Source of the DNA: a virus
IMG/VR virus record: IMGVR_UViG_3300017917_004521
Coordinates: 1-50,777 of that record
DNA: 50,777 nucleotides
Reading direction: 5' to 3' (one strand)
Both the position numbers and the translations under genes were made by a program. The notes under the pieces are model-generated. The model did not search any database, was not told where the DNA came from, and saw nothing but the letters and a program-made list of their open reading frames with translations. Shown here in pieces: positions 1 through 50,777 of this stretch. Numbering within the stretch: the stretch's first letter is position 1; every line of letters starts with the position of its first letter.

Positions 1-1
1 G

Positions 2-1531
2 GTAATTACCGGATCAGTAGTTGTTAGCAATTTTACCAGCACTGTTCAAGTTAGCAATACTTTAACAATTAGTAACACTAGCTTTGCTGTAACTAATTTT
101 CCAACAACAAGCACAGTCTATCAGGGCACTAATCCTTGGGTAGTTACCGGTAACCTAACAGCCACTATCACAGGAACGGTTTCGGCCAGTATAGAAGGTG
201 AAGTATCTGTAGCAGGTGCTAATCCCGATGCGTTCGGTCGTGCCCGTGTTAGTGAATTGTTCACTCTAGGCGACTACAAACATATCTATGCTTTAGATCC
301 TAATTTTATTGACAGCACATCAAGCGGAGCCACAATAACATTTACCCAGGATCAAGCCTGTGCTAGAATGGCAACATCTTCAAGTACTAGTAGTGTAGCC
401 ATACATCAAACCAAATTCTATCATCATTATCAACCAGGTAAAAGTCAACTAATCTATAGTAGCATAAACTTTTATGCTCCGCATCGCAATGTTACCAAAC
501 GCACAGGATACTTTGATGCCAACGATGGTATCTATTTTGAGCAGGTTGGCAGCAACACAGCAGACGGCACCACAGTCAGCACTACTACACAAACACTGAA
601 CTGGGTCATTAGAACTTATGTAGGAAGCAGTCCCAGCGAAGCCGACTATTCTACCACAGTTAACGGTACACCTTACACCTACAAACGCCGTGTGCCGCAA
701 AGCGAATGGAATATAGATCCCTGTGACGGGACTGGTCCTAGCGGGTTTAAATTAGATATTACTAAAACACAGCTATGTTGGATAGACTTCCAATGGCTAG
801 GTGTTGGGCGTGTTCGTTGCGGATTTGCACATGCAGGCCAGCTGATTACAGCACATGAATACTATCACGACAATGTTTTACCTACAGTTTACATGAGTAA
901 TCCTAACTTACCTGTACGCTGTGAGATAAGAAATACAGGTATTACCTCAGGTGGATTCATGGATCAAATCTGTTCCACTGTAATGAGTGAAGGCGGCTAT
1001 GTAGAATCAGGTATTGACTGGAGTATCTATACAACAGCACGGGCAACACCTACACCGGGTCAGACACGTTTTCCATTAGTGGCTATAAGATTAAAGAACA
1101 GTTTCGGCGGTTATCCGAACAGACTGAGTGTTCGTCCTTCGAGTCTAAGTCTATTCGCTAAGACAGAGCCCATTGTCTATGAAGTTGTTAAACTGCCTAG
1201 TGCTGCCAGTCTAAGTACTACAGATCCGGGCGGGCTAGTATGGACCAGTGCAGATGCCGACAGTGGTGTTGAATATTGTGTAAATGCTACCAGTTTTACT
1301 GCTGCAAATGCCGATCGCTTTGCTTCAGGTTATGTGCCTAGTGGATCGAGTCAAAACAGTCTCAGTCCAGTAGCCACAGGATCATTAACCGCGGCAAAGA
1401 AAAACATTATCAGTCAGAACATTGATAGCACTAATTCAGAAGTATATGCAGTTATTGTTAGTACCATATTTCCTGGTGTTCAATTAACTGCAGATGTGGC
1501 CTGTGCTATACAGTGGCGTGAAATTTATTAA
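2..1531 (+). CDS. Phage virion protein, 5' end cut by the window
   Basis: The reading frame is open from the first bases, so the gene starts upstream of the window. The first in-frame start (257) lies inside a recognisable conserved segment (NPDAFGRARVSELFTLGD) and is not a real start. That DAFGR-R-V-S-x-x-x-TL segment is, from memory, common in structural proteins of aquatic tailed phages. The upstream part is Ser/Thr/Val-rich and beta-strand-like; the rest is a globular Thr/Ser-rich region without catalytic motifs. A virion surface, neck or fibre-associated role is likely but the exact structure is unknown. The nuclease gene follows after 10 nt. Confidence 0.7.
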   Translation, partial: VITGSVVVSNFTSTVQVSNTLTISNTSFAVTNFPTTSTVYQGTNPWVVTGNLTATITGTVSASIEGEVSVAGANPDAFGRARVSELFTLGDYKHIYALDPNFIDSTSSGATITFTQDQACARMATSSSTSSVAIHQTKFYHHYQPGKSQLIYSSINFYAPHRNVTKRTGYFDANDGIYFEQVGSNTADGTTVSTTTQTLNWVIRTYVGSSPSEADYSTTVNGTPYTYKRRVPQSEWNIDPCDGTGPSGFKLDITKTQLCWIDFQWLGVGRVRCGFAHAGQLITAHEYYHDNVLPTVYMSNPNLPVRCEIRNTGITSGGFMDQICSTVMSEGGYVESGIDWSIYTTARATPTPGQTRFPLVAIRLKNSFGGYPNRLSVRPSSLSLFAKTEPIVYEVVKLPSAASLSTTDPGGLVWTSADADSGVEYCVNATSFTAANADRFASGYVPSGSSQNSLSPVATGSLTAAKKNIISQNIDSTNSEVYAVIVSTIFPGVQLTADVACAIQWREIY

Positions 1532-1541
1532 AAGGATTAAA

Positions 1542-1979
1542 ATGAAAAAATTATTATTAGCAGTATTAATGGCAGTAAGTTTACCTGCCCTAGCACAAAA
1601 AACACCACAGGGTGTAACATATGAAGCACAGATTGTCCGTGTCAATGACGGTGATACTGTAGTTATATCTGCACCATTCTTACCAGCACCGCTCAAGCCC
1701 GAATTAGCAGTCAGAGTCTATGGTGTAGACACGCCAGAGAAAGGGTTTCGTGCTAAATGCCCACAAGAAGATCAGCGTGGCCAGGCTGCTACAGAGTTTA
1801 CTAAAAAGGCTGTTGCTGGTACACAAAAACACCAAGTCATTCTATACGGATGGGATAAGTTCGGTGGTCGTGTACTAGGGGACATTATTTTAAATGGTCA
1901 AAGTTTGAGACAGGGATTAATTGCTAACGGTTTTGCTCGTGAATATTACGGAGAAGCAAAAACCAGTTGGTGTAACTAA
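1542..1979 (+). CDS. Secreted thermonuclease (SNase-like) family protein
   Basis: A 145-residue protein. Residues 1-19 form a signal peptide (MKKLLLAVLMAVSLPALAQ, with an Ala-x-Ala-type cleavage site), so it should be exported. The mature part has staphylococcal-nuclease-fold hallmarks: VxDGDTV at the start of the OB-fold, the R-V-x-G-V-D-T-P-E segment with catalytic Arg and Asp, and the RxLGDI strand followed by LIxxGFAREY. The start is ATG 1542 with AAAGGA upstream; an earlier in-frame start at 1494 would overlap the preceding gene and bury the signal peptide. A role in degrading DNA or RNA in the periplasm, or of competitors, is inferred. Confidence 0.85.
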   Translation: MKKLLLAVLMAVSLPALAQKTPQGVTYEAQIVRVNDGDTVVISAPFLPAPLKPELAVRVYGVDTPEKGFRAKCPQEDQRGQAATEFTKKAVAGTQKHQVILYGWDKFGGRVLGDIILNGQSLRQGLIANGFAREYYGEAKTSWCN

Positions 1980-1988
1980 CCCACCTTA

Positions 1989-2050
1989 GGGCCGTTTGTC
2001 GCTACGGTAAAAGGCGTCCGCGCAATTGAACTGCACCGCGTAGTGTGCCC
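1989..2050 (+). other. Possible structured RNA element before the first desaturase
   Basis: The 95-nt gap between the nuclease and the desaturase is G+C-richer than its surroundings and can fold. GGGC (1989-1992) pairs with GCCC (2047-2050), and CGCTACG (2000-2006) pairs with CGTAGTG (2039-2045) allowing one G-U. A loop of about 32 nt remains. The desaturase start codon is 25 nt downstream. No known riboswitch class was recognised. Confidence 0.3.
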
Positions 2051-2074
2051 CGTATAAAGTAAGCGGGATAGATT

Positions 2075-2785
2075 ATGTTAGAACTACTAATTACACTAAT
2101 TTTTACACACATTACCATTGTATGTGTAACTCTATACTTACATAGAGGTCAAGCACATAGAGGTATATTATTTCATCCAGTGTTAAGTCATTTTATGCGA
2201 GCTTGGCTGTGGTTAACAACTGGCATGAATACCAAGGCATGGGTCGCAATACATCGAAAGCATCATAGATACTGTGAAACTAAAGATGATCCCCACAGTC
2301 CTTGGATACACGGCATCTGGCGTGTGGTATTCGGGGGTGCATTTCTTTACGCACAGGCCTCGAGAGATCGTTCAATGATTGAACAATATGGTGCAGGTAC
2401 ACCCGATGATTGGATAGAACGTCGAATTTATACCCCACATCCGTGGCTAGGCATAGCCCTTATGTTGATCATAGATCTTGTTCTTTTCGGATGGTGGGGA
2501 TTTTTAATCTGGGGTATTCAAATGATATGGATACCATTTTGGGCAGCGGGAGTCATTAATGGAATCGGACACTGGTACGGATATAAAAACGGATCTACTA
2601 GAGATCATAGTCGCAATATTAGTCCTTGGGGTATTCTTATTGGTGGGGAAGAGCTTCACAATAATCACCACCTGGATCCAGCAAGCCCTAAACTAAGTCG
2701 TCGTTGGTTTGAATTTGATCTAGGATGGCAATGGCTAAGGCTGTTTAGATTGTTGAGATTGGCTAAACTAAATATTAGATCATGA
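2075..2785 (+). CDS. Membrane fatty-acid desaturase (acyl-CoA/acyl-ACP delta-9 type)
   Basis: A 236-residue integral membrane di-iron desaturase with the three histidine boxes in order: HRGQAH (23-28), HRKHH (60-64) and HNNHH (195-199). The GGEELHNNHH context and the hydrophobic segments around 1-20, 40-50 and 130-165 are typical of stearoyl-CoA-desaturase-like enzymes. It would insert a double bond in an acyl chain using O2 and an electron donor, which is not encoded nearby. It is shorter than the usual roughly 300 residues, mostly in the N-terminal membrane part. It overlaps the peptidase gene by 4 nt, so the two are probably translationally coupled. It is separate from the desaturase cluster at 39.5-48 kb. 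Confidence 0.85.
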   Translation: MLELLITLIFTHITIVCVTLYLHRGQAHRGILFHPVLSHFMRAWLWLTTGMNTKAWVAIHRKHHRYCETKDDPHSPWIHGIWRVVFGGAFLYAQASRDRSMIEQYGAGTPDDWIERRIYTPHPWLGIALMLIIDLVLFGWWGFLIWGIQMIWIPFWAAGVINGIGHWYGYKNGSTRDHSRNISPWGILIGGEELHNNHHLDPASPKLSRRWFEFDLGWQWLRLFRLLRLAKLNIRS

Positions 2786-3273
2786 GAGCCAAGCAATTTA
2801 TTTTTGAAGACCAGAGAACTGATGTAGTTCAAATGTTCAAAGATTTTCTTCCTGTAGCCATGGAAGTTCTTGAGCTAGATAATCTTCCTAAGATGAAGTT
2901 TGTAAGTATATTACAGCAAGACATCCAACCTAGTTTTGGCGAGTATGACCCAGACAATAATAGTCTGACAATTGCATTAGTGAACAGACATCCTAACGAT
3001 ATTTTACGAACTGTGGCACATGAATTAGTTCATCATAAACAGAATGTTACCGGACAATTAAAGCCAGACAGCGGTAGAACTGGCAGTCCCGAAGAAAATC
3101 AAGCTCATGTGCTGGCCGGTATTATTATGCGATTCTTTAACAAAAAGTATCCTCAGTACCTTAGAAGTAGCCCGTTAACTGAAAAATGGACTACAAAATA
3201 TAAACGATCTATTAATTGTGCTAGACCTAAAGGATTTAGTCAGCGGGCACATTGCCAAGGTAGAAAAAAATAA
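2782..3273 (+). CDS. Zincin-type metallopeptidase domain protein
   Basis: A 163-residue protein with a HExxH zinc-peptidase motif (AHELVHHKQ, about residues 79-87) and a downstream EENQAH segment that could give the third ligand. This is the layout of small phage zincins. The C-terminus carries a Cys/His/basic tail (CARPKGFSQRAHCQGRKK) that, from memory, recurs at the ends of unrelated phage proteins. The N-terminus (MRAKQFIFED) resembles T4 capsid-targeting peptides, so packaging inside the head is possible. It starts in an ATGA overlap with the desaturase and is followed by a terminator. The substrate is unknown. Confidence 0.7.
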   Translation: MRAKQFIFEDQRTDVVQMFKDFLPVAMEVLELDNLPKMKFVSILQQDIQPSFGEYDPDNNSLTIALVNRHPNDILRTVAHELVHHKQNVTGQLKPDSGRTGSPEENQAHVLAGIIMRFFNKKYPQYLRSSPLTEKWTTKYKRSINCARPKGFSQRAHCQGRKK

Positions 3274-3293
3274 AGGATCCCGAAGGATCCTTT
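3272..3293 (+). terminator. Rho-independent terminator after the peptidase gene
   Basis: Perfect hairpin with arms AAAGGATCC and GGATCCTTT around a CGAA loop, directly at the stop codon, followed by a short T-rich run. Confidence 0.75.
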
Positions 3294-3345
3294 CTTGTAT
3301 GTAATATAATAATAGGCTACGCCACAATAATAGTAAAAATAATAA

Positions 3346-3612
3346 TTATTTCTTAACGCCGCTATTTACAAAGCTATACATTTTTTCAGCAGTCTCGAGA
3401 ACCTTATCAAGTCCTGGAAACTCTGGCATACCAACTGTGGTAACGATCTGACCAGTCTTCTCGTCACGTTGTGCGCTCATTTCCCAACCCTGGAACTTGA
3501 CGCTATATTCGCTCTGTACTAGATCTTTGGCCATTGCTAAGATATCAGTACGGATCTCGTAACCGTTTTTGTTAAATTTAACTTCGGGCATTTTTGGTGT
3601 AAAATCAGACAT
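3346..3612 (-). CDS. Small conserved phage protein, function unknown
   Basis: An 88-residue protein, soluble and charged, with no recognised domain. The start (3612) has a good ribosome site (AAGGAG) 8-9 nt upstream. The central segment NGYEIRTDILAMAKDLV followed by a Trp-containing stretch suggests a compact alpha/beta fold. It is the last gene of a minus-strand string of tiny genes that runs from 4411 to 3346, converging on the peptidase gene. Function cannot be assigned. Confidence 0.65.
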   Translation of the reverse strand: MSDFTPKMPEVKFNKNGYEIRTDILAMAKDLVQSEYSVKFQGWEMSAQRDEKTGQIVTTVGMPEFPGLDKVLETAEKMYSFVNSGVKK

Positions 3613-3644
3613 ATTATTCTCCTTGTGTGTGTATGTCTCGTACC

Positions 3645-3866
3645 TTAGGCGGTACCGTCCTTCTTGGGAAACAATACTGAACTAACGCGATCTACAGAGT
3701 AGCGAGTCATTTCAATTGTATTGCTTGTTAGAACTTTGGCAAACGCTGTTTGAGCGTCAATATAGGCATGTGCTGCCTTGTTTAGAGTTGCGTCTTTGAA
3801 AACTGCATTAGTAACAGCTTTCTTTGTGTTTTGAAATGTGTCAATAAAAAAATCTGGTGTAAACAT
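3645..3866 (-). CDS. Small helical protein, faintly phasin-like, function unknown
   Basis: A 73-residue protein. The start at 3866 (MFTPDFFIDTFQ) has an AGGAGA ribosome site; the longer frame reaching 3959 has no such site and adds a low-quality N-terminus. The sequence is mostly amphipathic helix with Ala-rich stretches (AAHAYIDAQTAFAKVL), which recalls phasins that coat polyester granules. The resemblance is weak and may only reflect composition. It belongs to the minus-strand tiny-gene operon. Confidence 0.55.
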   Translation of the reverse strand: MFTPDFFIDTFQNTKKAVTNAVFKDATLNKAAHAYIDAQTAFAKVLTSNTIEMTRYSVDRVSSVLFPKKDGTA

Positions 3867-3949
3867 TTTACTTCTCCTGTGTGTAATGTATGTGTTATTA
3901 TATATCTCTTTTCGTCTAAAAAGCAACAGAATACGGCAGAATTTAAAAA

Positions 3950-4051
3950 TTAAATCCACCCGTCAAAATCATCATCTAAATTAATAGGATGGACGTCCCA
4001 TCCGTTCTTTTCCCATCTCCATAGCATCCATAAGATGTCAATGTACGTCAT
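3950..4051 (-). CDS. 33-residue microprotein
   Basis: The frame starts at 4051, overlapping the end of the upstream microgene (ATGTTATGA arrangement), and has AAGGAT as a ribosome site. The product is Trp-rich at its N-terminal half (about four Trp in the first 18 residues) and Asp-rich at the end (NLDDDFDGW). Support is only the coupling to neighbours and the ribosome site; function unknown. Confidence 0.45.
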   Translation of the reverse strand: MTYIDILWMLWRWEKNGWDVHPINLDDDFDGWI

Positions 4052-4131
4052 AACATTATCCTTATTTCTTCAAATAGTATAACAGTTACAGCTATTAGGG
4101 TAGTAATCATTGATAGTGCAAAAAACTCCAT
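4048..4131 (-). CDS. 27-residue single-span membrane microprotein
   Basis: Starts at 4131 behind a GGGGGT-rich ribosome site. Residues 2-20 are hydrophobic (FFALSMITTLIAVTVILF), followed by EEIRIML, giving one predicted membrane span with an acidic/basic tail. Its stop overlaps the start of the next microgene. Such tiny membrane proteins in phage operons may act on host membranes, but nothing specific can be said. Confidence 0.45.
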   Translation of the reverse strand: MEFFALSMITTLIAVTVILFEEIRIML

Positions 4132-4142
4132 GGCACCCCCAA

Positions 4143-4238
4143 TTAATAATAATGTCTGTTGTAGTTACTCCGACGATATTCGTCGATAGCTTCGGCCCAG
4201 GCAACAAAAAAATCATAAATGCTTTTTAGTATTTTCAT
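4143..4238 (-). CDS. 31-residue microprotein
   Basis: Starts at 4238 in a 4-nt ATGA overlap with the preceding gene, which argues for real translation. The product has an aromatic amphipathic helix (KSIYDFFVAWAEAIDEYR) and an Asn/Tyr/His-rich tail. Similar 30-residue proteins occur in aquatic phages as far as I remember. Function unknown. Confidence 0.5.
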   Translation of the reverse strand: MKILKSIYDFFVAWAEAIDEYRRSNYNRHYY

Positions 4239-4411
4239 AAGAATTTTTCCTTTTGAGAATCGAACTTTTGAATATAGTGTTCTAACTGTGCGGCATCGGT
4301 AATGCCTTTGGTACTTAGATATGCATCTAAGCGGCTTTGATAGGAACTGTCTGGAAACATTTCAGCTAGGCGTTCCATGAGACCTAGCATTAAGTTTGAT
4401 AAAGTTTTCAT
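4235..4411 (-). CDS. Small protein resembling the DUF3563 family
   Basis: A 58-residue protein starting at 4411 (MKTLSNLM). The longer frame to 4441 lacks a better ribosome site. The segment SYQSRLDAYLSTKGITDAAQLEHYIQKFD resembles DUF3563-like small proteins of Beta- and Alphaproteobacteria, where a Tyr-Leu helix is followed by a D-x-x-x-L-E-x-x-I/M motif. It is the first gene of the minus-strand string, so its 150-nt upstream gap should hold the operon promoter; I could not pick a convincing one. Family assignment is tentative. Confidence 0.6.
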   Translation of the reverse strand: MKTLSNLMLGLMERLAEMFPDSSYQSRLDAYLSTKGITDAAQLEHYIQKFDSQKEKFL

Positions 4412-4534
4412 TTTGTGTAATCCTCTGTATGTGTGTAGCAACTCATGGTTTCTACTGAGTATTTAGTAATAAGTCTATTGCACCGCAATAATTTACTAAA
4501 ATCAAATGATATATTATAATTTGATAAACCGACA

Positions 4535-4541
4535 ATAAATA
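4535..4541 (+). promoter_or_regulatory. ATAAATA motif, candidate late promoter
   Basis: An ATAAATA heptamer 18 nt before the next start codon, like the T4 late -10 element TATAAATA. The same heptamer recurs before other genes in the window. Confidence 0.3.
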
Positions 4542-4558
4542 TTTCAAAGGAAAGAATC

Positions 4559-4858
4559 TTGAAACGAGCTACACGAAGTCTGTTAGAAGAACTCAATTCA
4601 GTTGCTATTAAAAAAGATAGCGAAGCTGTAATTGAAAGTCGTGCAACCCACGTTATTAACAGCGCCATCAATATTTTAACTATGATCAAGGAGAACTTTC
4701 CACCTGATCAAGCCTATGAGTTAGAAAGACGCTTTTTGAATTCAATTAAGGGCAATGATCCTAGTAAATTTACTAGAGGTATTAGAAAATTGCGCGATAA
4801 CAAGGATTTAGCTAGGCATCTTAAGATCATTGATGGTGATGTAAAAGAGGACGATTAA
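4559..4858 (+). CDS. Small helical phage protein, function unknown
   Basis: A 99-residue, highly charged and largely helical protein. The start appears to be TTG at 4559: AAAGGAAAG lies at the right distance and there is no closer ATG. The LLEELNSVAIKKDSEAVIESRA opening and the FLNSIKGNDPSKFTRGIRKL core look like a conserved small phage protein, but no domain is recognised. It stands alone between two motif-bearing intergenic regions in a run of virion-type genes. Confidence 0.65.
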   Translation: MKRATRSLLEELNSVAIKKDSEAVIESRATHVINSAINILTMIKENFPPDQAYELERRFLNSIKGNDPSKFTRGIRKLRDNKDLARHLKIIDGDVKEDD

Positions 4859-4895
4859 GGTTATTTTTTTCCTTTTGAACTAAATAAAAACATAA

Positions 4896-4915
4896 TAAGT
4901 TTCGGGTGAAACTTA
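4896..4915 (+). promoter_or_regulatory. 5' leader hairpin
   Basis: Perfect 8-bp stem TAAGTTTC/GAAACTTA around a GGGT loop, ending 23 nt before the start codon at 4939 and leaving the AGGAGA ribosome site exposed. Probably stabilises the mRNA of a highly expressed gene. Confidence 0.45.
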
Positions 4916-4938
4916 GCCAAGATTAGGAGATAATAAAA

Positions 4939-5337
4939 ATGGCAACTCTAACAAAAAAGAATGAAAAAGTTGTAGCACCTTTTTTCAAGAACGGTGTAAC
5001 CCTACAGTTTTTTGAAATTGATTTCGGTGCAGACGTTTCTGCTAAACTAGAAGCAACAACTGCTGGCGCACGTAGCCCTGTTGTAGTCGCTCTAGAAGCA
5101 ATTCAGCAAGTTTGCTCTGTTGAAGTTATCGGTACAGTTCAAGCAGACAGCGGCTCTAACGCCGGTCAACTTCTACGTATTGCCGTAGCCGCCCTAGGTG
5201 GAAACTTTGGAACAGATACATGGGATGGTACAGCCAGCGAGACATTCGCTGCTCACTTAGAAGACCTAGTACAGGCTGCTGGTACACACCAGTCTGTCAA
5301 CTTAGGTTCTGCTACTGTTACAGCTTTCACATTCTAA
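4939..5337 (+). CDS. Probable abundant virion protein, function unknown
   Basis: A 132-residue protein rich in Ala, Thr, Val and Gly with almost no Cys (one) and a balanced charge. It has its own leader hairpin, a strong AGGAGA ribosome site and a strong terminator. A single-gene unit like this suggests high expression, as for a head-decoration or other structural protein. The segment GGNFGTDTWDGTASETFAAHLEDLV is well ordered; no homologous family is recognised. Virion role is inference. Confidence 0.6.
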   Translation: MATLTKKNEKVVAPFFKNGVTLQFFEIDFGADVSAKLEATTAGARSPVVVALEAIQQVCSVEVIGTVQADSGSNAGQLLRIAVAALGGNFGTDTWDGTASETFAAHLEDLVQAAGTHQSVNLGSATVTAFTF

Positions 5338-5355
5338 TTTTTAAAATTAGGAATC

Positions 5356-5386
5356 AAAAGACGCTGTTTTTACAGCGTCTTTTTTT
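5356..5386 (+). terminator. Rho-independent terminator
   Basis: Arms AAAAGACGCTG and CAGCGTCTTTT around a TTTTTA loop, ending in a T run. It isolates the gene ending at 5337. Confidence 0.85.
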
Positions 5387-5391
5387 ATGAC

Positions 5392-5398
5392 ATAAATA
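5392..5398 (+). promoter_or_regulatory. ATAAATA motif, candidate late promoter
   Basis: ATAAATA 20 nt upstream of the start at 5419 and directly behind the terminator, so the next gene needs its own promoter here. Confidence 0.35.
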
Positions 5399-5418
5399 TC
5401 TTTAAATAGGTACTTAAT

Positions 5419-5844
5419 ATGATCATAATTGAAATTCAAACTCTAGTAGATATCACCGACACTAAAGTTACTCGTCCTCGACAAGGCAATCAGCGAGAAC
5501 ACGACCAATATAGAAACTTTACTACATTAAAACAGTGCTTGGAAATGCGTTCGAACATCATGTTCGATAATACTCCTAGTGTAGAAGTTAAAGATGTCAA
5601 AGATTTAGGTTTTGGAACTAAACACAAAGGCAAACAGAAAGTCTGGACTTTTAGATTTATTCCTGAACGTTCAGGTGTATATGTTGAAGGATCTAACGAA
5701 TTAGGTGCTTTAGTTGACGATATACACGGAGTCCCGGTGATTCAAAATTTAGACGAATCGATAAATATGGAAAAGGCTATTTTTGATGTCAAAGATCTAG
5801 CCAACAAAAACATTATCATCACGGCAATCAAAGGCACAGTTTAG
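5419..5844 (+). CDS. Conserved phage protein, function unknown
   Basis: A 141-residue soluble protein, mixed alpha/beta, with the pattern RQGNQREHDQYRNFTTLKQCLEMRSNI near the N-terminus followed by a beta-rich middle (KQKVWTFRFIPERSGVY). Similar proteins seem to be widespread in large aquatic phages, but I do not know a function. It lies between a terminator and the small membrane protein gene, with no overlap. Confidence 0.6.
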   Translation: MIIIEIQTLVDITDTKVTRPRQGNQREHDQYRNFTTLKQCLEMRSNIMFDNTPSVEVKDVKDLGFGTKHKGKQKVWTFRFIPERSGVYVEGSNELGALVDDIHGVPVIQNLDESINMEKAIFDVKDLANKNIIITAIKGTV

Positions 5845-5892
5845 GCACATTAAGGCACGGTTAGTTTATAAAATCTTGGAGGATCCTAGACT

Positions 5893-6123
5893 ATGTCAGC
5901 ACCGACTGATATCGAAAAAGAAAATTTAGAAGCTCACGTTGAACTTTGTGCTCAGCGATATAGTGCATTAGAAAATCGATTAGCCAGTGTTGAAGATAAA
6001 CTTTCAACATTACATGAAACTGTTCAGGCCAGCCACCTTAGCACAGTCAAAGTTCTAATTGGTACAGCAGGTACTGTGCTAGTAGGTCTACTCAGCTTAA
6101 TTGGCGTAATTCTAACAAAATGA
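5893..6123 (+). CDS. Coiled-coil plus one membrane span; holin- or XhlA-like
   Basis: A 76-residue protein. Residues 5-45 form a charged coiled coil (ENLEAHVELCAQRYSALENRLASVEDKL) and residues 50-73 one hydrophobic span (VLIGTAGTVLVGLLSLIGVIL) ending in TK. This is the architecture of XhlA-type hemolysin/holin partners and of some phage lysis accessory proteins. The ribosome site is GGAGGA. Its stop overlaps the next start (ATGA). A lysis role is inferred from architecture only. Confidence 0.55.
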   Translation: MSAPTDIEKENLEAHVELCAQRYSALENRLASVEDKLSTLHETVQASHLSTVKVLIGTAGTVLVGLLSLIGVILTK

Positions 6124-6401
6124 AAATCGCAGACATTTTAGAAGCAGTGACTCCTATAGGATCGACTACCAATCCTATGGGCGGCAATAGTTTACCGCAA
6201 ACCGGTAATAATCCAGCTCCTGCGGTATCCGGTACCAACGTACAACAGCTAACTGATCCTCGATTGCAGGCAGCTAATTTAGCCCAGCAAAAACAAGACC
6301 GTGAAAAACAAAAGCAGGCTATTCAAGCACAGATCAAAGCCAAGCAAGAAGAGCTAGCATCATTGCAAAAACAACAACAAGATCTAAATAGAACGGTATG
6401 A
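6120..6401 (+). CDS. Small coiled-coil protein with capsid-targeting-like N-terminus
   Basis: A 93-residue protein. The first ten residues (MKIADILEAV) match the T4 prohead-protease consensus (L/I)-x-E|A as I-L-E|A, as in T4 internal proteins. A Pro/Gly/Asn-rich linker (about 12-45) is followed by a Gln/Lys-rich coiled coil (50-90). It overlaps both neighbours by 4 nt. It may be a minor internal head protein; this is inferred. Confidence 0.55.
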   Translation: MKIADILEAVTPIGSTTNPMGGNSLPQTGNNPAPAVSGTNVQQLTDPRLQAANLAQQKQDREKQKQAIQAQIKAKQEELASLQKQQQDLNRTV

Positions 6402-6601
6402 AAATAGCACATCTATTAAATGATCTGCCTCCTGTATTTTTAAGTAATCAGGAGAAAGAATTTGTAAACAAACACGATCAGTTTGTTTCATTAATGAATC
6501 TCAACGAACAAGAATTGTGGATGGTTCAAAATCTTATTCGTAAGGGTGTTTACACTATAAGTAAAGATAACATAGTTTGTAAAAACACCAATGATCACTG
6601 A
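6398..6601 (+). CDS. Small phage protein, function unknown
   Basis: A 67-residue acidic/helical protein. The N-terminus MKIAHLLNDL again resembles the short leader of the preceding gene. The segment QEKEFVNKHDQFVSLMNLNEQELWMVQNLIRKGVY predicts two or three helices. Coupled by overlap to both neighbours (4 nt upstream, 11 nt downstream). No family recognised. Confidence 0.55.
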   Translation: MKIAHLLNDLPPVFLSNQEKEFVNKHDQFVSLMNLNEQELWMVQNLIRKGVYTISKDNIVCKNTNDH

Positions 6602-7058
6602 CCAACGAGAAATTTATTCTAGACTAAACGATCTAAGTCGCGCTGTTAAAGAGCAACTTAGAAAAAAAGGAGTGGTTGTACCTTCTAAAACTAAAGAAGG
6701 TGATATCAAAGTTGGCTACTATAATATTACAAAAAGAGATGGGTTTTATACCATCACTGATTATGCTGATCAAGTAGTTGTTGAAAAAATTAATCTTCCT
6801 CAAAGTGCTGCTCTTTTAGCTAATAAATTAGCTCTTGGCAAATACCTTGACACAGATATATTAAATGCTGATCGTAGGTATGGTCATGCACTATTTGAGC
6901 AGACACTACAAGAAAAGATAGCTAAGAATAAATTGAAAATTAAAGAGTACGATGTAGCCAGTTTATTGTTAAACAAAGCTGGAATCAACAAACTTAAGAA
7001 AGAATACTACCGTAATATCGTGGTTTCAGGTTTTGAAAAACTAATAAAGGTTAGATAA
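6591..7058 (+). CDS. Conserved phage protein, function unknown
   Basis: A 155-residue basic, helical protein. Motif-like stretches are YYNITKRDGFYTITDYADQVV (a small beta-sheet) and LPQSAALLANKLALGKYLD followed by DRRYGHALFEQTLQ. It begins inside the end of the previous gene and ends at the ATAAATA motif for the next. It is most likely a virion or assembly protein given its place in a run of structural-type genes. Confidence 0.55.
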   Translation: MITDQREIYSRLNDLSRAVKEQLRKKGVVVPSKTKEGDIKVGYYNITKRDGFYTITDYADQVVVEKINLPQSAALLANKLALGKYLDTDILNADRRYGHALFEQTLQEKIAKNKLKIKEYDVASLLLNKAGINKLKKEYYRNIVVSGFEKLIKVR

Positions 7059-7061
7059 ATA
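7055..7061 (+). promoter_or_regulatory. ATAAATA motif, candidate late promoter
   Basis: ATAAATA overlapping the previous stop codon, 26 nt before the start at 7088, which has a GGAAAG ribosome site. Confidence 0.35.
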
Positions 7062-7087
7062 AATTTATTCGAAACTCTGGAAAGAAT

Positions 7088-8473
7088 ATGAAGACATCCG
7101 AATTTAACTCAAAATTATCTAGTAGACAACTCAAAGAACATATGAGTAAAGTATTTGGTCTAAATGTTAGTTTGGACAAATATTCTAGAGAACAGCTTGA
7201 AGATATGCGAAACAAGTTGAGAACAAAGATGTTCCAACAAGAAGGTGTCGCAGGTTTTAATGATCTGCTAACCAACGAAACATATCAAAAAGACAAGGCA
7301 ATTCTTGCCTTGCTAAACACAAGGATTAAAGAAATGCTAGGCGAAGACATTGCAAAACTAAGAGATAAATTAACTCAGCTCGACGAAGCTAAGAAAGGAG
7401 TACGTGCTCCTAAACACAAAATTCACGCTCAAGGCACAGCCGCTAAAGACTGGGACGGCGACGGCAAGAAAGAAAGTCCCAAGGACGAAGTATGGGGTAG
7501 CCGTGCTAAGGCCGCTGCCAAGGCCGGTAAGCCATTCAGTGAAGCTGCCAAGCCAGACTTCCTAGACATGGACAAGGACGGCGACAAGAAAGAGCCAATG
7601 AAAAAAGCTGCTAAAGAAAAGAAAGTCAAAGAAGCAGAAGATCGTCCAGCAGCCAAGAAAAAAGAAACAACCTGGACAGACAAGAGTGGTAAGAAGCATC
7701 CCGCTACTCGCGTACAGGGATCTAAATCTGTTGCCGCAGACAAAGATGCTGCTAAAGATAGAAAAGCCGCCGACAAGGACATGAGCGAAGGTAAAGATGA
7801 AGGCAAGCCAGGTAAAAACTTTGCTAAGATTGCAAAGTCTGCTGGCAAGCGTTATGGTAGCAAAGAAGCAGGCGAGCGTGTAGCAGGGGCTGTTCGTCAA
7901 AAGCTAAAGAAGGCAGGCAAACTAGAAGAATCACAGTTGACATTTAAACAGAATGTACGTATTGTTAATGAAAGCCTAGCTGCACTTCTAGCAGAAGACG
8001 AAGAAGGCAAAGCTAAAGCTATTACCGCTGCCGGCGATATTGTTAATGATTACACCAGTTGGATGCAACGTGTTGGTCAATATCAGACCAAGAGCATGAT
8101 TGAGCTAGCCGATGCTATTCGAGCTGACTTCGGTGCCGCAGAAGCAGAAGCATTTAAACAGGCAGTTGCTCCAGCACTTTCTGCTACGTTAGAAACATTG
8201 ATGCAACAACGTGAAGCAATCAGCAATGCTGTTGCAGCTCTAGCAGGTGAAGCAGTTCCTGCTGAGCCTATGGGCATGGAGCCAACTGAGCCAGCCGCAG
8301 AACCAGGCATGGAGCCAACTGAGCCAGATATGATGAATGAGCCACCTGCAGACGAGTTTGCTGCTACAGATGCAGCCGCTGGTGCAGGCACACCTGGTCG
8401 TGAAATGAGAGAAAGCAAGTTTTCTCGCAGACTAGCAGAAAGCCATTCTATTATTTCTAAACTAGCTCGATGA
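7088..8473 (+). CDS. Large charged virion/core protein with EF-hand-like loops
   Basis: A 461-residue, extremely Lys/Ala/Asp/Glu-rich protein. The N-terminal 100 residues are helical. Two calcium-loop-like motifs follow: DWDGDGKKE (about 118-126) and DMDKDGDKKE (about 158-167). Then come a disordered Lys/Ala-rich tract, an amphipathic helical region (270-400), a Pro/Met/Glu-rich stretch with a repeated GMEPTEP unit, and an Arg/Ser-rich C-terminus (SKFSRRLAESHS). The composition fits a prohead core or scaffold-type or internal head protein. The EF-hand reading is by motif only. Confidence 0.6.
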   Translation: MKTSEFNSKLSSRQLKEHMSKVFGLNVSLDKYSREQLEDMRNKLRTKMFQQEGVAGFNDLLTNETYQKDKAILALLNTRIKEMLGEDIAKLRDKLTQLDEAKKGVRAPKHKIHAQGTAAKDWDGDGKKESPKDEVWGSRAKAAAKAGKPFSEAAKPDFLDMDKDGDKKEPMKKAAKEKKVKEAEDRPAAKKKETTWTDKSGKKHPATRVQGSKSVAADKDAAKDRKAADKDMSEGKDEGKPGKNFAKIAKSAGKRYGSKEAGERVAGAVRQKLKKAGKLEESQLTFKQNVRIVNESLAALLAEDEEGKAKAITAAGDIVNDYTSWMQRVGQYQTKSMIELADAIRADFGAAEAEAFKQAVAPALSATLETLMQQREAISNAVAALAGEAVPAEPMGMEPTEPAAEPGMEPTEPDMMNEPPADEFAATDAAAGAGTPGREMRESKFSRRLAESHSIISKLAR

Positions 8474-8820
8474 GATTATTTGAAGTTGATACCGGCGCCG
8501 TAGTACCTATTTTAAAAGTACTACGGGGCTTGGCTGCTAACAATGAAACCAGTGGCATAATTCCATTTGCCACAGTAATGAACTATCTAAAAAAGTTTGA
8601 TTTACCGCTAGGCGGATTAGACAGTGATAGACAACAAATAATGGTAGCGTTGAAAAACTCTTTAGGTGATGCTGGTCAAATCATCAAAGACATTAACCCC
8701 GATGGTTCTATTGTATTGGATAAACCAGAAGACCCTGCCCAAGCACAGGCAGATCAATCTAGAGGACCTAGCGTAGATGCTATGGCTTCTAGCAATACAG
8801 ATTTAACTCCAAATATTTGA
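8470..8820 (+). CDS. Small phage protein, function unknown
   Basis: A 116-residue protein that overlaps the preceding gene by 4 nt. The first 80 residues look folded (VVPILKVLRGLAANNETSGIIPFATVMNYLKKFDLPLGG), with a winged-helix-like alternation. The last 35 residues are Pro/Ala/Gln/Ser-rich and probably disordered. No family recognised. Confidence 0.55.
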   Translation: MRLFEVDTGAVVPILKVLRGLAANNETSGIIPFATVMNYLKKFDLPLGGLDSDRQQIMVALKNSLGDAGQIIKDINPDGSIVLDKPEDPAQAQADQSRGPSVDAMASSNTDLTPNI

Positions 8821-8852
8821 CATTCAAGATTTAGGTAGCTATAATTAAGTTT

Positions 8853-9575
8853 ATGACTACCTATTCCCCTCCTCTGTTCATTGAACGATTCCAATATAAA
8901 AACTGTGTACAGGTTAATGATCCTGTAACTCGTAAACGTGTTTATCAAACTCCGGACGGAGAAACATTACCGAGTGTAACAACTATTCTGGGCGCAACTA
9001 AAGATATGACCGCCCTAAATGAATGGCGCAAACGCATTGGGGAAGAAAAAGCCAATCAAATTACTAGAGAAGCCGCAGGCGTCGGAACAGCCATGCACAG
9101 TAACCTAGAGCGATTTATTGCCGGCTTGCAACGCCAGCCCGGTAATAATCCTGTGCATGTACAGGCCAATAAAATGGCTGATGTTATCATTGAAAATGGA
9201 CTCAAAGATGTAAACGAAGTATGGGCCATGGAACAAAGTTTATACTTCCCTGGACTATATTCTGGAACAACTGATCTAGTCGGCGTTTATAAAGGTAACC
9301 CATCAGTGATGGATTATAAACAAACTAATAAGCCGAAAAAGGAAGAATGGATCGACGACTATAAGATTCAGCTAGTGGCCTATATCTTAGCACATAATGA
9401 AGTCTACGGCACTGACATTCGTGAAGGGCATGTGTTTATGTGTTCGAGAGACCTACAATATCAACAGTTTGACCTATGGCCCAGCGAGTTCGATCATTGG
9501 CAAGAAGAATGGCTAAAAAAGGTTGAAGAATACTATACTACAGGAATACAGGGACTTAAACAGCTTCTAACCTGA
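8853..9575 (+). CDS. PD-(D/E)XK exonuclease (RecB/Cas4/MGME1-like)
   Basis: A 240-residue nuclease. The core motifs are in order: GVGTAMHSNLE with His82, GTTDLVGVY with Asp141, VMDYKQ with Asp154 and Lys156, and the QLVAY motif with Gln173. These form the D...(D/E)xK...QxxxY active site of RecB-family single-strand exonucleases such as Cas4 and MGME1. There are no cysteines arranged for the Cas4 iron-sulfur cluster. It probably processes DNA ends in replication or recombination. It sits between small structural genes and the tailspike gene. Confidence 0.8.
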   Translation: MTTYSPPLFIERFQYKNCVQVNDPVTRKRVYQTPDGETLPSVTTILGATKDMTALNEWRKRIGEEKANQITREAAGVGTAMHSNLERFIAGLQRQPGNNPVHVQANKMADVIIENGLKDVNEVWAMEQSLYFPGLYSGTTDLVGVYKGNPSVMDYKQTNKPKKEEWIDDYKIQLVAYILAHNEVYGTDIREGHVFMCSRDLQYQQFDLWPSEFDHWQEEWLKKVEEYYTTGIQGLKQLLT

Positions 9576-9581
9576 TAAATA
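9575..9581 (+). promoter_or_regulatory. ATAAATA motif, candidate late promoter
   Basis: ATAAATA overlapping the nuclease stop codon, 22 nt before the tailspike start. It also forms part of the following hairpin. Confidence 0.35.
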
Positions 9582-9600
9582 TCCTATAGAAGGATATTTA
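9576..9600 (+). promoter_or_regulatory. Hairpin that covers the tailspike ribosome site
   Basis: Perfect 10-bp stem TAAATATCCT/AGGATATTTA with an ATAGA loop, ending 3 nt before ATG 9604. The AAGGA ribosome site lies in the 3' arm, so it would be sequestered when the hairpin forms. Confidence 0.5.
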
Positions 9601-9603
9601 GAA

Positions 9604-11526
9604 ATGGCCATTATTGAAATTGGAAAAATTCAGGTTCGTAGAGGTTTAGAAAATCAGACGGGTGTGCCTCAATTAGACGGCGGTGAATTTGCCTGGGCTG
9701 CTGATACAGAACGTCTCTATATTGGTCTTCGCAGAGAAGATGGTGGATCGCGGGACGATAATGTTGAAATTTTAACAGAAAACCATCTTAAAAATTTCTT
9801 TCAGATAAGCTACACCTCATCTACATACATATACCGTGAAGGTAGCCTTATTACGGCTCCATTAAACGATCCTTTTTCAGAGCATGCCAGAACAGTTCAA
9901 GCTAAGTTAGATGATATAGTCAGCGTTAGAGATTTTGGTGTTCTTGGTAATGGTAATACAGACGGTGACACCCTACAATGGGACATGGCTAGGCTACAAT
10001 TAGCCATTGATCGATTGTTTTTAGACACACAGTTCTTAAGCACCAGCACAATTCATCCTCGTAAAAAGTTATACTTCCCTGCTGGTACCTATAACTTTAC
10101 CAGCACCTTGTATGTGCCGGCTTACACAACTATTATTGGTGACGGTATTGGCAAAACTATTTTTAATCTTACTACAACAACTGCATTTGCAGATAGTTTA
10201 ATCAAGACCTGTGATTTGACAAGTGCGGGCGGTACTACTGGTTACAAACATTTTGATTCGAATGGCGGTTCTGGTGTTGATTTTTCTAATACTGGTTCTG
10301 CACGTCACGTAGTGATTCAAGACCTTACATTACAATTTGATCCGGTTGGTACTACAGTTTCGAACTCTATGGCATTGCTCAGCTTAGATTGTGCCGATAA
10401 CAGTGTTATTAAGAATGTAGAATTTGTCGGTCATTATAATACAGATTTGTTTTCGTTGACTACTTCTGGTTATGTAGCTGTAAATTTAAGAGGAAAGTTA
10501 GCCGACGGTAGCAATGAAAATACTGTTATTGATAATTGTGTATTTAGAGGAATACACTCCGGCATCAAATCTGATTGGGACATTAAGTCTACTATTATTT
10601 CAAACAGTGATTTTAATACTCTAGTAAAAGGTGTTAATTTTAACGACCCAGTTGAAGGATTTGTTGGTCCTAGGTTCGTTAGAATTATTAGCAATAAATT
10701 TGATCTTGTAAGAGAACAGGCTATCTATGTTGGCGATAATGGAAGTGCAACTACAGGAAGTTTTATTACCAGCCAGAATAACATATTTGAACGTGTAGGT
10801 TATAGTTCTGATTGGGGAGATATTGGACAGACCGCAACTTCTATAATTTCTTTTCTTTCAAAAGAAAACTCAAGCATAAATGATCACTATGGTAGAGCCA
10901 GAGTACACAGTGAATATCTAAACACAACCACTGTATATTACAAACCGTTAGTTGAAGGTAGAACATCTATTGATAATTTTTATGTTTCTACTGCTACAGT
11001 AGCACCGGGGACCTCTACTACAGCACTACTAAGGTTACCAATTACAGGTAACTCTCAACACCTAAACATCAAATACAGTGCCTTTAGACCCGATGCTGGT
11101 GTATTTGTTACTTCTGCTACTAATTCAGTGACTGCATCATTTACTGTAACTGTTGCTGACCTATCTGGTATTATTCCTAATTCTGTAGTAACGGCAACTG
11201 GTATTACTGTACCGACTCTTGTAGTTTCCTTCAACACCGTTACCAGCGAAGTCTTATTGGACAATGTGGCTACTATAGCGGCTGGCGATCTAATGTATTT
11301 TACCTATGGCCTAGATCGAATGGGTAATTTAGGAATATATCTGCAAGATACTAACAACCCAGATTTCCTATTAGTAGATGATTATAACTTTATTAATTGG
11401 GATGGGGGTGTAACATTTGCCATTGTAGTCGATGCAGGGCGGGGATATTATCAATTAAATGCGTCGTTGGACCCGGATGTTACTGTTCCGGTTGTTGTCG
11501 AGTTTCAAAATAAGTTGATGATTTAA
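9604..11526 (+). CDS. Tailspike: tropism-determinant-like N-terminus plus pectate-lyase beta-helix
   Basis: A 640-residue receptor-binding or host-surface depolymerase protein. Residues 5-50 (IQVRRG...TGVPQLDGGEFAWAADTERLYIG) match the major-tropism-determinant N-terminal domain used to attach fibres to the virion. Residues about 100-400 are a parallel beta-helix of pectate-lyase-3 type (VSVRDFGVLGNGNTDGDTLQ, then FPAGTYNFTSTLYVPAYTTIIGDG). The last 240 residues are a Thr/Val-rich beta-structured tip. Catalytic residues cannot be assigned by eye. The following gene starts 2 nt after the stop. Confidence 0.8.
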   Translation: MAIIEIGKIQVRRGLENQTGVPQLDGGEFAWAADTERLYIGLRREDGGSRDDNVEILTENHLKNFFQISYTSSTYIYREGSLITAPLNDPFSEHARTVQAKLDDIVSVRDFGVLGNGNTDGDTLQWDMARLQLAIDRLFLDTQFLSTSTIHPRKKLYFPAGTYNFTSTLYVPAYTTIIGDGIGKTIFNLTTTTAFADSLIKTCDLTSAGGTTGYKHFDSNGGSGVDFSNTGSARHVVIQDLTLQFDPVGTTVSNSMALLSLDCADNSVIKNVEFVGHYNTDLFSLTTSGYVAVNLRGKLADGSNENTVIDNCVFRGIHSGIKSDWDIKSTIISNSDFNTLVKGVNFNDPVEGFVGPRFVRIISNKFDLVREQAIYVGDNGSATTGSFITSQNNIFERVGYSSDWGDIGQTATSIISFLSKENSSINDHYGRARVHSEYLNTTTVYYKPLVEGRTSIDNFYVSTATVAPGTSTTALLRLPITGNSQHLNIKYSAFRPDAGVFVTSATNSVTASFTVTVADLSGIIPNSVVTATGITVPTLVVSFNTVTSEVLLDNVATIAAGDLMYFTYGLDRMGNLGIYLQDTNNPDFLLVDDYNFINWDGGVTFAIVVDAGRGYYQLNASLDPDVTVPVVVEFQNKLMI

Positions 11527-11527
11527 T

Positions 11528-11962
11528 ATGTTTAAGTTAAACGTTGATGATAGGCTTTCAACGTGGATTAAACTTAGAGGAGACATTGATCAATCTGATG
11601 ATCCCTTACAGTTAGTATGGGACTTTTGGCATCAAGCTCCCTTTGTTCCACATAGCAATTCGGTTGATCCCTTTTTTCAAAGGAATTGGCCTAGTCCCTG
11701 GGAAATAATTGCGGACAACAAATATGACGATTTCACCCGAGCCCTTATGATTGGCTGGACTTTGAAGTTGACAAAGAGATTTGAAAATAGTAAAATTTTT
11801 CTAAAGACTTATGTTGATCCTGTTAACGACAGAGAATTCAACTTGGTTTTTATTGATGATGATTGGGTTATAAACTACAACGATAATGGACCCGTTAGGC
11901 CAGAATCTATAACTAGACCATTTCGGCTACAAAACTTAGTCGAAGTTAACACCCCTAGGTAA
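11528..11962 (+). CDS. Conserved phage protein, probably virion-associated
   Basis: A 144-residue protein rich in Trp, Asp and Pro (DPLQLVWDFWHQAPFVPHSNSVDPFF; WPSPWEIIADNKYDDFTRALMIGWTLKLTKRF). The pattern is, from memory, common beside fibre genes in T4-like aquatic phages. It follows the tailspike by 1 nt, so it may assist fibre assembly or structure. No fold or activity is recognised. Confidence 0.6.
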   Translation: MFKLNVDDRLSTWIKLRGDIDQSDDPLQLVWDFWHQAPFVPHSNSVDPFFQRNWPSPWEIIADNKYDDFTRALMIGWTLKLTKRFENSKIFLKTYVDPVNDREFNLVFIDDDWVINYNDNGPVRPESITRPFRLQNLVEVNTPR

Positions 11963-11995
11963 ATATCATCCTATAATTAAAAAGGTAAAACAAAG

Positions 11996-14347
11996 ATGAT
12001 TACAGTGGTCAAACGTAATGGGGATCGTGTTCCTTTAGACATCGCAAAAATACAGAGACAGGTAGCTTATGCATGTAGAGGAATTGATGGAGTCAGTCCA
12101 TCGATGATTGAAATTAAGGCACAGATCGAATTACATGACGGAATGACAACAAAGACCATAGATGAACTATTACTCAAGGCTATGGTCGACCTTATTGATG
12201 AAACAGAAAATCCAGAAATTAATAATGTAAACTACCAACAGGTAGCAGGTAGACAAAAAGTATCTATGCTTCGAAAAGAAGTATACGGTGAGTATGATCC
12301 TCCTAAGTTATATTCTATTGTAAAAAAGAATGTTGAACTAGGAATGTACACATCAGAATTGTTAGATTGGTATACAGAAGACGAATGGAACATCATTGAT
12401 CTTTTTATTGACCATAGCAAAGATGAAAATTATACCTATGCGGCTATTGCACAGCTAGCAGAAAAATATCTAGTACAGAACCGTGCTACGGGACAGATCT
12501 ATGAAACACCACAGGTTCGATATGCGCTGGCCGCAGCTACAGCATTTCATGCCGAGCCTAAAGATAAAAGATTAAAATATGTCAAGGAGTATTATGAATG
12601 TGCGAGCGATGGTCATTTTACTCTCGCTACTCCTGTGCTCGCTGGTCTCGGTACTACAACCAAGCAGTTCAGTAGTTGTGTACTTATTAGCAGTGACGAT
12701 ACCCTTGATTCCATATTCGCCGCAGGCGAAATGATGGCCAAATATGCCTCAAAAAGAGCCGGAATTGGCCTCGAAATAGGCAGAATTCGCCCCTTAGGTG
12801 CCCCAATTCGCAATGGTGAAATTAAACACACGGGTATGATACCATTCCTAAAGAAATGGTTTGCTGATTTAAGATCATGCAGCCAGGGTGGCATTCGTAA
12901 TGCTAGCTGTACAGTTACTTTTCCGGTATGGCATTACCAGTTTGAAGATCTAATTGTGCTAAAGAATAATCAAGGTACTGAAGAAACTCGTGTACGTCAA
13001 ATGGACTACAGTGTTGTGGTCAATGCTATGTTCTGGCGTAGATATAAACACGGCGAAGATATTACGCTTTTTGATCCTCATGAAGTTCCGGATCTATACG
13101 AAGCCTATTATCGTGACAGTGCAGAATTTGAAAGATTATATCTACAGTATGAACAAGATAAGACAAAGAAAAAGAAAGTTGTATCAGCAGATGAGATATT
13201 CAAAAATGGAATCCTTAAAGAACGCACTGATACTGGGCGCATCTATCTTGTCAATGTCGACAACGTCATCAATCAAGGTCCGTTTGACACAAAAACTGAT
13301 CCCATATATCAATCAAACCTATGCCAGGAGATACTTCTACCCACCCGTCCTTTCCAAAGAATTGAAGATCCAGAGGGACGAATTGCTCTTTGTACTCTTG
13401 GGTCAATAAACTGGGGAGCTTTCCGTAATCCACAAGACATGCGTAAGGCCTGCCGTGTGCTAGTTCGCAGTTTGAGCAATCTGTTAAACTATCAAGATTT
13501 CCTTAGTGTGCAGAGTGCATTGGCCAATAAAGATTTCGAACCATTGGGTGTTGGAATTACCAATCTAGCCTACTGGCATGCTAAACGTAATTTTAAATAT
13601 GGAGAGGCTGATAGCCTTGCTGAAGTTAAACGTTGGATGGAGCATCAGGCCTATTATCTAACTGAAACCAGTGTCGAATTAGCTGAAGAGCGAGGCGCCT
13701 GCCAGCGCAGTGAATATACTTGGTATGGTCGAGGTGTATTCCCCTGGGAACGTCGTAATAAAAACGCGGACGAGTTGACCAATTTTGAACCTAGCATGGA
13801 TTGGGAAACCTTACGTGCTCGTATGAAGCAACACGGTATTCGTAACGCTACTCTAATGGCAGTGGCTCCGGTTGAGTCTAGCTCAGTTGTTCTTAACAGT
13901 ACCAACGGCATTGAAATGCCTATGGAATTGATTTCTGTTAAGGAATCAAAAGCTGGATCGTTTGTACAGGTTGTACCAGAATACAAACGACTAAAGAATC
14001 GTTATCAGTTGATGTGGGATCAAACTGACTGTGTGGGCTATTTGAAAACTGCGGCAGTATTGGCAGCTTATATTGATCAAAGCCTAAGCACCAATACTTT
14101 CTATAACCCGGCACATTTTAAAGACAGCAAGGTTCCTGGCACACTGGTAGCAAAGAATCTAATGCTGGCCTATCGTTGGGGCATCAAAACAATTTATTAC
14201 AGCCTAATCAATAAAGTAGGAGCCAAGGCCAGTGTTACAAATACCAACACTGTTCCATCAGTGGCCAACTCTTTTATTAATGCAGCAGACAATGTAGTAC
14301 TATATGAAGATCTTGAAGAAGCCGATTGCGAGGCATGTAAACTATGA
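11996..14347 (+). CDS. nrdA: Ribonucleotide reductase class Ia, alpha subunit
   Basis: A 783-residue large subunit that reduces ribonucleoside diphosphates to deoxy forms for phage DNA synthesis. An ATP-cone domain occupies about residues 1-90 (VVKRNGDRVPLD start). The catalytic core has the SSCVLI cysteine, the NLCQE motif (Asn, Cys, Glu of the active site), and a C-terminal shuttle pair C-E-A-C in the last five residues. Length is close to the E. coli enzyme. It overlaps nrdB by 4 nt; a glutaredoxin gene follows, so the phage carries its own electron-transfer chain. Confidence 0.95.
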   Translation: MITVVKRNGDRVPLDIAKIQRQVAYACRGIDGVSPSMIEIKAQIELHDGMTTKTIDELLLKAMVDLIDETENPEINNVNYQQVAGRQKVSMLRKEVYGEYDPPKLYSIVKKNVELGMYTSELLDWYTEDEWNIIDLFIDHSKDENYTYAAIAQLAEKYLVQNRATGQIYETPQVRYALAAATAFHAEPKDKRLKYVKEYYECASDGHFTLATPVLAGLGTTTKQFSSCVLISSDDTLDSIFAAGEMMAKYASKRAGIGLEIGRIRPLGAPIRNGEIKHTGMIPFLKKWFADLRSCSQGGIRNASCTVTFPVWHYQFEDLIVLKNNQGTEETRVRQMDYSVVVNAMFWRRYKHGEDITLFDPHEVPDLYEAYYRDSAEFERLYLQYEQDKTKKKKVVSADEIFKNGILKERTDTGRIYLVNVDNVINQGPFDTKTDPIYQSNLCQEILLPTRPFQRIEDPEGRIALCTLGSINWGAFRNPQDMRKACRVLVRSLSNLLNYQDFLSVQSALANKDFEPLGVGITNLAYWHAKRNFKYGEADSLAEVKRWMEHQAYYLTETSVELAEERGACQRSEYTWYGRGVFPWERRNKNADELTNFEPSMDWETLRARMKQHGIRNATLMAVAPVESSSVVLNSTNGIEMPMELISVKESKAGSFVQVVPEYKRLKNRYQLMWDQTDCVGYLKTAAVLAAYIDQSLSTNTFYNPAHFKDSKVPGTLVAKNLMLAYRWGIKTIYYSLINKVGAKASVTNTNTVPSVANSFINAADNVVLYEDLEEADCEACKL

Positions 14348-15444
14348 GTAAACAACAATATAATCTATCTAAACAAACAAATTATCTAAAGAGACACATG
14401 TTCTTGGACCCTGAAGGTCCAGTTACAGTACAGAGATTTGAAGAAGTAAAGTATCCTAAAATTCAAAAATTTGAAGAACTGGCCAGAGGATTCTTCTGGG
14501 TTCCAGAAGAAATTAGTCTAACTAAAGATAAGATCGATCATAAAGAAGCCACTGAAGCTGTTAAGCACATCTTTACCAGTAACTTACTGAGGCAGACAGC
14601 CTTAGACAGTATTCAAGGTCGTGCTCCTGCACAGGTATTCAGTCCTGTTATTTCAATTCCGGAACTAGAAGCACTAGTTTCAAATTGGAGTTTCTTTGAA
14701 ACTAATATTCATTCAAAGAGCTACAGTCATATCATTAGGAATGTCTATGGAGTACCTAAAGAAGAATTTAACAAGATTCACGACACAGCTGAAATTGTTG
14801 GTATGGCTGCTAACATTGGTCGTTACTATGAAGATCTTCATCAGCTTAACTGCCGTAAAGAGTTGGGTGAAGACATTCCAGTCTATGACCACAAACGAGC
14901 AATTTGGCTTGCTCTACACGCTTCCTATGCACTCGAGGCCTTTAGGTTTATGGTATCCTTTGCCACATCCTTGGCTATGGTAGAAAACAAGATTTATATT
15001 GGAAATGGAAATATTATCAGTCTAATCCTACAAGACGAATTATTACACACTGAGTGGACAGCTTGGCTAATTAACAATGTTGTTAAAGATGATGAAGATT
15101 TTGTAAAATTATCTGATGAATGCCGAGATGAAGTTTATGCCATGTACATGGAGGTTATCCGTGAAGAAAAAGCCTGGGCTGATTATTTGTTCAGCAAAGG
15201 CGTAGTAATTGGACTTAACGCTCAAATTTTAAAAGACTTTGTTGACTATACAGCATTCACTCGCCTTAAAGATATAGGAATCAAGTACATGGAAGATCAC
15301 CCCAAGACCAGTCCTATTCCTTGGTTCAACAAGCATGTCAACATCAACAAAAAGCAGACAGCATTACAGGAAAACGAATCGACAAATTATGTTATCGGAG
15401 TTATGAGTGATGCTGTGGAATATGAAGCATTACCGGATTTATAA
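14344..15444 (+). CDS. nrdB: Ribonucleotide reductase class Ia, beta subunit
   Basis: A 366-residue di-iron/tyrosyl-radical subunit. Visible are the LDSIQGRAP segment (metal-ligand Asp), the IHSKSYSHIIRN segment with the ligand His and radical Tyr spaced as in E. coli, and the later EAFRFMVSFA and DELLH ligand helices. Oddly, the first Glu-His pair is E-T-N-I-H, one residue longer than the E-x-x-H of E. coli NrdB. Overlaps nrdA by 4 nt, forming one translational unit. Confidence 0.93.
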   Translation: MSKQQYNLSKQTNYLKRHMFLDPEGPVTVQRFEEVKYPKIQKFEELARGFFWVPEEISLTKDKIDHKEATEAVKHIFTSNLLRQTALDSIQGRAPAQVFSPVISIPELEALVSNWSFFETNIHSKSYSHIIRNVYGVPKEEFNKIHDTAEIVGMAANIGRYYEDLHQLNCRKELGEDIPVYDHKRAIWLALHASYALEAFRFMVSFATSLAMVENKIYIGNGNIISLILQDELLHTEWTAWLINNVVKDDEDFVKLSDECRDEVYAMYMEVIREEKAWADYLFSKGVVIGLNAQILKDFVDYTAFTRLKDIGIKYMEDHPKTSPIPWFNKHVNINKKQTALQENESTNYVIGVMSDAVEYEALPDL

Positions 15445-15452
15445 GGATTTAT

Positions 15453-15626
15453 ATGGCCAAGATACAAACAGAAGTTATTGTGATAAAATTAAGTAAGCTA
15501 ATTAAGGACTCAACAGGTGATGTTGGTTCTTTAACCAATGAGGATTTTAATACAAACCTTGAAGCAATAGTTCAAGAATTAGTCGGTGATAATGTCCTTG
15601 TTGAAATTGAAGAAGGTGGAAAGTAA
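15453..15626 (+). CDS. Small acidic protein between nrdB and glutaredoxin
   Basis: A 57-residue protein (MAKIQTEVIVIKLSKLI...) with an AAGGAT ribosome site 8 nt after nrdB. One beta-strand-like start and two helices are predicted by eye. Its stop is one nucleotide before the glutaredoxin start. Small genes at this position are frequent in phage nrd operons; function unknown. Confidence 0.65.
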   Translation: MAKIQTEVIVIKLSKLIKDSTGDVGSLTNEDFNTNLEAIVQELVGDNVLVEIEEGGK

Positions 15627-15627
15627 T

Positions 15628-15855
15628 ATGGAAAAAGCTATTGTATGGAGTAAGTATCATTGTCCCTATTGTGATCAAGCAAAAGCTCTATTAAGTCAAA
15701 AGGGAATTCCGTTTGAAGAACGTAAAATTGGAGATGGCTGGACAAAAGAAGAACTACTAGAAGCTATTCCCACAGCAAGAACAGTACCACAAATTATTTT
15801 AGATGGAAAACTCATCGGTGGGTTCACTGAGCTGAGGGCACATCTACATGGATGA
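15628..15855 (+). CDS. Glutaredoxin
   Basis: A 75-residue glutaredoxin with the dithiol active site CPYC (residues 11-14), the cis-proline TVPQI and the glutathione-binding GGFTEL. It is equivalent in role to T4 NrdC and should reduce the phage ribonucleotide reductase. The start is ATG 15628; an upstream in-frame start (15586) would lie in the preceding gene. Overlaps the next gene by 8 nt. Confidence 0.9.
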   Translation: MEKAIVWSKYHCPYCDQAKALLSQKGIPFEERKIGDGWTKEELLEAIPTARTVPQIILDGKLIGGFTELRAHLHG

Positions 15856-16300
15856 GAAAGATACGATATCAGGTTTAACTGACGATAAAATAGAACCTAT
15901 CACAACCGAAGAACTTAACAAGTATCTAGGGAATTACAGTATCAATATCGATGACACTATTCTAACAAGCAATATGTCGGCGACCTATTCATATGCTCCT
16001 ACAAATTACGGTAACATTACTATTAGTTCGGCAGGAGCAACAGGTTCAAGTTACTTTACCGGAATAAACAGTGCCACTGGTCCTTCCGGTCTACATGTTA
16101 ATGGTACTGCAGAATTTGAGGGCGACGTTAAAATTAAAGGTGTTAGTGTTCTAGAAACCCTTGAAAAGATCGAAAAGCGTCTGTGTATTTTAAGACCGGA
16201 TCCAGAAAAACTAGAACATTTCGAAGCACTTAAAAAGGCCTACGAACATTACAAAACACTAGAAGCACTTTGCGAAATACCTAAAGAAGAAAAGGATTAA
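15848..16300 (+). CDS. Probable virion protein with Gly/Ser-rich middle and helical C-terminus
   Basis: A 150-residue protein. Residues 35-85 are Ser/Thr/Gly/Asn-rich and fibre-like (SSAGATGSSYFTGINS). The segment GLHVNGTAEFEGDVKIKGVSVLETLEKIEKRLCIL (about 83-118) is a beta-turn plus coiled-coil module, and the end is a charged helix (PEKLEHFEALKKAYEHYKTLE). This combination is common in small structural proteins of aquatic T4-like phages. Function not known. Confidence 0.6.
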   Translation: MDEKDTISGLTDDKIEPITTEELNKYLGNYSINIDDTILTSNMSATYSYAPTNYGNITISSAGATGSSYFTGINSATGPSGLHVNGTAEFEGDVKIKGVSVLETLEKIEKRLCILRPDPEKLEHFEALKKAYEHYKTLEALCEIPKEEKD

Positions 16301-16301
16301 A

Positions 16302-16589
16302 ATGTTATTATCAAAACCAATCTCCGTAGGAGAAACTGTCAGCGTCAAATTAATTTCTGGAGAAGAAATTATTGCTAGACTAGAAGCAGAAAACTCTGAT
16401 TCTATTAAAGTTAGCAAACCATTAACAATTAGTCTAGGCCCGCAGGGTCTAGGAATGATTCCATTTATGTTTTTAAATGGATCTACCACTATCGACATCA
16501 AACATGCTCATATTTTAGCTATGGGAGTTGCTAAAAAAGAAGCCGCAGATCAATATCTACAGGGAACTACTGGTATTGCTCTTGCGTAA
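16302..16589 (+). CDS. Small beta-rich phage protein, Sm-like in pattern
   Basis: A 95-residue protein whose first half (VGETVSVKLISGEEIIARLEAENSDSIKVSKPLTI) follows the strand pattern of an Sm/LSm-like barrel, with GEEIIARL corresponding to the Sm1 G-x-x-x-x-G-x-L-type strand pair. The second half (MIPFMFLNGSTTIDIKHAHILAM) continues with beta strands. Similar proteins are frequent in aquatic T4-like phages. RNA binding is a guess from fold resemblance only. Confidence 0.55.
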   Translation: MLLSKPISVGETVSVKLISGEEIIARLEAENSDSIKVSKPLTISLGPQGLGMIPFMFLNGSTTIDIKHAHILAMGVAKKEAADQYLQGTTGIALA

Positions 16590-16599
16590 ATAGTATACT

Positions 16600-18321
16600 A
16601 TGGCCATCTATACATCGTCTTACTCAATAGCAAGCACTTCGACAGAACAATATTTTACTATTGGTTCTTTTGACCCCACCGATGCCGGATTAGCATCGAT
16701 ATTAAACACCAGCACTACGACAATTAATGCAGGTACAGGATTACCGAGGACCACTGAAGAATACGAAAATATTGCTGCATTTTGGGCCAGTAATACTAGC
16801 CCCGGTAATGCAGTAGAGACGATGAATGCTTACGGAGTAAGCATAGGCGATGTTGCGTTTGCAACCGGTATTGCTGCACCAACAGTCACTTCATTTCTAA
16901 TCTCAGATTTATATTGGAATATTGAATCTAAGTCGTCTGATGATTTTAACATAATAAAAGATACTCTAACCCCGGTAGGACCAGTTGAGGCGGCAGTATT
17001 TGGAAGGTATCAAGAAGGCCCTTCTAGTTGGAATTTTGCAGCCAACCAACCTGACATATTTGCAAGGTTTAGAGTCTCCGCTCCATATGCATCTAAATCA
17101 TATACGTTAGGTATAAGGATAGTTCGACTAGTAGGAGCTGCCTACATTCCTACAGGTGTTACGTTTACTGTAACATTTAATAAATCTTATACCCTTTTAA
17201 CTCTAGATCCGACAGCCTGGGTCGTTGTTAGCTCTAGTCCCTACTCTGCAGGAAGTAACATTCCGCTTAGTGGTCCGACTACAGTGTATCCGGCAGTGCA
17301 TCACAAAACATATACCAGCATTGACGGATTTGTAGTAGGACCTGGTGGACCATCTTACGATAGTTCTACCTATCCATTTAGATGGAAAATTCCTGGCGGA
17401 AGTACATTTGCCTATGCCGGTGATTCAATTATCCCCGACGTTAGCCTTGAAATAACACCACAATCCTCAAATCCGTTTACTTACGAAGTTTGGACCAGTG
17501 ACGAGTTAACACTATTAGGGACATATACAAATTATTTTTCTGGATCGGGGTCCAGTGTTACACCCGGTTCGGGTCTCAATATAACTAGAGATGCTAGCGA
17601 ACTTTTAGTATACCCAACAAATTCGGCTGTAAATTTTAGACCAGGATTTGGTGTAAACGGAACTGTTCCATACACCTATTATGTTACTGGAACACTGCCT
17701 GTTGGATTATCTTTAAATTCGTCTACAGGTTATATTTCTGGAACCCCAACAGTATTAACTTCTGCATCCACTTATACATTTACAGTTGTTGATAACAACA
17801 ATGCTACTGCTCAACTTACTTTTAATCTTACAATTGGCACTCCGGTAGCCAGTTATCTAATTTCTCGTTCTACGTCTACAGTCAACGAAGGTGGAACAGT
17901 TCAATTTAATGTCAGCACCGTTTCTGTTTCTAGCGGAACAACTTTATACTGGACCATCACTGGTACTAATATTACAGGCAGCGATTTTACTGACACAGTG
18001 GGCGGACCTACAACAGGCCTAACAGGGTCTGTGATTATAAACAATAATACTGCATCTTTCACTAAAAAGGTCGGACAAGATATTACGCTTGAAGGTGTAG
18101 AATCTTTTACAGTACAGCTAAGAACAACCAGTGTATCAGGGCCAGTTGTTGCTACTTCTCTGCCAATAACCATATTAGATACTTCTACAAGTCCTGCAGA
18201 TACCGCAGGCGTTACTGCTAACGGTGCTATATATCATTTGAAAAGTGTAGATGGTAGTTTTGTCTATTCTAGTTCCGGTACTTTCTATAAAGTAACCGGA
18301 ACACCAATTAATCTAAGTTAA
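16600..18321 (+). CDS. Long beta-structured virion protein with Ig-like domains
   Basis: A 573-residue Ser/Thr-rich protein. The N-terminal 110 residues look like a phage attachment domain. Around 330-415 is a putative-Ig (He-PIG-type) domain: VPYTYYVTGTLPVGLSLNSS followed by GYISGTPT and YTFTVVDNNNATA. Around 420-520 is a Calx-beta-like repeat (STVNEGGTVQFNVSTVSV, GVESFTVQLRT). Such modules decorate fibres and baseplates and often bind carbohydrate. It is followed closely by the PAAR-peptidase gene. Confidence 0.7.
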   Translation: MAIYTSSYSIASTSTEQYFTIGSFDPTDAGLASILNTSTTTINAGTGLPRTTEEYENIAAFWASNTSPGNAVETMNAYGVSIGDVAFATGIAAPTVTSFLISDLYWNIESKSSDDFNIIKDTLTPVGPVEAAVFGRYQEGPSSWNFAANQPDIFARFRVSAPYASKSYTLGIRIVRLVGAAYIPTGVTFTVTFNKSYTLLTLDPTAWVVVSSSPYSAGSNIPLSGPTTVYPAVHHKTYTSIDGFVVGPGGPSYDSSTYPFRWKIPGGSTFAYAGDSIIPDVSLEITPQSSNPFTYEVWTSDELTLLGTYTNYFSGSGSSVTPGSGLNITRDASELLVYPTNSAVNFRPGFGVNGTVPYTYYVTGTLPVGLSLNSSTGYISGTPTVLTSASTYTFTVVDNNNATAQLTFNLTIGTPVASYLISRSTSTVNEGGTVQFNVSTVSVSSGTTLYWTITGTNITGSDFTDTVGGPTTGLTGSVIINNNTASFTKKVGQDITLEGVESFTVQLRTTSVSGPVVATSLPITILDTSTSPADTAGVTANGAIYHLKSVDGSFVYSSSGTFYKVTGTPINLS

Positions 18322-18327
18322 AATATT

Positions 18328-19362
18328 ATGCCATACGTTCCAGGTGCAAGAGCTCACGGTGTTACACACGTTGCAGATGTTTACCGTAGCCCTAATGTAT
18401 TAGTTAATAGCGTTCCGGTCGCACTGTGGCTTTCTCCAGGTAGTTCTGGAGCATTTTCATATAGTGCATCTGTGACTCCAGTAGATATCGGTGACCTGGC
18501 TGCATCGACTACAAGTACAGATTATCCTACAACTATCAGCGAAACTGAAGCTACATACATTTTCAACACACTAGACGGCGACGGAATTGACGATTCGTCA
18601 ACTAGCTCATATCAAGCTACTGCAATTACTGCCGGAGTTACCAATGGAATTTCTAGTGGAGTTATAACTGATGCAACCACAACAGCTACTACATTAGGCA
18701 CCGTCGATAGTACATCGCCGGCAATGCCGCCTTCAAATGTAGTCAAAGCAGATTGGAGTCAATTTAATAAAGATAATATTCCCTACGATACTCTAATGTT
18801 GACTCCTAAGACTCCGTTAAAGACATTTACAAAATTATCGGCTTTATGGGCAAATCAGCCGGCACCCGGTGGACCAGATACACCATTCTCATCGAACAAT
18901 CCAAGAGGTGGTGATAACAAATATATTAGAGATCAAGACATTATTGTAAAAGGAAACAAAATTGGGTACATCACAGTTCCACAAATTTTACATAACCTAA
19001 GCAATTTAGCTGCCAACGTCTGGGAACCAATTAAAGCCAAGTATCCTAATGCTGTTATCACAAACACCTTTAGACAAAATCCGCCTGGAGGAAATGCAAC
19101 TCAAGCACAGCATGGCCTAGGTATGGCCATGGATATCGTATTTCCCGGAGCAACTGCGGAACAATATTTTGAAATTGCTAAATGGATTCGAGACAATATA
19201 AATTTTGATCAGCTGTTACAGGAAAAAGCTGGTACTACCCGATGGATTCATATAAGCCACTACAGTGGATATGGATATAAGGTCCCGACAATTAATAAAG
19301 TGGCTAATGTAGTTGTAAGCCCAAGCTATTCATTTACACCCGGATTGGCAATAATGGCCTAA
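18328..19362 (+). CDS. PAAR-like tail-tip protein fused to an M15-type peptidase
   Basis: A 344-residue protein. The first 35 residues (PGARAHGVTHVADVYRSPNVLVNSVPVALW) follow the PAAR pattern that caps phage and T6SS spikes. A Thr/Ser/Asp-rich linker (about 45-130) leads to a C-terminal D-Ala-D-Ala-carboxypeptidase-like (peptidase M15) domain. Its zinc ligands are H262 and D269 (Q-H-G-L-G-M-A-M-D) and H308 (WIHIS). It would cut peptidoglycan stem peptides during DNA injection, a job done by gp5 lysozyme in T4. The fusion reading is by motif only. Confidence 0.65.
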   Translation: MPYVPGARAHGVTHVADVYRSPNVLVNSVPVALWLSPGSSGAFSYSASVTPVDIGDLAASTTSTDYPTTISETEATYIFNTLDGDGIDDSSTSSYQATAITAGVTNGISSGVITDATTTATTLGTVDSTSPAMPPSNVVKADWSQFNKDNIPYDTLMLTPKTPLKTFTKLSALWANQPAPGGPDTPFSSNNPRGGDNKYIRDQDIIVKGNKIGYITVPQILHNLSNLAANVWEPIKAKYPNAVITNTFRQNPPGGNATQAQHGLGMAMDIVFPGATAEQYFEIAKWIRDNINFDQLLQEKAGTTRWIHISHYSGYGYKVPTINKVANVVVSPSYSFTPGLAIMA

Positions 19363-19369
19363 AATCCGG

Positions 19370-19398
19370 TTGACAACTGGTAAAAATTCAAGTATAAT
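19370..19398 (+). promoter_or_regulatory. Consensus sigma-70 promoter for the cold-shock gene
   Basis: TTGACA (19370-19375), 17-nt spacer, TATAAT (19393-19398). Both boxes are perfect; it lies 22 nt before the csp start. Confidence 0.85.
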
Positions 19399-19420
19399 TA
19401 ACACAAAGATAGGAAGTAGT

Positions 19421-19633
19421 ATGTCAGAAGGTAAGGTAAAATGGTTTAATAATTCCAAGGGTTTCGGATTTATTGTACCCAACGAAGGCGGCGAAGATGT
19501 ATTTGCACATTTTAGCCAAATTAAAATGGAAGGGTATAAAACTCTTAAACCCAATCAGTTAGTAACATTTGATTTAATCGACGGAGAAAAAGGCCGTCAA
19601 GCTCAAAACATTCAACCTCAATCAGGAAGCTAA
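19421..19633 (+). CDS. Cold-shock-domain RNA chaperone (CspA family)
   Basis: A 70-residue protein with RNP1 (KGFGFI, about 14-19) and RNP2 (DVFAHF, about 28-33) and the usual MxxGxVKWFNxxKGFGF opening. It binds single-stranded RNA or DNA and melts structures. The start is ATG 19421 with AGGAAG upstream; the frame is open earlier but the promoter lies there. With a perfect host-type promoter it is probably made early in infection to aid translation of phage mRNA. Confidence 0.92.
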   Translation: MSEGKVKWFNNSKGFGFIVPNEGGEDVFAHFSQIKMEGYKTLKPNQLVTFDLIDGEKGRQAQNIQPQSGS

Positions 19634-19634
19634 A

Positions 19635-19781
19635 ATGTACAAGTATCAAGTCTGGGTCCGAATCAATACCTATCAGACTGTTCATACGATCGTTTTTGCC
19701 AACGATGACTATCAGGCTAAAATGCTGGCCGAATCTCAATATGGTCAAGGCAATGTCCTCAACTGGACTCGAATTGACTAA
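19635..19781 (+). CDS. Small phage protein, function unknown
   Basis: A 48-residue protein, one nucleotide after the csp stop. It is aromatic (MYKYQVWVRINTYQTVHTIVFANDDYQAKMLAESQYG), with a beta-alpha pattern resembling small phage proteins that handle element-like repeats of strand and helix. Ribosome site AGGAAG. No family recognised. Confidence 0.6.
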   Translation: MYKYQVWVRINTYQTVHTIVFANDDYQAKMLAESQYGQGNVLNWTRID

Positions 19782-20268
19782 TGACGAAAGATCAAATTCC
19801 GCCAAGGGCCGTGAAAGCTATGACATCACGGCTGGCGGAAATCTTGTAAATTTTTTCAATCGAAATGTAACCGCCTATGCCACTGAGGCTGGCGGACCCA
19901 AGTTTGATCTAGTCCCTGTTACACAACAAAAAGACATAATGGTCAATGTTGCTAGGCTTCATGCCCAGCAGGAATATGATCGCATTATGGAATTAGTTGC
20001 GGTCCTTCAAAAGCAGGCCAATCAAATCAAACGTAGGTTAGAAATTACCGATGCCGTACATGCGGCAAAATACCAATTTCAAATCTATCATGATAAGATC
20101 TATTGGTTAGTGTTTGATAGTAGAAAACAATTTACTCGACTAGTCATGCATGGTCCGACAGAGTGGTCCACGGCCGCACCAGCAGAATATGAATATATTT
20201 GTAGGGTAAAATGGTTGGGCGATCATAGTTGGATAGAGGTCGACAACGACGGCAACCCTGTTACATAA
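19774..20268 (+). CDS. DUF2452-like conserved protein
   Basis: About 164 residues, starting most likely at TTG 19774 inside the end of the previous gene; longer in-frame starts would lie wholly within that gene. The middle, HAQQEYDRIMELVAVLQ followed by KQANQIKRRLEITDAVHAAKY, and the end (YHDKIYWLVFDSRKQ, YEYICRVKWLGDHSWIEV) match what I remember of DUF2452. That family occurs in phages, cyanobacteria and Bacteroidetes and has no known activity. Confidence 0.65.
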   Translation: MTNDERSNSAKGRESYDITAGGNLVNFFNRNVTAYATEAGGPKFDLVPVTQQKDIMVNVARLHAQQEYDRIMELVAVLQKQANQIKRRLEITDAVHAAKYQFQIYHDKIYWLVFDSRKQFTRLVMHGPTEWSTAAPAEYEYICRVKWLGDHSWIEVDNDGNPVT

Positions 20269-20274
20269 TAAATA
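20268..20274 (+). promoter_or_regulatory. ATAAATA motif, candidate late promoter
   Basis: ATAAATA just after the preceding stop codon, immediately upstream of the structured leader. Confidence 0.3.
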
Positions 20275-20282
20275 CGTTATCT

Positions 20283-20370
20283 GGTAGGGGTAAGGTTGCG
20301 TAGCAATACCTGTATAAGTGAAAGGCTTATATGTCTAGGCAGAGGACCCACACGCCCTATGGAGTCTGCC
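20283..20370 (+). ncRNA. Three-hairpin structured leader of unknown class
   Basis: The 119-nt gap before the lipoprotein start holds three successive stem-loops. The first pairs GGTTGC (20294-20299) with GCAA-CC (20303-20310), with a small bulge. The second is a perfect stem TATAAG/CTTATA (20313-20318, 20326-20331). The third pairs GGCAGA (20338-20343) with TCTGCC (20365-20370), leaving a 21-nt loop. A clean GGAGAT ribosome site follows. It could be a cis-regulatory leader for the His-rich lipoprotein or a free RNA; no known family was recognised. Confidence 0.4.
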
Positions 20371-20387
20371 AAAAATTGGAGATAAAA

Positions 20388-20687
20388 ATGAAAAAAACAA
20401 TCGTCGGACTATTTGCCGTTTTAGCACTTTCCGGTTGTGCTACAACCGGCGTTCAAAATTCTGACCATGTTGTTACTGTTCATCCTCCACAAGTAATTTA
20501 TGTGAGCCCTCATCATTGGCCGCATCACCGTCATTGGCATTGGACCTATCGTCATGGTTGGAATTGGCATCATCCGCGGTATCATCACCATGTACAACCA
20601 CTGCCCGCACCTCCTCGAAACTCAGTAGAACCTCGTAGAACAGTTCCTGCTCCGGTAAGACCTGATCGAGGTGAACAACTAAAATGA
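20388..20687 (+). CDS. His-rich outer-membrane lipoprotein
   Basis: A 99-residue protein with a lipoprotein signal peptide ending in the lipobox LSGC (cysteine about residue 17). After a short Val/Thr-rich strand there is a stretch of His/Trp/Arg (about 45-70: HHWPHHRHWHWTYRHGW, then HHPRYHHH), followed by a Pro/Arg-rich tail. Metal binding (Zn, Ni, Cu) is a reasonable inference from the His clusters. It would sit in the periplasm or at the envelope of the infected cell. The start is ATG 20388, not the earlier in-frame start inside the structured leader. Confidence 0.75.
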   Translation: MKKTIVGLFAVLALSGCATTGVQNSDHVVTVHPPQVIYVSPHHWPHHRHWHWTYRHGWNWHHPRYHHHVQPLPAPPRNSVEPRRTVPAPVRPDRGEQLK

Positions 20688-21223
20688 GAGCGGCCGATTT
20701 TTTAGAAGCTCGATTGCCATCTATTAAAGATCAAATTCTTGCCGATGTTAGAAAACATGGTCCAGGTGAATACTTTGTTCGTTTTACTGACAGCGATAAA
20801 TTGGGTTTTAGTGGTCGTCAGCTTTTTGGTAAAACTCCCGATGTAGACGATCCCAATTTTGATGTTGACTATATCGGTACCGGGAAAGGTCGTAGAGCAC
20901 TTTGGTTTTATCCTTTGAACTTTTATCTAAAAGGCAGCAAGCCCTATGCCAGCGAACAACCTTATGCTTGGCTAGTTAAACTCAAACCTGATGCGTGGCT
21001 ACAAACCGTTAACCGTGGTGATAACCAAGTAAAACCTGCTCCACAGGGCAAAGAACGTGTAGGCATACTGCGAATGAGTGATCCGCCAGCGGCCATATTC
21101 TTTTCATCGGGCTACGAGTTAGTGGGCAAGTACTATGACTATGCCGGTCAGCATCGACGTCACGGCGATGTAAAAGGCCGCCCTGCTCCTAGCTTTTTTG
21201 ATAGAATTCGCGGATACAAGTAA
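20684..21223 (+). CDS. Phage protein with capsid-targeting-like N-terminus, function unknown
   Basis: A 179-residue basic protein, overlapping the lipoprotein gene by 4 nt. It begins MRAADFLEARLP, close to the T4 prohead-cleavage consensus. The body has an aromatic, glycine-containing region (YFVRFTDSDKLGFSGRQLFG, ALWFYPLNFYLKGS) and a basic C-terminus. Possibly an injected protein. No catalytic motif can be claimed. Confidence 0.55.
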   Translation: MRAADFLEARLPSIKDQILADVRKHGPGEYFVRFTDSDKLGFSGRQLFGKTPDVDDPNFDVDYIGTGKGRRALWFYPLNFYLKGSKPYASEQPYAWLVKLKPDAWLQTVNRGDNQVKPAPQGKERVGILRMSDPPAAIFFSSGYELVGKYYDYAGQHRRHGDVKGRPAPSFFDRIRGYK

Positions 21224-21252
21224 TTGACAATTTACTCAATAAATATTAAAAT
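21224..21252 (+). promoter_or_regulatory. Sigma-70 promoter
   Basis: TTGACA (21224-21229), 17-nt spacer, TAAAAT (21247-21252). It precedes the 24-residue gene and the tmRNA-like fragment. Confidence 0.7.
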
Positions 21253-21275
21253 AAATTTTAGAAAGTAGTTGCAGT

Positions 21276-21350
21276 ATGGATGAAGAACTGACTAAATGGG
21301 TAGTAGGAATTGGCGTAGTTGTAGCCGTTTTCCTTTTAGTTTTGTTTTAA
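21276..21350 (+). CDS. 24-residue single-span membrane microprotein
   Basis: A tiny frame with its own promoter and a GAAAGTAG leader. The product is MDEELTKW followed by a continuous hydrophobic span (VVGIGVVVAVFLLVLF) running to the last residue. The acidic N-terminus and pure membrane tail resemble small holin- or toxin-like peptides, but no function can be assigned. Confidence 0.5.
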   Translation: MDEELTKWVVGIGVVVAVFLLVLF

Positions 21351-21354
21351 GATT

Positions 21355-21419
21355 TTATTGCTGTATGAAGCAAAGAGAAAAGTGTTCTGGACCCCGGTTC
21401 GAAACCGTGCTCCTACCAT
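21355..21419 (+). repeat. Orphan copy of the tmRNA acceptor-piece 5' half
   Basis: Positions 21355-21385 are identical over 31 nt to 24196-24226, the 5' part of the permuted tmRNA acceptor piece. The copy then diverges but keeps GGAC, a T-loop-like TTCGAAA with an imperfect stem, and ends in an encoded ACCA. Its acceptor arm no longer pairs with GGGGATG of the tmRNA coding piece. No coding piece follows; a terminator-like hairpin does. It may be a decayed or alternative acceptor RNA, or a recombination scar. Confidence 0.6.
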
Positions 21420-21424
21420 TCGGA

Positions 21425-21449
21425 TAATAGGCCTATTTTGGGCCTATTA
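21425..21449 (+). terminator. Terminator-like hairpin after the tmRNA fragment
   Basis: Perfect 9-bp stem TAATAGGCC/GGCCTATTA with a 7-nt loop. The following T-run is weak (TTT), so termination may be inefficient. Confidence 0.5.
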
Positions 21450-21467
21450 GTTTGGATATATCGTTTA

Positions 21468-21496
21468 TTGACAAAGGTAAATATCTTTGCTATAAT
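21468..21496 (+). promoter_or_regulatory. Consensus sigma-70 promoter for the AAA gene
   Basis: TTGACA (21468-21473), 17-nt spacer, TATAAT (21491-21496). Both boxes are perfect, predicting a start near 21503. Confidence 0.88.
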
Positions 21497-21505
21497 ATTA
21501 GCATA

Positions 21506-21527
21506 GTGTTAGAAATGGTTCTAACAC
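21506..21527 (+). promoter_or_regulatory. 5'-terminal mRNA hairpin
   Basis: Perfect 9-bp stem GTGTTAGAA/TTCTAACAC with an ATGG loop, within a few bases of the predicted transcript start. A hairpin at the very 5' end usually protects mRNA from decay. Confidence 0.55.
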
Positions 21528-21579
21528 ACTACCTGTAGATAATGAAGATCTACGAAACTTGTTGCTTGAGGAGGCACAT

Positions 21580-22497
21580 ATGACTTTACCAAAACATCTC
21601 ACTCCCTACATTTCTGTAGGATCTAATACACGCCAAACATTTGAAGAAGTTATCGAAGATTTTTACGATGACTTTGACACTCATTTGTATATTCGAGGGC
21701 AAGCGGGCGTAGGTAAAACTTTTACCGTTCTACGAGAAGCCCAAAAACGAAACATATTGCTTTGCCATTTCGAAGGCAACATCACCCGCTGGGCGATGAT
21801 GAAGAAGATTGCTGTTTATCTACACCAAGCAGGCTGGCCGAGTGCCGATCAAGAGGAAGGTGTAGACTTCGACTCAGAAGACTTGCCACAGGTTGTTATC
21901 TATTGCGACGATGTATCTACGCTGTTTGAAAAAGACTTTGTTGATACGATGAAGATCGCTCTTGAAGAAGAATCTTCTGATAAACTGGTTTATGGCTCAA
22001 GTCTCGGAGCACAATACAAGCAAGCAGAACCGTTTGAACGAGCCGCTATTGACCATTTTAAGACTCCCACCGAACCTGGTTTTACAATGCGATTCTACGG
22101 TCGTGTAAAGTTTATCTTTACAATGAATCACGCTTTGGCTAACGACATTGAAGTTGAAGAAGCAAAGAAGGCTAAAAAGTCTCTTAAAATCATCAACGAC
22201 CTTGAAGATCGTTATGCCCTGTTCTCTCGTATGAAGTATCAAGACCTCCATATGAACAAGAACGAATACTGGGGCTGGATTGCTGACTTGGTTATCAATC
22301 ACAACATTCTCCCTAATGCTACACAGGCTGACAAGGAAGAAATGCTTGTCTGGCTGTATGACAACTGGGAAAAACTTAAAGACAAAAGTGTGCGTATGGT
22401 CAAGCAAAAACTCTGGAAAGATATGGAGAAGGCTAAAAAGCGTCCTACACACGACTACAAGTCTCGTTGGTATCAACTCGTTAAACAGGCGGCCTAA
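21580..22497 (+). CDS. AAA+ ATPase, DNA- or protein-handling
   Basis: A 305-residue ATPase. Walker A is GQAGVGKT (residues 40-47), Walker B is VVIYCDD (about 105-111), and a sensor-1-like FIFTMN follows a predicted strand. The C-terminal third is charged and helical. The start is ATG 21580 with a strong GAGGAGG ribosome site, rather than the upstream TTG at 21559 that would place the ribosome site inside the gene. The fold resembles phage AAA proteins annotated as DNA-remodelling ATPases; the substrate is unknown. Overlaps nothing; the next gene starts right at its stop. Confidence 0.8.
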   Translation: MTLPKHLTPYISVGSNTRQTFEEVIEDFYDDFDTHLYIRGQAGVGKTFTVLREAQKRNILLCHFEGNITRWAMMKKIAVYLHQAGWPSADQEEGVDFDSEDLPQVVIYCDDVSTLFEKDFVDTMKIALEEESSDKLVYGSSLGAQYKQAEPFERAAIDHFKTPTEPGFTMRFYGRVKFIFTMNHALANDIEVEEAKKAKKSLKIINDLEDRYALFSRMKYQDLHMNKNEYWGWIADLVINHNILPNATQADKEEMLVWLYDNWEKLKDKSVRMVKQKLWKDMEKAKKRPTHDYKSRWYQLVKQAA

Positions 22498-23382
22498 ATG
22501 AGCAAGAAGCCTATTGACGCAAAGTCTCTCCAAGAAAAACTGGAGGGGCTTTATAAGGGCAAGGACCTTACTTCTAAAGATCAAGACGACAAAGTCATTG
22601 TTCGAAATGATACTCTTGCTATTAAAGCAAAAGAGCGTTTTTCTGATCCTGCGTTTAAGGAAAAACATCGACAAGCAAGATTAGAAGCAATAAAGGATAA
22701 TCCGGACTTCTATAAAAAAATGAAGGAGGCGGGTGCCGATCCGGAGTTGAAAAAACGAAGGAGCGAAGCATCAAAGGCTCTCTGGCAGGATGAGAAGAAA
22801 AGAAAGACTATTCTTAAAAAACAAGAAAAGACAAAGAAGACATCTGAATATAAAGAAAAGATGTCTAAAGTGTATGCTGATCCAACTCGAAAACAAAAAT
22901 GTATCGAAGGCGGCAGATCTCAAGCAAAGAGAATGACAACACCGGATGGTGAGTTTGAGTCCTCAACTGATGCGGCAAAGCATTACGGCATTACTCCGCA
23001 AGCGATCCGACAGAGAACTAAACTCGAACCTCATTTGTATTACTATACCGAAAAAGGTCCTGGAGTTCCTCCTGCTCCAAAAGAGAAAAAGAAAGCAGAC
23101 AAGTATATTAGAAAAGTTAAAACTCCTCTTGGTATATTTGACAATATTGCCGATGCGGGCAAGGCCCATAGTTGCCATCCGGATTCTATAAAATATAGGA
23201 TGAAATCTAACCCCAATGAATATCAATGGTTAGACGATAAACCTCTGCCAAAGAAAGTAGTAACGCCTGACGGAATATTTTCTAATATGGAAGAAACCGC
23301 CAAGTTTTATAAAAAGACTACAAAAACTATTAGAGTTTGGATGGAACAAAAACCAACAGAGTTTTACTTTGTAAAGGAATAA
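22498..23382 (+). CDS. NUMOD-repeat DNA-binding protein without a nuclease domain
   Basis: A 294-residue, strongly basic protein. Residues about 40-140 contain NUMOD3-like repeats (FSDPAFKEKHRQARLEAI; YADPTRKQK). Residues 141-294 hold three tandem NUMOD1-like helix-turn-helix repeats of about 45-50 residues, each starting TPDG/PLG-x-F and ending near a Tyr/Trp-rich turn. These modules normally flank GIY-YIG or HNH homing endonucleases and bind DNA, but no nuclease core is visible. It sits in the same block as an HNH gene, so it could be a split or partner protein. Starts immediately after the ATPase. Confidence 0.7.
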   Translation: MSKKPIDAKSLQEKLEGLYKGKDLTSKDQDDKVIVRNDTLAIKAKERFSDPAFKEKHRQARLEAIKDNPDFYKKMKEAGADPELKKRRSEASKALWQDEKKRKTILKKQEKTKKTSEYKEKMSKVYADPTRKQKCIEGGRSQAKRMTTPDGEFESSTDAAKHYGITPQAIRQRTKLEPHLYYYTEKGPGVPPAPKEKKKADKYIRKVKTPLGIFDNIADAGKAHSCHPDSIKYRMKSNPNEYQWLDDKPLPKKVVTPDGIFSNMEETAKFYKKTTKTIRVWMEQKPTEFYFVKE

Positions 23383-23383
23383 A

Positions 23384-23605
23384 ATGAAACTTAAAATCTA
23401 CTCAAAACAAAAACCAAACTTTCCGCTTTCTGCGGAAACATATATGATTGACATCAACGGAACAAAAAGCGATAGCACCTGGTATTCTGAAATAGAAACA
23501 GATGATTACAGTGCTACGAAATCTATGTTAGAAGATTCTGGATACATAGCATATCCAGCAAGTAGCAAAGAAATAGAAACTAAAGAATATACTATCTTTA
23601 GATAA
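23384..23605 (+). CDS. Small protein, function unknown
   Basis: A 73-residue protein one nucleotide after the NUMOD gene. It is Ser/Thr/Lys/Glu-rich, beginning MKLKIYSKQKPNFPLS and with acidic patches (SEIETDDYS). Its 3' end overlaps the convergent HNH gene by 8 nt. No domain recognised. Confidence 0.5.
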   Translation: MKLKIYSKQKPNFPLSAETYMIDINGTKSDSTWYSEIETDDYSATKSMLEDSGYIAYPASSKEIETKEYTIFR

Positions 23606-24125
23606 TATCTATACGGCGGACCTTAAACCCGCCGTTAGTGACGCTACCTCTTAAACAAGCGTTTCCAAAGTTGTTGGGATTATAGCCTCTGTCTAAACAC
23701 CATTGGCGTAATCCCTCAACTTGCTCTACGGTTCCGTCCGGGTGCGTAATCTCGTATAGTTTGCCGTTCCAAGTTTTAGAGCGTCCTATCATTTTAGGTG
23801 AGTTTTTAAGAGATTCGCTTTGTTTCTTTTTTAACTCCTGTGCTCTTTCTACACCGTAGATTTCTTCCCACTTCTTTCCCTTACGCTGTCTAATATTTGT
23901 TTGGGCACCTTTTTTTCCTGCTAACGATAACAGCATTTTTGTATGCTCTGCTTTAGAAGCAAGGTTGGCTAATCCTTGCCAGGCTACATAGTCCTGCCAA
24001 TGCCCGTGTTGTTCGTAAAGCAAACGGTGTGCCTCTGCGTGTTCAGCAGGTGTAAGTTCTATAAGGTTGGAAGGCTCGTCTGTTCCTCCCATATGTCGTG
24101 GTATAATATGATGTTTATGTAGCAT
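23598..24125 (-). CDS. HNH homing endonuclease with NUMOD modules
   Basis: About 175 residues from ATG 24125. The HNH core is right at the N-terminus (HKHHIIPRHMGGTDEPSNLIELTP followed by EHAEAHRLLYE). A NUMOD3-like stretch (ERAQELKKKQSESLKNSPK) and a C-terminal NUMOD1-like domain (HPDGTVEQVEGLRQWCLDRG) follow. Such selfish enzymes cut DNA lacking their insertion. A longer in-frame start at 24176 would overlap the tmRNA promoter and has no ribosome site; I prefer 24125. Convergent with the genes before it and divergent from the tmRNA. Confidence 0.82.
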   Translation of the reverse strand: MLHKHHIIPRHMGGTDEPSNLIELTPAEHAEAHRLLYEQHGHWQDYVAWQGLANLASKAEHTKMLLSLAGKKGAQTNIRQRKGKKWEEIYGVERAQELKKKQSESLKNSPKMIGRSKTWNGKLYEITHPDGTVEQVEGLRQWCLDRGYNPNNFGNACLRGSVTNGGFKVRRIDII

Positions 24126-24157
24126 ACTTTTATTTAGTCGAAACCGTGATAAATCAG

Positions 24158-24186
24158 TTGACAGCGGTTTCGACATTGTCTATAAT
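24158..24186 (+). promoter_or_regulatory. Consensus promoter of the tmRNA gene, inside an inverted repeat
   Basis: TTGACA (24158-24163), 17-nt spacer, TATAAT (24181-24186), both perfect. The start should fall near 24193, just before the acceptor piece. An inverted repeat GTCGAAACCG/CGGTTTCGAC (24137-24146 and 24165-24174) flanks the -35 box and could be an operator. TATAATAAATA also contains an ATAAATA late-like motif. Confidence 0.85.
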
Positions 24187-24195
24187 AAATACTTG

Positions 24196-24475
24196 TTATT
24201 GCTGTATGAAGCAAAGAGAAAAGTGTCTTGGACGGGAGTTCGATTCTCCCCATCTCCACCGGAGAGCATTTACAGAAGTGTTCTGCGTTGGGGATGACTG
24301 GTTTCGACAGGGCAAAGAGTATTGAAGTGGACAGCACGGTAATGTGAAAACCGTTAGGATTGGGGTAACCCGGTCGAAGAAGCAAAACAACGTAAACGCA
24401 AACGACGAAAGATTTGCATTGGCCGCCTAAACTCGGCCTAGGGTAGGAAATACCTCGTAACAGAAAATACCAAAA
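24196..24475 (+). ncRNA. ssrA: Circularly permuted (two-piece) tmRNA
   Basis: Acceptor piece first: 24196-24260, with T-stem GGGAG/CTCCC, T-loop TTCGATT, acceptor strand CATCTCC and ACC at the 3' end. A 29-nt intervening segment (24261-24289) follows, then the coding piece from 24290. GGGGATG (24290-24296) pairs with CATCTCC over 7 bp, keeping the G3-U70 pair used by alanyl-tRNA synthetase. TGCTGT (24200-24205) pairs with ACAGCA (24331-24336). The tag frame (24398-24430) reads ANDERFALAA-stop, with GCA as resume codon. It rescues stalled ribosomes and tags the nascent protein. Permutation and tag type point to a betaproteobacterial origin. The encoded end lacks the final A of CCA. Confidence 0.92.
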
Positions 24476-24499
24476 AAGGCGTCTTTTGACGCCTTTTTT
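24472..24499 (+). terminator. Rho-independent terminator of the tmRNA
   Basis: Stem AAAAAAGGCGTC/GACGCCTTTTTT around a TTTT loop; the second arm ends in the T tract. Confidence 0.9.
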
Positions 24500-24500
24500 C

Positions 24501-24530
24501 TTGACCTTTATCAGCATTTGCATATATATT
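24501..24530 (+). promoter_or_regulatory. Sigma-70 promoter of the porin gene
   Basis: TTGACC (24501-24506), 18-nt spacer, TATATT (24525-24530), directly behind the tmRNA terminator. Confidence 0.6.
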
Positions 24531-24573
24531 ACTTACATGACAAAAAGTCATGATTTATAAGGAAAGTAAAAAA

Positions 24574-25443
24574 ATGAAGAAAATCGTATTAGCCGCAGTT
24601 TTAGCAACCGCAGCTCTTGCAGCCAACGCACAAGTAACCTTATCCGGTAAGGTCAGCCAATGGGCCGATCGTTCCGAATTGGGATCCGCTCGTGCAAACT
24701 CAATGGTAACTGAGCCTACCAGCAATTTTGCTATTAGCGCAAAGGAGTCGTTGGGTCGTGGCCTAACAGCTAGAACAGTTGTTGAAACCAGTCTAAGCGG
24801 AAACACTATCGACGGCGATGGTACTAAAATCGGAGATCGTCAAATGACTGTTGGTCTTGCTAGCAAGACTGGTAGCATTGATCTTGGCCGTAACGTTCAT
24901 AGTCAATTCTTGGCTGTAACAACCAATGATGCTTTCAGCACATTGTACGGTTCTGTAGCCGGTGATATCCATAACCTACGTGGTCTTCGTATGAGCAATG
25001 GTGTATTCTTAACTGTTAATCCAATTAAGGGTGCTACATTGTCCTATGACCGTGCCGATGGTGGTGCAGAAGCATTCGGTTTTGCAGGAAATCTAGTTGG
25101 TGTCAATGTTACTGTTGCTCGTTATCAACTCAATAACGAAACAAGTAATGTTGTCGGTCTAAACAAGAAATTCGGCAACACTACCGCTTTCTTTTCACAT
25201 AGCGATGATTCTGGTCTAGTAAAGAGCAAGGGTAACCTAGCCGGTGTTAAGCACCGAATGGGTAACGTATCTCTTAAGGCCAGTTATGGTAAGACCAATG
25301 GTGATGTTGAGGCCTATGCTTTAGGTGCAGACTATCACTTTAGTAAGCGCACCGAAGTTGGTGTGGCATTCAAGAATGTTGATCGTCTAGGTGCTAATCT
25401 AGATCTTCAACAAGTTGGTGTTGGTATTACACATCGTTTCTAA
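24574..25443 (+). CDS. Gram-negative outer-membrane porin
   Basis: A 289-residue protein with a clear signal peptide (MKKIVLAAVLATAALAANAQ) and start at ATG 24574 with AAGGAAAG upstream. The mature start VTLSGKV and the SAKESLGRGLTARTVVETS strand-turn-strand follow betaproteobacterial porins (VTLYGxxD...EDLGxGLKA). The chain alternates polar and apolar residues throughout and ends in Phe (GVGITHRF), the C-terminal signal for BAM insertion. It is shorter than the usual 340-400 residues. It has its own promoter and terminator. A phage porin could alter permeability, replace a host receptor or block superinfection; this is inference. Confidence 0.85.
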   Translation: MKKIVLAAVLATAALAANAQVTLSGKVSQWADRSELGSARANSMVTEPTSNFAISAKESLGRGLTARTVVETSLSGNTIDGDGTKIGDRQMTVGLASKTGSIDLGRNVHSQFLAVTTNDAFSTLYGSVAGDIHNLRGLRMSNGVFLTVNPIKGATLSYDRADGGAEAFGFAGNLVGVNVTVARYQLNNETSNVVGLNKKFGNTTAFFSHSDDSGLVKSKGNLAGVKHRMGNVSLKASYGKTNGDVEAYALGADYHFSKRTEVGVAFKNVDRLGANLDLQQVGVGITHRF

Positions 25444-25460
25444 TTCTAACCAATTAGAAC

Positions 25461-25489
25461 AAAGGCTACTTCGGTAGCCTTTTTTTTTT
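25461..25489 (+). terminator. Rho-independent terminator of the porin gene
   Basis: Stem AAAGGCTAC/GTAGCCTTT with a TTCG tetraloop and a long T tract. Confidence 0.92.
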
Positions 25490-25503
25490 GGTAAAATCAA
25501 TTA

Positions 25504-25532
25504 TTGACCCTTTGAGGTTTTTCCTATATAAT
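25504..25532 (+). promoter_or_regulatory. Sigma-70 promoter
   Basis: TTGACC (25504-25509), 17-nt spacer, TATAAT (25527-25532), 28 nt before the next start codon. Confidence 0.8.
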
Positions 25533-25560
25533 AAACGTATATCAACTTTGAGGAGTTATC

Positions 25561-25905
25561 ATGAACGCTGAATCTACTCTAACCGAAATCAAAATGTGGT
25601 GTGTACGCCAATCTGGCAACGAACAGATCTGGACTAACAAGGGAACTACCTATCATTGGAATCGAGGGCGCGATACATCCAGTGGACTAATTAACGGTGT
25701 AGTTCGAAAACTTGCCGGTATTGATCCTTCTGGTAGTCAGATTTGGGTCGTTGCCGGATCATTCAAAATTAATCAGCACGGCACTGTTCTACGATTTACT
25801 GGCATCCCTAGCAAGGTGCAAAAAACTTTTGAACCAGTTCATTCATTGATTCCTCCTCATTATACTAACACTGATAATCCTGTAGATTTTCCAGTAACCG
25901 CATAA
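25561..25905 (+). CDS. Conserved small protein, function unknown
   Basis: A 114-residue protein with a strong GAGGAG ribosome site. The sequence alternates beta strands and turns (EQIWTNKGTTYHWNRGRDTSSGLINGVVRKLAG; SQIWVVAGSFKINQHGTVLRF). This resembles a small phage beta-barrel, but no family is recognised. Its stop overlaps the next start by one base. The adjacent promoter suggests early expression. Confidence 0.6.
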   Translation: MNAESTLTEIKMWCVRQSGNEQIWTNKGTTYHWNRGRDTSSGLINGVVRKLAGIDPSGSQIWVVAGSFKINQHGTVLRFTGIPSKVQKTFEPVHSLIPPHYTNTDNPVDFPVTA

Positions 25906-26129
25906 TGAAACTTTGCCCGAAGTGCGAACCTCGCGCTCTATGCTGTGACTTCTGTGCCTTTTATCAATTTAACGGCGATGACCAAGGTCGATATACCGGC
26001 AATGGATGGTGTCGCAGGCATAAGAGATCGGAAGATCCGGGCAGTCTCTGCGATGACTATTTTTGTTTTGAACTACTAAAGAGAGATACTGATGACAATG
26101 CATCTACATCACCCTGCTCTAAGCCTTAA
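25905..26129 (+). CDS. Cys-rich zinc-ribbon-like protein
   Basis: A 74-residue protein with nine or ten cysteines, starting C-P-K-C (residues 4-7), then C-C-D-F-C (13-17), W-C-R-R-H, and C-D-D-Y-F-C (49-54). Repeated C-x2-C pairs suggest one or two structural zinc sites. The sequence ends inside the start of the next gene (38-nt overlap). The partner or target is unknown. Confidence 0.6.
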   Translation: MKLCPKCEPRALCCDFCAFYQFNGDDQGRYTGNGWCRRHKRSEDPGSLCDDYFCFELLKRDTDDNASTSPCSKP

Positions 26130-26487
26130 TGGTAAGAAAAAGGGCAAACAGAAATTTCGTAACGCCGAAGAAGCTCGCAAGGCCCGTGAGCTCGATACTT
26201 CTTGGAAAGAGCTATTAGCAAAGCACAATGTTGAACAAGAGTCTCGCAAAAAACAAAGAGCGCTATCTGCTCCGGTATATTCAACTACAATCAAACCGCA
26301 CACTAGAGACACCGGTCCTCGACTCCCTAGTCTCAACGGCGGCCTAGATATGAGTCCTGCTCTTAAGGCCGCACCTAAAGTTTACACTGGTACTAAAATT
26401 CTTGGTATTGGTACTATGCATAAAAGCAATGCTGTTCCGATTTTTTCCGACAACGAAGCGAAAGAAATCTCCAGTATGCGCCGATAA
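26092..26487 (+). CDS. Conserved phage protein with TMHKSNAVPIF motif
   Basis: A 131-residue basic protein. The C-terminal segment KVYTGTKILGIGTMHKSNAVPIFSDNEAKEISSMRR is, from memory, one of the most conserved small protein signatures in aquatic T4-like phages. The N-terminal half is Lys/Arg-rich and includes GKKKGKQKFRNAEEARKARE, a possible nucleic-acid-binding tract. Function unknown. Confidence 0.65.
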   Translation: MTMHLHHPALSLNGKKKGKQKFRNAEEARKARELDTSWKELLAKHNVEQESRKKQRALSAPVYSTTIKPHTRDTGPRLPSLNGGLDMSPALKAAPKVYTGTKILGIGTMHKSNAVPIFSDNEAKEISSMRR

Positions 26488-26490
26488 ATA
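26484..26490 (+). promoter_or_regulatory. ATAAATA motif
   Basis: ATAAATA only 7 nt before the next start codon. If it were a -10 element the transcript would be leaderless, so its promoter role is doubtful. Confidence 0.2.
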
Positions 26491-26497
26491 ATTCTCT

Positions 26498-27907
26498 ATG
26501 CCAATAAATTTTCATGAACGTTTCATTGCTTATCTTGCACTAATCAGCGGACTGCTAATTTCTGTTGTTGCTGAGTACTACAGTATTGTAGGATTCACTG
26601 CAATCTTTTCTGCCGCTGTTATTCCTGTTATTATTATGGGAATAGTGTTAGGTCTTGGAAAAATAACAGCCACAGTATGGCTTAAACAAAATTGGAATAT
26701 AGCACCTTGGTCCTTGCGGATCTACTTACTTTCTGCTATTGCAGTATTGATGCTGGTTACTTCGTTAGGAATATTCGGTTTCCTAAGTAAAGCACACAGT
26801 GATCAAAGTCTAGTCAGTGGTGATGCTCTGGCTAAACTTGCGATCTATGATGAAAAGATCAAAACAGAAAAGGAGAATATCGATGTTGCTAGAAAAGCTC
26901 TTAAACAGCTTGATGAAGCTGTCGATCAAGTCATGGGGCGCAGTACCGATGAACGAGGAGCCGATAAAGCCAGTCAAATCCGTCGAGCCCAACAACGTGA
27001 GCGAGCCGCCCTTCAACGCGATATTGTCAACGCACAGAATAATATTAGTAAACTCAACGAAGAAAGAGCCCCAATTGCCGCAGAAGTCCGCCAAGTCGAG
27101 GCAGAAGTAGGACCAATAAAATATATTGCAGCCTTTGTCTATGGTGAAACTGACAAAACTATTTTAGAAAAAGCAGTTACTTGGGTAATTATTATTCTTA
27201 TCATTGTGTTTGACCCACTGGCTGTAATTCTGCTGTTAGCCAGCCAGATTAGTTTCCAGAATTTTAGAGATAGAGATAATTGGAATTTTGAACGCCATCT
27301 AGAAGAAGCCGCAGATGCACTTAATGATGTATTTGCAGATGAGCTCAATAGTACTGATAAAACACCAGAAGAAATAATGGGGATCAAACCGGATCCTTGG
27401 GTAGCTGATGTTGGAGAAAAACCAACAAAAGAAGAACTTGCTGAAATTGCGGAGGGTGACAGCCCATCAGGTAGGAATGTTGACATAGTCAATTCTATGA
27501 CCACTGTCACAACATCTACACAAACGATTGAACCAGCGCCGCATCATCCGGATACACATCCTTACCTTAATCAAGGATTTCAATATCCTGCAGGTTGGAT
27601 GTTTGTTTCCCCTCTTGTGGCCAAGAAAGAAGAATCCACGGAGGGCGACAGCCCTGAGAAGGAATCTGATGTAGTCAGCACAGCCACTGTCACAGACGAA
27701 CCATTGTTTATTCAAAATGAAGAACAAAAAGAAAGTGACCGTTGGTCTAAGACTGTGGAAAATATTAGTCAAGAAGAATATCTAAACATCAGTCAAGAAA
27801 AATTAGAAGAAAAGATTAATTTATACGCAGGTATGTTAAGAAACAAACAGATCAGACCGGAAGAAATTCCTGTTGCATTACTGGCTGCGGTCAAATCAAG
27901 AGTTTAA
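26498..27907 (+). CDS. Conserved phage membrane protein with central coiled coil
   Basis: A 469-residue protein. Membrane spans are at about 10-30 and 33-55 (ISGLLISVVAEYYSIVGFTA, then a PVIIMGIVLGLG run), 75-100, and 225-250 (WVIIILIIVFDPLAVILLLA). A long charged coiled coil (110-205) lies between spans 3 and 4. The C-terminal 200 residues are acidic, Pro/Ser/Glu-rich and probably cytoplasmic. This architecture recurs in large aquatic phages. It may remodel the host membrane or act in exclusion; unknown. Confidence 0.7.
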   Translation: MPINFHERFIAYLALISGLLISVVAEYYSIVGFTAIFSAAVIPVIIMGIVLGLGKITATVWLKQNWNIAPWSLRIYLLSAIAVLMLVTSLGIFGFLSKAHSDQSLVSGDALAKLAIYDEKIKTEKENIDVARKALKQLDEAVDQVMGRSTDERGADKASQIRRAQQRERAALQRDIVNAQNNISKLNEERAPIAAEVRQVEAEVGPIKYIAAFVYGETDKTILEKAVTWVIIILIIVFDPLAVILLLASQISFQNFRDRDNWNFERHLEEAADALNDVFADELNSTDKTPEEIMGIKPDPWVADVGEKPTKEELAEIAEGDSPSGRNVDIVNSMTTVTTSTQTIEPAPHHPDTHPYLNQGFQYPAGWMFVSPLVAKKEESTEGDSPEKESDVVSTATVTDEPLFIQNEEQKESDRWSKTVENISQEEYLNISQEKLEEKINLYAGMLRNKQIRPEEIPVALLAAVKSRV

Positions 27908-27908
27908 T

Positions 27909-28310
27909 ATGCAGGGAAAAATTACTTTAATTACACCTCCGGATATTTTTGAAAATGAATCTACAAGTATCTTGTTTGTGCATCTTAACGACAGCGACCA
28001 AGAACTTGTAAGTAAATGGTTTGCCAATTCTAGCATTAATGAAAATGTTAATATCTATGTTTACGATTATGGAATTGACCTCAATTGGTTGTTCCACGCA
28101 ATAGGTAGATGCGATGGAGTTTTTATCAATTTAGATGACCTAAATAACACTACTACTCTTCTCGGTGGTTACTTACTAGGTAAGAAGAAAGTTTATTACA
28201 AAACTTCTGACGAGAATACAGCCGCAATCTGTCAATATGTTAATCAAAATCGTATAACTAATATTGAGAATTTTTTAGAGCGGGTATTTAATGTCGAGAA
28301 CAGAAACTAA
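27909..28310 (+). CDS. Alpha/beta protein upstream of clpX, function unknown
   Basis: A 133-residue protein from ATG 27909, one base after the previous stop; an earlier in-frame start lies inside the upstream gene. Alternating hydrophobic strands (GKITLITP, TSILFVHLND, VNIYVYDYG, CDGVFINLDD) and helices suggest a Rossmann-like or nucleoside-deoxyribosyltransferase-like fold, with GGYLLGKKKVYYKTSDE near the end. It overlaps clpX by 20 nt, hinting at a linked role. No catalytic residues can be named. Confidence 0.6.
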   Translation: MQGKITLITPPDIFENESTSILFVHLNDSDQELVSKWFANSSINENVNIYVYDYGIDLNWLFHAIGRCDGVFINLDDLNNTTTLLGGYLLGKKKVYYKTSDENTAAICQYVNQNRITNIENFLERVFNVENRN

Positions 28311-29523
28311 ACATGAATGTGATTTTTGCGGGAAAAGCAAAGAGGACGTTGAAAAACTAATTGTAGGCGAACACGCAGCCATTTGTAATGATTGTGTTGA
28401 TCTTTGTATCGACATCCTCAAAGACGAAAAAGTCAAAACAGTAGTTAAAGAAGATAAGCTACTGAATCCTGTAAAAATTAAAGAGTATCTAGACGATTAT
28501 GTAATCGGACAAGACGAAGCAAAAATTGCCCTCAGTGTCGCGGTCAGCCAACACTACAAACGTATCTATAATCCTAGCAAAGAAATTGAATTAGAAAAGA
28601 CCAATGTTCTTCTTCTAGGCCCAACTGGCTGCGGTAAAACAATGATGGCAAGAAAAATTGCAGAATATTTAGATCTGCCATTTGCCATCTGTGATGCTAC
28701 AGGTATCACAGAAGCCGGTTATGTAGGCGATGATGTAGAAAGCATCCTTGTCCGATTACTTAACGAAGCCGACGGAGATATTGATAAAGCCAGTAGAGGA
28801 ATTGTTTACATCGATGAAATTGATAAAATTTCTAAAAAGAGCGAAAATGTTAGTATTACTCGAGATGTCAGCGGTGAAGGAGTGCAACAGGCTCTATTGA
28901 AAATGATCGAAGGAACCATTGCTCGGATTCCTAACTCAGGTAAAAGAAAGCACCCCGGTTCCGAAATGAACGAAATTGATACTAGGGGCATACTTTTTAT
29001 CTGTGGCGGAGCTTTCGTAGGGTTAGACAAGATTGTTCAAGAACGTAGTGCAGGCAAGGGAATTGGGTTTTCGGCTACAGTAACTTCGCATTCAGACACA
29101 TCAAATTACTACAATGAAGTAACTACTAAAGATCTAATTCGATATGGCCTTATTCCTGAATTTGTTGGCAGATTTGGATTACACATCAATGTTAATGAAC
29201 TTAGTCTAGAAGAATTAGTCCTAGTTTTGAAAACCCCTAAAAACAGTTTGATCAAGCAGTATCAGTATATGTTTGAGTTGGACGGAATAGAATTAATTTT
29301 TGATGACGAAAGTCTGCTAGAAATTTCTAGACGTGCAAAAGAGTTAAAAACCAATGCACGTGGTCTAAAGAACATTCTAGAAAAAACTTTACTTCCTTAT
29401 CAATTCGATGCGGTAAATTTAGTAGAACGCGGTTTGAAGACTATTAGGATAAGTAAAGACACAATCGATGGTCGACCAGCAATAATGATTTTTGATAAGA
29501 AGAAAAATGAGCAAAAACAATAA
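28291..29523 (+). CDS. clpX: ClpX unfoldase
   Basis: A 410-residue AAA+ unfoldase. Features in order: N-terminal zinc-binding domain (C10, C13, C32, C35), Walker A GPTGCGKT (110-117), pore-1 loop GYVG (143-146), Walker B IVYIDEID (171-178), RKH loop (219-221), IGF loop (258-260), and box VII-type GRF (sensor and arginine-finger region). The IGF tripeptide is the ClpP-docking element, so this protein may drive host ClpP. No clpP is seen here. It could also act alone to remodel phage complexes. Overlaps the bS21 gene by 17 nt. Confidence 0.95.
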   Translation: MSRTETKHECDFCGKSKEDVEKLIVGEHAAICNDCVDLCIDILKDEKVKTVVKEDKLLNPVKIKEYLDDYVIGQDEAKIALSVAVSQHYKRIYNPSKEIELEKTNVLLLGPTGCGKTMMARKIAEYLDLPFAICDATGITEAGYVGDDVESILVRLLNEADGDIDKASRGIVYIDEIDKISKKSENVSITRDVSGEGVQQALLKMIEGTIARIPNSGKRKHPGSEMNEIDTRGILFICGGAFVGLDKIVQERSAGKGIGFSATVTSHSDTSNYYNEVTTKDLIRYGLIPEFVGRFGLHINVNELSLEELVLVLKTPKNSLIKQYQYMFELDGIELIFDDESLLEISRRAKELKTNARGLKNILEKTLLPYQFDAVNLVERGLKTIRISKDTIDGRPAIMIFDKKKNEQKQ

Positions 29524-29746
29524 ACCTGGAGTTTCGGGAAATAAAGTTATTGTAGGGGAAATGCCCCTAAACACCGCACTTAAAAAACTCAAACAAAAAG
29601 TAGACGATTCGGGCGTACTAGAAACTGTACGTAAAAAAATGTTCTACGAAAAACCAACCACTGTTCGTAAACGCAAAGCCGGAGCTGCCAAGGCTCGATG
29701 GTTGAAAAAGCTACGCGAGCAAGAATTACCTAAAAAAATGTATTGA
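29507..29746 (+). CDS. rpsU: Ribosomal protein bS21 homologue
   Basis: A 79-residue basic protein starting at ATG 29507 inside the end of clpX. The first half (VIVGEMPLNTALKKLKQKVDDSGVLETVRKKMFYEKPT) and the RKRKAGAAKAR tail match bS21, with the F-Y-E-K-P-T signature. In host ribosomes bS21 sits near the anti-Shine-Dalgarno end of 16S rRNA. A phage copy may replace it and favour phage mRNAs. bS21 is frequent in large phage genomes. Confidence 0.9.
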   Translation: MSKNNKPGVSGNKVIVGEMPLNTALKKLKQKVDDSGVLETVRKKMFYEKPTTVRKRKAGAAKARWLKKLREQELPKKMY

Positions 29747-29771
29747 CTTAATTTTTTGTTCATGCTATACT
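29743..29771 (+). promoter_or_regulatory. Sigma-70 promoter giving a leaderless transcript
   Basis: TTGACT (29743-29748), 17-nt spacer, TATACT (29766-29771). The start codon at 29778 is the seventh base after the -10 box, where transcription would begin. Confidence 0.75.
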
Positions 29772-29777
29772 TGAAGC

Positions 29778-30026
29778 ATGAATAAGAAACTTAAAATCGA
29801 ATTTGCACCCGGGTGTTTTGATAACTTTGATGGTTCTCAAGAAGAACTCGACGAACTTATCGCAGAAATACAATCTGCATTTGACAGCGGCGAATTTCTT
29901 GAAAAATCAACACCTATTGATATAGACACCCTTCTTGAAGAAGATCCCGAATTTGCAGAAAAACTGTTAACACAGTTGACTCAGATTGACAGCGGACCGA
30001 CTGGACCTAAAAGGATTCTTAACTAA
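29778..30026 (+). CDS. Small acidic conserved phage protein
   Basis: An 82-residue acidic protein (MNKKLKIEFAPGCFDNFDG...QEELDELIAEIQSAF). This N-terminal signature is widespread in aquatic phages and some bacteria as far as I remember, with unknown function. There is no ribosome site and no room for a leader, so translation would start from the very 5' end of the mRNA. Its stop overlaps the next start codon. Confidence 0.65.
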   Translation: MNKKLKIEFAPGCFDNFDGSQEELDELIAEIQSAFDSGEFLEKSTPIDIDTLLEEDPEFAEKLLTQLTQIDSGPTGPKRILN

Positions 30027-30556
30027 TGCCACGACATCTTATGATAGACATGGAGACTATGGCAGTCTCCCCTAGAGCTGTGGTCCTCTCATTAGGTGCA
30101 GTTCATTTCAATCCCTGGGGTAATGGTTACGGAGATAAGATCTATTTTAAGATCAGCCTAGACGATCAAGACGCTCTAGGTCGAGAAATTGATCCCAATA
30201 CACTAGATTGGTGGGCCAAGCAAGATCCTAAAATTATGGAAGAAGCATTTAGTCCAGATGATCGAATCAGTTTGGTAGATGCTATGGATCAATTTCATAA
30301 GTTTGCCTGGGGCTGTGATTGCTTCTGGAGCCATGGCGCTACCTTTGACTTAATGATTATTCAAGACATTTACAGTCAACTCAAGAAGCCCCTTCCTTGG
30401 AATTATTGGCAGTTGCGTGATACTCGAACACTATTCGATCTAGGCTATGATCCTGATATGCCTCAGGGCAGTAAGCATGACGCCTTGCAAGATGCTATCC
30501 GCCAGTCGGTGGGCGTTCAAAACATTTATGCTAAAATGAAAATTAGAGAAAAATGA
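30026..30556 (+). CDS. DEDDh 3'-5' exonuclease (DexA-like)
   Basis: A 176-residue exonuclease with the four acidic catalytic residues of the DEDDh family: D8 and E10 (MIDMETMAV), D108 (HGATFDLMII), D156 with general base H151 (KHDALQDAI). Size and the opening MIDMETMxVSPxAVVLSLGA match small T4 DexA-like exonucleases. It could degrade single-stranded DNA or RNA ends. Overlaps both neighbours slightly. Confidence 0.88.
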   Translation: MPRHLMIDMETMAVSPRAVVLSLGAVHFNPWGNGYGDKIYFKISLDDQDALGREIDPNTLDWWAKQDPKIMEEAFSPDDRISLVDAMDQFHKFAWGCDCFWSHGATFDLMIIQDIYSQLKKPLPWNYWQLRDTRTLFDLGYDPDMPQGSKHDALQDAIRQSVGVQNIYAKMKIREK

Positions 30557-30750
30557 AATTTCTTTTAGGGTTTTTAACGGCATGTTTGTTATGGGTACTT
30601 TTTCTGTCTATGATCCCTATGCCCGATGAACAAATCAAAGTATACGATTGTACCCTAGCAGAAATACATCCTGATTTTCCACCGGATGTCAGAGAGGAAT
30701 GTAGGAAGAAAATTCGAGAGAATTTGGCAAAAGGAAATCGTTGGCTATGA
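30553..30750 (+). CDS. Small single-span membrane protein
   Basis: A 65-residue protein: a hydrophobic N-terminus (FLLGFLTACLLWVLFLSMIP) that may be a signal anchor, then an acidic/basic domain with two cysteines (YDCTLAEIHPDFPPDVREECRKK). The pair of cysteines suggests a periplasmic disulfide. Overlaps both neighbours by 4 nt. Function unknown. Confidence 0.6.
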   Translation: MKFLLGFLTACLLWVLFLSMIPMPDEQIKVYDCTLAEIHPDFPPDVREECRKKIRENLAKGNRWL

Positions 30751-31025
30751 TATTTTTTAATATCAGCATTCAAAATCCGTATTGGCGGAATCGATTCGAA
30801 AACATTAAATGTTGGACAGGATCTACTCCTATCAAAAATAAATTCTGGGAAATTCAGATTATGAAGAGTGCTGAATTATTTCAAATCGACTTCGAAGTTA
30901 CTAGTCAACGTGATCATGCCGGAGCAAACTTTAAACTAGGGCTGTTAGGTTACAGTCTTGCCTTTACCCTCTATGACAATCGTCATTGGGATCCTATAAC
31001 AAATAACTGGGAAAGTAGAGAATAA
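30747..31025 (+). CDS. Small conserved phage protein
   Basis: A 92-residue protein starting in an ATGA overlap at 30747. It is aromatic and His/Asn-rich (NPYWRNRFENIKCWTG; DHAGANFKLGLLGYSLAFTLYDNRHWDPITNNW). The LGYSLAFTLYDxRHWD ending is a recurring pattern in aquatic phage proteins from memory. No activity recognised. Confidence 0.6.
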   Translation: MIFFNISIQNPYWRNRFENIKCWTGSTPIKNKFWEIQIMKSAELFQIDFEVTSQRDHAGANFKLGLLGYSLAFTLYDNRHWDPITNNWESRE

Positions 31026-31026
31026 A

Positions 31027-31362
31027 ATGACCAGCCTAGCTGAATATTTTGCCAAGCATAGACCTCAACCAGTATGGGATATCGGTGATCGTGTTTTCGG
31101 TCGCTGGAACAAAATACCATTTATTGGTACCGTTGGTGTTGATAATATGGTCTCAGAAATTGAAGGGCCGCGTGTAAGTGTATTCCTAGATCTTCCTATA
31201 GTGTACAATGATAAAATACACAATATTATTTTTGTTAAACAAAAAGACTTAAAACGATTAAAGGACCTCGATGACACTGCGATCAAAAAACCTCAGCCCA
31301 GAGCAGGCAAAAAAGTTGATAAGAAAAGTAATGGGTCCTCTACGTCGAAAAATCGAAGGTAA
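31027..31362 (+). CDS. Small protein with basic tail, function unknown
   Basis: A 111-residue protein one base after the previous stop. Residues 15-80 form beta strands around a VWDIGDRVFGRWNKIPFIGTVG segment resembling small SH3-like barrels. The last 25 residues are Lys/Arg/Ser-rich. The final 92 nt overlap the next gene in another frame, an unusually long overlap. Confidence 0.55.
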   Translation: MTSLAEYFAKHRPQPVWDIGDRVFGRWNKIPFIGTVGVDNMVSEIEGPRVSVFLDLPIVYNDKIHNIIFVKQKDLKRLKDLDDTAIKKPQPRAGKKVDKKSNGSSTSKNRR

Positions 31363-31531
31363 AGAATACGACAATCTTATGTTGATGTTTAAGATAATGG
31401 AACCTATATGTGAAACAAATAATCAACATAGTTGGTGTGCAGAATATGTCATTGGTAATAGACATTATGATGTACACTACTTCCCCGGCGAAGAACCGTT
31501 TATAGAAGAGATAGATTATACCAGTGAATAA
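31271..31531 (+). CDS. Small protein starting inside the previous gene
   Basis: An 86-residue protein with AAAGGA before ATG 31271. The sequence has a basic helix (PEQAKKLIRKVMGPLRRKIEGKE) and an aromatic/acidic second half with CETNNQHSWCAEYV and HYDVHYFPGEEPF. The real start could be later, but no better one exists. Support is the ribosome site and the good composition of the non-overlapping part. Confidence 0.55.
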   Translation: MTLRSKNLSPEQAKKLIRKVMGPLRRKIEGKEYDNLMLMFKIMEPICETNNQHSWCAEYVIGNRHYDVHYFPGEEPFIEEIDYTSE

Positions 31532-31534
31532 ATA
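31528..31534 (+). promoter_or_regulatory. ATAAATA motif, candidate late promoter
   Basis: ATAAATA overlapping the previous stop codon, upstream of the folded leader described next. Confidence 0.3.
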
Positions 31535-31537
31535 AAT

Positions 31538-31596
31538 TTGTAGGACGGTCCTACAACCCAACACTCTTTAATTAACAGGTACTTAGAGTGTGTACC
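31538..31596 (+). promoter_or_regulatory. Folded leader with competing hairpins
   Basis: First a stem TTGTAGGA/TCCTACAA (31538-31545, 31549-31556). Then two helices that cannot coexist: ACACTCT (31561-31567) with AGAGTGT (31585-31591), or GGTAC (31578-31582) with GTACC (31592-31596). The ribosome site AAGGAAG begins a few bases later. Confidence 0.35.
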
Positions 31597-31611
31597 GTAA
31601 AAGGAAGAAAA

Positions 31612-32442
31612 ATGATGTACAATCAAAAATTGGTCGCCTCCATTAAAGTAAAAGGCAAAATTCTCCGTGAATTCAAAGACACAGTCTATATTCCATTTGC
31701 CAGCGAATATAGTATCCTATTAAAAAACCTCAATACAGTTCGAGCCATTGTCAATGTATTTGTCGACGGAGAGAATGCTGTTCCTGGCGGATTGGTCATA
31801 GACCCGGGTCAGAGTGTTGACTTAGAGCGTTGGATTAAAAACGGCAATCTCTCCGAAGGCAATCGTTTTAAGTTTATTGAACGTACTGCCGCCATTGAAA
31901 ATGGACCTCGTGGCATCAAAGAAGAAGATGGATTGATTCGTGTAGACTATCAGTTTGAAATTCCTCGTCCTGTTATTAATGTCAGCAACATTGCGGGAAG
32001 TTTCCCACATTACCCCCCAGGTGTTCGGGGAAGTTTCAATGTAAACGGAGCCTTACGTGGTGTAGACTATAGTGCTGGAGAAAATACCAGAGCTATGGCA
32101 TCTACTGCTATTAATTCTACGCTGAAGTCTATGAATATTAGTGCTACATCCGTAGATGTTCACGACGGTATGGCTACAATGGATTGGTGTGCTAACGAAA
32201 CTGGTATTACTGTTCCGGGTAGCAAGAGCGAACAGAAGTTCCAGCATACTACAGTCGGAGCACTTGATCCTACAGTTCACAACATTGTTCTACGCATTGT
32301 TGGCGATCTTGGACATAACAAACCTGTTCAAAAAGCTGTTACTGTACAACATAAACCAAAATGTGTTACCTGTGGTAAGCAGAATCGAGCTCACGCCAAA
32401 TTCTGCTCTGAATGCGGTACTTCGCTGGAAATCTATGCATAA
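31612..32442 (+). CDS. Probable virion protein with C-terminal zinc ribbon
   Basis: A 276-residue protein. ATG 31612 follows AAAAGGAAG; an alternative start is the next codon. The N-terminal half (VYIPFASEYSILLKNLN, GGLVIDPGQSVDLERWIKNG) is a beta-rich domain common, from memory, in aquatic phages. A Gly/Pro-rich middle (FPHYPPGVRGSF) follows. The C-terminus has a zinc ribbon C-x2-C...C-x2-C (CVTCGKQNRAHAKFCSEC). It probably has a structural role. Confidence 0.65.
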   Translation: MMYNQKLVASIKVKGKILREFKDTVYIPFASEYSILLKNLNTVRAIVNVFVDGENAVPGGLVIDPGQSVDLERWIKNGNLSEGNRFKFIERTAAIENGPRGIKEEDGLIRVDYQFEIPRPVINVSNIAGSFPHYPPGVRGSFNVNGALRGVDYSAGENTRAMASTAINSTLKSMNISATSVDVHDGMATMDWCANETGITVPGSKSEQKFQHTTVGALDPTVHNIVLRIVGDLGHNKPVQKAVTVQHKPKCVTCGKQNRAHAKFCSECGTSLEIYA

Positions 32443-32484
32443 TTCATATTGATTTCTAAGTTAAAGATCTTTATACTAAATAAA

Positions 32485-32512
32485 GTCAGGTAATAGCCCT
32501 ATATTACCTGAC
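32485..32512 (+). promoter_or_regulatory. 11-bp dyad in the lipoprotein leader
   Basis: Perfect inverted repeat GTCAGGTAATA/TATTACCTGAC with a 6-nt centre, without a T tract. It may be an mRNA hairpin or an operator; the start codon is 22 nt away. Confidence 0.4.
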
Positions 32513-32533
32513 CTTAAAAAGGATGTTTGAGCT

Positions 32534-33397
32534 ATGAAAAAACTCGCCCTTATTGCACTTGCGGCTCTTGCCCTAACAGGCTGTGCTACAAGCAAAGATT
32601 ATCAACTATACGCTGAAACTCAGCAAAAAATAGCACATGCCAACGCAATGGCAGAAACAGCTAGATATGCGGCCTTGGCAGAAATTGCTAAGTCAGGCGA
32701 CTCTGCTAGTAAAGTCGCAGCGGTCATTTCCCTCAATATGGGCGGTGGTGGCCAGGGAGTTAAACCCCCTCAACAGGTATTACCTCCAAAAACATTCGGA
32801 GATACTGCATTACAATGGACTTCGGTTCTATTACCTAGTTTAACAAACATCTATGGTATTAATGCCAATAGACAGGTAGCTATTACACAAAGTAATAATC
32901 AGGCAGCTATTGCAACTAGTACTAACAATACATTTGCTTCAATGAACAACAACATGGCAACCTCTAACACAGCCATTGCTAATGCTGGTCTAACTGCGGT
33001 GACAACCGTTGCTAACAGCGGATTGACCACAGCCAATAACATTGCTAATAGTGGCTTAACTGCGGTTACCACTACGGCAGCAAATGGGCTGAATGCTACA
33101 ACAGATGTTGCTAAGACTGGCATGAATGCAATAGTAACCACAGGTGCTAATGGATTGACTGCGGTAACTAACGTATCCAATGCTGGCCTAACAGCGGCAA
33201 CAGCTATTAATGCTAGTTCAAATACTGCAATGACTAATGTCAGCAATGCTGCCAATACCAGCATTCAAACATTGACCAATCAGTTAAAAGACCTGCAACC
33301 GAATGTGACAACTACAACTACTACCAATAACAATACAACCAATAACAACTTAACCTGTCCTGCAGGAAAGACATTGGTTAACGGCAGTTGTCAATAA
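32534..33397 (+). CDS. Lipoprotein with tandem 11-residue repeats
   Basis: A 287-residue protein. Signal peptide with lipobox LTGC (cysteine about 17). Residues about 150-230 hold at least seven consecutive 11-residue units of the form A-N-(S/A)-G-L-T-A-V-T-T-V. Such hendecads can form right-handed coiled coils or fibres. An Asn/Thr-rich tail ends in a small CPAGKTLVNGSC motif with a possible disulfide. It is probably an envelope-attached rod in the infected cell. A terminator follows. Confidence 0.75.
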   Translation: MKKLALIALAALALTGCATSKDYQLYAETQQKIAHANAMAETARYAALAEIAKSGDSASKVAAVISLNMGGGGQGVKPPQQVLPPKTFGDTALQWTSVLLPSLTNIYGINANRQVAITQSNNQAAIATSTNNTFASMNNNMATSNTAIANAGLTAVTTVANSGLTTANNIANSGLTAVTTTAANGLNATTDVAKTGMNAIVTTGANGLTAVTNVSNAGLTAATAINASSNTAMTNVSNAANTSIQTLTNQLKDLQPNVTTTTTTNNNTTNNNLTCPAGKTLVNGSCQ

Positions 33398-33420
33398 TGT
33401 CTTGAAAGAGATATTTTATT

Positions 33421-33442
33421 AAACCCCTGAAAAGGGGTTTTT
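33421..33442 (+). terminator. Rho-independent terminator
   Basis: Stem AAACCCCT/AGGGGTTT with a GAAA tetraloop, followed by TT(T). Confidence 0.85.
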
Positions 33443-33514
33443 TAATGACTGTCTAAGTTTGCTTTTAACTATAATAGTCATTAAAAAATACAATGAAAAA
33501 ACCAGTTTTAATAG

Positions 33515-33543
33515 TTGACTTTAATTGTAAATAAAATTATACT
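33515..33543 (+). promoter_or_regulatory. Sigma-70 promoter of the ahpC-led operon
   Basis: TTGACT (33515-33520), 17-nt spacer, TATACT (33538-33543), 43 nt before ahpC. Confidence 0.75.
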
Positions 33544-33586
33544 TAAACGTTAGTATTTCATTTTACACACATAAGGAGAAACACAA

Positions 33587-34120
33587 ATGAAAACAGTTGG
33601 TGATAAACTCGCACCTTTTGCCATTACAGGCGTCAACCCAGGTAAAGACGATTTCTTTACAATCACAGAAAAATCATTCGAAGGTAAGTGGAAAGTAATC
33701 GTTTACTATCCTAAAGATTTTACATTCGTATGCCCAACAGAAATCGTAGCCTATGATAAACTTGCAGGCGATTTCAAAGACCGTGATGCAGTATTGCTAA
33801 CTGGTAGCACAGACAATGAGTTCTGCAAACTAGCTTGGCAAAAAGCACATCCTGATCTTGCAAAAATTACACACGTTCAATTTGCTGATACACAGCGCGG
33901 CGAGTTGAGTCTAATCGAACAGCTTGGTGTATTCTATGCGCCAGCAGGTGCCGCACTTCGTGCAACATTTATTATTGATCCCAACAATGAAATCCAGCAC
34001 GTTACTGTCAACAACTTAAATGTTGGTCGTAGCCCCGAAGAAACACTTCGTGTTCTCGATGCGCTACAGACCGGCGAACTCTGTGCATGTAACCGTACTA
34101 TCGGCGGAGAAACTCTATAA
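33587..34120 (+). CDS. ahpC: Peroxiredoxin AhpC (AhpD-dependent type)
   Basis: A 177-residue 2-Cys peroxiredoxin that reduces H2O2, organic peroxides and peroxynitrite. Peroxidatic Cys49 is in FTFVCPTE. The C-terminal resolving cysteines are in GELCACN (C166, C168), the C-x-C arrangement of mycobacterial AhpC rather than the E. coli type; Cys80 is extra. Ribosome site AAGGAG. It heads an operon that also contains an AhpD homologue at 35738, the usual reductant of this AhpC type. It overlaps the TerC start by one base. Confidence 0.92.
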   Translation: MKTVGDKLAPFAITGVNPGKDDFFTITEKSFEGKWKVIVYYPKDFTFVCPTEIVAYDKLAGDFKDRDAVLLTGSTDNEFCKLAWQKAHPDLAKITHVQFADTQRGELSLIEQLGVFYAPAGAALRATFIIDPNNEIQHVTVNNLNVGRSPEETLRVLDALQTGELCACNRTIGGETL

Positions 34121-34695
34121 TGCTAGAACTAGTCTGGGCCCTATTGGCTATTGTATTAATTGATGTCGTACTTGGTGGAGAAAACGCATTGGTCATTGCC
34201 ATGGCCAGCCGTAATCTTCCCCCTGAACTAAGAAAGAAAGCATTGGTCTGGGGTACATTCGGTGCTGTAGCAGTAAGATTTGCCTGCGTGGCAGCATTGA
34301 CATACTTGTTGATGATTCCGGGCCTAAGACTAGTTGGCGGTATAGCACTTTTGTATATTGCTTATACATTGATCGCTCCGAAAGAAGATCATAAAGAAGT
34401 AACGGCTGCTGCCAGCTTCTGGGGTGCTATGGGAACCATTGTCTGGGCCGATGCAGTAATGGGCTTAGACAATGCACTAGCCATTGCCGGTGCCGCAGGT
34501 GGTAACTGGTGGTTGATCATATTCGGTCTACTTCTTAGTGTTCCTATCATTCTTTTCGGCAGTACTGTGGTAGCTAAAATTATGGAACGCTGGCCTAAAA
34601 CTATCTGGGTTGGTGCTGCTGTTCTAGTTGTAGTGGCTATTAAAATGATGGTCAATGAACCATTTGTTAAAGAGGCATTTTTAAGCTATGCTTGA
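34120..34695 (+). CDS. TerC-family membrane transporter
   Basis: A 191-residue protein with six or seven membrane spans and both TerC signatures: DVVLGGENALVIAMA (about 15-29) and DAVMGLDNALAIAGA (about 113-127), whose Asp/Asn/Glu residues lie in the membrane. TerC/YjbE proteins are linked to Mn2+ export and metalation of exported proteins. Beside AhpC it fits a metal and oxidative-stress module. Overlaps the aldolase gene by 8 nt. Confidence 0.88.
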   Translation: MLELVWALLAIVLIDVVLGGENALVIAMASRNLPPELRKKALVWGTFGAVAVRFACVAALTYLLMIPGLRLVGGIALLYIAYTLIAPKEDHKEVTAAASFWGAMGTIVWADAVMGLDNALAIAGAAGGNWWLIIFGLLLSVPIILFGSTVVAKIMERWPKTIWVGAAVLVVVAIKMMVNEPFVKEAFLSYA

Positions 34696-35335
34696 AACTA
34701 TTAGTGAATTATTTCAAGAGGCCTATAAGCGGAACTGGATTACTGCCCGTGATGGCAATGCCAGTATCCGTTGGCACGATCGAACTCATATGTACATTAC
34801 TCCTAGCGGTATTAGGAAACAATATCTTCAGCCAGAAATGTTTAAGAGGATTAAGTTTTCCACAGTAATGGATGCTGTACCTCCTTTCTTGACAGATATC
34901 TGGGAAGATGTAGAGTATACAGATATTAGTAGAAGTCTTAAACCAAGCGGAGAAATGCCGCTTCATTATGGGCTTCAAAAGAAGATCGATACAGAAGTGC
35001 GTGTAGTATTGCATTTCCATCCTACATATACTGTGGCTGCTATGTATGCCGGAATTCAGTTAAATGATCTAGTCAAAGATTTTCCTGAACTTAGCCGTTA
35101 TACTAAAGTAGGGCCGAATGTTCCAGATGTTCCACCTATTAGTCAGGCGCTAGCTGATGCAACGATTCCTGCTCTAGGTTTGACCACAGATGGAAGTTTA
35201 GAAAATCATGTTGTAGGTATCGATCGTCACGGCGTGGTCGCAGTAGATACCAGTCCTTGGCGTGCTTTCGAACACATTGAACGATTAGAACATATTTGCA
35301 AAATTGTTTTAACTTCGAAAGGCTACCGTGCTTGA
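34688..35335 (+). CDS. Class II aldolase/adducin-family protein
   Basis: A 215-residue zinc aldolase-type protein. The GNASIRWHDRTHMYITPSG segment (about 21-39) is the substrate/phosphate loop. HFHP gives two zinc-ligand histidines, a later H (DRHGVVAVD) belongs to the sheet, and EHIERLEH adds a third ligand. Members act on fuculose-phosphate, ribulose-phosphate or methylthioribulose-phosphate; the substrate cannot be read here. It is coupled to both neighbours by overlaps. Confidence 0.82.
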   Translation: MLETISELFQEAYKRNWITARDGNASIRWHDRTHMYITPSGIRKQYLQPEMFKRIKFSTVMDAVPPFLTDIWEDVEYTDISRSLKPSGEMPLHYGLQKKIDTEVRVVLHFHPTYTVAAMYAGIQLNDLVKDFPELSRYTKVGPNVPDVPPISQALADATIPALGLTTDGSLENHVVGIDRHGVVAVDTSPWRAFEHIERLEHICKIVLTSKGYRA

Positions 35336-35741
35336 TTGTTTAATCATAGGCGATAGCATTGCGGTAGGTACAGCAATGTATAGACCGGAATGTGTTAGTT
35401 ATAGCCGAGGTGGGTGGAATAGTTGGCAATGGAACAGGGATTATCTGTCTGTTGCCGGCTCTAAGCCTGCCAAGACAGTAATTATTAGTCTAGGTGCTAA
35501 TGATCATAAAGGTGTTAAAACTGAACAAGAACTAAGAAAGATGCGTGAAGCAATAAAAGGGGATAGAGTTTTCTGGATTGATCCAGGCCAAGATCGAAAA
35601 CCTGTACCTCATGATGCAATGGTTCGCATCGCAAAAGAATACGGAGATGTTATTATTTCAAGACCTAAAGATCACATGAGTGCCGACGGCATCCATCCAA
35701 CAGGTCGAGGTTATAAAATTATTGGAGAACAGACAAAATGA
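35328..35741 (+). CDS. Small SGNH/GDSL-like hydrolase
   Basis: A 137-residue protein beginning at GTG 35328 inside the previous gene. SGNH blocks: GDSIAVG (block I, nucleophile Ser about 9), SLGAND (block III, Asn), and SADGIHPTGRGY (block V, Asp-x-x-His). It is near the lower size limit for the family; the Gly of block II is less clear (YSRGGW). It could deacylate or de-acetylate a carbohydrate or lipid. Overlaps ahpD by 4 nt. Confidence 0.78.
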   Translation: MLDCLIIGDSIAVGTAMYRPECVSYSRGGWNSWQWNRDYLSVAGSKPAKTVIISLGANDHKGVKTEQELRKMREAIKGDRVFWIDPGQDRKPVPHDAMVRIAKEYGDVIISRPKDHMSADGIHPTGRGYKIIGEQTK

Positions 35742-36280
35742 CACAGTGGGTAGATATGGTTAAAGAGGCATTACCTGAATATGCCAAAGACACAAAGTTG
35801 AATCTTGATGCGGTCATCAAGCGTTCGACACTAGATCCTGTAGAAGCAGAAGCCTGCGCCTTGGCCGCCCTTGTAGCAACTGGCAACGGTAAATTGCTTG
35901 CCTGGGTCCTAGCAAACACAGACCTGAACATTAAAACAGACACACAGGACAACGTTAAGGAACGCGATGCCGCTATGTGTGCCGCAAGTATTATGGCACA
36001 GAACAACGTGTGGTATCCCTATGTTGAAATGGCTGAAGATGAAAGCCTAAAAGGTTTACCTGCTCAATTGCGTATGAACGCCATTGCCACACACGGTGGT
36101 ACTACCAAGGCTCGATTCGAAGCCTACAGTCTTGCCGCAAGTATCGTTGGCAAGTGCCATTTCTGCGTAAAGGCACACTATGACACACTCAAGAAGGAAG
36201 GCTACACAGTAGAACAACTTCGTGACATTGGACGTATTGCCGCAGTGATAACCAGTGTTGCTAAAGTTTTAAATAGCTAA
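35738..36280 (+). CDS. ahpD: Alkylhydroperoxidase AhpD
   Basis: A 180-residue carboxymuconolactone-decarboxylase/AhpD-fold protein. The redox motif is C140-H-F-C143-x3-H147, and E128 lies 12 residues before C140, as in mycobacterial AhpD (E118/C130/C133/H137). The His at the position before the second Cys in that enzyme is Phe here, with a His one place earlier. It should reduce AhpC encoded 1.6 kb upstream in the same operon. It starts in an ATGA overlap. Confidence 0.87.
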   Translation: MTQWVDMVKEALPEYAKDTKLNLDAVIKRSTLDPVEAEACALAALVATGNGKLLAWVLANTDLNIKTDTQDNVKERDAAMCAASIMAQNNVWYPYVEMAEDESLKGLPAQLRMNAIATHGGTTKARFEAYSLAASIVGKCHFCVKAHYDTLKKEGYTVEQLRDIGRIAAVITSVAKVLNS

Positions 36281-36281
36281 T

Positions 36282-37448
36282 ATGAAAATAGCTATTATCG
36301 GTGCCGGTATTGCGGGTATTCTGCCCGCATACTATCTAGCAAAGCAGGGTTATCAAGTTCGTGTTTATGAGCAGGAACGATATCCTGCTATGAGAACTAG
36401 TTATGCTAATGGTGGACAGGTAAGCGTTAGCAATTCGGAAACTTGGAATTCATGGAGTAACATCATTAAAGGTGTTAAGTGGATGTTCAAGAAAGATGCT
36501 CCTTTGCTGATACGTCCAAGCCTTGATTGGGACAAGGCTTTATGGTTAACAAAGTTTTTATACCATACTGCTCTAAACGATCAAGTAAGAAATACTGTAG
36601 AGACCATTCGTCTAGGTATCGAAGCACGTAAACTGTACTTTGATATTATAAAAGAGGAAGGCCTAGAATTTGATCAAAGCTATTGCGGTATTCTACATTT
36701 CTATAAAGACAAACAGTATTTTCAAAATGCTGTTCAATCTAGAGAAATGTACGAAGGCCATGGCTGCGAATGGCAGTTACTCGGTCCCGAAGAAGTTTTA
36801 AAGATTGAACCCAAGCTAAGAAATAACCTTGGTATCATTGGGGGTGCCTGGACGCCCAGCGACTGGACTGGAGATATTCATAAATTTTGTGTAGAATTAG
36901 CCCGTATCTTAAAAAACAAATACAGAGTAGAATTCTTCTATGATGAAGAACCTGAAATAGATCTAGTTCTAGATTGGGCCGATCGAGTAGTTGTTGCGGC
37001 AGGAGTCGGTAGTGTAAAGCTGGCTAAAAAATTCAATGATCGTTTGCCGATTTACCCAGTTAAAGGTTACAGCATTACTATTTCTGCCAACGATGTAAAA
37101 TCTTACGAAGCCATGCCCAAGGTAAGTCTACTCGATGATCAAGCAAAAATAGTTACTAGTACACTGGGAACCCGTTTTAGAGTTGCCGGTACTGCTGAAC
37201 TTGCAGGCGAAAACTATGACATTCGAAGAGATCGAATTGAGCCGTTGATCAAATGGGTAGAAACTCATTTTCCTTCAATCTCTACTAAAGATTATACAAG
37301 CTGGGCTTGCCTACGTCCTATGACACCTAATATGTTGCCCATAGTCAAACAAGGAAATAATCCCAAGGTATTTTATCATACCGGACACGGACATCTAGGT
37401 TGGACACTGAGTCCGGCTACTGCAAAACGTCTAGTTAATTTAATGTAA
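36282..37448 (+). CDS. dadA: D-amino-acid dehydrogenase (DadA-like flavoprotein)
   Basis: A 388-residue FAD enzyme. The dinucleotide-binding start is IAIIGAGIAG (3-12). The DadA hallmark YANGGQVSVSNSE (about 45-57) follows, and the C-terminal FAD segment reads GHLGWTLSPATA. It oxidises D-amino acids to keto acids, feeding electrons to quinones. It is about 40 residues shorter than E. coli DadA. In a phage it could recycle D-Ala from peptidoglycan or affect wall synthesis. Starts one base after ahpD. Confidence 0.87.
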   Translation: MKIAIIGAGIAGILPAYYLAKQGYQVRVYEQERYPAMRTSYANGGQVSVSNSETWNSWSNIIKGVKWMFKKDAPLLIRPSLDWDKALWLTKFLYHTALNDQVRNTVETIRLGIEARKLYFDIIKEEGLEFDQSYCGILHFYKDKQYFQNAVQSREMYEGHGCEWQLLGPEEVLKIEPKLRNNLGIIGGAWTPSDWTGDIHKFCVELARILKNKYRVEFFYDEEPEIDLVLDWADRVVVAAGVGSVKLAKKFNDRLPIYPVKGYSITISANDVKSYEAMPKVSLLDDQAKIVTSTLGTRFRVAGTAELAGENYDIRRDRIEPLIKWVETHFPSISTKDYTSWACLRPMTPNMLPIVKQGNNPKVFYHTGHGHLGWTLSPATAKRLVNLM

Positions 37449-37942
37449 TGAACAAAATTAATACCGCATTAAAGCATGTAAAAGGCGATTTATTAGAACT
37501 GGCCTTTCAGGGTAAATTTAATATTATTATTCACGGATGTAATTGTTTTAACACAATGGGAGCCGGTCTTGCACGTTCAATTCGAGAACGTTTTCCTGAG
37601 GCCGCCATGGCAGACGCAATGACTGAGTCAGGTGATCGAAAAAAGCTCGGAACTGTAAGCCTGGCAGGTATTGCCAATGATCATGGCGGATTTGTTATTG
37701 TCAATGCATACACACAATATTCAGTCTCTCAAGCAGGCGAAGACGTTTTTGAATATGAAGCATTTCAAAAAATTCTAGATGCGTTTGCCAAGGATGCAGG
37801 TCCTAACATGAAAATTGGACTTCCTTATATTGGAATGGGGCTTGCTGGCGGCGATAAACAAAGAATTTTAGCAATGATTGAAGACTTTGCTACTAAAGTG
37901 TCAGCCAAGGGCGGCAGTGTTACATTGGTAGAATTCAGTTAA
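37448..37942 (+). CDS. Macro-domain ADP-ribose-binding protein
   Basis: A 164-residue macro domain. The ligand motifs are IIIHGCNCFNTMGAGLARSIRERFP (binding Asn and Gly-rich loop, about 26-50) and the phosphate loop IGLPYIGMGLAGGD (about 122-135). The closest type is the ADP-ribose-1''-phosphatase/Poa1p-like group. It could remove ADP-ribose or clear products of tRNA ligation or NAD-consuming defences. The role in infection is unknown. Starts at the dadA stop. Confidence 0.87.
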   Translation: MNKINTALKHVKGDLLELAFQGKFNIIIHGCNCFNTMGAGLARSIRERFPEAAMADAMTESGDRKKLGTVSLAGIANDHGGFVIVNAYTQYSVSQAGEDVFEYEAFQKILDAFAKDAGPNMKIGLPYIGMGLAGGDKQRILAMIEDFATKVSAKGGSVTLVEFS

Positions 37943-37984
37943 CCGACAAGAGATTTAATCTATTCTATTTTTTCGGAGATAAGC

Positions 37985-38329
37985 ATGAAGTTGTATATTG
38001 CAGTACTTGACGAGTTTCCAGATTATATGACACCTACCCTTGTAGCTCACAGCATGTTGTCTGCACATCTAAAGTTTCAAGACGACCCATCCTATCAAAA
38101 ATGGTTAACCGAATCATTTAAAAAATGTGTACTTCGTGTTAATCAAAGAGAGTTTGATAAAATTGCAGTATTGCCTAATGTTCATCTCGGTCATGAAAAT
38201 AATACATTGGGCGGAAAGAAGTCATGTGCAGTAATCTGTCCAATTGACGGCGAGTATCCTAATGTATTGAAGTTTGCAAGATTATGGACGCCGGAAGATC
38301 ATAAAAAAACTCTTGACGACTGGAAATAA
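37985..38329 (+). CDS. Small protein, possibly peptidyl-tRNA-hydrolase-2-like
   Basis: A 114-residue protein. The N-terminal strand and helix (MKLYIAVLDEFPDYMTPTLVAHSMLSAHLKF) recall the K/R-strand...AHA helix of PTH2-type proteins, and the later pattern (CVLRVNQREFDKI...) matches strand-helix order. The catalytic residues of PTH2 cannot be confirmed, so the label is weak. Ribosome site CGGAGA. Stands between the macro-domain and the AAA gene. Confidence 0.55.
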   Translation: MKLYIAVLDEFPDYMTPTLVAHSMLSAHLKFQDDPSYQKWLTESFKKCVLRVNQREFDKIAVLPNVHLGHENNTLGGKKSCAVICPIDGEYPNVLKFARLWTPEDHKKTLDDWK

Positions 38330-38376
38330 TTGTTGTACAATATCGATACAGCAACAATATTTTTAGAAAGCAAGAA

Positions 38377-39474
38377 ATGACTTATTTTCTTAAATCTGGC
38401 ACACGTTTTAATGTTACTACCAAGGAGAGCATGGATCTCCATGAAACTCTGCCTCCAGGTAACTATACTGTCAAGTTTGACAAAATGGCAGGTTGTTTTT
38501 ACCTAGAACAAATTGATAGTTTTGAAATCAAAGGCAAGATCTACGGTGATACTCGTAAGCGAGCTCAGCGTATTTTGAGCACGTTTGAAGATCGTACTGC
38601 CAGCACCGGTGTACTACTCACTGGCGAAAAAGGTAGTGGTAAGACTCTGCTAGCCAAGATGCTGAGTATTGAAAGTGCTAAACTAGGTATTCCCACTATT
38701 GTAATTAATCAACCATGGTCTGGTGAAGAGTTTAATGCCTTCATTCAAATGATCGAACAGCCTACTGTAATCCTTTTCGACGAGTTTGAAAAGGTCTACG
38801 ATCGTGAAGATCAGGAAAAGATGCTGACTCTGCTTGACGGTGTTTATCCTAGCAAGAAGCTGTTCATTCTGACCTGTAATGACAAGTGGCGTGTCAATGA
38901 ACACATGCGTAACCGTCCGGGCCGTATCTACTACATGATGGACTACAAAGGCCTAGAAAACGACTTCATTGTCGAATACTGCATGGATAATCTAGATGCC
39001 ACTGAGCACATCCATACCATTTGCCGTATTGCCACTCTTTTCGACCAGTTCAACTTTGACATGCTCAAAGCCATGGTTGAAGAAATGAATCGCTACGACG
39101 AGACTCCGCAGGAAGTTATGAAGATGCTAAATGCTCGTCCTGAATTTGCTGGCGAAGTTCGTTATAAGGTTAACCTGCAGGTCAAAGGCATTGATGTTCC
39201 TGAAAAGGATGCCGATACTGAGTGGTGTGGTAATCCGTTAACTCAAAATGTTAGCATTGATTATAAGGTGTTCAACATGGACGATGATGCTGTTCTTTCT
39301 TCTACTGACGGAGCCGTATCTCGAGATTTTGATTGGGAAAGTGCTCGTTTTGTAGGTGCCGACCTTAAACAGGTTGATGCTCAAAATGGTAAGTTTGTTT
39401 TCATGAATGAGGACGGCGATCGTTGCGTCCTTCAAAAAATTCGTGAACGTGCATATCATTGGGATGCATTCTAA
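38377..39474 (+). CDS. AAA+ ATPase (FtsH/proteasome-like core)
   Basis: A 365-residue ATPase. A beta-rich N-terminal domain (1-60) is followed by Walker A GEKGSGKT (83-90), Walker B VILFDEFEK (131-139) and a sensor-like FILTCND. An NRPGR arginine-containing motif follows, as in the box VII of proteasomal and BCS1-type ATPases. A C-terminal domain of about 110 residues is beta-rich and acidic. No protease domain is present. Common in large phages; function unknown. A terminator follows. Confidence 0.82.
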   Translation: MTYFLKSGTRFNVTTKESMDLHETLPPGNYTVKFDKMAGCFYLEQIDSFEIKGKIYGDTRKRAQRILSTFEDRTASTGVLLTGEKGSGKTLLAKMLSIESAKLGIPTIVINQPWSGEEFNAFIQMIEQPTVILFDEFEKVYDREDQEKMLTLLDGVYPSKKLFILTCNDKWRVNEHMRNRPGRIYYMMDYKGLENDFIVEYCMDNLDATEHIHTICRIATLFDQFNFDMLKAMVEEMNRYDETPQEVMKMLNARPEFAGEVRYKVNLQVKGIDVPEKDADTEWCGNPLTQNVSIDYKVFNMDDDAVLSSTDGAVSRDFDWESARFVGADLKQVDAQNGKFVFMNEDGDRCVLQKIRERAYHWDAF

Positions 39475-39494
39475 ATTAGTTAATACACTAATTC

Positions 39495-39515
39495 AAAAGG
39501 CCGAAAGGCCTTTTT
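39495..39515 (+). terminator. Rho-independent terminator
   Basis: Stem AAAAGGCC/GGCCTTTT with a GAAA tetraloop and a T run. It separates the stress operon from the desaturase operon. Confidence 0.85.
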
Positions 39516-39549
39516 CTACATCCCAATTATTTAGACATTAAATACGAGT

Positions 39550-40305
39550 ATGAATACTACCGCAAAATTTAAATTCCTTCATGTTTCTAATCATTTAGTA
39601 GGTCTATTGGGCATCTACCTAGCGGTAACATCGGAATCCTATTGGTGGTTTCTTTTAGGGGCGTTATGTTTTCTATGGACTGGCATTGTCGGTGTAAATG
39701 TGGCACTCCACAGATATTTTTCTCATCGTGCATTTAAGACAACGCCGTTTAAAGAAAAGATCTTACTATGGTCTAGTGTTTTTACAGGGTTAGGTAGTCC
39801 TGCAATGTGGTGCTCTATACATCGTATGCATCATACACACAGCGATACTGACAAAGATCCTCATAATCCTCGACAATACGGAATTTTAAAAACTTGGTTC
39901 ACCATGTGGCCACATAAATCTATTCCTAAAAGATTCTTTGTTCCGTTTGTTAAAGATGACACAATGAGATTTATTCATAATCATTATTTTGCTATCAATT
40001 TTGTAACACTGATTTTATTGGCTGCAATTGATATTAGACTAGCAGCCTTTGCCTACTGTTTACCAGCTGTAGGCTGTTTTCATGGTGCATCGGCTATAGG
40101 AGTCATACCTCATTATTGGGGGTATCGAAATTATAGCGTTAACGATCAGAGCCATAATAATTGGCTTGCATCTATTTTAAGTCTAGGAGAAGGATGGCAT
40201 AATAATCATCATGCGAATCCCGGACGCTGGTGGCAAGGTGAGAATTGGTGGGAATTTGATCCTCCTGCCTTTATGATCAAACATTTTTTTATAAAGACAG
40301 AATGA
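39550..40305 (+). CDS. Membrane fatty-acid desaturase 1 of the cluster
   Basis: A 251-residue membrane di-iron desaturase. Histidine boxes are HRYFSH (54-59), HRMHH (91-95) and HNNHH (about 218-222, in GEGWHNNHH). Hydrophobic spans lie at about 15-50, 70-90 and 150-185. The DTDKDPHNPRQ stretch after box 2 is typical of delta-9 acyl-CoA/ACP desaturases. It is the first of three tandem, overlapping desaturase genes; an ACP gene lies in the facing operon, so acyl-ACP is a plausible substrate. No sigma-70 promoter is evident in the short upstream gap. Confidence 0.9.
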   Translation: MNTTAKFKFLHVSNHLVGLLGIYLAVTSESYWWFLLGALCFLWTGIVGVNVALHRYFSHRAFKTTPFKEKILLWSSVFTGLGSPAMWCSIHRMHHTHSDTDKDPHNPRQYGILKTWFTMWPHKSIPKRFFVPFVKDDTMRFIHNHYFAINFVTLILLAAIDIRLAAFAYCLPAVGCFHGASAIGVIPHYWGYRNYSVNDQSHNNWLASILSLGEGWHNNHHANPGRWWQGENWWEFDPPAFMIKHFFIKTE

Positions 40306-41024
40306 CTGCCCTCTCTAGATATATCTTATTGGTAAATGTTCCAGTAATACTAATCTCATTATTACTTCCCTTTACAAATTTTATCACTTATTCCACGCTG
40401 GCATATTTTTTTGTATTTTTCTTTTGTATATATTGGGTTTCGGGAAATTTCTATCATTTGTACTGGAGCCACAGACAGTTTATTACAACCCCTCTTTTTG
40501 AAAAAATAACAGCTCTTCTTGGTCTATTTGTAATGGTCGGAGATCCTATCAACTATGTGAAAACACATCGTTGGCATCATGCCCATAGTGACACTGACAA
40601 AGATCTTCATAGCCCTGTACATGGAAGAATTCATAGTTTAATCGGATGGATGTTTAAAGATGTTTCGCTGCCGTTATTTGGTGTTAGAGATATAGTTAAT
40701 AATTCTTACCTAAATTTTTTAGCTCAACATCAAATAAAAATTATATGGTTAACACTTGTTCTTGTATTTGCAATTGATCGATCAATGTTTTCTGCATTGA
40801 TCTATACAATGGTTTTGGGATTCAGTTTAGAAATGATAACTAATGCATTCGCACATAGTCCGTATTCTAAATCTGCTAAAAACAATTATGTATTAGCATG
40901 GCTCTGCTTATCTACGTTGCATAGAAATCATCACAGTGATCCTAAGATCTCAAATTTAAACGATCCTTGGAGATTTATTAAAAGGCTGTTGATATTTTTG
41001 AAATTAATTAAAGAAAAAACATGA
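40302..41024 (+). CDS. Membrane fatty-acid desaturase 2 of the cluster
   Basis: A 240-residue desaturase. Boxes are HLYWSH (52-57), HRWHH (89-93) and HRNHH (about 210-214). Box 3 is HRNHH instead of the HNNHH of its neighbours, and box 1 lacks the usual H-R, so it is a divergent paralogue that may have another regio- or chemo-specificity (second double bond, acetylenase or hydroxylase). It overlaps both desaturase neighbours by 4 nt. Confidence 0.88.
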   Translation: MTALSRYILLVNVPVILISLLLPFTNFITYSTLAYFFVFFFCIYWVSGNFYHLYWSHRQFITTPLFEKITALLGLFVMVGDPINYVKTHRWHHAHSDTDKDLHSPVHGRIHSLIGWMFKDVSLPLFGVRDIVNNSYLNFLAQHQIKIIWLTLVLVFAIDRSMFSALIYTMVLGFSLEMITNAFAHSPYSKSAKNNYVLAWLCLSTLHRNHHSDPKISNLNDPWRFIKRLLIFLKLIKEKT

Positions 41025-41803
41025 ATTGGTACTTTTATAAAATATGGATCCCACTACAGATATTGACAGTTGCTGCCTTTGTTGCATTGGGGTTAGGTCT
41101 CTATACTGTTAATTGGTGGGTAGTTTTTATTGCTTGGTTTTTAATCGGTCCGGTTGGAACAGGTGTAGGCTACCATCGACTGTTTAGCCATAGGCAATTT
41201 TCTACATGGAAACCGGTAGAATACGTTATTGCTTTTTTAGGTACACTGGCCGCTTATGCACCTGTATTGTTTTGGGCCAGTCAACATCAATATCATCATA
41301 CTGTTGCAGACACAGAAGACGATCCTAGCAGCCCTAAGATCTATGGATTCTGGGAAAGTTTTTTATGGTGGCGAATGCGACAAAGTGTTCTTAAAAAAAT
41401 TGATCTTCGATGCCCTCCAATTCGGATGTTATTAAAAGATAAAGTTTTAATGTTTTTTAGCAAACAGTTTACCAAGATCGTTTATACCACGGTAATTTTA
41501 CTAGCTGTTATTGATATCAATCTATTGATCAGTCTGTTTATTATTCCTGTGTTCATTGAGCACATGCGGGTAAATGCAGTCAGTAGTTTAAGTCATATCA
41601 ATGTTCCGTTTAGTTATAAAAATTTTGAAACTCGGGATCAAGGTCAAAATAATATACTTTTTGGTTATATAACCTGTGGATTCGGGTGGCACAACAATCA
41701 TCATGCTTTTCCTCGCAAACTAGACAACCGCGAACGTTGGTGGGAATTAGATATTGAGGGAATTATTGCTAGGGCATTGTCAAAAAAATCAAATGTTCAT
41801 TGA
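41021..41803 (+). CDS. Membrane fatty-acid desaturase 3 of the cluster
   Basis: A 260-residue desaturase. Boxes are HRLFSH (52-57), HQYHH (89-93) and HNNHH (about 225-229, in GFGWHNNHH). The His of box 2 is preceded by SQ rather than a hydrophobic residue. Membrane spans are at about 10-50, 68-88 and 155-185. It overlaps the previous gene by 4 nt and the aminotransferase gene by 11 nt, so the whole group should be one translationally coupled operon. Confidence 0.9.
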   Translation: MNWYFYKIWIPLQILTVAAFVALGLGLYTVNWWVVFIAWFLIGPVGTGVGYHRLFSHRQFSTWKPVEYVIAFLGTLAAYAPVLFWASQHQYHHTVADTEDDPSSPKIYGFWESFLWWRMRQSVLKKIDLRCPPIRMLLKDKVLMFFSKQFTKIVYTTVILLAVIDINLLISLFIIPVFIEHMRVNAVSSLSHINVPFSYKNFETRDQGQNNILFGYITCGFGWHNNHHAFPRKLDNRERWWELDIEGIIARALSKKSNVH

Positions 41804-42617
41804 TCAATCTAAATATCTCCCCTTTGCTAAGGTAACTCCTATTAGATTGCCCAACGTGATGGAATCAATAAAAAGACATCACAGGTACGAAACAGCTGAT
41901 TTAAAGTATCTAGAAGATGTTTTTAGGCAGTGGTATTCACCTTTAGTGAATCTTGAGGCATTTCCTTATATGTATTTTTTGAATAATGGAATTACACAAG
42001 GCCTTGAATACCTTTCAATACACTATAAAAGTAAAGATATTAAAATGCTGCTGGGGGACTATTTCTGGCTTAAAACTTTAGGAGTTGCTCAAGAAGTTCA
42101 AGAACCCGTGCCCTGTGATATCAGTTACTCTTCTTTGCCTAGTGCAAGAAATGGATCAATGGATTCAGTTATCTGGGATAGTCGAATGCATATATTGGAC
42201 GGTGCTTATATAGGAACATCTACAATAAAAGCAGAACTTCCGACAAATACTGAAATCTTATTGTTAGGTTTTAGTAAAAATCTCGGAATACCAGAAATGA
42301 GATTAGGTCTAATGTTATCTAAAAACAAAATTCCGACACTCGAAGGTATACAAAAGATTTTTAACTACGTAGGAACTATTGGATTCAGAACTGCCGCAAA
42401 AGTGTGTGAAGAAATACCTATCATAACTCTTGCTGAATCTCTCAAAACAGTGCAAAATAAGTATTGTAGAGTTTTTCCAGAATACGAACTCGATCCAGCT
42501 GACAGTGCTTTGTTAGCGATTACAGAAAATACTAAATTTAATTTTTATAAAAGGCCCGACGGAACAATACGTGTTCCATTAGGGGAAAGTATAACAAAAT
42601 GGCTGACCCAATTATAA
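41793..42617 (+). CDS. Compact PLP-dependent aminotransferase-like protein
   Basis: A 274-residue protein from ATG 41793. Fold-type-I features: NNGITQG (65-71, cofactor phosphate loop), D136-x2-Y139 (DGAY), the Schiff-base lysine K162 in GFSKNLGIPEMRLG with R170, and a C-terminal I-R-V-P-L substrate strand. At 274 residues it is much shorter than the roughly 400 of aspartate aminotransferase, mainly at the N-terminus and large domain. It may transaminate a keto acid or act on a bound acyl or aminoacyl group. The assignment is strong for the fold, weak for the reaction. Confidence 0.75.
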   Translation: MFIDQSKYLPFAKVTPIRLPNVMESIKRHHRYETADLKYLEDVFRQWYSPLVNLEAFPYMYFLNNGITQGLEYLSIHYKSKDIKMLLGDYFWLKTLGVAQEVQEPVPCDISYSSLPSARNGSMDSVIWDSRMHILDGAYIGTSTIKAELPTNTEILLLGFSKNLGIPEMRLGLMLSKNKIPTLEGIQKIFNYVGTIGFRTAAKVCEEIPIITLAESLKTVQNKYCRVFPEYELDPADSALLAITENTKFNFYKRPDGTIRVPLGESITKWLTQL

Positions 42618-43786
42618 TCGTTGATCCTGTTAGATATACAGGTTATAGTTACATAACTACAATTAAAAAAAGAGTAAACCATAGCAAACTCATTGCTTTA
42701 TGGACTTCAGAAGCTGCTAGAGAATTAAACACCGACGCCAATAATCTTGTCGATGAAGAAATTTTTTCTAACGACTTCGACGAAACTATTGCAGAAATTG
42801 GAAATCAAAAACCGAGATGCGTACTAGTCGGTAGCGATACAGGGTTTCCACTTGCAGACAAACTGCAAATGCATTATCATCCTAAAAAATCAAATGATCC
42901 CTCTTTGCATCAATATAGAATAGATAAATTTTCTTATTTTAATTATTTGAAAGACCGGGGATTAATTCATACTTCGCAGGCATTGGTAACACACGATAAC
43001 CTGTCAGAGTTTGATCCAACAAAAAAATACGTTGTAAAACCAATAGACGGGCAAGGCAATGATAATACTTTTATTACAGATAACATAGCACAATTAAACT
43101 TAACAAAGTTTAAAGATAAATTTATGATTCAAGATTATATCGATGGTCCTGAATATTGTATCGAAGTATGCACCAATGACGGAGATCATAAATGTACTAT
43201 GGCCAGTATCTATAAAGGTGATCACATGGTTGACTTGAATCCGTGGAGAGAAGAAAATGAATTAATTTCTCATACGGATCCTGTAGTACAAGTTTTATTT
43301 GATTATATAAAACCTATTCTCACTGCACTAGGTGTTAAAATAGGTGTAACTTGGTCTCAAATAAAAATAGAGAACGGTGTTCCTCATTTAATTGAAATTA
43401 ATTTTAGATCTCAAGGTCATGGGTTAATGACTCCTATTCAATTATCCACCGGTATCAATTGGGTGTCAGAAACTCTAAAAAGTTATTTGAATCTTGTGCA
43501 ACCTGTTTATAAAGGTATTGCCTACAAAAAGATAGGTGAATTTAATAAAGTTTCTATAAACAATAGACAAGAAAAATACATGGATTATTTGCCTATCGAA
43601 GATATACAATTACTAGAGTCGGTTTATTTTATTGCGGTAGCTGATCGAATGTTCCCAGGAATTGTTCCTGTTTCAAGAAGTGTAAGAACAACAATGGGTA
43701 GCATTATAGTTCATAATACAGATAGCGTTAAGTATAAAGAAGATATGGAAAAAATTAATCAGTGGAAAGAAAAAGTAGGAAATTAA
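42599..43786 (+). CDS. ATP-grasp ligase
   Basis: A 395-residue ATP-grasp protein. The nucleotide-binding parts are K143/K147 with the glycine-rich PIDGQGNDN (148-156) and the QDYIDGPEY segment. The metal-binding triad is IEINFR (E266, N268, R270). Such enzymes join a carboxylate to an amine, as in L-amino-acid ligases and carnosine-synthase-like enzymes. The GQG loop and the spacing fit that group. It probably couples an amino acid to a carboxylate made by its neighbours. Strong ribosome site AGGGGAAAG; overlaps the previous gene by 19 nt. Confidence 0.87.
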   Translation: MADPIIIVDPVRYTGYSYITTIKKRVNHSKLIALWTSEAARELNTDANNLVDEEIFSNDFDETIAEIGNQKPRCVLVGSDTGFPLADKLQMHYHPKKSNDPSLHQYRIDKFSYFNYLKDRGLIHTSQALVTHDNLSEFDPTKKYVVKPIDGQGNDNTFITDNIAQLNLTKFKDKFMIQDYIDGPEYCIEVCTNDGDHKCTMASIYKGDHMVDLNPWREENELISHTDPVVQVLFDYIKPILTALGVKIGVTWSQIKIENGVPHLIEINFRSQGHGLMTPIQLSTGINWVSETLKSYLNLVQPVYKGIAYKKIGEFNKVSINNRQEKYMDYLPIEDIQLLESVYFIAVADRMFPGIVPVSRSVRTTMGSIIVHNTDSVKYKEDMEKINQWKEKVGN

Positions 43787-43790
43787 AATA

Positions 43791-44432
43791 ATGATTATTT
43801 CTAACGAACAAAATTTTAAATTAGATAGAACAGATTTTATGTATCCCTGTCAGTTAGAAAAAATAACTGATGGTGAATTTGTAGTTAAACAATATTCCAC
43901 GGTCTATGGATTTGTGCTAAACGGAACTGTAGAAATTAATGAAAATAAAATTATGAAAGAACACGAGTTCTTTTCTTTTAATTTCATGTATGCATCTAAA
44001 ATAAAAGTTAATGGTACAGCCGTTGTGATAACACGATACGGTTTTAATGGTCAAAATGTATTTGGCGGCCCTGTAGAAAAACAAGGGCGTCTTTGCTATA
44101 TCAATAACTGCTCTGATAGTCTACTAGTTTATCCGCCAAGAATGGGTGATCCTAGCATGAGTCTTTTGCATTTTCCACCAGGAATTGTACAGGATTTTCA
44201 TACACATCCTAGTTTTAGATTAGGTATTATTTTTAGAGGAAAAGGCTATGCTGAATCTAAAGAAAATAGATATGACCTAACTCCTGGGTGTGTGTTCTGT
44301 ATGGAAGAACAAGAAGTACACAGGTTTGTCACTGAAGGCAATCAATTAAGTGTAATTTCGTTCCACCCAGACGGCGACTGGGGGCCGACCGATCAAAATC
44401 ATACACTTTTAAATAGAACTTACCTAAAATAA
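43791..44432 (+). CDS. Cupin-fold metalloprotein
   Basis: A 213-residue double-cupin-like protein. The C-terminal cupin holds H137-T-H139 in motif 1 (PPGIVQDFHTHPSF) and E175 or E173 with H177 in motif 2 (MEEQEVHRF); these would bind Fe, Mn or Ni. The N-terminal half looks like a degenerate cupin. It could be an oxygenase, an epimerase or a sensor. It ends one base from the convergent gene, with no visible terminator. Confidence 0.75.
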   Translation: MIISNEQNFKLDRTDFMYPCQLEKITDGEFVVKQYSTVYGFVLNGTVEINENKIMKEHEFFSFNFMYASKIKVNGTAVVITRYGFNGQNVFGGPVEKQGRLCYINNCSDSLLVYPPRMGDPSMSLLHFPPGIVQDFHTHPSFRLGIIFRGKGYAESKENRYDLTPGCVFCMEEQEVHRFVTEGNQLSVISFHPDGDWGPTDQNHTLLNRTYLK

Positions 44433-44433
44433 T

Positions 44434-44883
44434 TTAGTAGTGATCGAAGAATGCTTCTACCATTATGTAATCAGATAGAACATCGGTAGGAACATCGGCT
44501 TCAATTTTTTTTATCTCAGCTTGAATCTTTAAAAGTTGATTTAGCGATTCTCGTTTAGATTGATGTGTTATGTAAACATCAGAGGTTGATAATCGATCAT
44601 GAGGTTCTTTGTTCATGAATCCTTGAACTGTGTAAACAATATTAGAGTCTTCTTTTTCTAAGAAGTTATAGATAAAATTAGTATCTGCTATTAGATAATC
44701 TCTAAAGTTAGTTACTGATTCGATCCAGGTATCGAATATTTCTTTATCATAATAAGAAGGATTAATAAAATGAGTTCCGTCTTCTTTTAGATTATTACTT
44801 CTGCTGATTTCAGCCATGGTAATGAAATTTAAATATCTAGCATCTTGCTCTAAAGGTGTCCATTTTGTAATAACTAAAAACAT
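44434..44883 (-). CDS. Unknown protein at the end of the minus-strand operon
   Basis: A 149-residue acidic/helical protein starting at 44883, preceded by AGGAGA. The N-terminal strand FLVITKWTPL and a mid-part with many Asp/Asn/Tyr residues suggest a small alpha/beta fold. No motif of a known enzyme is seen. It is the last gene of the biosynthetic-type operon and may have a binding or tailoring role. Confidence 0.6.
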   Translation of the reverse strand: MFLVITKWTPLEQDARYLNFITMAEISRSNNLKEDGTHFINPSYYDKEIFDTWIESVTNFRDYLIADTNFIYNFLEKEDSNIVYTVQGFMNKEPHDRLSTSDVYITHQSKRESLNQLLKIQAEIKKIEADVPTDVLSDYIMVEAFFDHY

Positions 44884-44899
44884 TTATTTTCTCCTAACC

Positions 44900-45532
44900 T
44901 TATTTATGTCTCAACTCGTTGTTAAGAACTAACAACAAAATTGCAAGATTTCTGTGATATATCGGATTTATTAATGTTTTGAGATTAATAAATTTAAATG
45001 AATCTATATCTTCCTGACAGGTAATTAATTTTTCTACATATACACTATATCTATCAGAGAAATAAGGAGACAGAGATTTACGTTGATACCGACTCCAGTT
45101 TTCCTTAGTAATTCTATTAGATATTCTAATTGCTATATGAAATGAATTGTAATGAAGACTTTCAAAATGCTCGCTCAATATATCAGTGATTTTATTCAAT
45201 TTGTTATTAGGGTTACCGTTGAGCATTTCTTCTGTAAAGGTTAGTCCGAGCACCCAGGTAGGCATGGGCTTTGTTGGAGAATTCCATGCTACCTGAAATG
45301 TATAACCTACAGCAACTCCGGTTATTTTATTATCTGTAAATTCGCCTGCAACAGCAAAATTTTCTAAATTATCTCTAGTAAAAGACTGTAGATAGAACCG
45401 ACATTTTTTCTCCATCTGTTCGTACAGATAGTTTCGATTGTTTGTTGTTTTTTCGTAGGCCAGAAACTGTTTTAAAATTTGACTAAAAATTTTTTGATCT
45501 TTATCTGGATCTAATAAACGATAAGTTTTCAT
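44900..45532 (-). CDS. GNAT-like protein, activity unproven
   Basis: A 210-residue protein starting at 45532. The middle (NLENFAVAGEFTDNKITGVAVGYTFQVAW) resembles a GNAT beta-hairpin core, and a helix-rich N-terminus precedes it; the expected acetyl-CoA loop R/Q-x-x-G-x-G/A is not clear. It overlaps the next upstream gene by 4 nt. Two other GNAT-like proteins occur in this operon, so a related acyltransferase is likely. Confidence 0.5.
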   Translation of the reverse strand: MKTYRLLDPDKDQKIFSQILKQFLAYEKTTNNRNYLYEQMEKKCRFYLQSFTRDNLENFAVAGEFTDNKITGVAVGYTFQVAWNSPTKPMPTWVLGLTFTEEMLNGNPNNKLNKITDILSEHFESLHYNSFHIAIRISNRITKENWSRYQRKSLSPYFSDRYSVYVEKLITCQEDIDSFKFINLKTLINPIYHRNLAILLLVLNNELRHK

Positions 45533-46113
45533 CTTTTTCTTTTATAGCAGGATAAAATATCTTTGTACGGAACATTAAATCCATAGGTAAACAAATATCT
45601 ATTTTTAGTATCATCTAAAGATATTACGTCGTGTATGCACGATGTGTCTAATAGATAGGCATGATTATCTTTACAGGTAAAAGGTTTAGCCTGTGACTCA
45701 AAAAGATTGTCGTCTCGAGTCGATGATGTTCTGGTAACAGCAATGTCGGAATTTTTAATACCGATATTAATACAGCATTGCCTGTTTGATTCGTCGAAGT
45801 GTGGTAGAACAGATCCGTTTGTTTTTAACAGCCCCACTCGTTGATAATCAAACTTTATTATATAGAATAAAGAAGTCAGATACTCTGTAACATACTTGGC
45901 CAGCCCTGGATGTTCTAGATATAATTTTCTAACAAATGAGATTGCACCATATTTTGATCTATCTAGCTGATATTCGGTCCAATACAACGATGTAGGATTA
46001 TCCTCCATACTATTACCGTAAGTATGTTTATATATCGGTAAAGACTCGAATATAGAGAGATCGAATCCCTCTGGAAGAACAAAATTGTTATCTAATTCAA
46101 AAAATCCATTCAT
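45529..46113 (-). CDS. 2-oxoglutarate/Fe(II) oxygenase-like protein A
   Basis: A 194-residue protein with the facial triad of this superfamily: H105-F-D107 (LPHFDES) and H161 (SCIHDV), with R172 (NRYLF) placed to bind 2-oxoglutarate. The size fits small aspartyl-beta-hydroxylase or prolyl-hydroxylase-like enzymes. It should hydroxylate a C-H bond of a small-molecule or carrier-bound substrate. It overlaps both neighbours by 4 nt and is one of three consecutive oxygenases. Confidence 0.75.
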   Translation of the reverse strand: MNGFFELDNNFVLPEGFDLSIFESLPIYKHTYGNSMEDNPTSLYWTEYQLDRSKYGAISFVRKLYLEHPGLAKYVTEYLTSLFYIIKFDYQRVGLLKTNGSVLPHFDESNRQCCINIGIKNSDIAVTRTSSTRDDNLFESQAKPFTCKDNHAYLLDTSCIHDVISLDDTKNRYLFTYGFNVPYKDILSCYKRKR

Positions 46114-46757
46114 CCGTCAACCCTTTGTAGAAAATTTAAATGATCTATACTTTCTAATGTACCTCGCACCACTATTGCAACTCTAGACCTATTTCCTTCA
46201 ACAGGAACTCGATGGGGGTACCATCGAGAATCTAGGCAGAATACTGTGTTCTTTCTCATAGGCTTGATTGCGTATATTTGATCTTCAACCATGTGATTTT
46301 CTATTTTTTTTAGTTCCAACGCATGTTGTTGAAATTCTGGTTTAATCCTTGCCTGCTCTAAAAATGTTTTAGCTGTGTCCAGTCCGAAACAGATTCGAAA
46401 TCCCATTGGATTATCTTTATCAAAATGAAAATTAAAATCGTACTCTGGTTGGGTTTCTTGAAATAACATTAGAACCAGCCTGTTATTATCATTGTTTTTG
46501 ATCGGAAGACTTTCTATAATTTGATAAATTTTATCAAAATACTCAAGGCGATTGTAATTATGAAACAGTTTTCCGTCGTACTCAAGTAATCTTCTATCCC
46601 AAGGGTATTTTCGATTGTTTCTTTGAAAATATATTTCTTCTTCTTTAGAATGTCCTAACCTTACATGTTCGTCGGCGGTGTTTTTAATAAATGATTTTAA
46701 AACATCAAATGGAATATCCGGAACTTCGATGTTAACTTCTCCGTAGATCAGGGCCAT
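46110..46757 (-). CDS. 2-oxoglutarate/Fe(II) oxygenase-like protein B
   Basis: A 215-residue protein. The triad is H111-F-D113 (NFHFDKD) and H182 (WYPHRV), with R190/R192 (NRSRVAI) as co-substrate ligand. The core matches the double-stranded beta-helix pattern of small non-haem oxygenases. It overlaps both neighbours, 10 nt upstream and 4 nt downstream. The substrate is unknown; an acyl- or aminoacyl-carrier substrate would fit the setting. Confidence 0.78.
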   Translation of the reverse strand: MALIYGEVNIEVPDIPFDVLKSFIKNTADEHVRLGHSKEEEIYFQRNNRKYPWDRRLLEYDGKLFHNYNRLEYFDKIYQIIESLPIKNNDNNRLVLMLFQETQPEYDFNFHFDKDNPMGFRICFGLDTAKTFLEQARIKPEFQQHALELKKIENHMVEDQIYAIKPMRKNTVFCLDSRWYPHRVPVEGNRSRVAIVVRGTLESIDHLNFLQRVDG

Positions 46758-47383
46758 TGTTCTTCTCTCAATTCTTTAAAACAATCTTTATGCACATCTA
46801 ACAACAGAATAGATCTCGTATTTTGTCCGTTATGTTCTGTTCCGTGAAATGCATCACCGTCACTGAATGCAAACACTTTACCTGGCTCCCAAGTTCGAGG
46901 AGGTAAATCTTCTATAAAAAACACAGCGCCCGGGTCGCAGTCTATGCCCATATGAATTCGGATGTAGTCGTTACACATACCGTAATGTTTGTTTAATTTT
47001 GCACCAGGGTGTATTACATTAAATCCAACAGTACCGACAAATTCTAAGTAGGGTTCTAGGCAACGTTCTAAATTAGGAGTTAGTTTTTGTTTAATTTTAA
47101 AATTTTCTAAAGCACGTTTTCTACTAGCCTCTGTAGATCCGTATATAGCGTCTAGCTCCGGCTTAGAACACGATTCGTCTGCGATTCTAGTAAACACCAA
47201 CTGAAATCCGCCCTGATATAAAATTTTACCATTAGAAAGCCCTTGTCGAGCAGTCATTAGGTTATTAGGCTTAACATGTAAAAATTGTTGTGATAGCTGA
47301 TAAAAATCTTGACGTATTAATTCATAGTTTTCTTTTAGGCTATGCACTAATGCAAAGTCGGAAACATCAATATATTTTTTCAT
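46748..47383 (-). CDS. Aspartyl/asparaginyl beta-hydroxylase-family protein
   Basis: A 211-residue protein with the Asp/Asn beta-hydroxylase pattern: HPGAKLNKHYGMCNDYIRIHMGI (H133, R142, H144), PGKVFAFSDGDAFHGTEHNG with H180/H184, and R190 in NTRSILLLD. In this family His-His coordinate iron and Arg binds 2-oxoglutarate. It is the most confidently placed of the three oxygenases. Ends one base into the previous gene. Confidence 0.83.
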   Translation of the reverse strand: MKKYIDVSDFALVHSLKENYELIRQDFYQLSQQFLHVKPNNLMTARQGLSNGKILYQGGFQLVFTRIADESCSKPELDAIYGSTEASRKRALENFKIKQKLTPNLERCLEPYLEFVGTVGFNVIHPGAKLNKHYGMCNDYIRIHMGIDCDPGAVFFIEDLPPRTWEPGKVFAFSDGDAFHGTEHNGQNTRSILLLDVHKDCFKELREEQWP

Positions 47384-48174
47384 TATTTTAAGAAAGGCAA
47401 AAATAATTTACAAGGATCAAATTCCCACCATTTTCCGCTCACTGATGTTCCGAAATCAAAACTTTTAGGATCATAGTGATGATTGTTATGCCATCCTTGT
47501 CCCCAACCTAGCAGTCCTAAAATAAAATTATTTTGAGATCGATCAGATGTATTAAAATTTCGATATCCTATAAGTGCTTTAGTATGACCGTAGACATTGG
47601 TTAAATTATCTTGTAATAGTGTAATAGCAGTAGGAAGGCAAATTAAGGCAAGACTTAATTTCCAGTCAATTAATGCTATTAGCGCGGGAATCGACCATAG
47701 CAGCGTTAATTGGTGATTATGAAACCATAGGTGGTTAGATTTCCTAAGAAGCCCGGCTGCGTATTTTAAATTTACATTAGGATTAGCTTCAGTGATTTTT
47801 GTCGACCAACCGAAAAACGCATGATAAAATCCCTTTGTCGGACTGTGTAGATCTTTTTCGGTATCGGCATATCTATGATGGTAACCTCTGTGTATAGCTA
47901 CCCAAGTAATACTAGAACCTTGACCACTTAGGATTCCACAAAATAATATAAAATTTTCTTTCCATCTAGGAAGACTGTCGTGTGTATTATGTGCAAATAT
48001 TCTATGGTATCCTACAGCAACTCCTAGACCTGCGATCAGTACCCATCCAATAAAAGTAAAAATCAAATACCATGAAGGAATAATTCCAAGGGCAAACAAT
48101 ATTACTGAAATAGCACCTAAGGTGAGAAAAGGTACAAAACTTAGCCAGGAATACTTTGATATATTTTTAAACAT
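47383..48174 (-). CDS. Membrane fatty-acid desaturase 4 of the cluster
   Basis: A 263-residue desaturase, the only one on the minus strand. Boxes are HRIFAH (57-62), H95-R-G-Y-H99-H100 and HNNHH (in GQGWHNNHH). Box 2 has three residues between the first His and the HH pair, against two in the other four; this is allowed in the superfamily but unusual. Hydrophobic spans at about 10-55, 72-95 and 150-190. It sits between a GNAT and an oxygenase, supporting a biosynthetic rather than a plain membrane role. Confidence 0.88.
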   Translation of the reverse strand: MFKNISKYSWLSFVPFLTLGAISVILFALGIIPSWYLIFTFIGWVLIAGLGVAVGYHRIFAHNTHDSLPRWKENFILFCGILSGQGSSITWVAIHRGYHHRYADTEKDLHSPTKGFYHAFFGWSTKITEANPNVNLKYAAGLLRKSNHLWFHNHQLTLLWSIPALIALIDWKLSLALICLPTAITLLQDNLTNVYGHTKALIGYRNFNTSDRSQNNFILGLLGWGQGWHNNHHYDPKSFDFGTSVSGKWWEFDPCKLFLPFLK

Positions 48175-48189
48175 AGCAATATTTAATGA

Positions 48190-48789
48190 TTACAAACGAC
48201 CGGCGTTGAAAAGCTCTTCTCTATATTGTTGTTTTAAAAATGTACACCGTACTATGGTATCTGTTGGAACCAATATTCTGTTGTATAAGATTTGCCAATG
48301 AAAGTTAAACTTGCATCGATGTTTCTCAGGAACATAGTACTCATCAAAATAATCATATCTTTCGCTGCTTTTTTGACTGAACGCTAATCTTCTATAGAGC
48401 CGCTGATATTCTAACGGAAACATACTAAAAAATTTTAGTCTGCCCTGTTTTTCGTTGTGATCGATCACAGCATCTAATGTTGCCTGTATTTCTTTTCTGT
48501 TCTGCCCTGTAGTACGTATTTGATTCCAATACCAACTGGCATCTTCGTCAGATTGATAGAATCCTAGGGCAGTATTGACTTTTCCGTCACTGCCGATGCA
48601 TCCGTATGCATGGTAGTTCTTTAATCCCGACATGTATGTTTCTATGAATACATTGTAGTAAAGTTCTGAAAATTCAAACTGCTTATCAACAAAATAGCTT
48701 TTATCAACATCGACTCCCATAAATTTAGGTTTCTTGAACAGATCTTTAATTTTAGATTTATGTTTTTCTTCTAGTTTAACAATTTTCAT
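48190..48789 (-). CDS. GNAT-type acyltransferase-like protein
   Basis: A 199-residue protein. It opens with MKIVKLEEKHKSKIKDLF, the typical first strand and helix of GNAT proteins. The core continues with YGCIGSDGKVNTALGFYQS and a long helix NRKEIQATLDAVIDHNEKQG. GNAT proteins that use acyl-ACP make N-acyl amino acids, and an ACP gene is nearby. Overlaps the PP-loop gene by 4 nt. Confidence 0.65.
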   Translation of the reverse strand: MKIVKLEEKHKSKIKDLFKKPKFMGVDVDKSYFVDKQFEFSELYYNVFIETYMSGLKNYHAYGCIGSDGKVNTALGFYQSDEDASWYWNQIRTTGQNRKEIQATLDAVIDHNEKQGRLKFFSMFPLEYQRLYRRLAFSQKSSERYDYFDEYYVPEKHRCKFNFHWQILYNRILVPTDTIVRCTFLKQQYREELFNAGRL

Positions 48790-49703
48790 TTTCGACCTTT
48801 TAGTTGCTTAATCACTGCATTGTAGGGAATTCCGTCGAGGCTGGGTTCTAGCCTAAGTATTTGTTCTCCGGCTAATTCTCTATATGCTTCGAGATTGAAT
48901 GCCAGTAGTTTTTCAAACCCGTGAGTTTTCTTTCTTACACGGATTTCAGGCAGCAGTCTTTTAAGTACTGAATTTTTTGTACTAACTGATGATAATTTAT
49001 AATTCATCTTTTCTGAAACCAACGATTTAATATCAGGATCTTCTAAATAATACAGTAGCAGTTCGGGTGTGTAGCTAAAATATTCGTTGACCAACGGTAT
49101 ATTAAATGTATTACTGAACCTCATTGCACTAGCATCTTCGTTTTCTCGTATTGTGTAATACCAATTACTTGGCTGTTCGTAGATGTTTCTTGTAATAAGA
49201 GCCTCGCCGCCCATAACAGCAGGCGCCCCAAATTTTTCTACACAATGATATACCATTAGATAGGTTAATTGTGTACATTGAATTTTACGTCCAAAATCGT
49301 CAGCTTGACCACTATACAAAAAATCCTTGACATCGAAATCAATGATGTTTAATTTTATTTCTAGGTCTTCGGCTAGAGACTGCGCTTCTGTAACGTCGGA
49401 TAGATTATAATCATTTTTAAATTTGATAGTGACACACTGAGGTTTAATTCCTATGTCTAGAAAATTTCGAAGAACAATTTCACTGTCTGTTCCACCGCTG
49501 AGAAACACAACTAGATCTTTTCCAAGATCCTGATAGATAAGGTCTGCGGTTCTAAGTAACTCCTCTCTAAAGTTACTGCGTTTATAGTGATCTCGATCTA
49601 CGGAACCTACAGTTACCTTATAGGGCTCAATTGAATTTTCTCGAAATCCAAATTCTCTGCCCCCTATGGTATACTTTAAATGATTCCTATAGGTAAAATT
49701 CAT
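48786..49703 (-). CDS. Asparagine-synthase-like PP-loop ATPase
   Basis: A 305-residue protein with the pyrophosphate-loop SGGTDS (69-74) and a following V-x-x-K-F-like region, as in the C-terminal synthetase domain of asparagine synthase B, beta-lactam synthetase and lasso-peptide cyclases. It lacks the N-terminal glutaminase domain (no Cys2), so free ammonia or a different amine may be used. It would adenylate a carboxylate to form an amide or ring. It is coupled by 4-nt overlaps to the ACP gene upstream and the GNAT gene downstream. Confidence 0.83.
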   Translation of the reverse strand: MNFTYRNHLKYTIGGREFGFRENSIEPYKVTVGSVDRDHYKRSNFREELLRTADLIYQDLGKDLVVFLSGGTDSEIVLRNFLDIGIKPQCVTIKFKNDYNLSDVTEAQSLAEDLEIKLNIIDFDVKDFLYSGQADDFGRKIQCTQLTYLMVYHCVEKFGAPAVMGGEALITRNIYEQPSNWYYTIRENEDASAMRFSNTFNIPLVNEYFSYTPELLLYYLEDPDIKSLVSEKMNYKLSSVSTKNSVLKRLLPEIRVRKKTHGFEKLLAFNLEAYRELAGEQILRLEPSLDGIPYNAVIKQLKGRK

Positions 49704-49918
49704 TGCATCAGGCCCATGAGATCTCGGACAGTTATAGGCGAATCATCAGATTCGATTATAGTTTCGTATTCATCTTCATAGTACATTTGTAGTTCTACAA
49801 TATCTAACGAGTCTAAACCGAGGTCTAGCAATTTATCATCGGGCTTGATCTTAATATTTCTTTCAAACAGATGTTCAACTGCTGATTCTATAAATTTAAT
49901 TTTTTCTGTATCCTTCAT
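49700..49918 (-). CDS. Free-standing acyl carrier protein
   Basis: A 72-residue, very acidic protein. The phosphopantetheine site is LGLDSLDIVEL with Ser37, the usual DSL motif, followed by helix III and a short C-terminal helix. It would carry acyl or aminoacyl thioesters; in the host or phage, a phosphopantetheinyl transferase must activate it. Its position in a desaturase/GNAT/PP-loop operon suggests a dedicated carrier, not a spare copy of the fatty-acid AcpP. Confidence 0.92.
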   Translation of the reverse strand: MKDTEKIKFIESAVEHLFERNIKIKPDDKLLDLGLDSLDIVELQMYYEDEYETIIESDDSPITVRDLMGLMQ

Positions 49919-49919
49919 G

Positions 49920-50453
49920 TTATCCTCTCTTTAATTCCGCAACGTATTGCTCAGTATAGTTTACAATCTTTTTCCCGATTGGTGTAAACTGTCTATACAT
50001 TTCGGGCCACGGGTTAAACAATCCTGCCGATCTGTTATTAGACATGTTTACAAATGCCTGATAAATTGCTTTGTTATATTCATTACAGGTTATCCATAGT
50101 TTTGAATAATCTTTTGACTCTTCTATGATCCTCGGCATCAACAATTCGGCCATAAGATACTTTGTTCTAAATTTCTCTACAATATATGCTCTAGTCAATG
50201 CAAGTGCTGTATCTTCGGTATACGGGTTCCAGCCTGCACTGCCCACATATTCATCATTTTTTTTGATGATGTAATAATTGCCTTTGAGGTATCTTCCTTC
50301 TTTTAAAATACGGAATAAATTACCAGGTACAGTTTCGTAATCTGGATGATAGTTTTTTATTAAATCTTGTTCGCTGACCTGTCTCAGGCCTTCTTTTAAA
50401 AATTCTATCAAATCAGTATCGGAGTTATCTCTGATGCTGTAAACAGTAAACAT
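49920..50453 (-). CDS. GNAT N-acetyltransferase-type protein
   Basis: A 177-residue protein. The sheet and turn YYIIKKNDEYVGSAGWNPYTEDTA, the strand ALALTRAYIVEKFRTKYLMAEL (with the acyl-CoA-binding R-x-K/R-Y turn) and the helix NEYNKAIYQAFVNMS follow the GNAT plan. It may transfer an acyl group from CoA or from the ACP encoded just downstream. The gap to the FkbM-like gene is 39 nt. Confidence 0.72.
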   Translation of the reverse strand: MFTVYSIRDNSDTDLIEFLKEGLRQVSEQDLIKNYHPDYETVPGNLFRILKEGRYLKGNYYIIKKNDEYVGSAGWNPYTEDTALALTRAYIVEKFRTKYLMAELLMPRIIEESKDYSKLWITCNEYNKAIYQAFVNMSNNRSAGLFNPWPEMYRQFTPIGKKIVNYTEQYVAELKRG

Positions 50454-50492
50454 ATCTAAGGTATTCTTAAAATTAAGGAAACTTTTAAAACC

Positions 50493-50777
50493 TTATGTCC
50501 GACGGAAGTGTACATCGACTTCTTGAAGAGGTTGCTCAAACCAAGCTTCAAATCCCTGCGATTCGAGCCATTGTTTAATTTCAAAGGCATTATTATCTTT
50601 TGTTTTATACAATTCTACAGTATGGGCGGCTTCGCACTTTCCTTCCTTTATTAGAGAAATTTTTTCTCCTAAACTTTTGAGAACATTAAAATCGCTGCCT
50701 TGGGCGTCAATCCAGAGATAATCGACTTCTCCTATATTATGCAGATTGAAAAATGTATCAAGGCGCATGGTCATAAC
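50493..50777 (-). CDS. FkbM-family methyltransferase, N-terminus cut off
   Basis: The last 94 residues of a gene that continues beyond the window edge. The segment MRLDTFFNLHNIGEVDYLWIDAQGSDFNVLKSLG matches the post-SAM part of FkbM methyltransferases (T-L-D-x-x...I-D-x-x-K-I-D-x-Q-G-x-E...V-L-K-G). The SAM-binding part lies outside. FkbM enzymes O-methylate sugars and natural products, which fits a biosynthetic operon. Confidence 0.75.
   Translation of the reverse strand, partial: VMTMRLDTFFNLHNIGEVDYLWIDAQGSDFNVLKSLGEKISLIKEGKCEAAHTVELYKTKDNNAFEIKQWLESQGFEAWFEQPLQEVDVHFRRT

Follow-up and report, generated by a model that had tools for sequence, protein, structure and literature searches.

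The locus raises the question of what a dense set of desaturase, carrier-protein and ligase genes would make, and whether such a set belongs to the phage at all. The initial annotation of the window (the whole analysed stretch of 50,777 nucleotides) described a phage-borne biosynthetic cluster and likened its ACP and desaturases to the core of bacterial alkyne and polyyne clusters. The phage-borne, biosynthetic-looking pathway is supported by our analysis, whereas the alkyne/polyyne core is not.

Cluster layout and phage context

The cluster comprises two convergent operons in which the open reading frames and their tight overlaps match the earlier description (Table 1). The plus-strand operon reads des1-des2-des3-PLP-like-ATP-grasp-cupin, and the minus-strand operon reads FkbM (truncated)-GNATb-ACP-ligase-GNATa-des4-AspH-2OGb-2OGa-orf210-orf149. 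The same core was found in dozens of other viral contigs, which excludes a chance assembly of biosynthetic-type genes. Phage genes accompany this core in many contigs that are independent of one another, so the cluster is phage-borne, and an assembly chimera with host DNA is ruled out.

Table 1. Features of the cluster and related elements in the window.
Feature	Position	Strand	Basis or remark
des5, fifth desaturase-like gene	2075..2785	+	Away from cluster; membership uncertain
Permuted betaproteobacterial-type tmRNA	24144..24499	+	RF01850 E 5e-46; tag ANDERFALAA; host clue, outside pathway
Intrinsic terminator between upstream AAA gene and des1	39495..39514	+	8-bp G+C-rich hairpin, U-run
T4-type late promoter motif ATTAAATA	39537..39544	+	13 nt before des1 ATG; no Shine-Dalgarno
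Two convergent, overlapping operons	39550-50777	+ and -	ORF calls; mostly 1-19 nt overlaps
des1, membrane fatty acid desaturase-like	39550..40305	+	PF00487 E 2e-17; three His boxes
des2, divergent desaturase-like	40302..41024	+	phrog_35201; three His boxes; L197/L199 orthologue, 39% identity
des3, desaturase-like	41021..41803	+	PF00487 E 2e-19
Putative small PLP-dependent (aminotransferase-like) enzyme	41793..42617	+	ATG 41793 preferred over TTG 41754
ATP-grasp ligase, L-amino-acid-ligase/DdaF-like	42599..43786	+	PF02655; PDB L-amino acid ligases E 3e-9
Cupin protein	43791..44432	+	PF02311, PF07883
orf149, function unassigned	44434..44883	-	L197 homologue adjoins tail-fibre-like gene
orf210, function unassigned	44900..45532	-	L197/L199 homologue between ligase paralogue and desaturases
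2OGa, 2OG/Fe(II) oxygenase-like	45529..46113	-	HxD...H; no Pfam match
2OGb, 2OG/Fe(II) oxygenase-like	46110..46757	-	HxD...H; no Pfam match
AspH/LpxO/OlsC-type hydroxylase	46748..47383	-	PF05118 (Asp_Arg_Hydrox) E 8e-16
des4, core desaturase	47383..48174	-	PF00487 (FA_desaturase)
T4-type late promoter motif ATTAAATA	48180..48187	-	13 nt before des4 ATG
GNATa, core GNAT-fold transferase	48190..48789	-	AF2 model pLDDT 79; VIA-align Z 15.1, 153 aligned, 2.7 Å
AS-like (PP-loop) ligase, core	48786..49703	-	AF2 pLDDT 89; VIA-align fold match; SGGTDSE motif
Acyl carrier protein (ACP)	49700..49918	-	PF00550 (PP-binding); Ser37 in DSL; 4-nt overlap with ligase gene
GNATb, GNAT-like	49920..50453	-	Weak Acetyltransf_1 PF00583, E 0.038; 41/66 loci
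FkbM-type methyltransferase, cut by contig end	50493..50777	-	PF05050 E 2e-12

Full-length PF07068 matches to a Gp23-type capsid were observed in seven records of the phage group, including that of relative L102, and Gp23 is absent from the window fragment itself. The Gp23-type capsid and the positioned T4-type late promoter motifs of the group place the cluster-bearing phages, by sequence, among the T4-like phages. The host of the window phage is probably a betaproteobacterium, as the type of its tmRNA indicates.

A conserved, phage-restricted core

The phage core, which recurs in viral contigs, is composed of the AS-like ligase, a GNAT and a membrane di-iron desaturase. Synteny was counted in the 66 ligase loci that have 3 kb of sequence to either side. 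The GNAT adjoins the ligase in 65/66 loci, and a desaturase lies no more than 2.5 kb from the ligase in 65/66 as well. GNATb is present in 41 of these loci, and most relatives carry one desaturase. An ACP stands beside the core in 27 loci; the other 39 have none there, so the pathway may be able to do without a carrier-bound intermediate. The median dN/dS values (0.075 for the ligase, 0.075 for GNATa and 0.056 for the desaturase) indicate purifying selection. In addition, a second module contains such a series once more (ligase paralogue-orf210-four desaturases-PLP-like-ATP-grasp), with four desaturases in a row in relative L197.

Among 50,697 records of cultured phages, no member of the ligase family was detected. 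A pattern scan of 84,980 genomes of bacteria and archaea, so strict that distant bacterial relatives may escape it, found none either. In 398 Pseudomonadota genomes, HMM searches returned no relative of the ligase or of GNATb, and the sole plasmid match to the ligase was weak and of MnmA type. A bacterial origin of the ligase was rejected on the results of these searches. The sequence comparisons strongly support a core that is kept together by selection and is phage-restricted in the collections searched.

The AS-like ligase

The ligase, a protein of 305 residues, corresponds to the synthetase domain only. Its predicted model was found by VIA-align to be closest to the synthetase domains of human ASNS (Z 15.5), beta-lactam synthetase (Z 14.8) and carbapenam synthetase (Z 14.2), in agreement with the PP-loop asparagine-synthase-like enzyme proposed initially. 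About 240-250 residues align with the AS/BLS synthetase domain at 3.4-3.9 Å, and the next group, LarE, follows at Z 10.7. Full-length sequence similarity to the AS-like synthetases (AsnB/ASNS, beta-lactam and carbapenam) was not detectable; hhalign against AsnB aligns no more than the PP-loop half, at a low probability, and stops before Lys259. This residue, in the RKKTHGFE segment, is invariant and is a candidate for the catalytic lysine that AS-family enzymes have near the C terminus, and Ser69, Gly70, Gly71, Asp73 and Ser74 of the SGGxDS nucleotide motif are invariant in 17 ligase sequences. The Pfam matches, to QueC and Asn_synthase, are both weak. An assignment as a QueC/7-deazaguanine or tRNA-modifying enzyme was rejected, as the HMM matches are weak and the fold comparison favours AS/BLS by a clear margin, with QueC well down the ranking. 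Judged from the model, the ligase looks like an ATP-dependent enzyme of an amide-forming-type family.

Carrier protein, GNATs and hydroxylases

The free-standing ACP retains the DSL serine that had been reported, and Ser37 is invariant in seven aligned sequences with 36-54% identity. Relative L015 carries its own holo-ACP synthase (AcpS) gene in the operon, directly behind the desaturase, with a score over the TIGR00556 cut-off. This in-operon AcpS lends indirect support to a possible phosphopantetheinylation of the phage ACP in vivo. GNATa, which has no Pfam match, is a GNAT by the clear fold of its model, and GNATb is GNAT-like by a weak Acetyltransf_1 match. No relationship between GNATa and GNATb was detectable, and orf210 was rejected as a GNATa homologue because the hhalign result was not significant. 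PF13444, the acyl-ACP N-acyltransferase signature, matched no cluster protein at E values up to 0.1. The three 2-oxoglutarate/Fe(II)-type proteins of the earlier description are likewise recovered, AspH by Pfam and 2OGa and 2OGb by the HxD and later His residues.

These proteins could instead serve aminolipid or outer-membrane lipid modification, with the phage making or remodelling an amino-acid-containing or lipid A-like lipid and altering the envelope late in infection. We regard this alternative as unlikely. AspH is closest to the LpxO and OlsC models, PF05118 proteins turn up repeatedly near the core, the desaturases are membrane enzymes, an ACP and GNATs are present, and acyl-ACP is the substrate of aminolipid N-acyltransferases (PMC11631085). 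However, AspH reaches only 22-26 bits against the LpxO and OlsC equivalog models, whose cut-offs are 450-500; neither a PF13444 N-acyltransferase nor a PlsC/OlsA-type O-acyltransferase occurs among the cluster proteins, and no part for the AS-like ligase is known in pathways of this kind. An ornithine-lipid-like logic would consist of acyl-ACP N-acylation, 2-hydroxylation and desaturation, with a possible use, for example, against superinfection.

Other accessory enzymes

The ATP-grasp ligase had been recognized initially and is confirmed by its PF02655 match; it is related to L-amino acid ligases and scores below cut-off against NF005543 and the DdaF model. A pattern scan of viral contigs for ATP-grasp proteins was insensitive, as it gave zero matches, yet tblastn within the loci of relatives found related genes. 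The reported cupin and FkbM methyltransferase are both backed by Pfam matches; the cupin family occurs in 66 viral loci, most of them without the module.

The call of a PLP aminotransferase-like protein is weaker and is made on motifs only. The protein is 53-60% identical to proteins in relatives L196-L199, and the Asp, Tyr, Lys and Arg residues of its D..AY and SKN..G....R.G motifs are invariant in five relatives. The single protein, however, has no match in Pfam, NCBIfam or PDB. Its family profile reaches aminotransferases/ACC synthases in PDB at E 0.5-0.9 only, but at the expected Lys region.

Desaturases

The four membrane desaturases described earlier were verified by FA_desaturase matches in des1, des3 and des4 and, in des2, by the His boxes and a PHROG match in common with the other desaturases of the cluster; des2 has no Pfam match. 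The His boxes are conserved. In a FastTree phylogeny with many deep forks open, des1 groups with the desaturases of relatives L102 and L008, and the phage desaturases lie mostly apart from the bacterial ones among the matches listed. The bacterial sample is biased by the search pattern and by its restriction to the matches listed, and no origin is claimed. The desaturase of Acinetobacter phage MD-2021a was discarded as a comparison, as its neighbours are bacterial genes. Plasmid loci that were inspected to provide a polyyne yardstick proved to be ordinary desaturase loci.

A terminal alkyne or polyyne pathway would convert an ACP-bound fatty acid into an alkyne through JamB-like desaturases. 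The window ACP is encoded beside several desaturases, and the L197 module has its row of four. JamA is an acyl-ACP synthetase (PMC4356899). Neither the window nor its 47 relatives (48 records) showed a PF00501 AMP-binding (JamA/FAAL-type) gene at the cluster. The AMP-binding genes present in 2/48 records lie tens of kb or more from the core. The window contig itself is cut, and the gene is missing also from relatives with both flanks. As the set conserved in most relatives is the AS-like ligase, a GNAT and one desaturase, often with no ACP, this reading is very improbable.

Probable late expression

The terminator upstream of des1 has a predicted energy of -11.6 kcal/mol (z -4.7). The NWTAAATA motif is enriched and positioned in relatives, and the late motif precedes 37/90 desaturases as compared with 17.5% of all ORFs. 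On the reading favoured below, late promoters would drive at least part of the transcription of the cluster.

Such timing fits virion assembly, and in several contigs, as in the Pelagibacter phage Mosig, tail or structural genes are found close to the module. The enzymes might accordingly decorate tail fibres, another phage or host protein, or a surface glycan instead of producing a free metabolite; GNAT, 2OG, FkbM, cupin, epimerase and glycosyltransferase genes are known also from glycan clusters. We consider modification of this type improbable, given that ACP, AcpS and membrane desaturases fit protein modification poorly, that the cluster of the window shows neither a glycosyltransferase nor a sugar-nucleotide gene, and that a target is not evident. 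The ACP and the membrane desaturases also speak against DNA base modification as a function.

A putative acyl-amide pathway

The invariant ACP serine, the in-operon AcpS of L015, the amide-forming-type ligase, the oxidative enzymes, the purifying selection and the late motifs together give the cluster the look of a biosynthetic pathway. We favour, with a probability of about 0.5, a dedicated pathway of T4-like phages that leads to an oxidised acyl-amide metabolite or lipid late in infection. An acyl or aminoacyl group would be carried on the phage ACP, through 4'-phosphopantetheine on Ser37, or on host acyl-ACP; host AcpS or, for one of the relatives, a phage AcpS would install the prosthetic group. 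The AS-like enzyme may adenylate a carboxylate and form an amide, after the manner of beta-lactam and asparagine synthetases, and the GNATs may transfer acyl groups onto amines. The desaturases would introduce unsaturation or hydroxylation into the chain at the membrane, the 2OG/AspH enzymes would hydroxylate, and the ATP-grasp, PLP-like and FkbM enzymes would attach amino-acid, amino or methyl groups. An acyl product joined to an amino acid, as first suggested, or to an amide would be compatible with the evidence.

A broader proposal is offered tentatively, with the odds somewhat against it: T4-like phages may have evolved a phage-exclusive small-molecule or lipid pathway that has no bacterial counterpart, is switched on by the late programme and yields a product acting on the host envelope, rival phages or the virion. 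Such a pathway would combine the AS-like ligase, GNAT and desaturase with an optional ACP/AcpS of its own, and 2OG, radical SAM and ATP-grasp enzymes would elaborate it further. If this is true, uncultured T4-like phages by the dozen would have an acyl/amide chemistry of their own and would not just borrow host metabolism. The cluster offers a cassette of five genes that can be tested, together with a new family of enzymes, and might reveal a natural product or a membrane change of a new class, made during infection.

Comparison with known systems

No description of the cluster was found in the open-access literature. The earlier statement that no such phage cluster is known holds for the collections searched, with the qualification that the cultured marine SAR11 phage Mosig EXVC030M (MT647606) carries, next to its tail fibres, a ligase-free cluster with genes for AspH, a desaturase, an aminotransferase, TauD, GNAT and radical SAM proteins. 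Mosig has no match to the AS-like ligase and, over the stretch examined, lacks an annotated ACP; its desaturase is 27% identical. According to PMC10452541, phage biosynthetic gene clusters are rare (Dragos et al. 2021, cited therein), and antiSMASH found zero biosynthetic clusters in 153 cyanophages. The clusters of Dragos et al. are likewise biosynthetic genes on phages; unlike the window cluster, they are mostly bacteriocin clusters in temperate phages.

The window shares with the JamABC terminal-alkyne cassette and polyyne clusters a free-standing ACP beside membrane desaturases, here in the same operon as des4, but lacks an acyl-ACP synthetase; its conserved partners are the AS-like ligase and GNATs, and the ACP is optional. 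With ornithine-lipid and other aminolipid pathways (OlsB, OlsC), the inferred analogy lies in N-acyl transfer from acyl-ACP and in a PF05118 hydroxylase, whereas the phage GNATs are not PF13444 proteins, no O-acyltransferase was seen and AspH falls far below the OlsC/LpxO cut-offs. The ligase differs from AsnB/ASNS-type enzymes in having no N-terminal glutaminase domain and in belonging to a family found here only in phage contigs, yet it resembles AsnB/ASNS and the beta-lactam and carbapenam synthetases in its predicted fold and its SGGxDS ATP motif.

The core module

The cluster is a conserved, selected, phage-encoded enzyme module. Searches of IMG/VR with the PP-loop ligase as the query returned 22 loci, and its family profile returned 78. 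Neighborhoods were counted in the 66 loci flanked on both sides by 3 kb or more. GNATa adjoins the ligase in 65 of them, and a desaturase lies within 2.5 kb of it in 65 (48 downstream and 17 upstream). GNATb (41/66) and the ACP (27/66) also occur nearby, both confined to the downstream type; because the 66 loci include near-duplicates, these counts are not independent events. Median dN/dS values between close pairs are low (ligase, 0.075, 16 pairs; GNATa, 0.075, 23 pairs; desaturase, 0.056, 21 pairs), which indicates that these three genes are under purifying selection. The ACP value of 0.35 comes from the single usable pair.

The ligase has zero matches among 50,697 cultured-phage records, and a degenerate-pattern scan of 84,980 bacterial and archaeal genomes confirmed none. 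HMM searches of 398 Pseudomonadota genomes detected neither the ligase nor GNATb, and plasmids yielded a single weak, MnmA-type match. In a predicted-structure search of viral proteins, the only relatives were uncharacterised proteins of uncultured Caudovirales (best TM 0.83) and 'asparagine synthase'. The core is thus conserved and phage-restricted in the collections searched.

In other phages, the core is surrounded by several 2OG families, TauD, radical SAM proteins, cupins, PP-loop paralogues, methyltransferases and epimerases. A single phage has a tryptophan-halogenase-like gene (PF04820, E 5e-89) no more than 8 kb from the core, and an IscU/NifU-type Fe-S scaffold gene lies close to the cluster in about 18 loci.

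Gene content and a second module

The window corresponds to an IMG/VR record of 50,777 bases. The two operons of the initial annotation are real, with start-stop overlaps of 1–19 nt at most junctions. Pfam, PHROG and NCBIfam searches confirmed its desaturases, ACP, ATP-grasp protein, cupin, AspH-type hydroxylase and truncated FkbM. All five desaturase-like proteins of the window, including one encoded outside the cluster operons, retain three histidine boxes. The proposed PLP-type enzyme stands as a conserved family (53–60% in four further viral loci), and its Asp/Tyr/Lys/Arg motifs, which are invariant, are consistent with a fold-type I enzyme. Database searches gave no match to it, and the family profile reaches aminotransferases at the lysine region below significance. 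A compact metabolic block was also observed in the window.

At two other viral loci, L197 and L199, the gene order is a ligase paralogue (100% probability in a profile-profile comparison), then orf210, four desaturases, 2OG-like genes and the PLP-like gene. L197 also has an ATP-grasp gene, plus a homologue of orf149 adjoining a tail-fibre-like gene; a Rieske-oxygenase-like gene, read from sequence, precedes its module. This order indicates that the window carries most of the second module (des1, des2, des3, PLP-like, ATP-grasp, orf210 and orf149), which faces the core module in convergent orientation. A further locus, L064, repeats the AspH-2OGb-2OGa trio in the same order.

Features located in the window and in related viral loci
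Feature	Location	Strand	Remark
Fifth desaturase-like gene	window 2075-2785		
Permuted betaproteobacterial-type tmRNA	window 24144-24499		RF01850, E 5e-46; tag ANDERFALAA
AhpC/TSA, TerC, class II aldolase, GDSL lipase, CMD/AhpD-like, FAD-dependent oxidoreductase (DAO)	window 33587-37448	+	metabolic block
NWTAAATA motif	window 39537-39544		13 nt before des1
NWTAAATA motif	window 48180-48187		13 nt before des4
IscU/NifU-type gene	L015:5487-5867		example
Holo-ACP synthase	L015:12320-12664		begins at end of core desaturase gene
ACP	L015:13922-14164	opposite	
TctC/Bug-type protein gene	L077:17824-18738		example
Second module	L197:739-8000; L199:600-6558		ligase paralogue, four consecutive desaturases

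Late promoters and phage type

The T4-type late promoter motif NWTAAATA is enriched upstream of genes at a sharply defined position. Among 1737 unique upstream regions (the window and ORFs in loci L006-L027 and L058-L114), 134 have the motif starting 12–15 nt ahead of the ATG, with a peak at 13. Together with the T4 spacing, this peak places the transcription start at the ATG. A Shine-Dalgarno-like site accompanies the motif in 3/140 genes when it lies at 10–16 nt, compared with 72/115 at 24–36 nt; late mRNAs are predicted to be leaderless. The motif precedes 37/90 desaturase genes versus 350/1998 ORFs overall, relatives not being independent. These motifs suggest that the cluster is integrated into the late programme of the phage itself. 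In relatives, no motif is more enriched upstream of genes than the exact TATAAATA, yet it has 0 occurrences in the whole window versus 5.5 expected; the window phage seems to use other variants.

Many relatives encode a tmRNA similar to that of the window; the RF01850 cut-off is exceeded in 11 of the 33 records searched, the window among them. The closest relatives of NrdA belong to Xanthomonas and Stenotrophomonas phages. Seven relatives encode full-length T4 Gp23 capsid proteins, among them the L102 contig, on which the cluster is present too. TctC/Bug-type periplasmic solute-binding-like proteins, a family typical of Burkholderiales, were read from sequence near the cluster in 15 loci.

Chemistry of the module

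The ligase, modelled with AlphaFold2 (pLDDT 89), is a synthetase domain by itself. Its best structural alignments are to human asparagine synthetase (Z 15.5), beta-lactam synthetase (14.8) and carbapenam synthetase (14.2), followed by the sulfurtransferase LarE (Z 10.7). SGGxDS is invariant across the family. Amide formation is the commonest chemistry of the asparagine/beta-lactam/carbapenam synthetase family, and the ligase may form amides, although a common fold alone is no proof. The model of GNATa shows the GNAT fold (Z 15.1), and the assignment of GNATb is weaker.

The ACP family retains the DSL serine at 36–54% identity. The best evidence that carrier-protein chemistry is part of the pathway comes from locus L015. 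There, a holo-ACP synthase (TIGR00556, 71.5 bits versus a cut-off of 45.35) follows the core desaturase; next comes a second PP-loop gene, and an ACP lies on the opposite strand. Large ACP-free contigs indicate that the pathway can do without an ACP encoded by the phage.

We infer that the product is an oxidised acyl-amide metabolite or lipid, synthesised late in infection; less likely alternatives are that the enzymes modify aminolipids or the envelope, or else the virion or a surface. The alkyne/polyyne pathway initially proposed fails its clearest test: JamA belongs to the acyl-ACP synthetases (PMC4356899), and none of 48 records has an AMP-binding gene at the cluster.

Comparison with known phages

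Published phage biosynthetic clusters are few and for the most part are bacteriocin clusters of temperate phages (PMC10452541). In a record named Acinetobacter phage MD-2021a (CAKLQH020000002, 46246-64905), trpB, baeS, btuB and other genes flank a desaturase, and the sequence looks bacterial rather than phage. The nearest cultured parallel, which unlike the window has no AS-like ligase match and whose genome announcement is silent on the genes concerned, is pelagiphage Mosig, where AspH, desaturase, aminotransferase, TauD and GNAT genes lie beside tail fibres.
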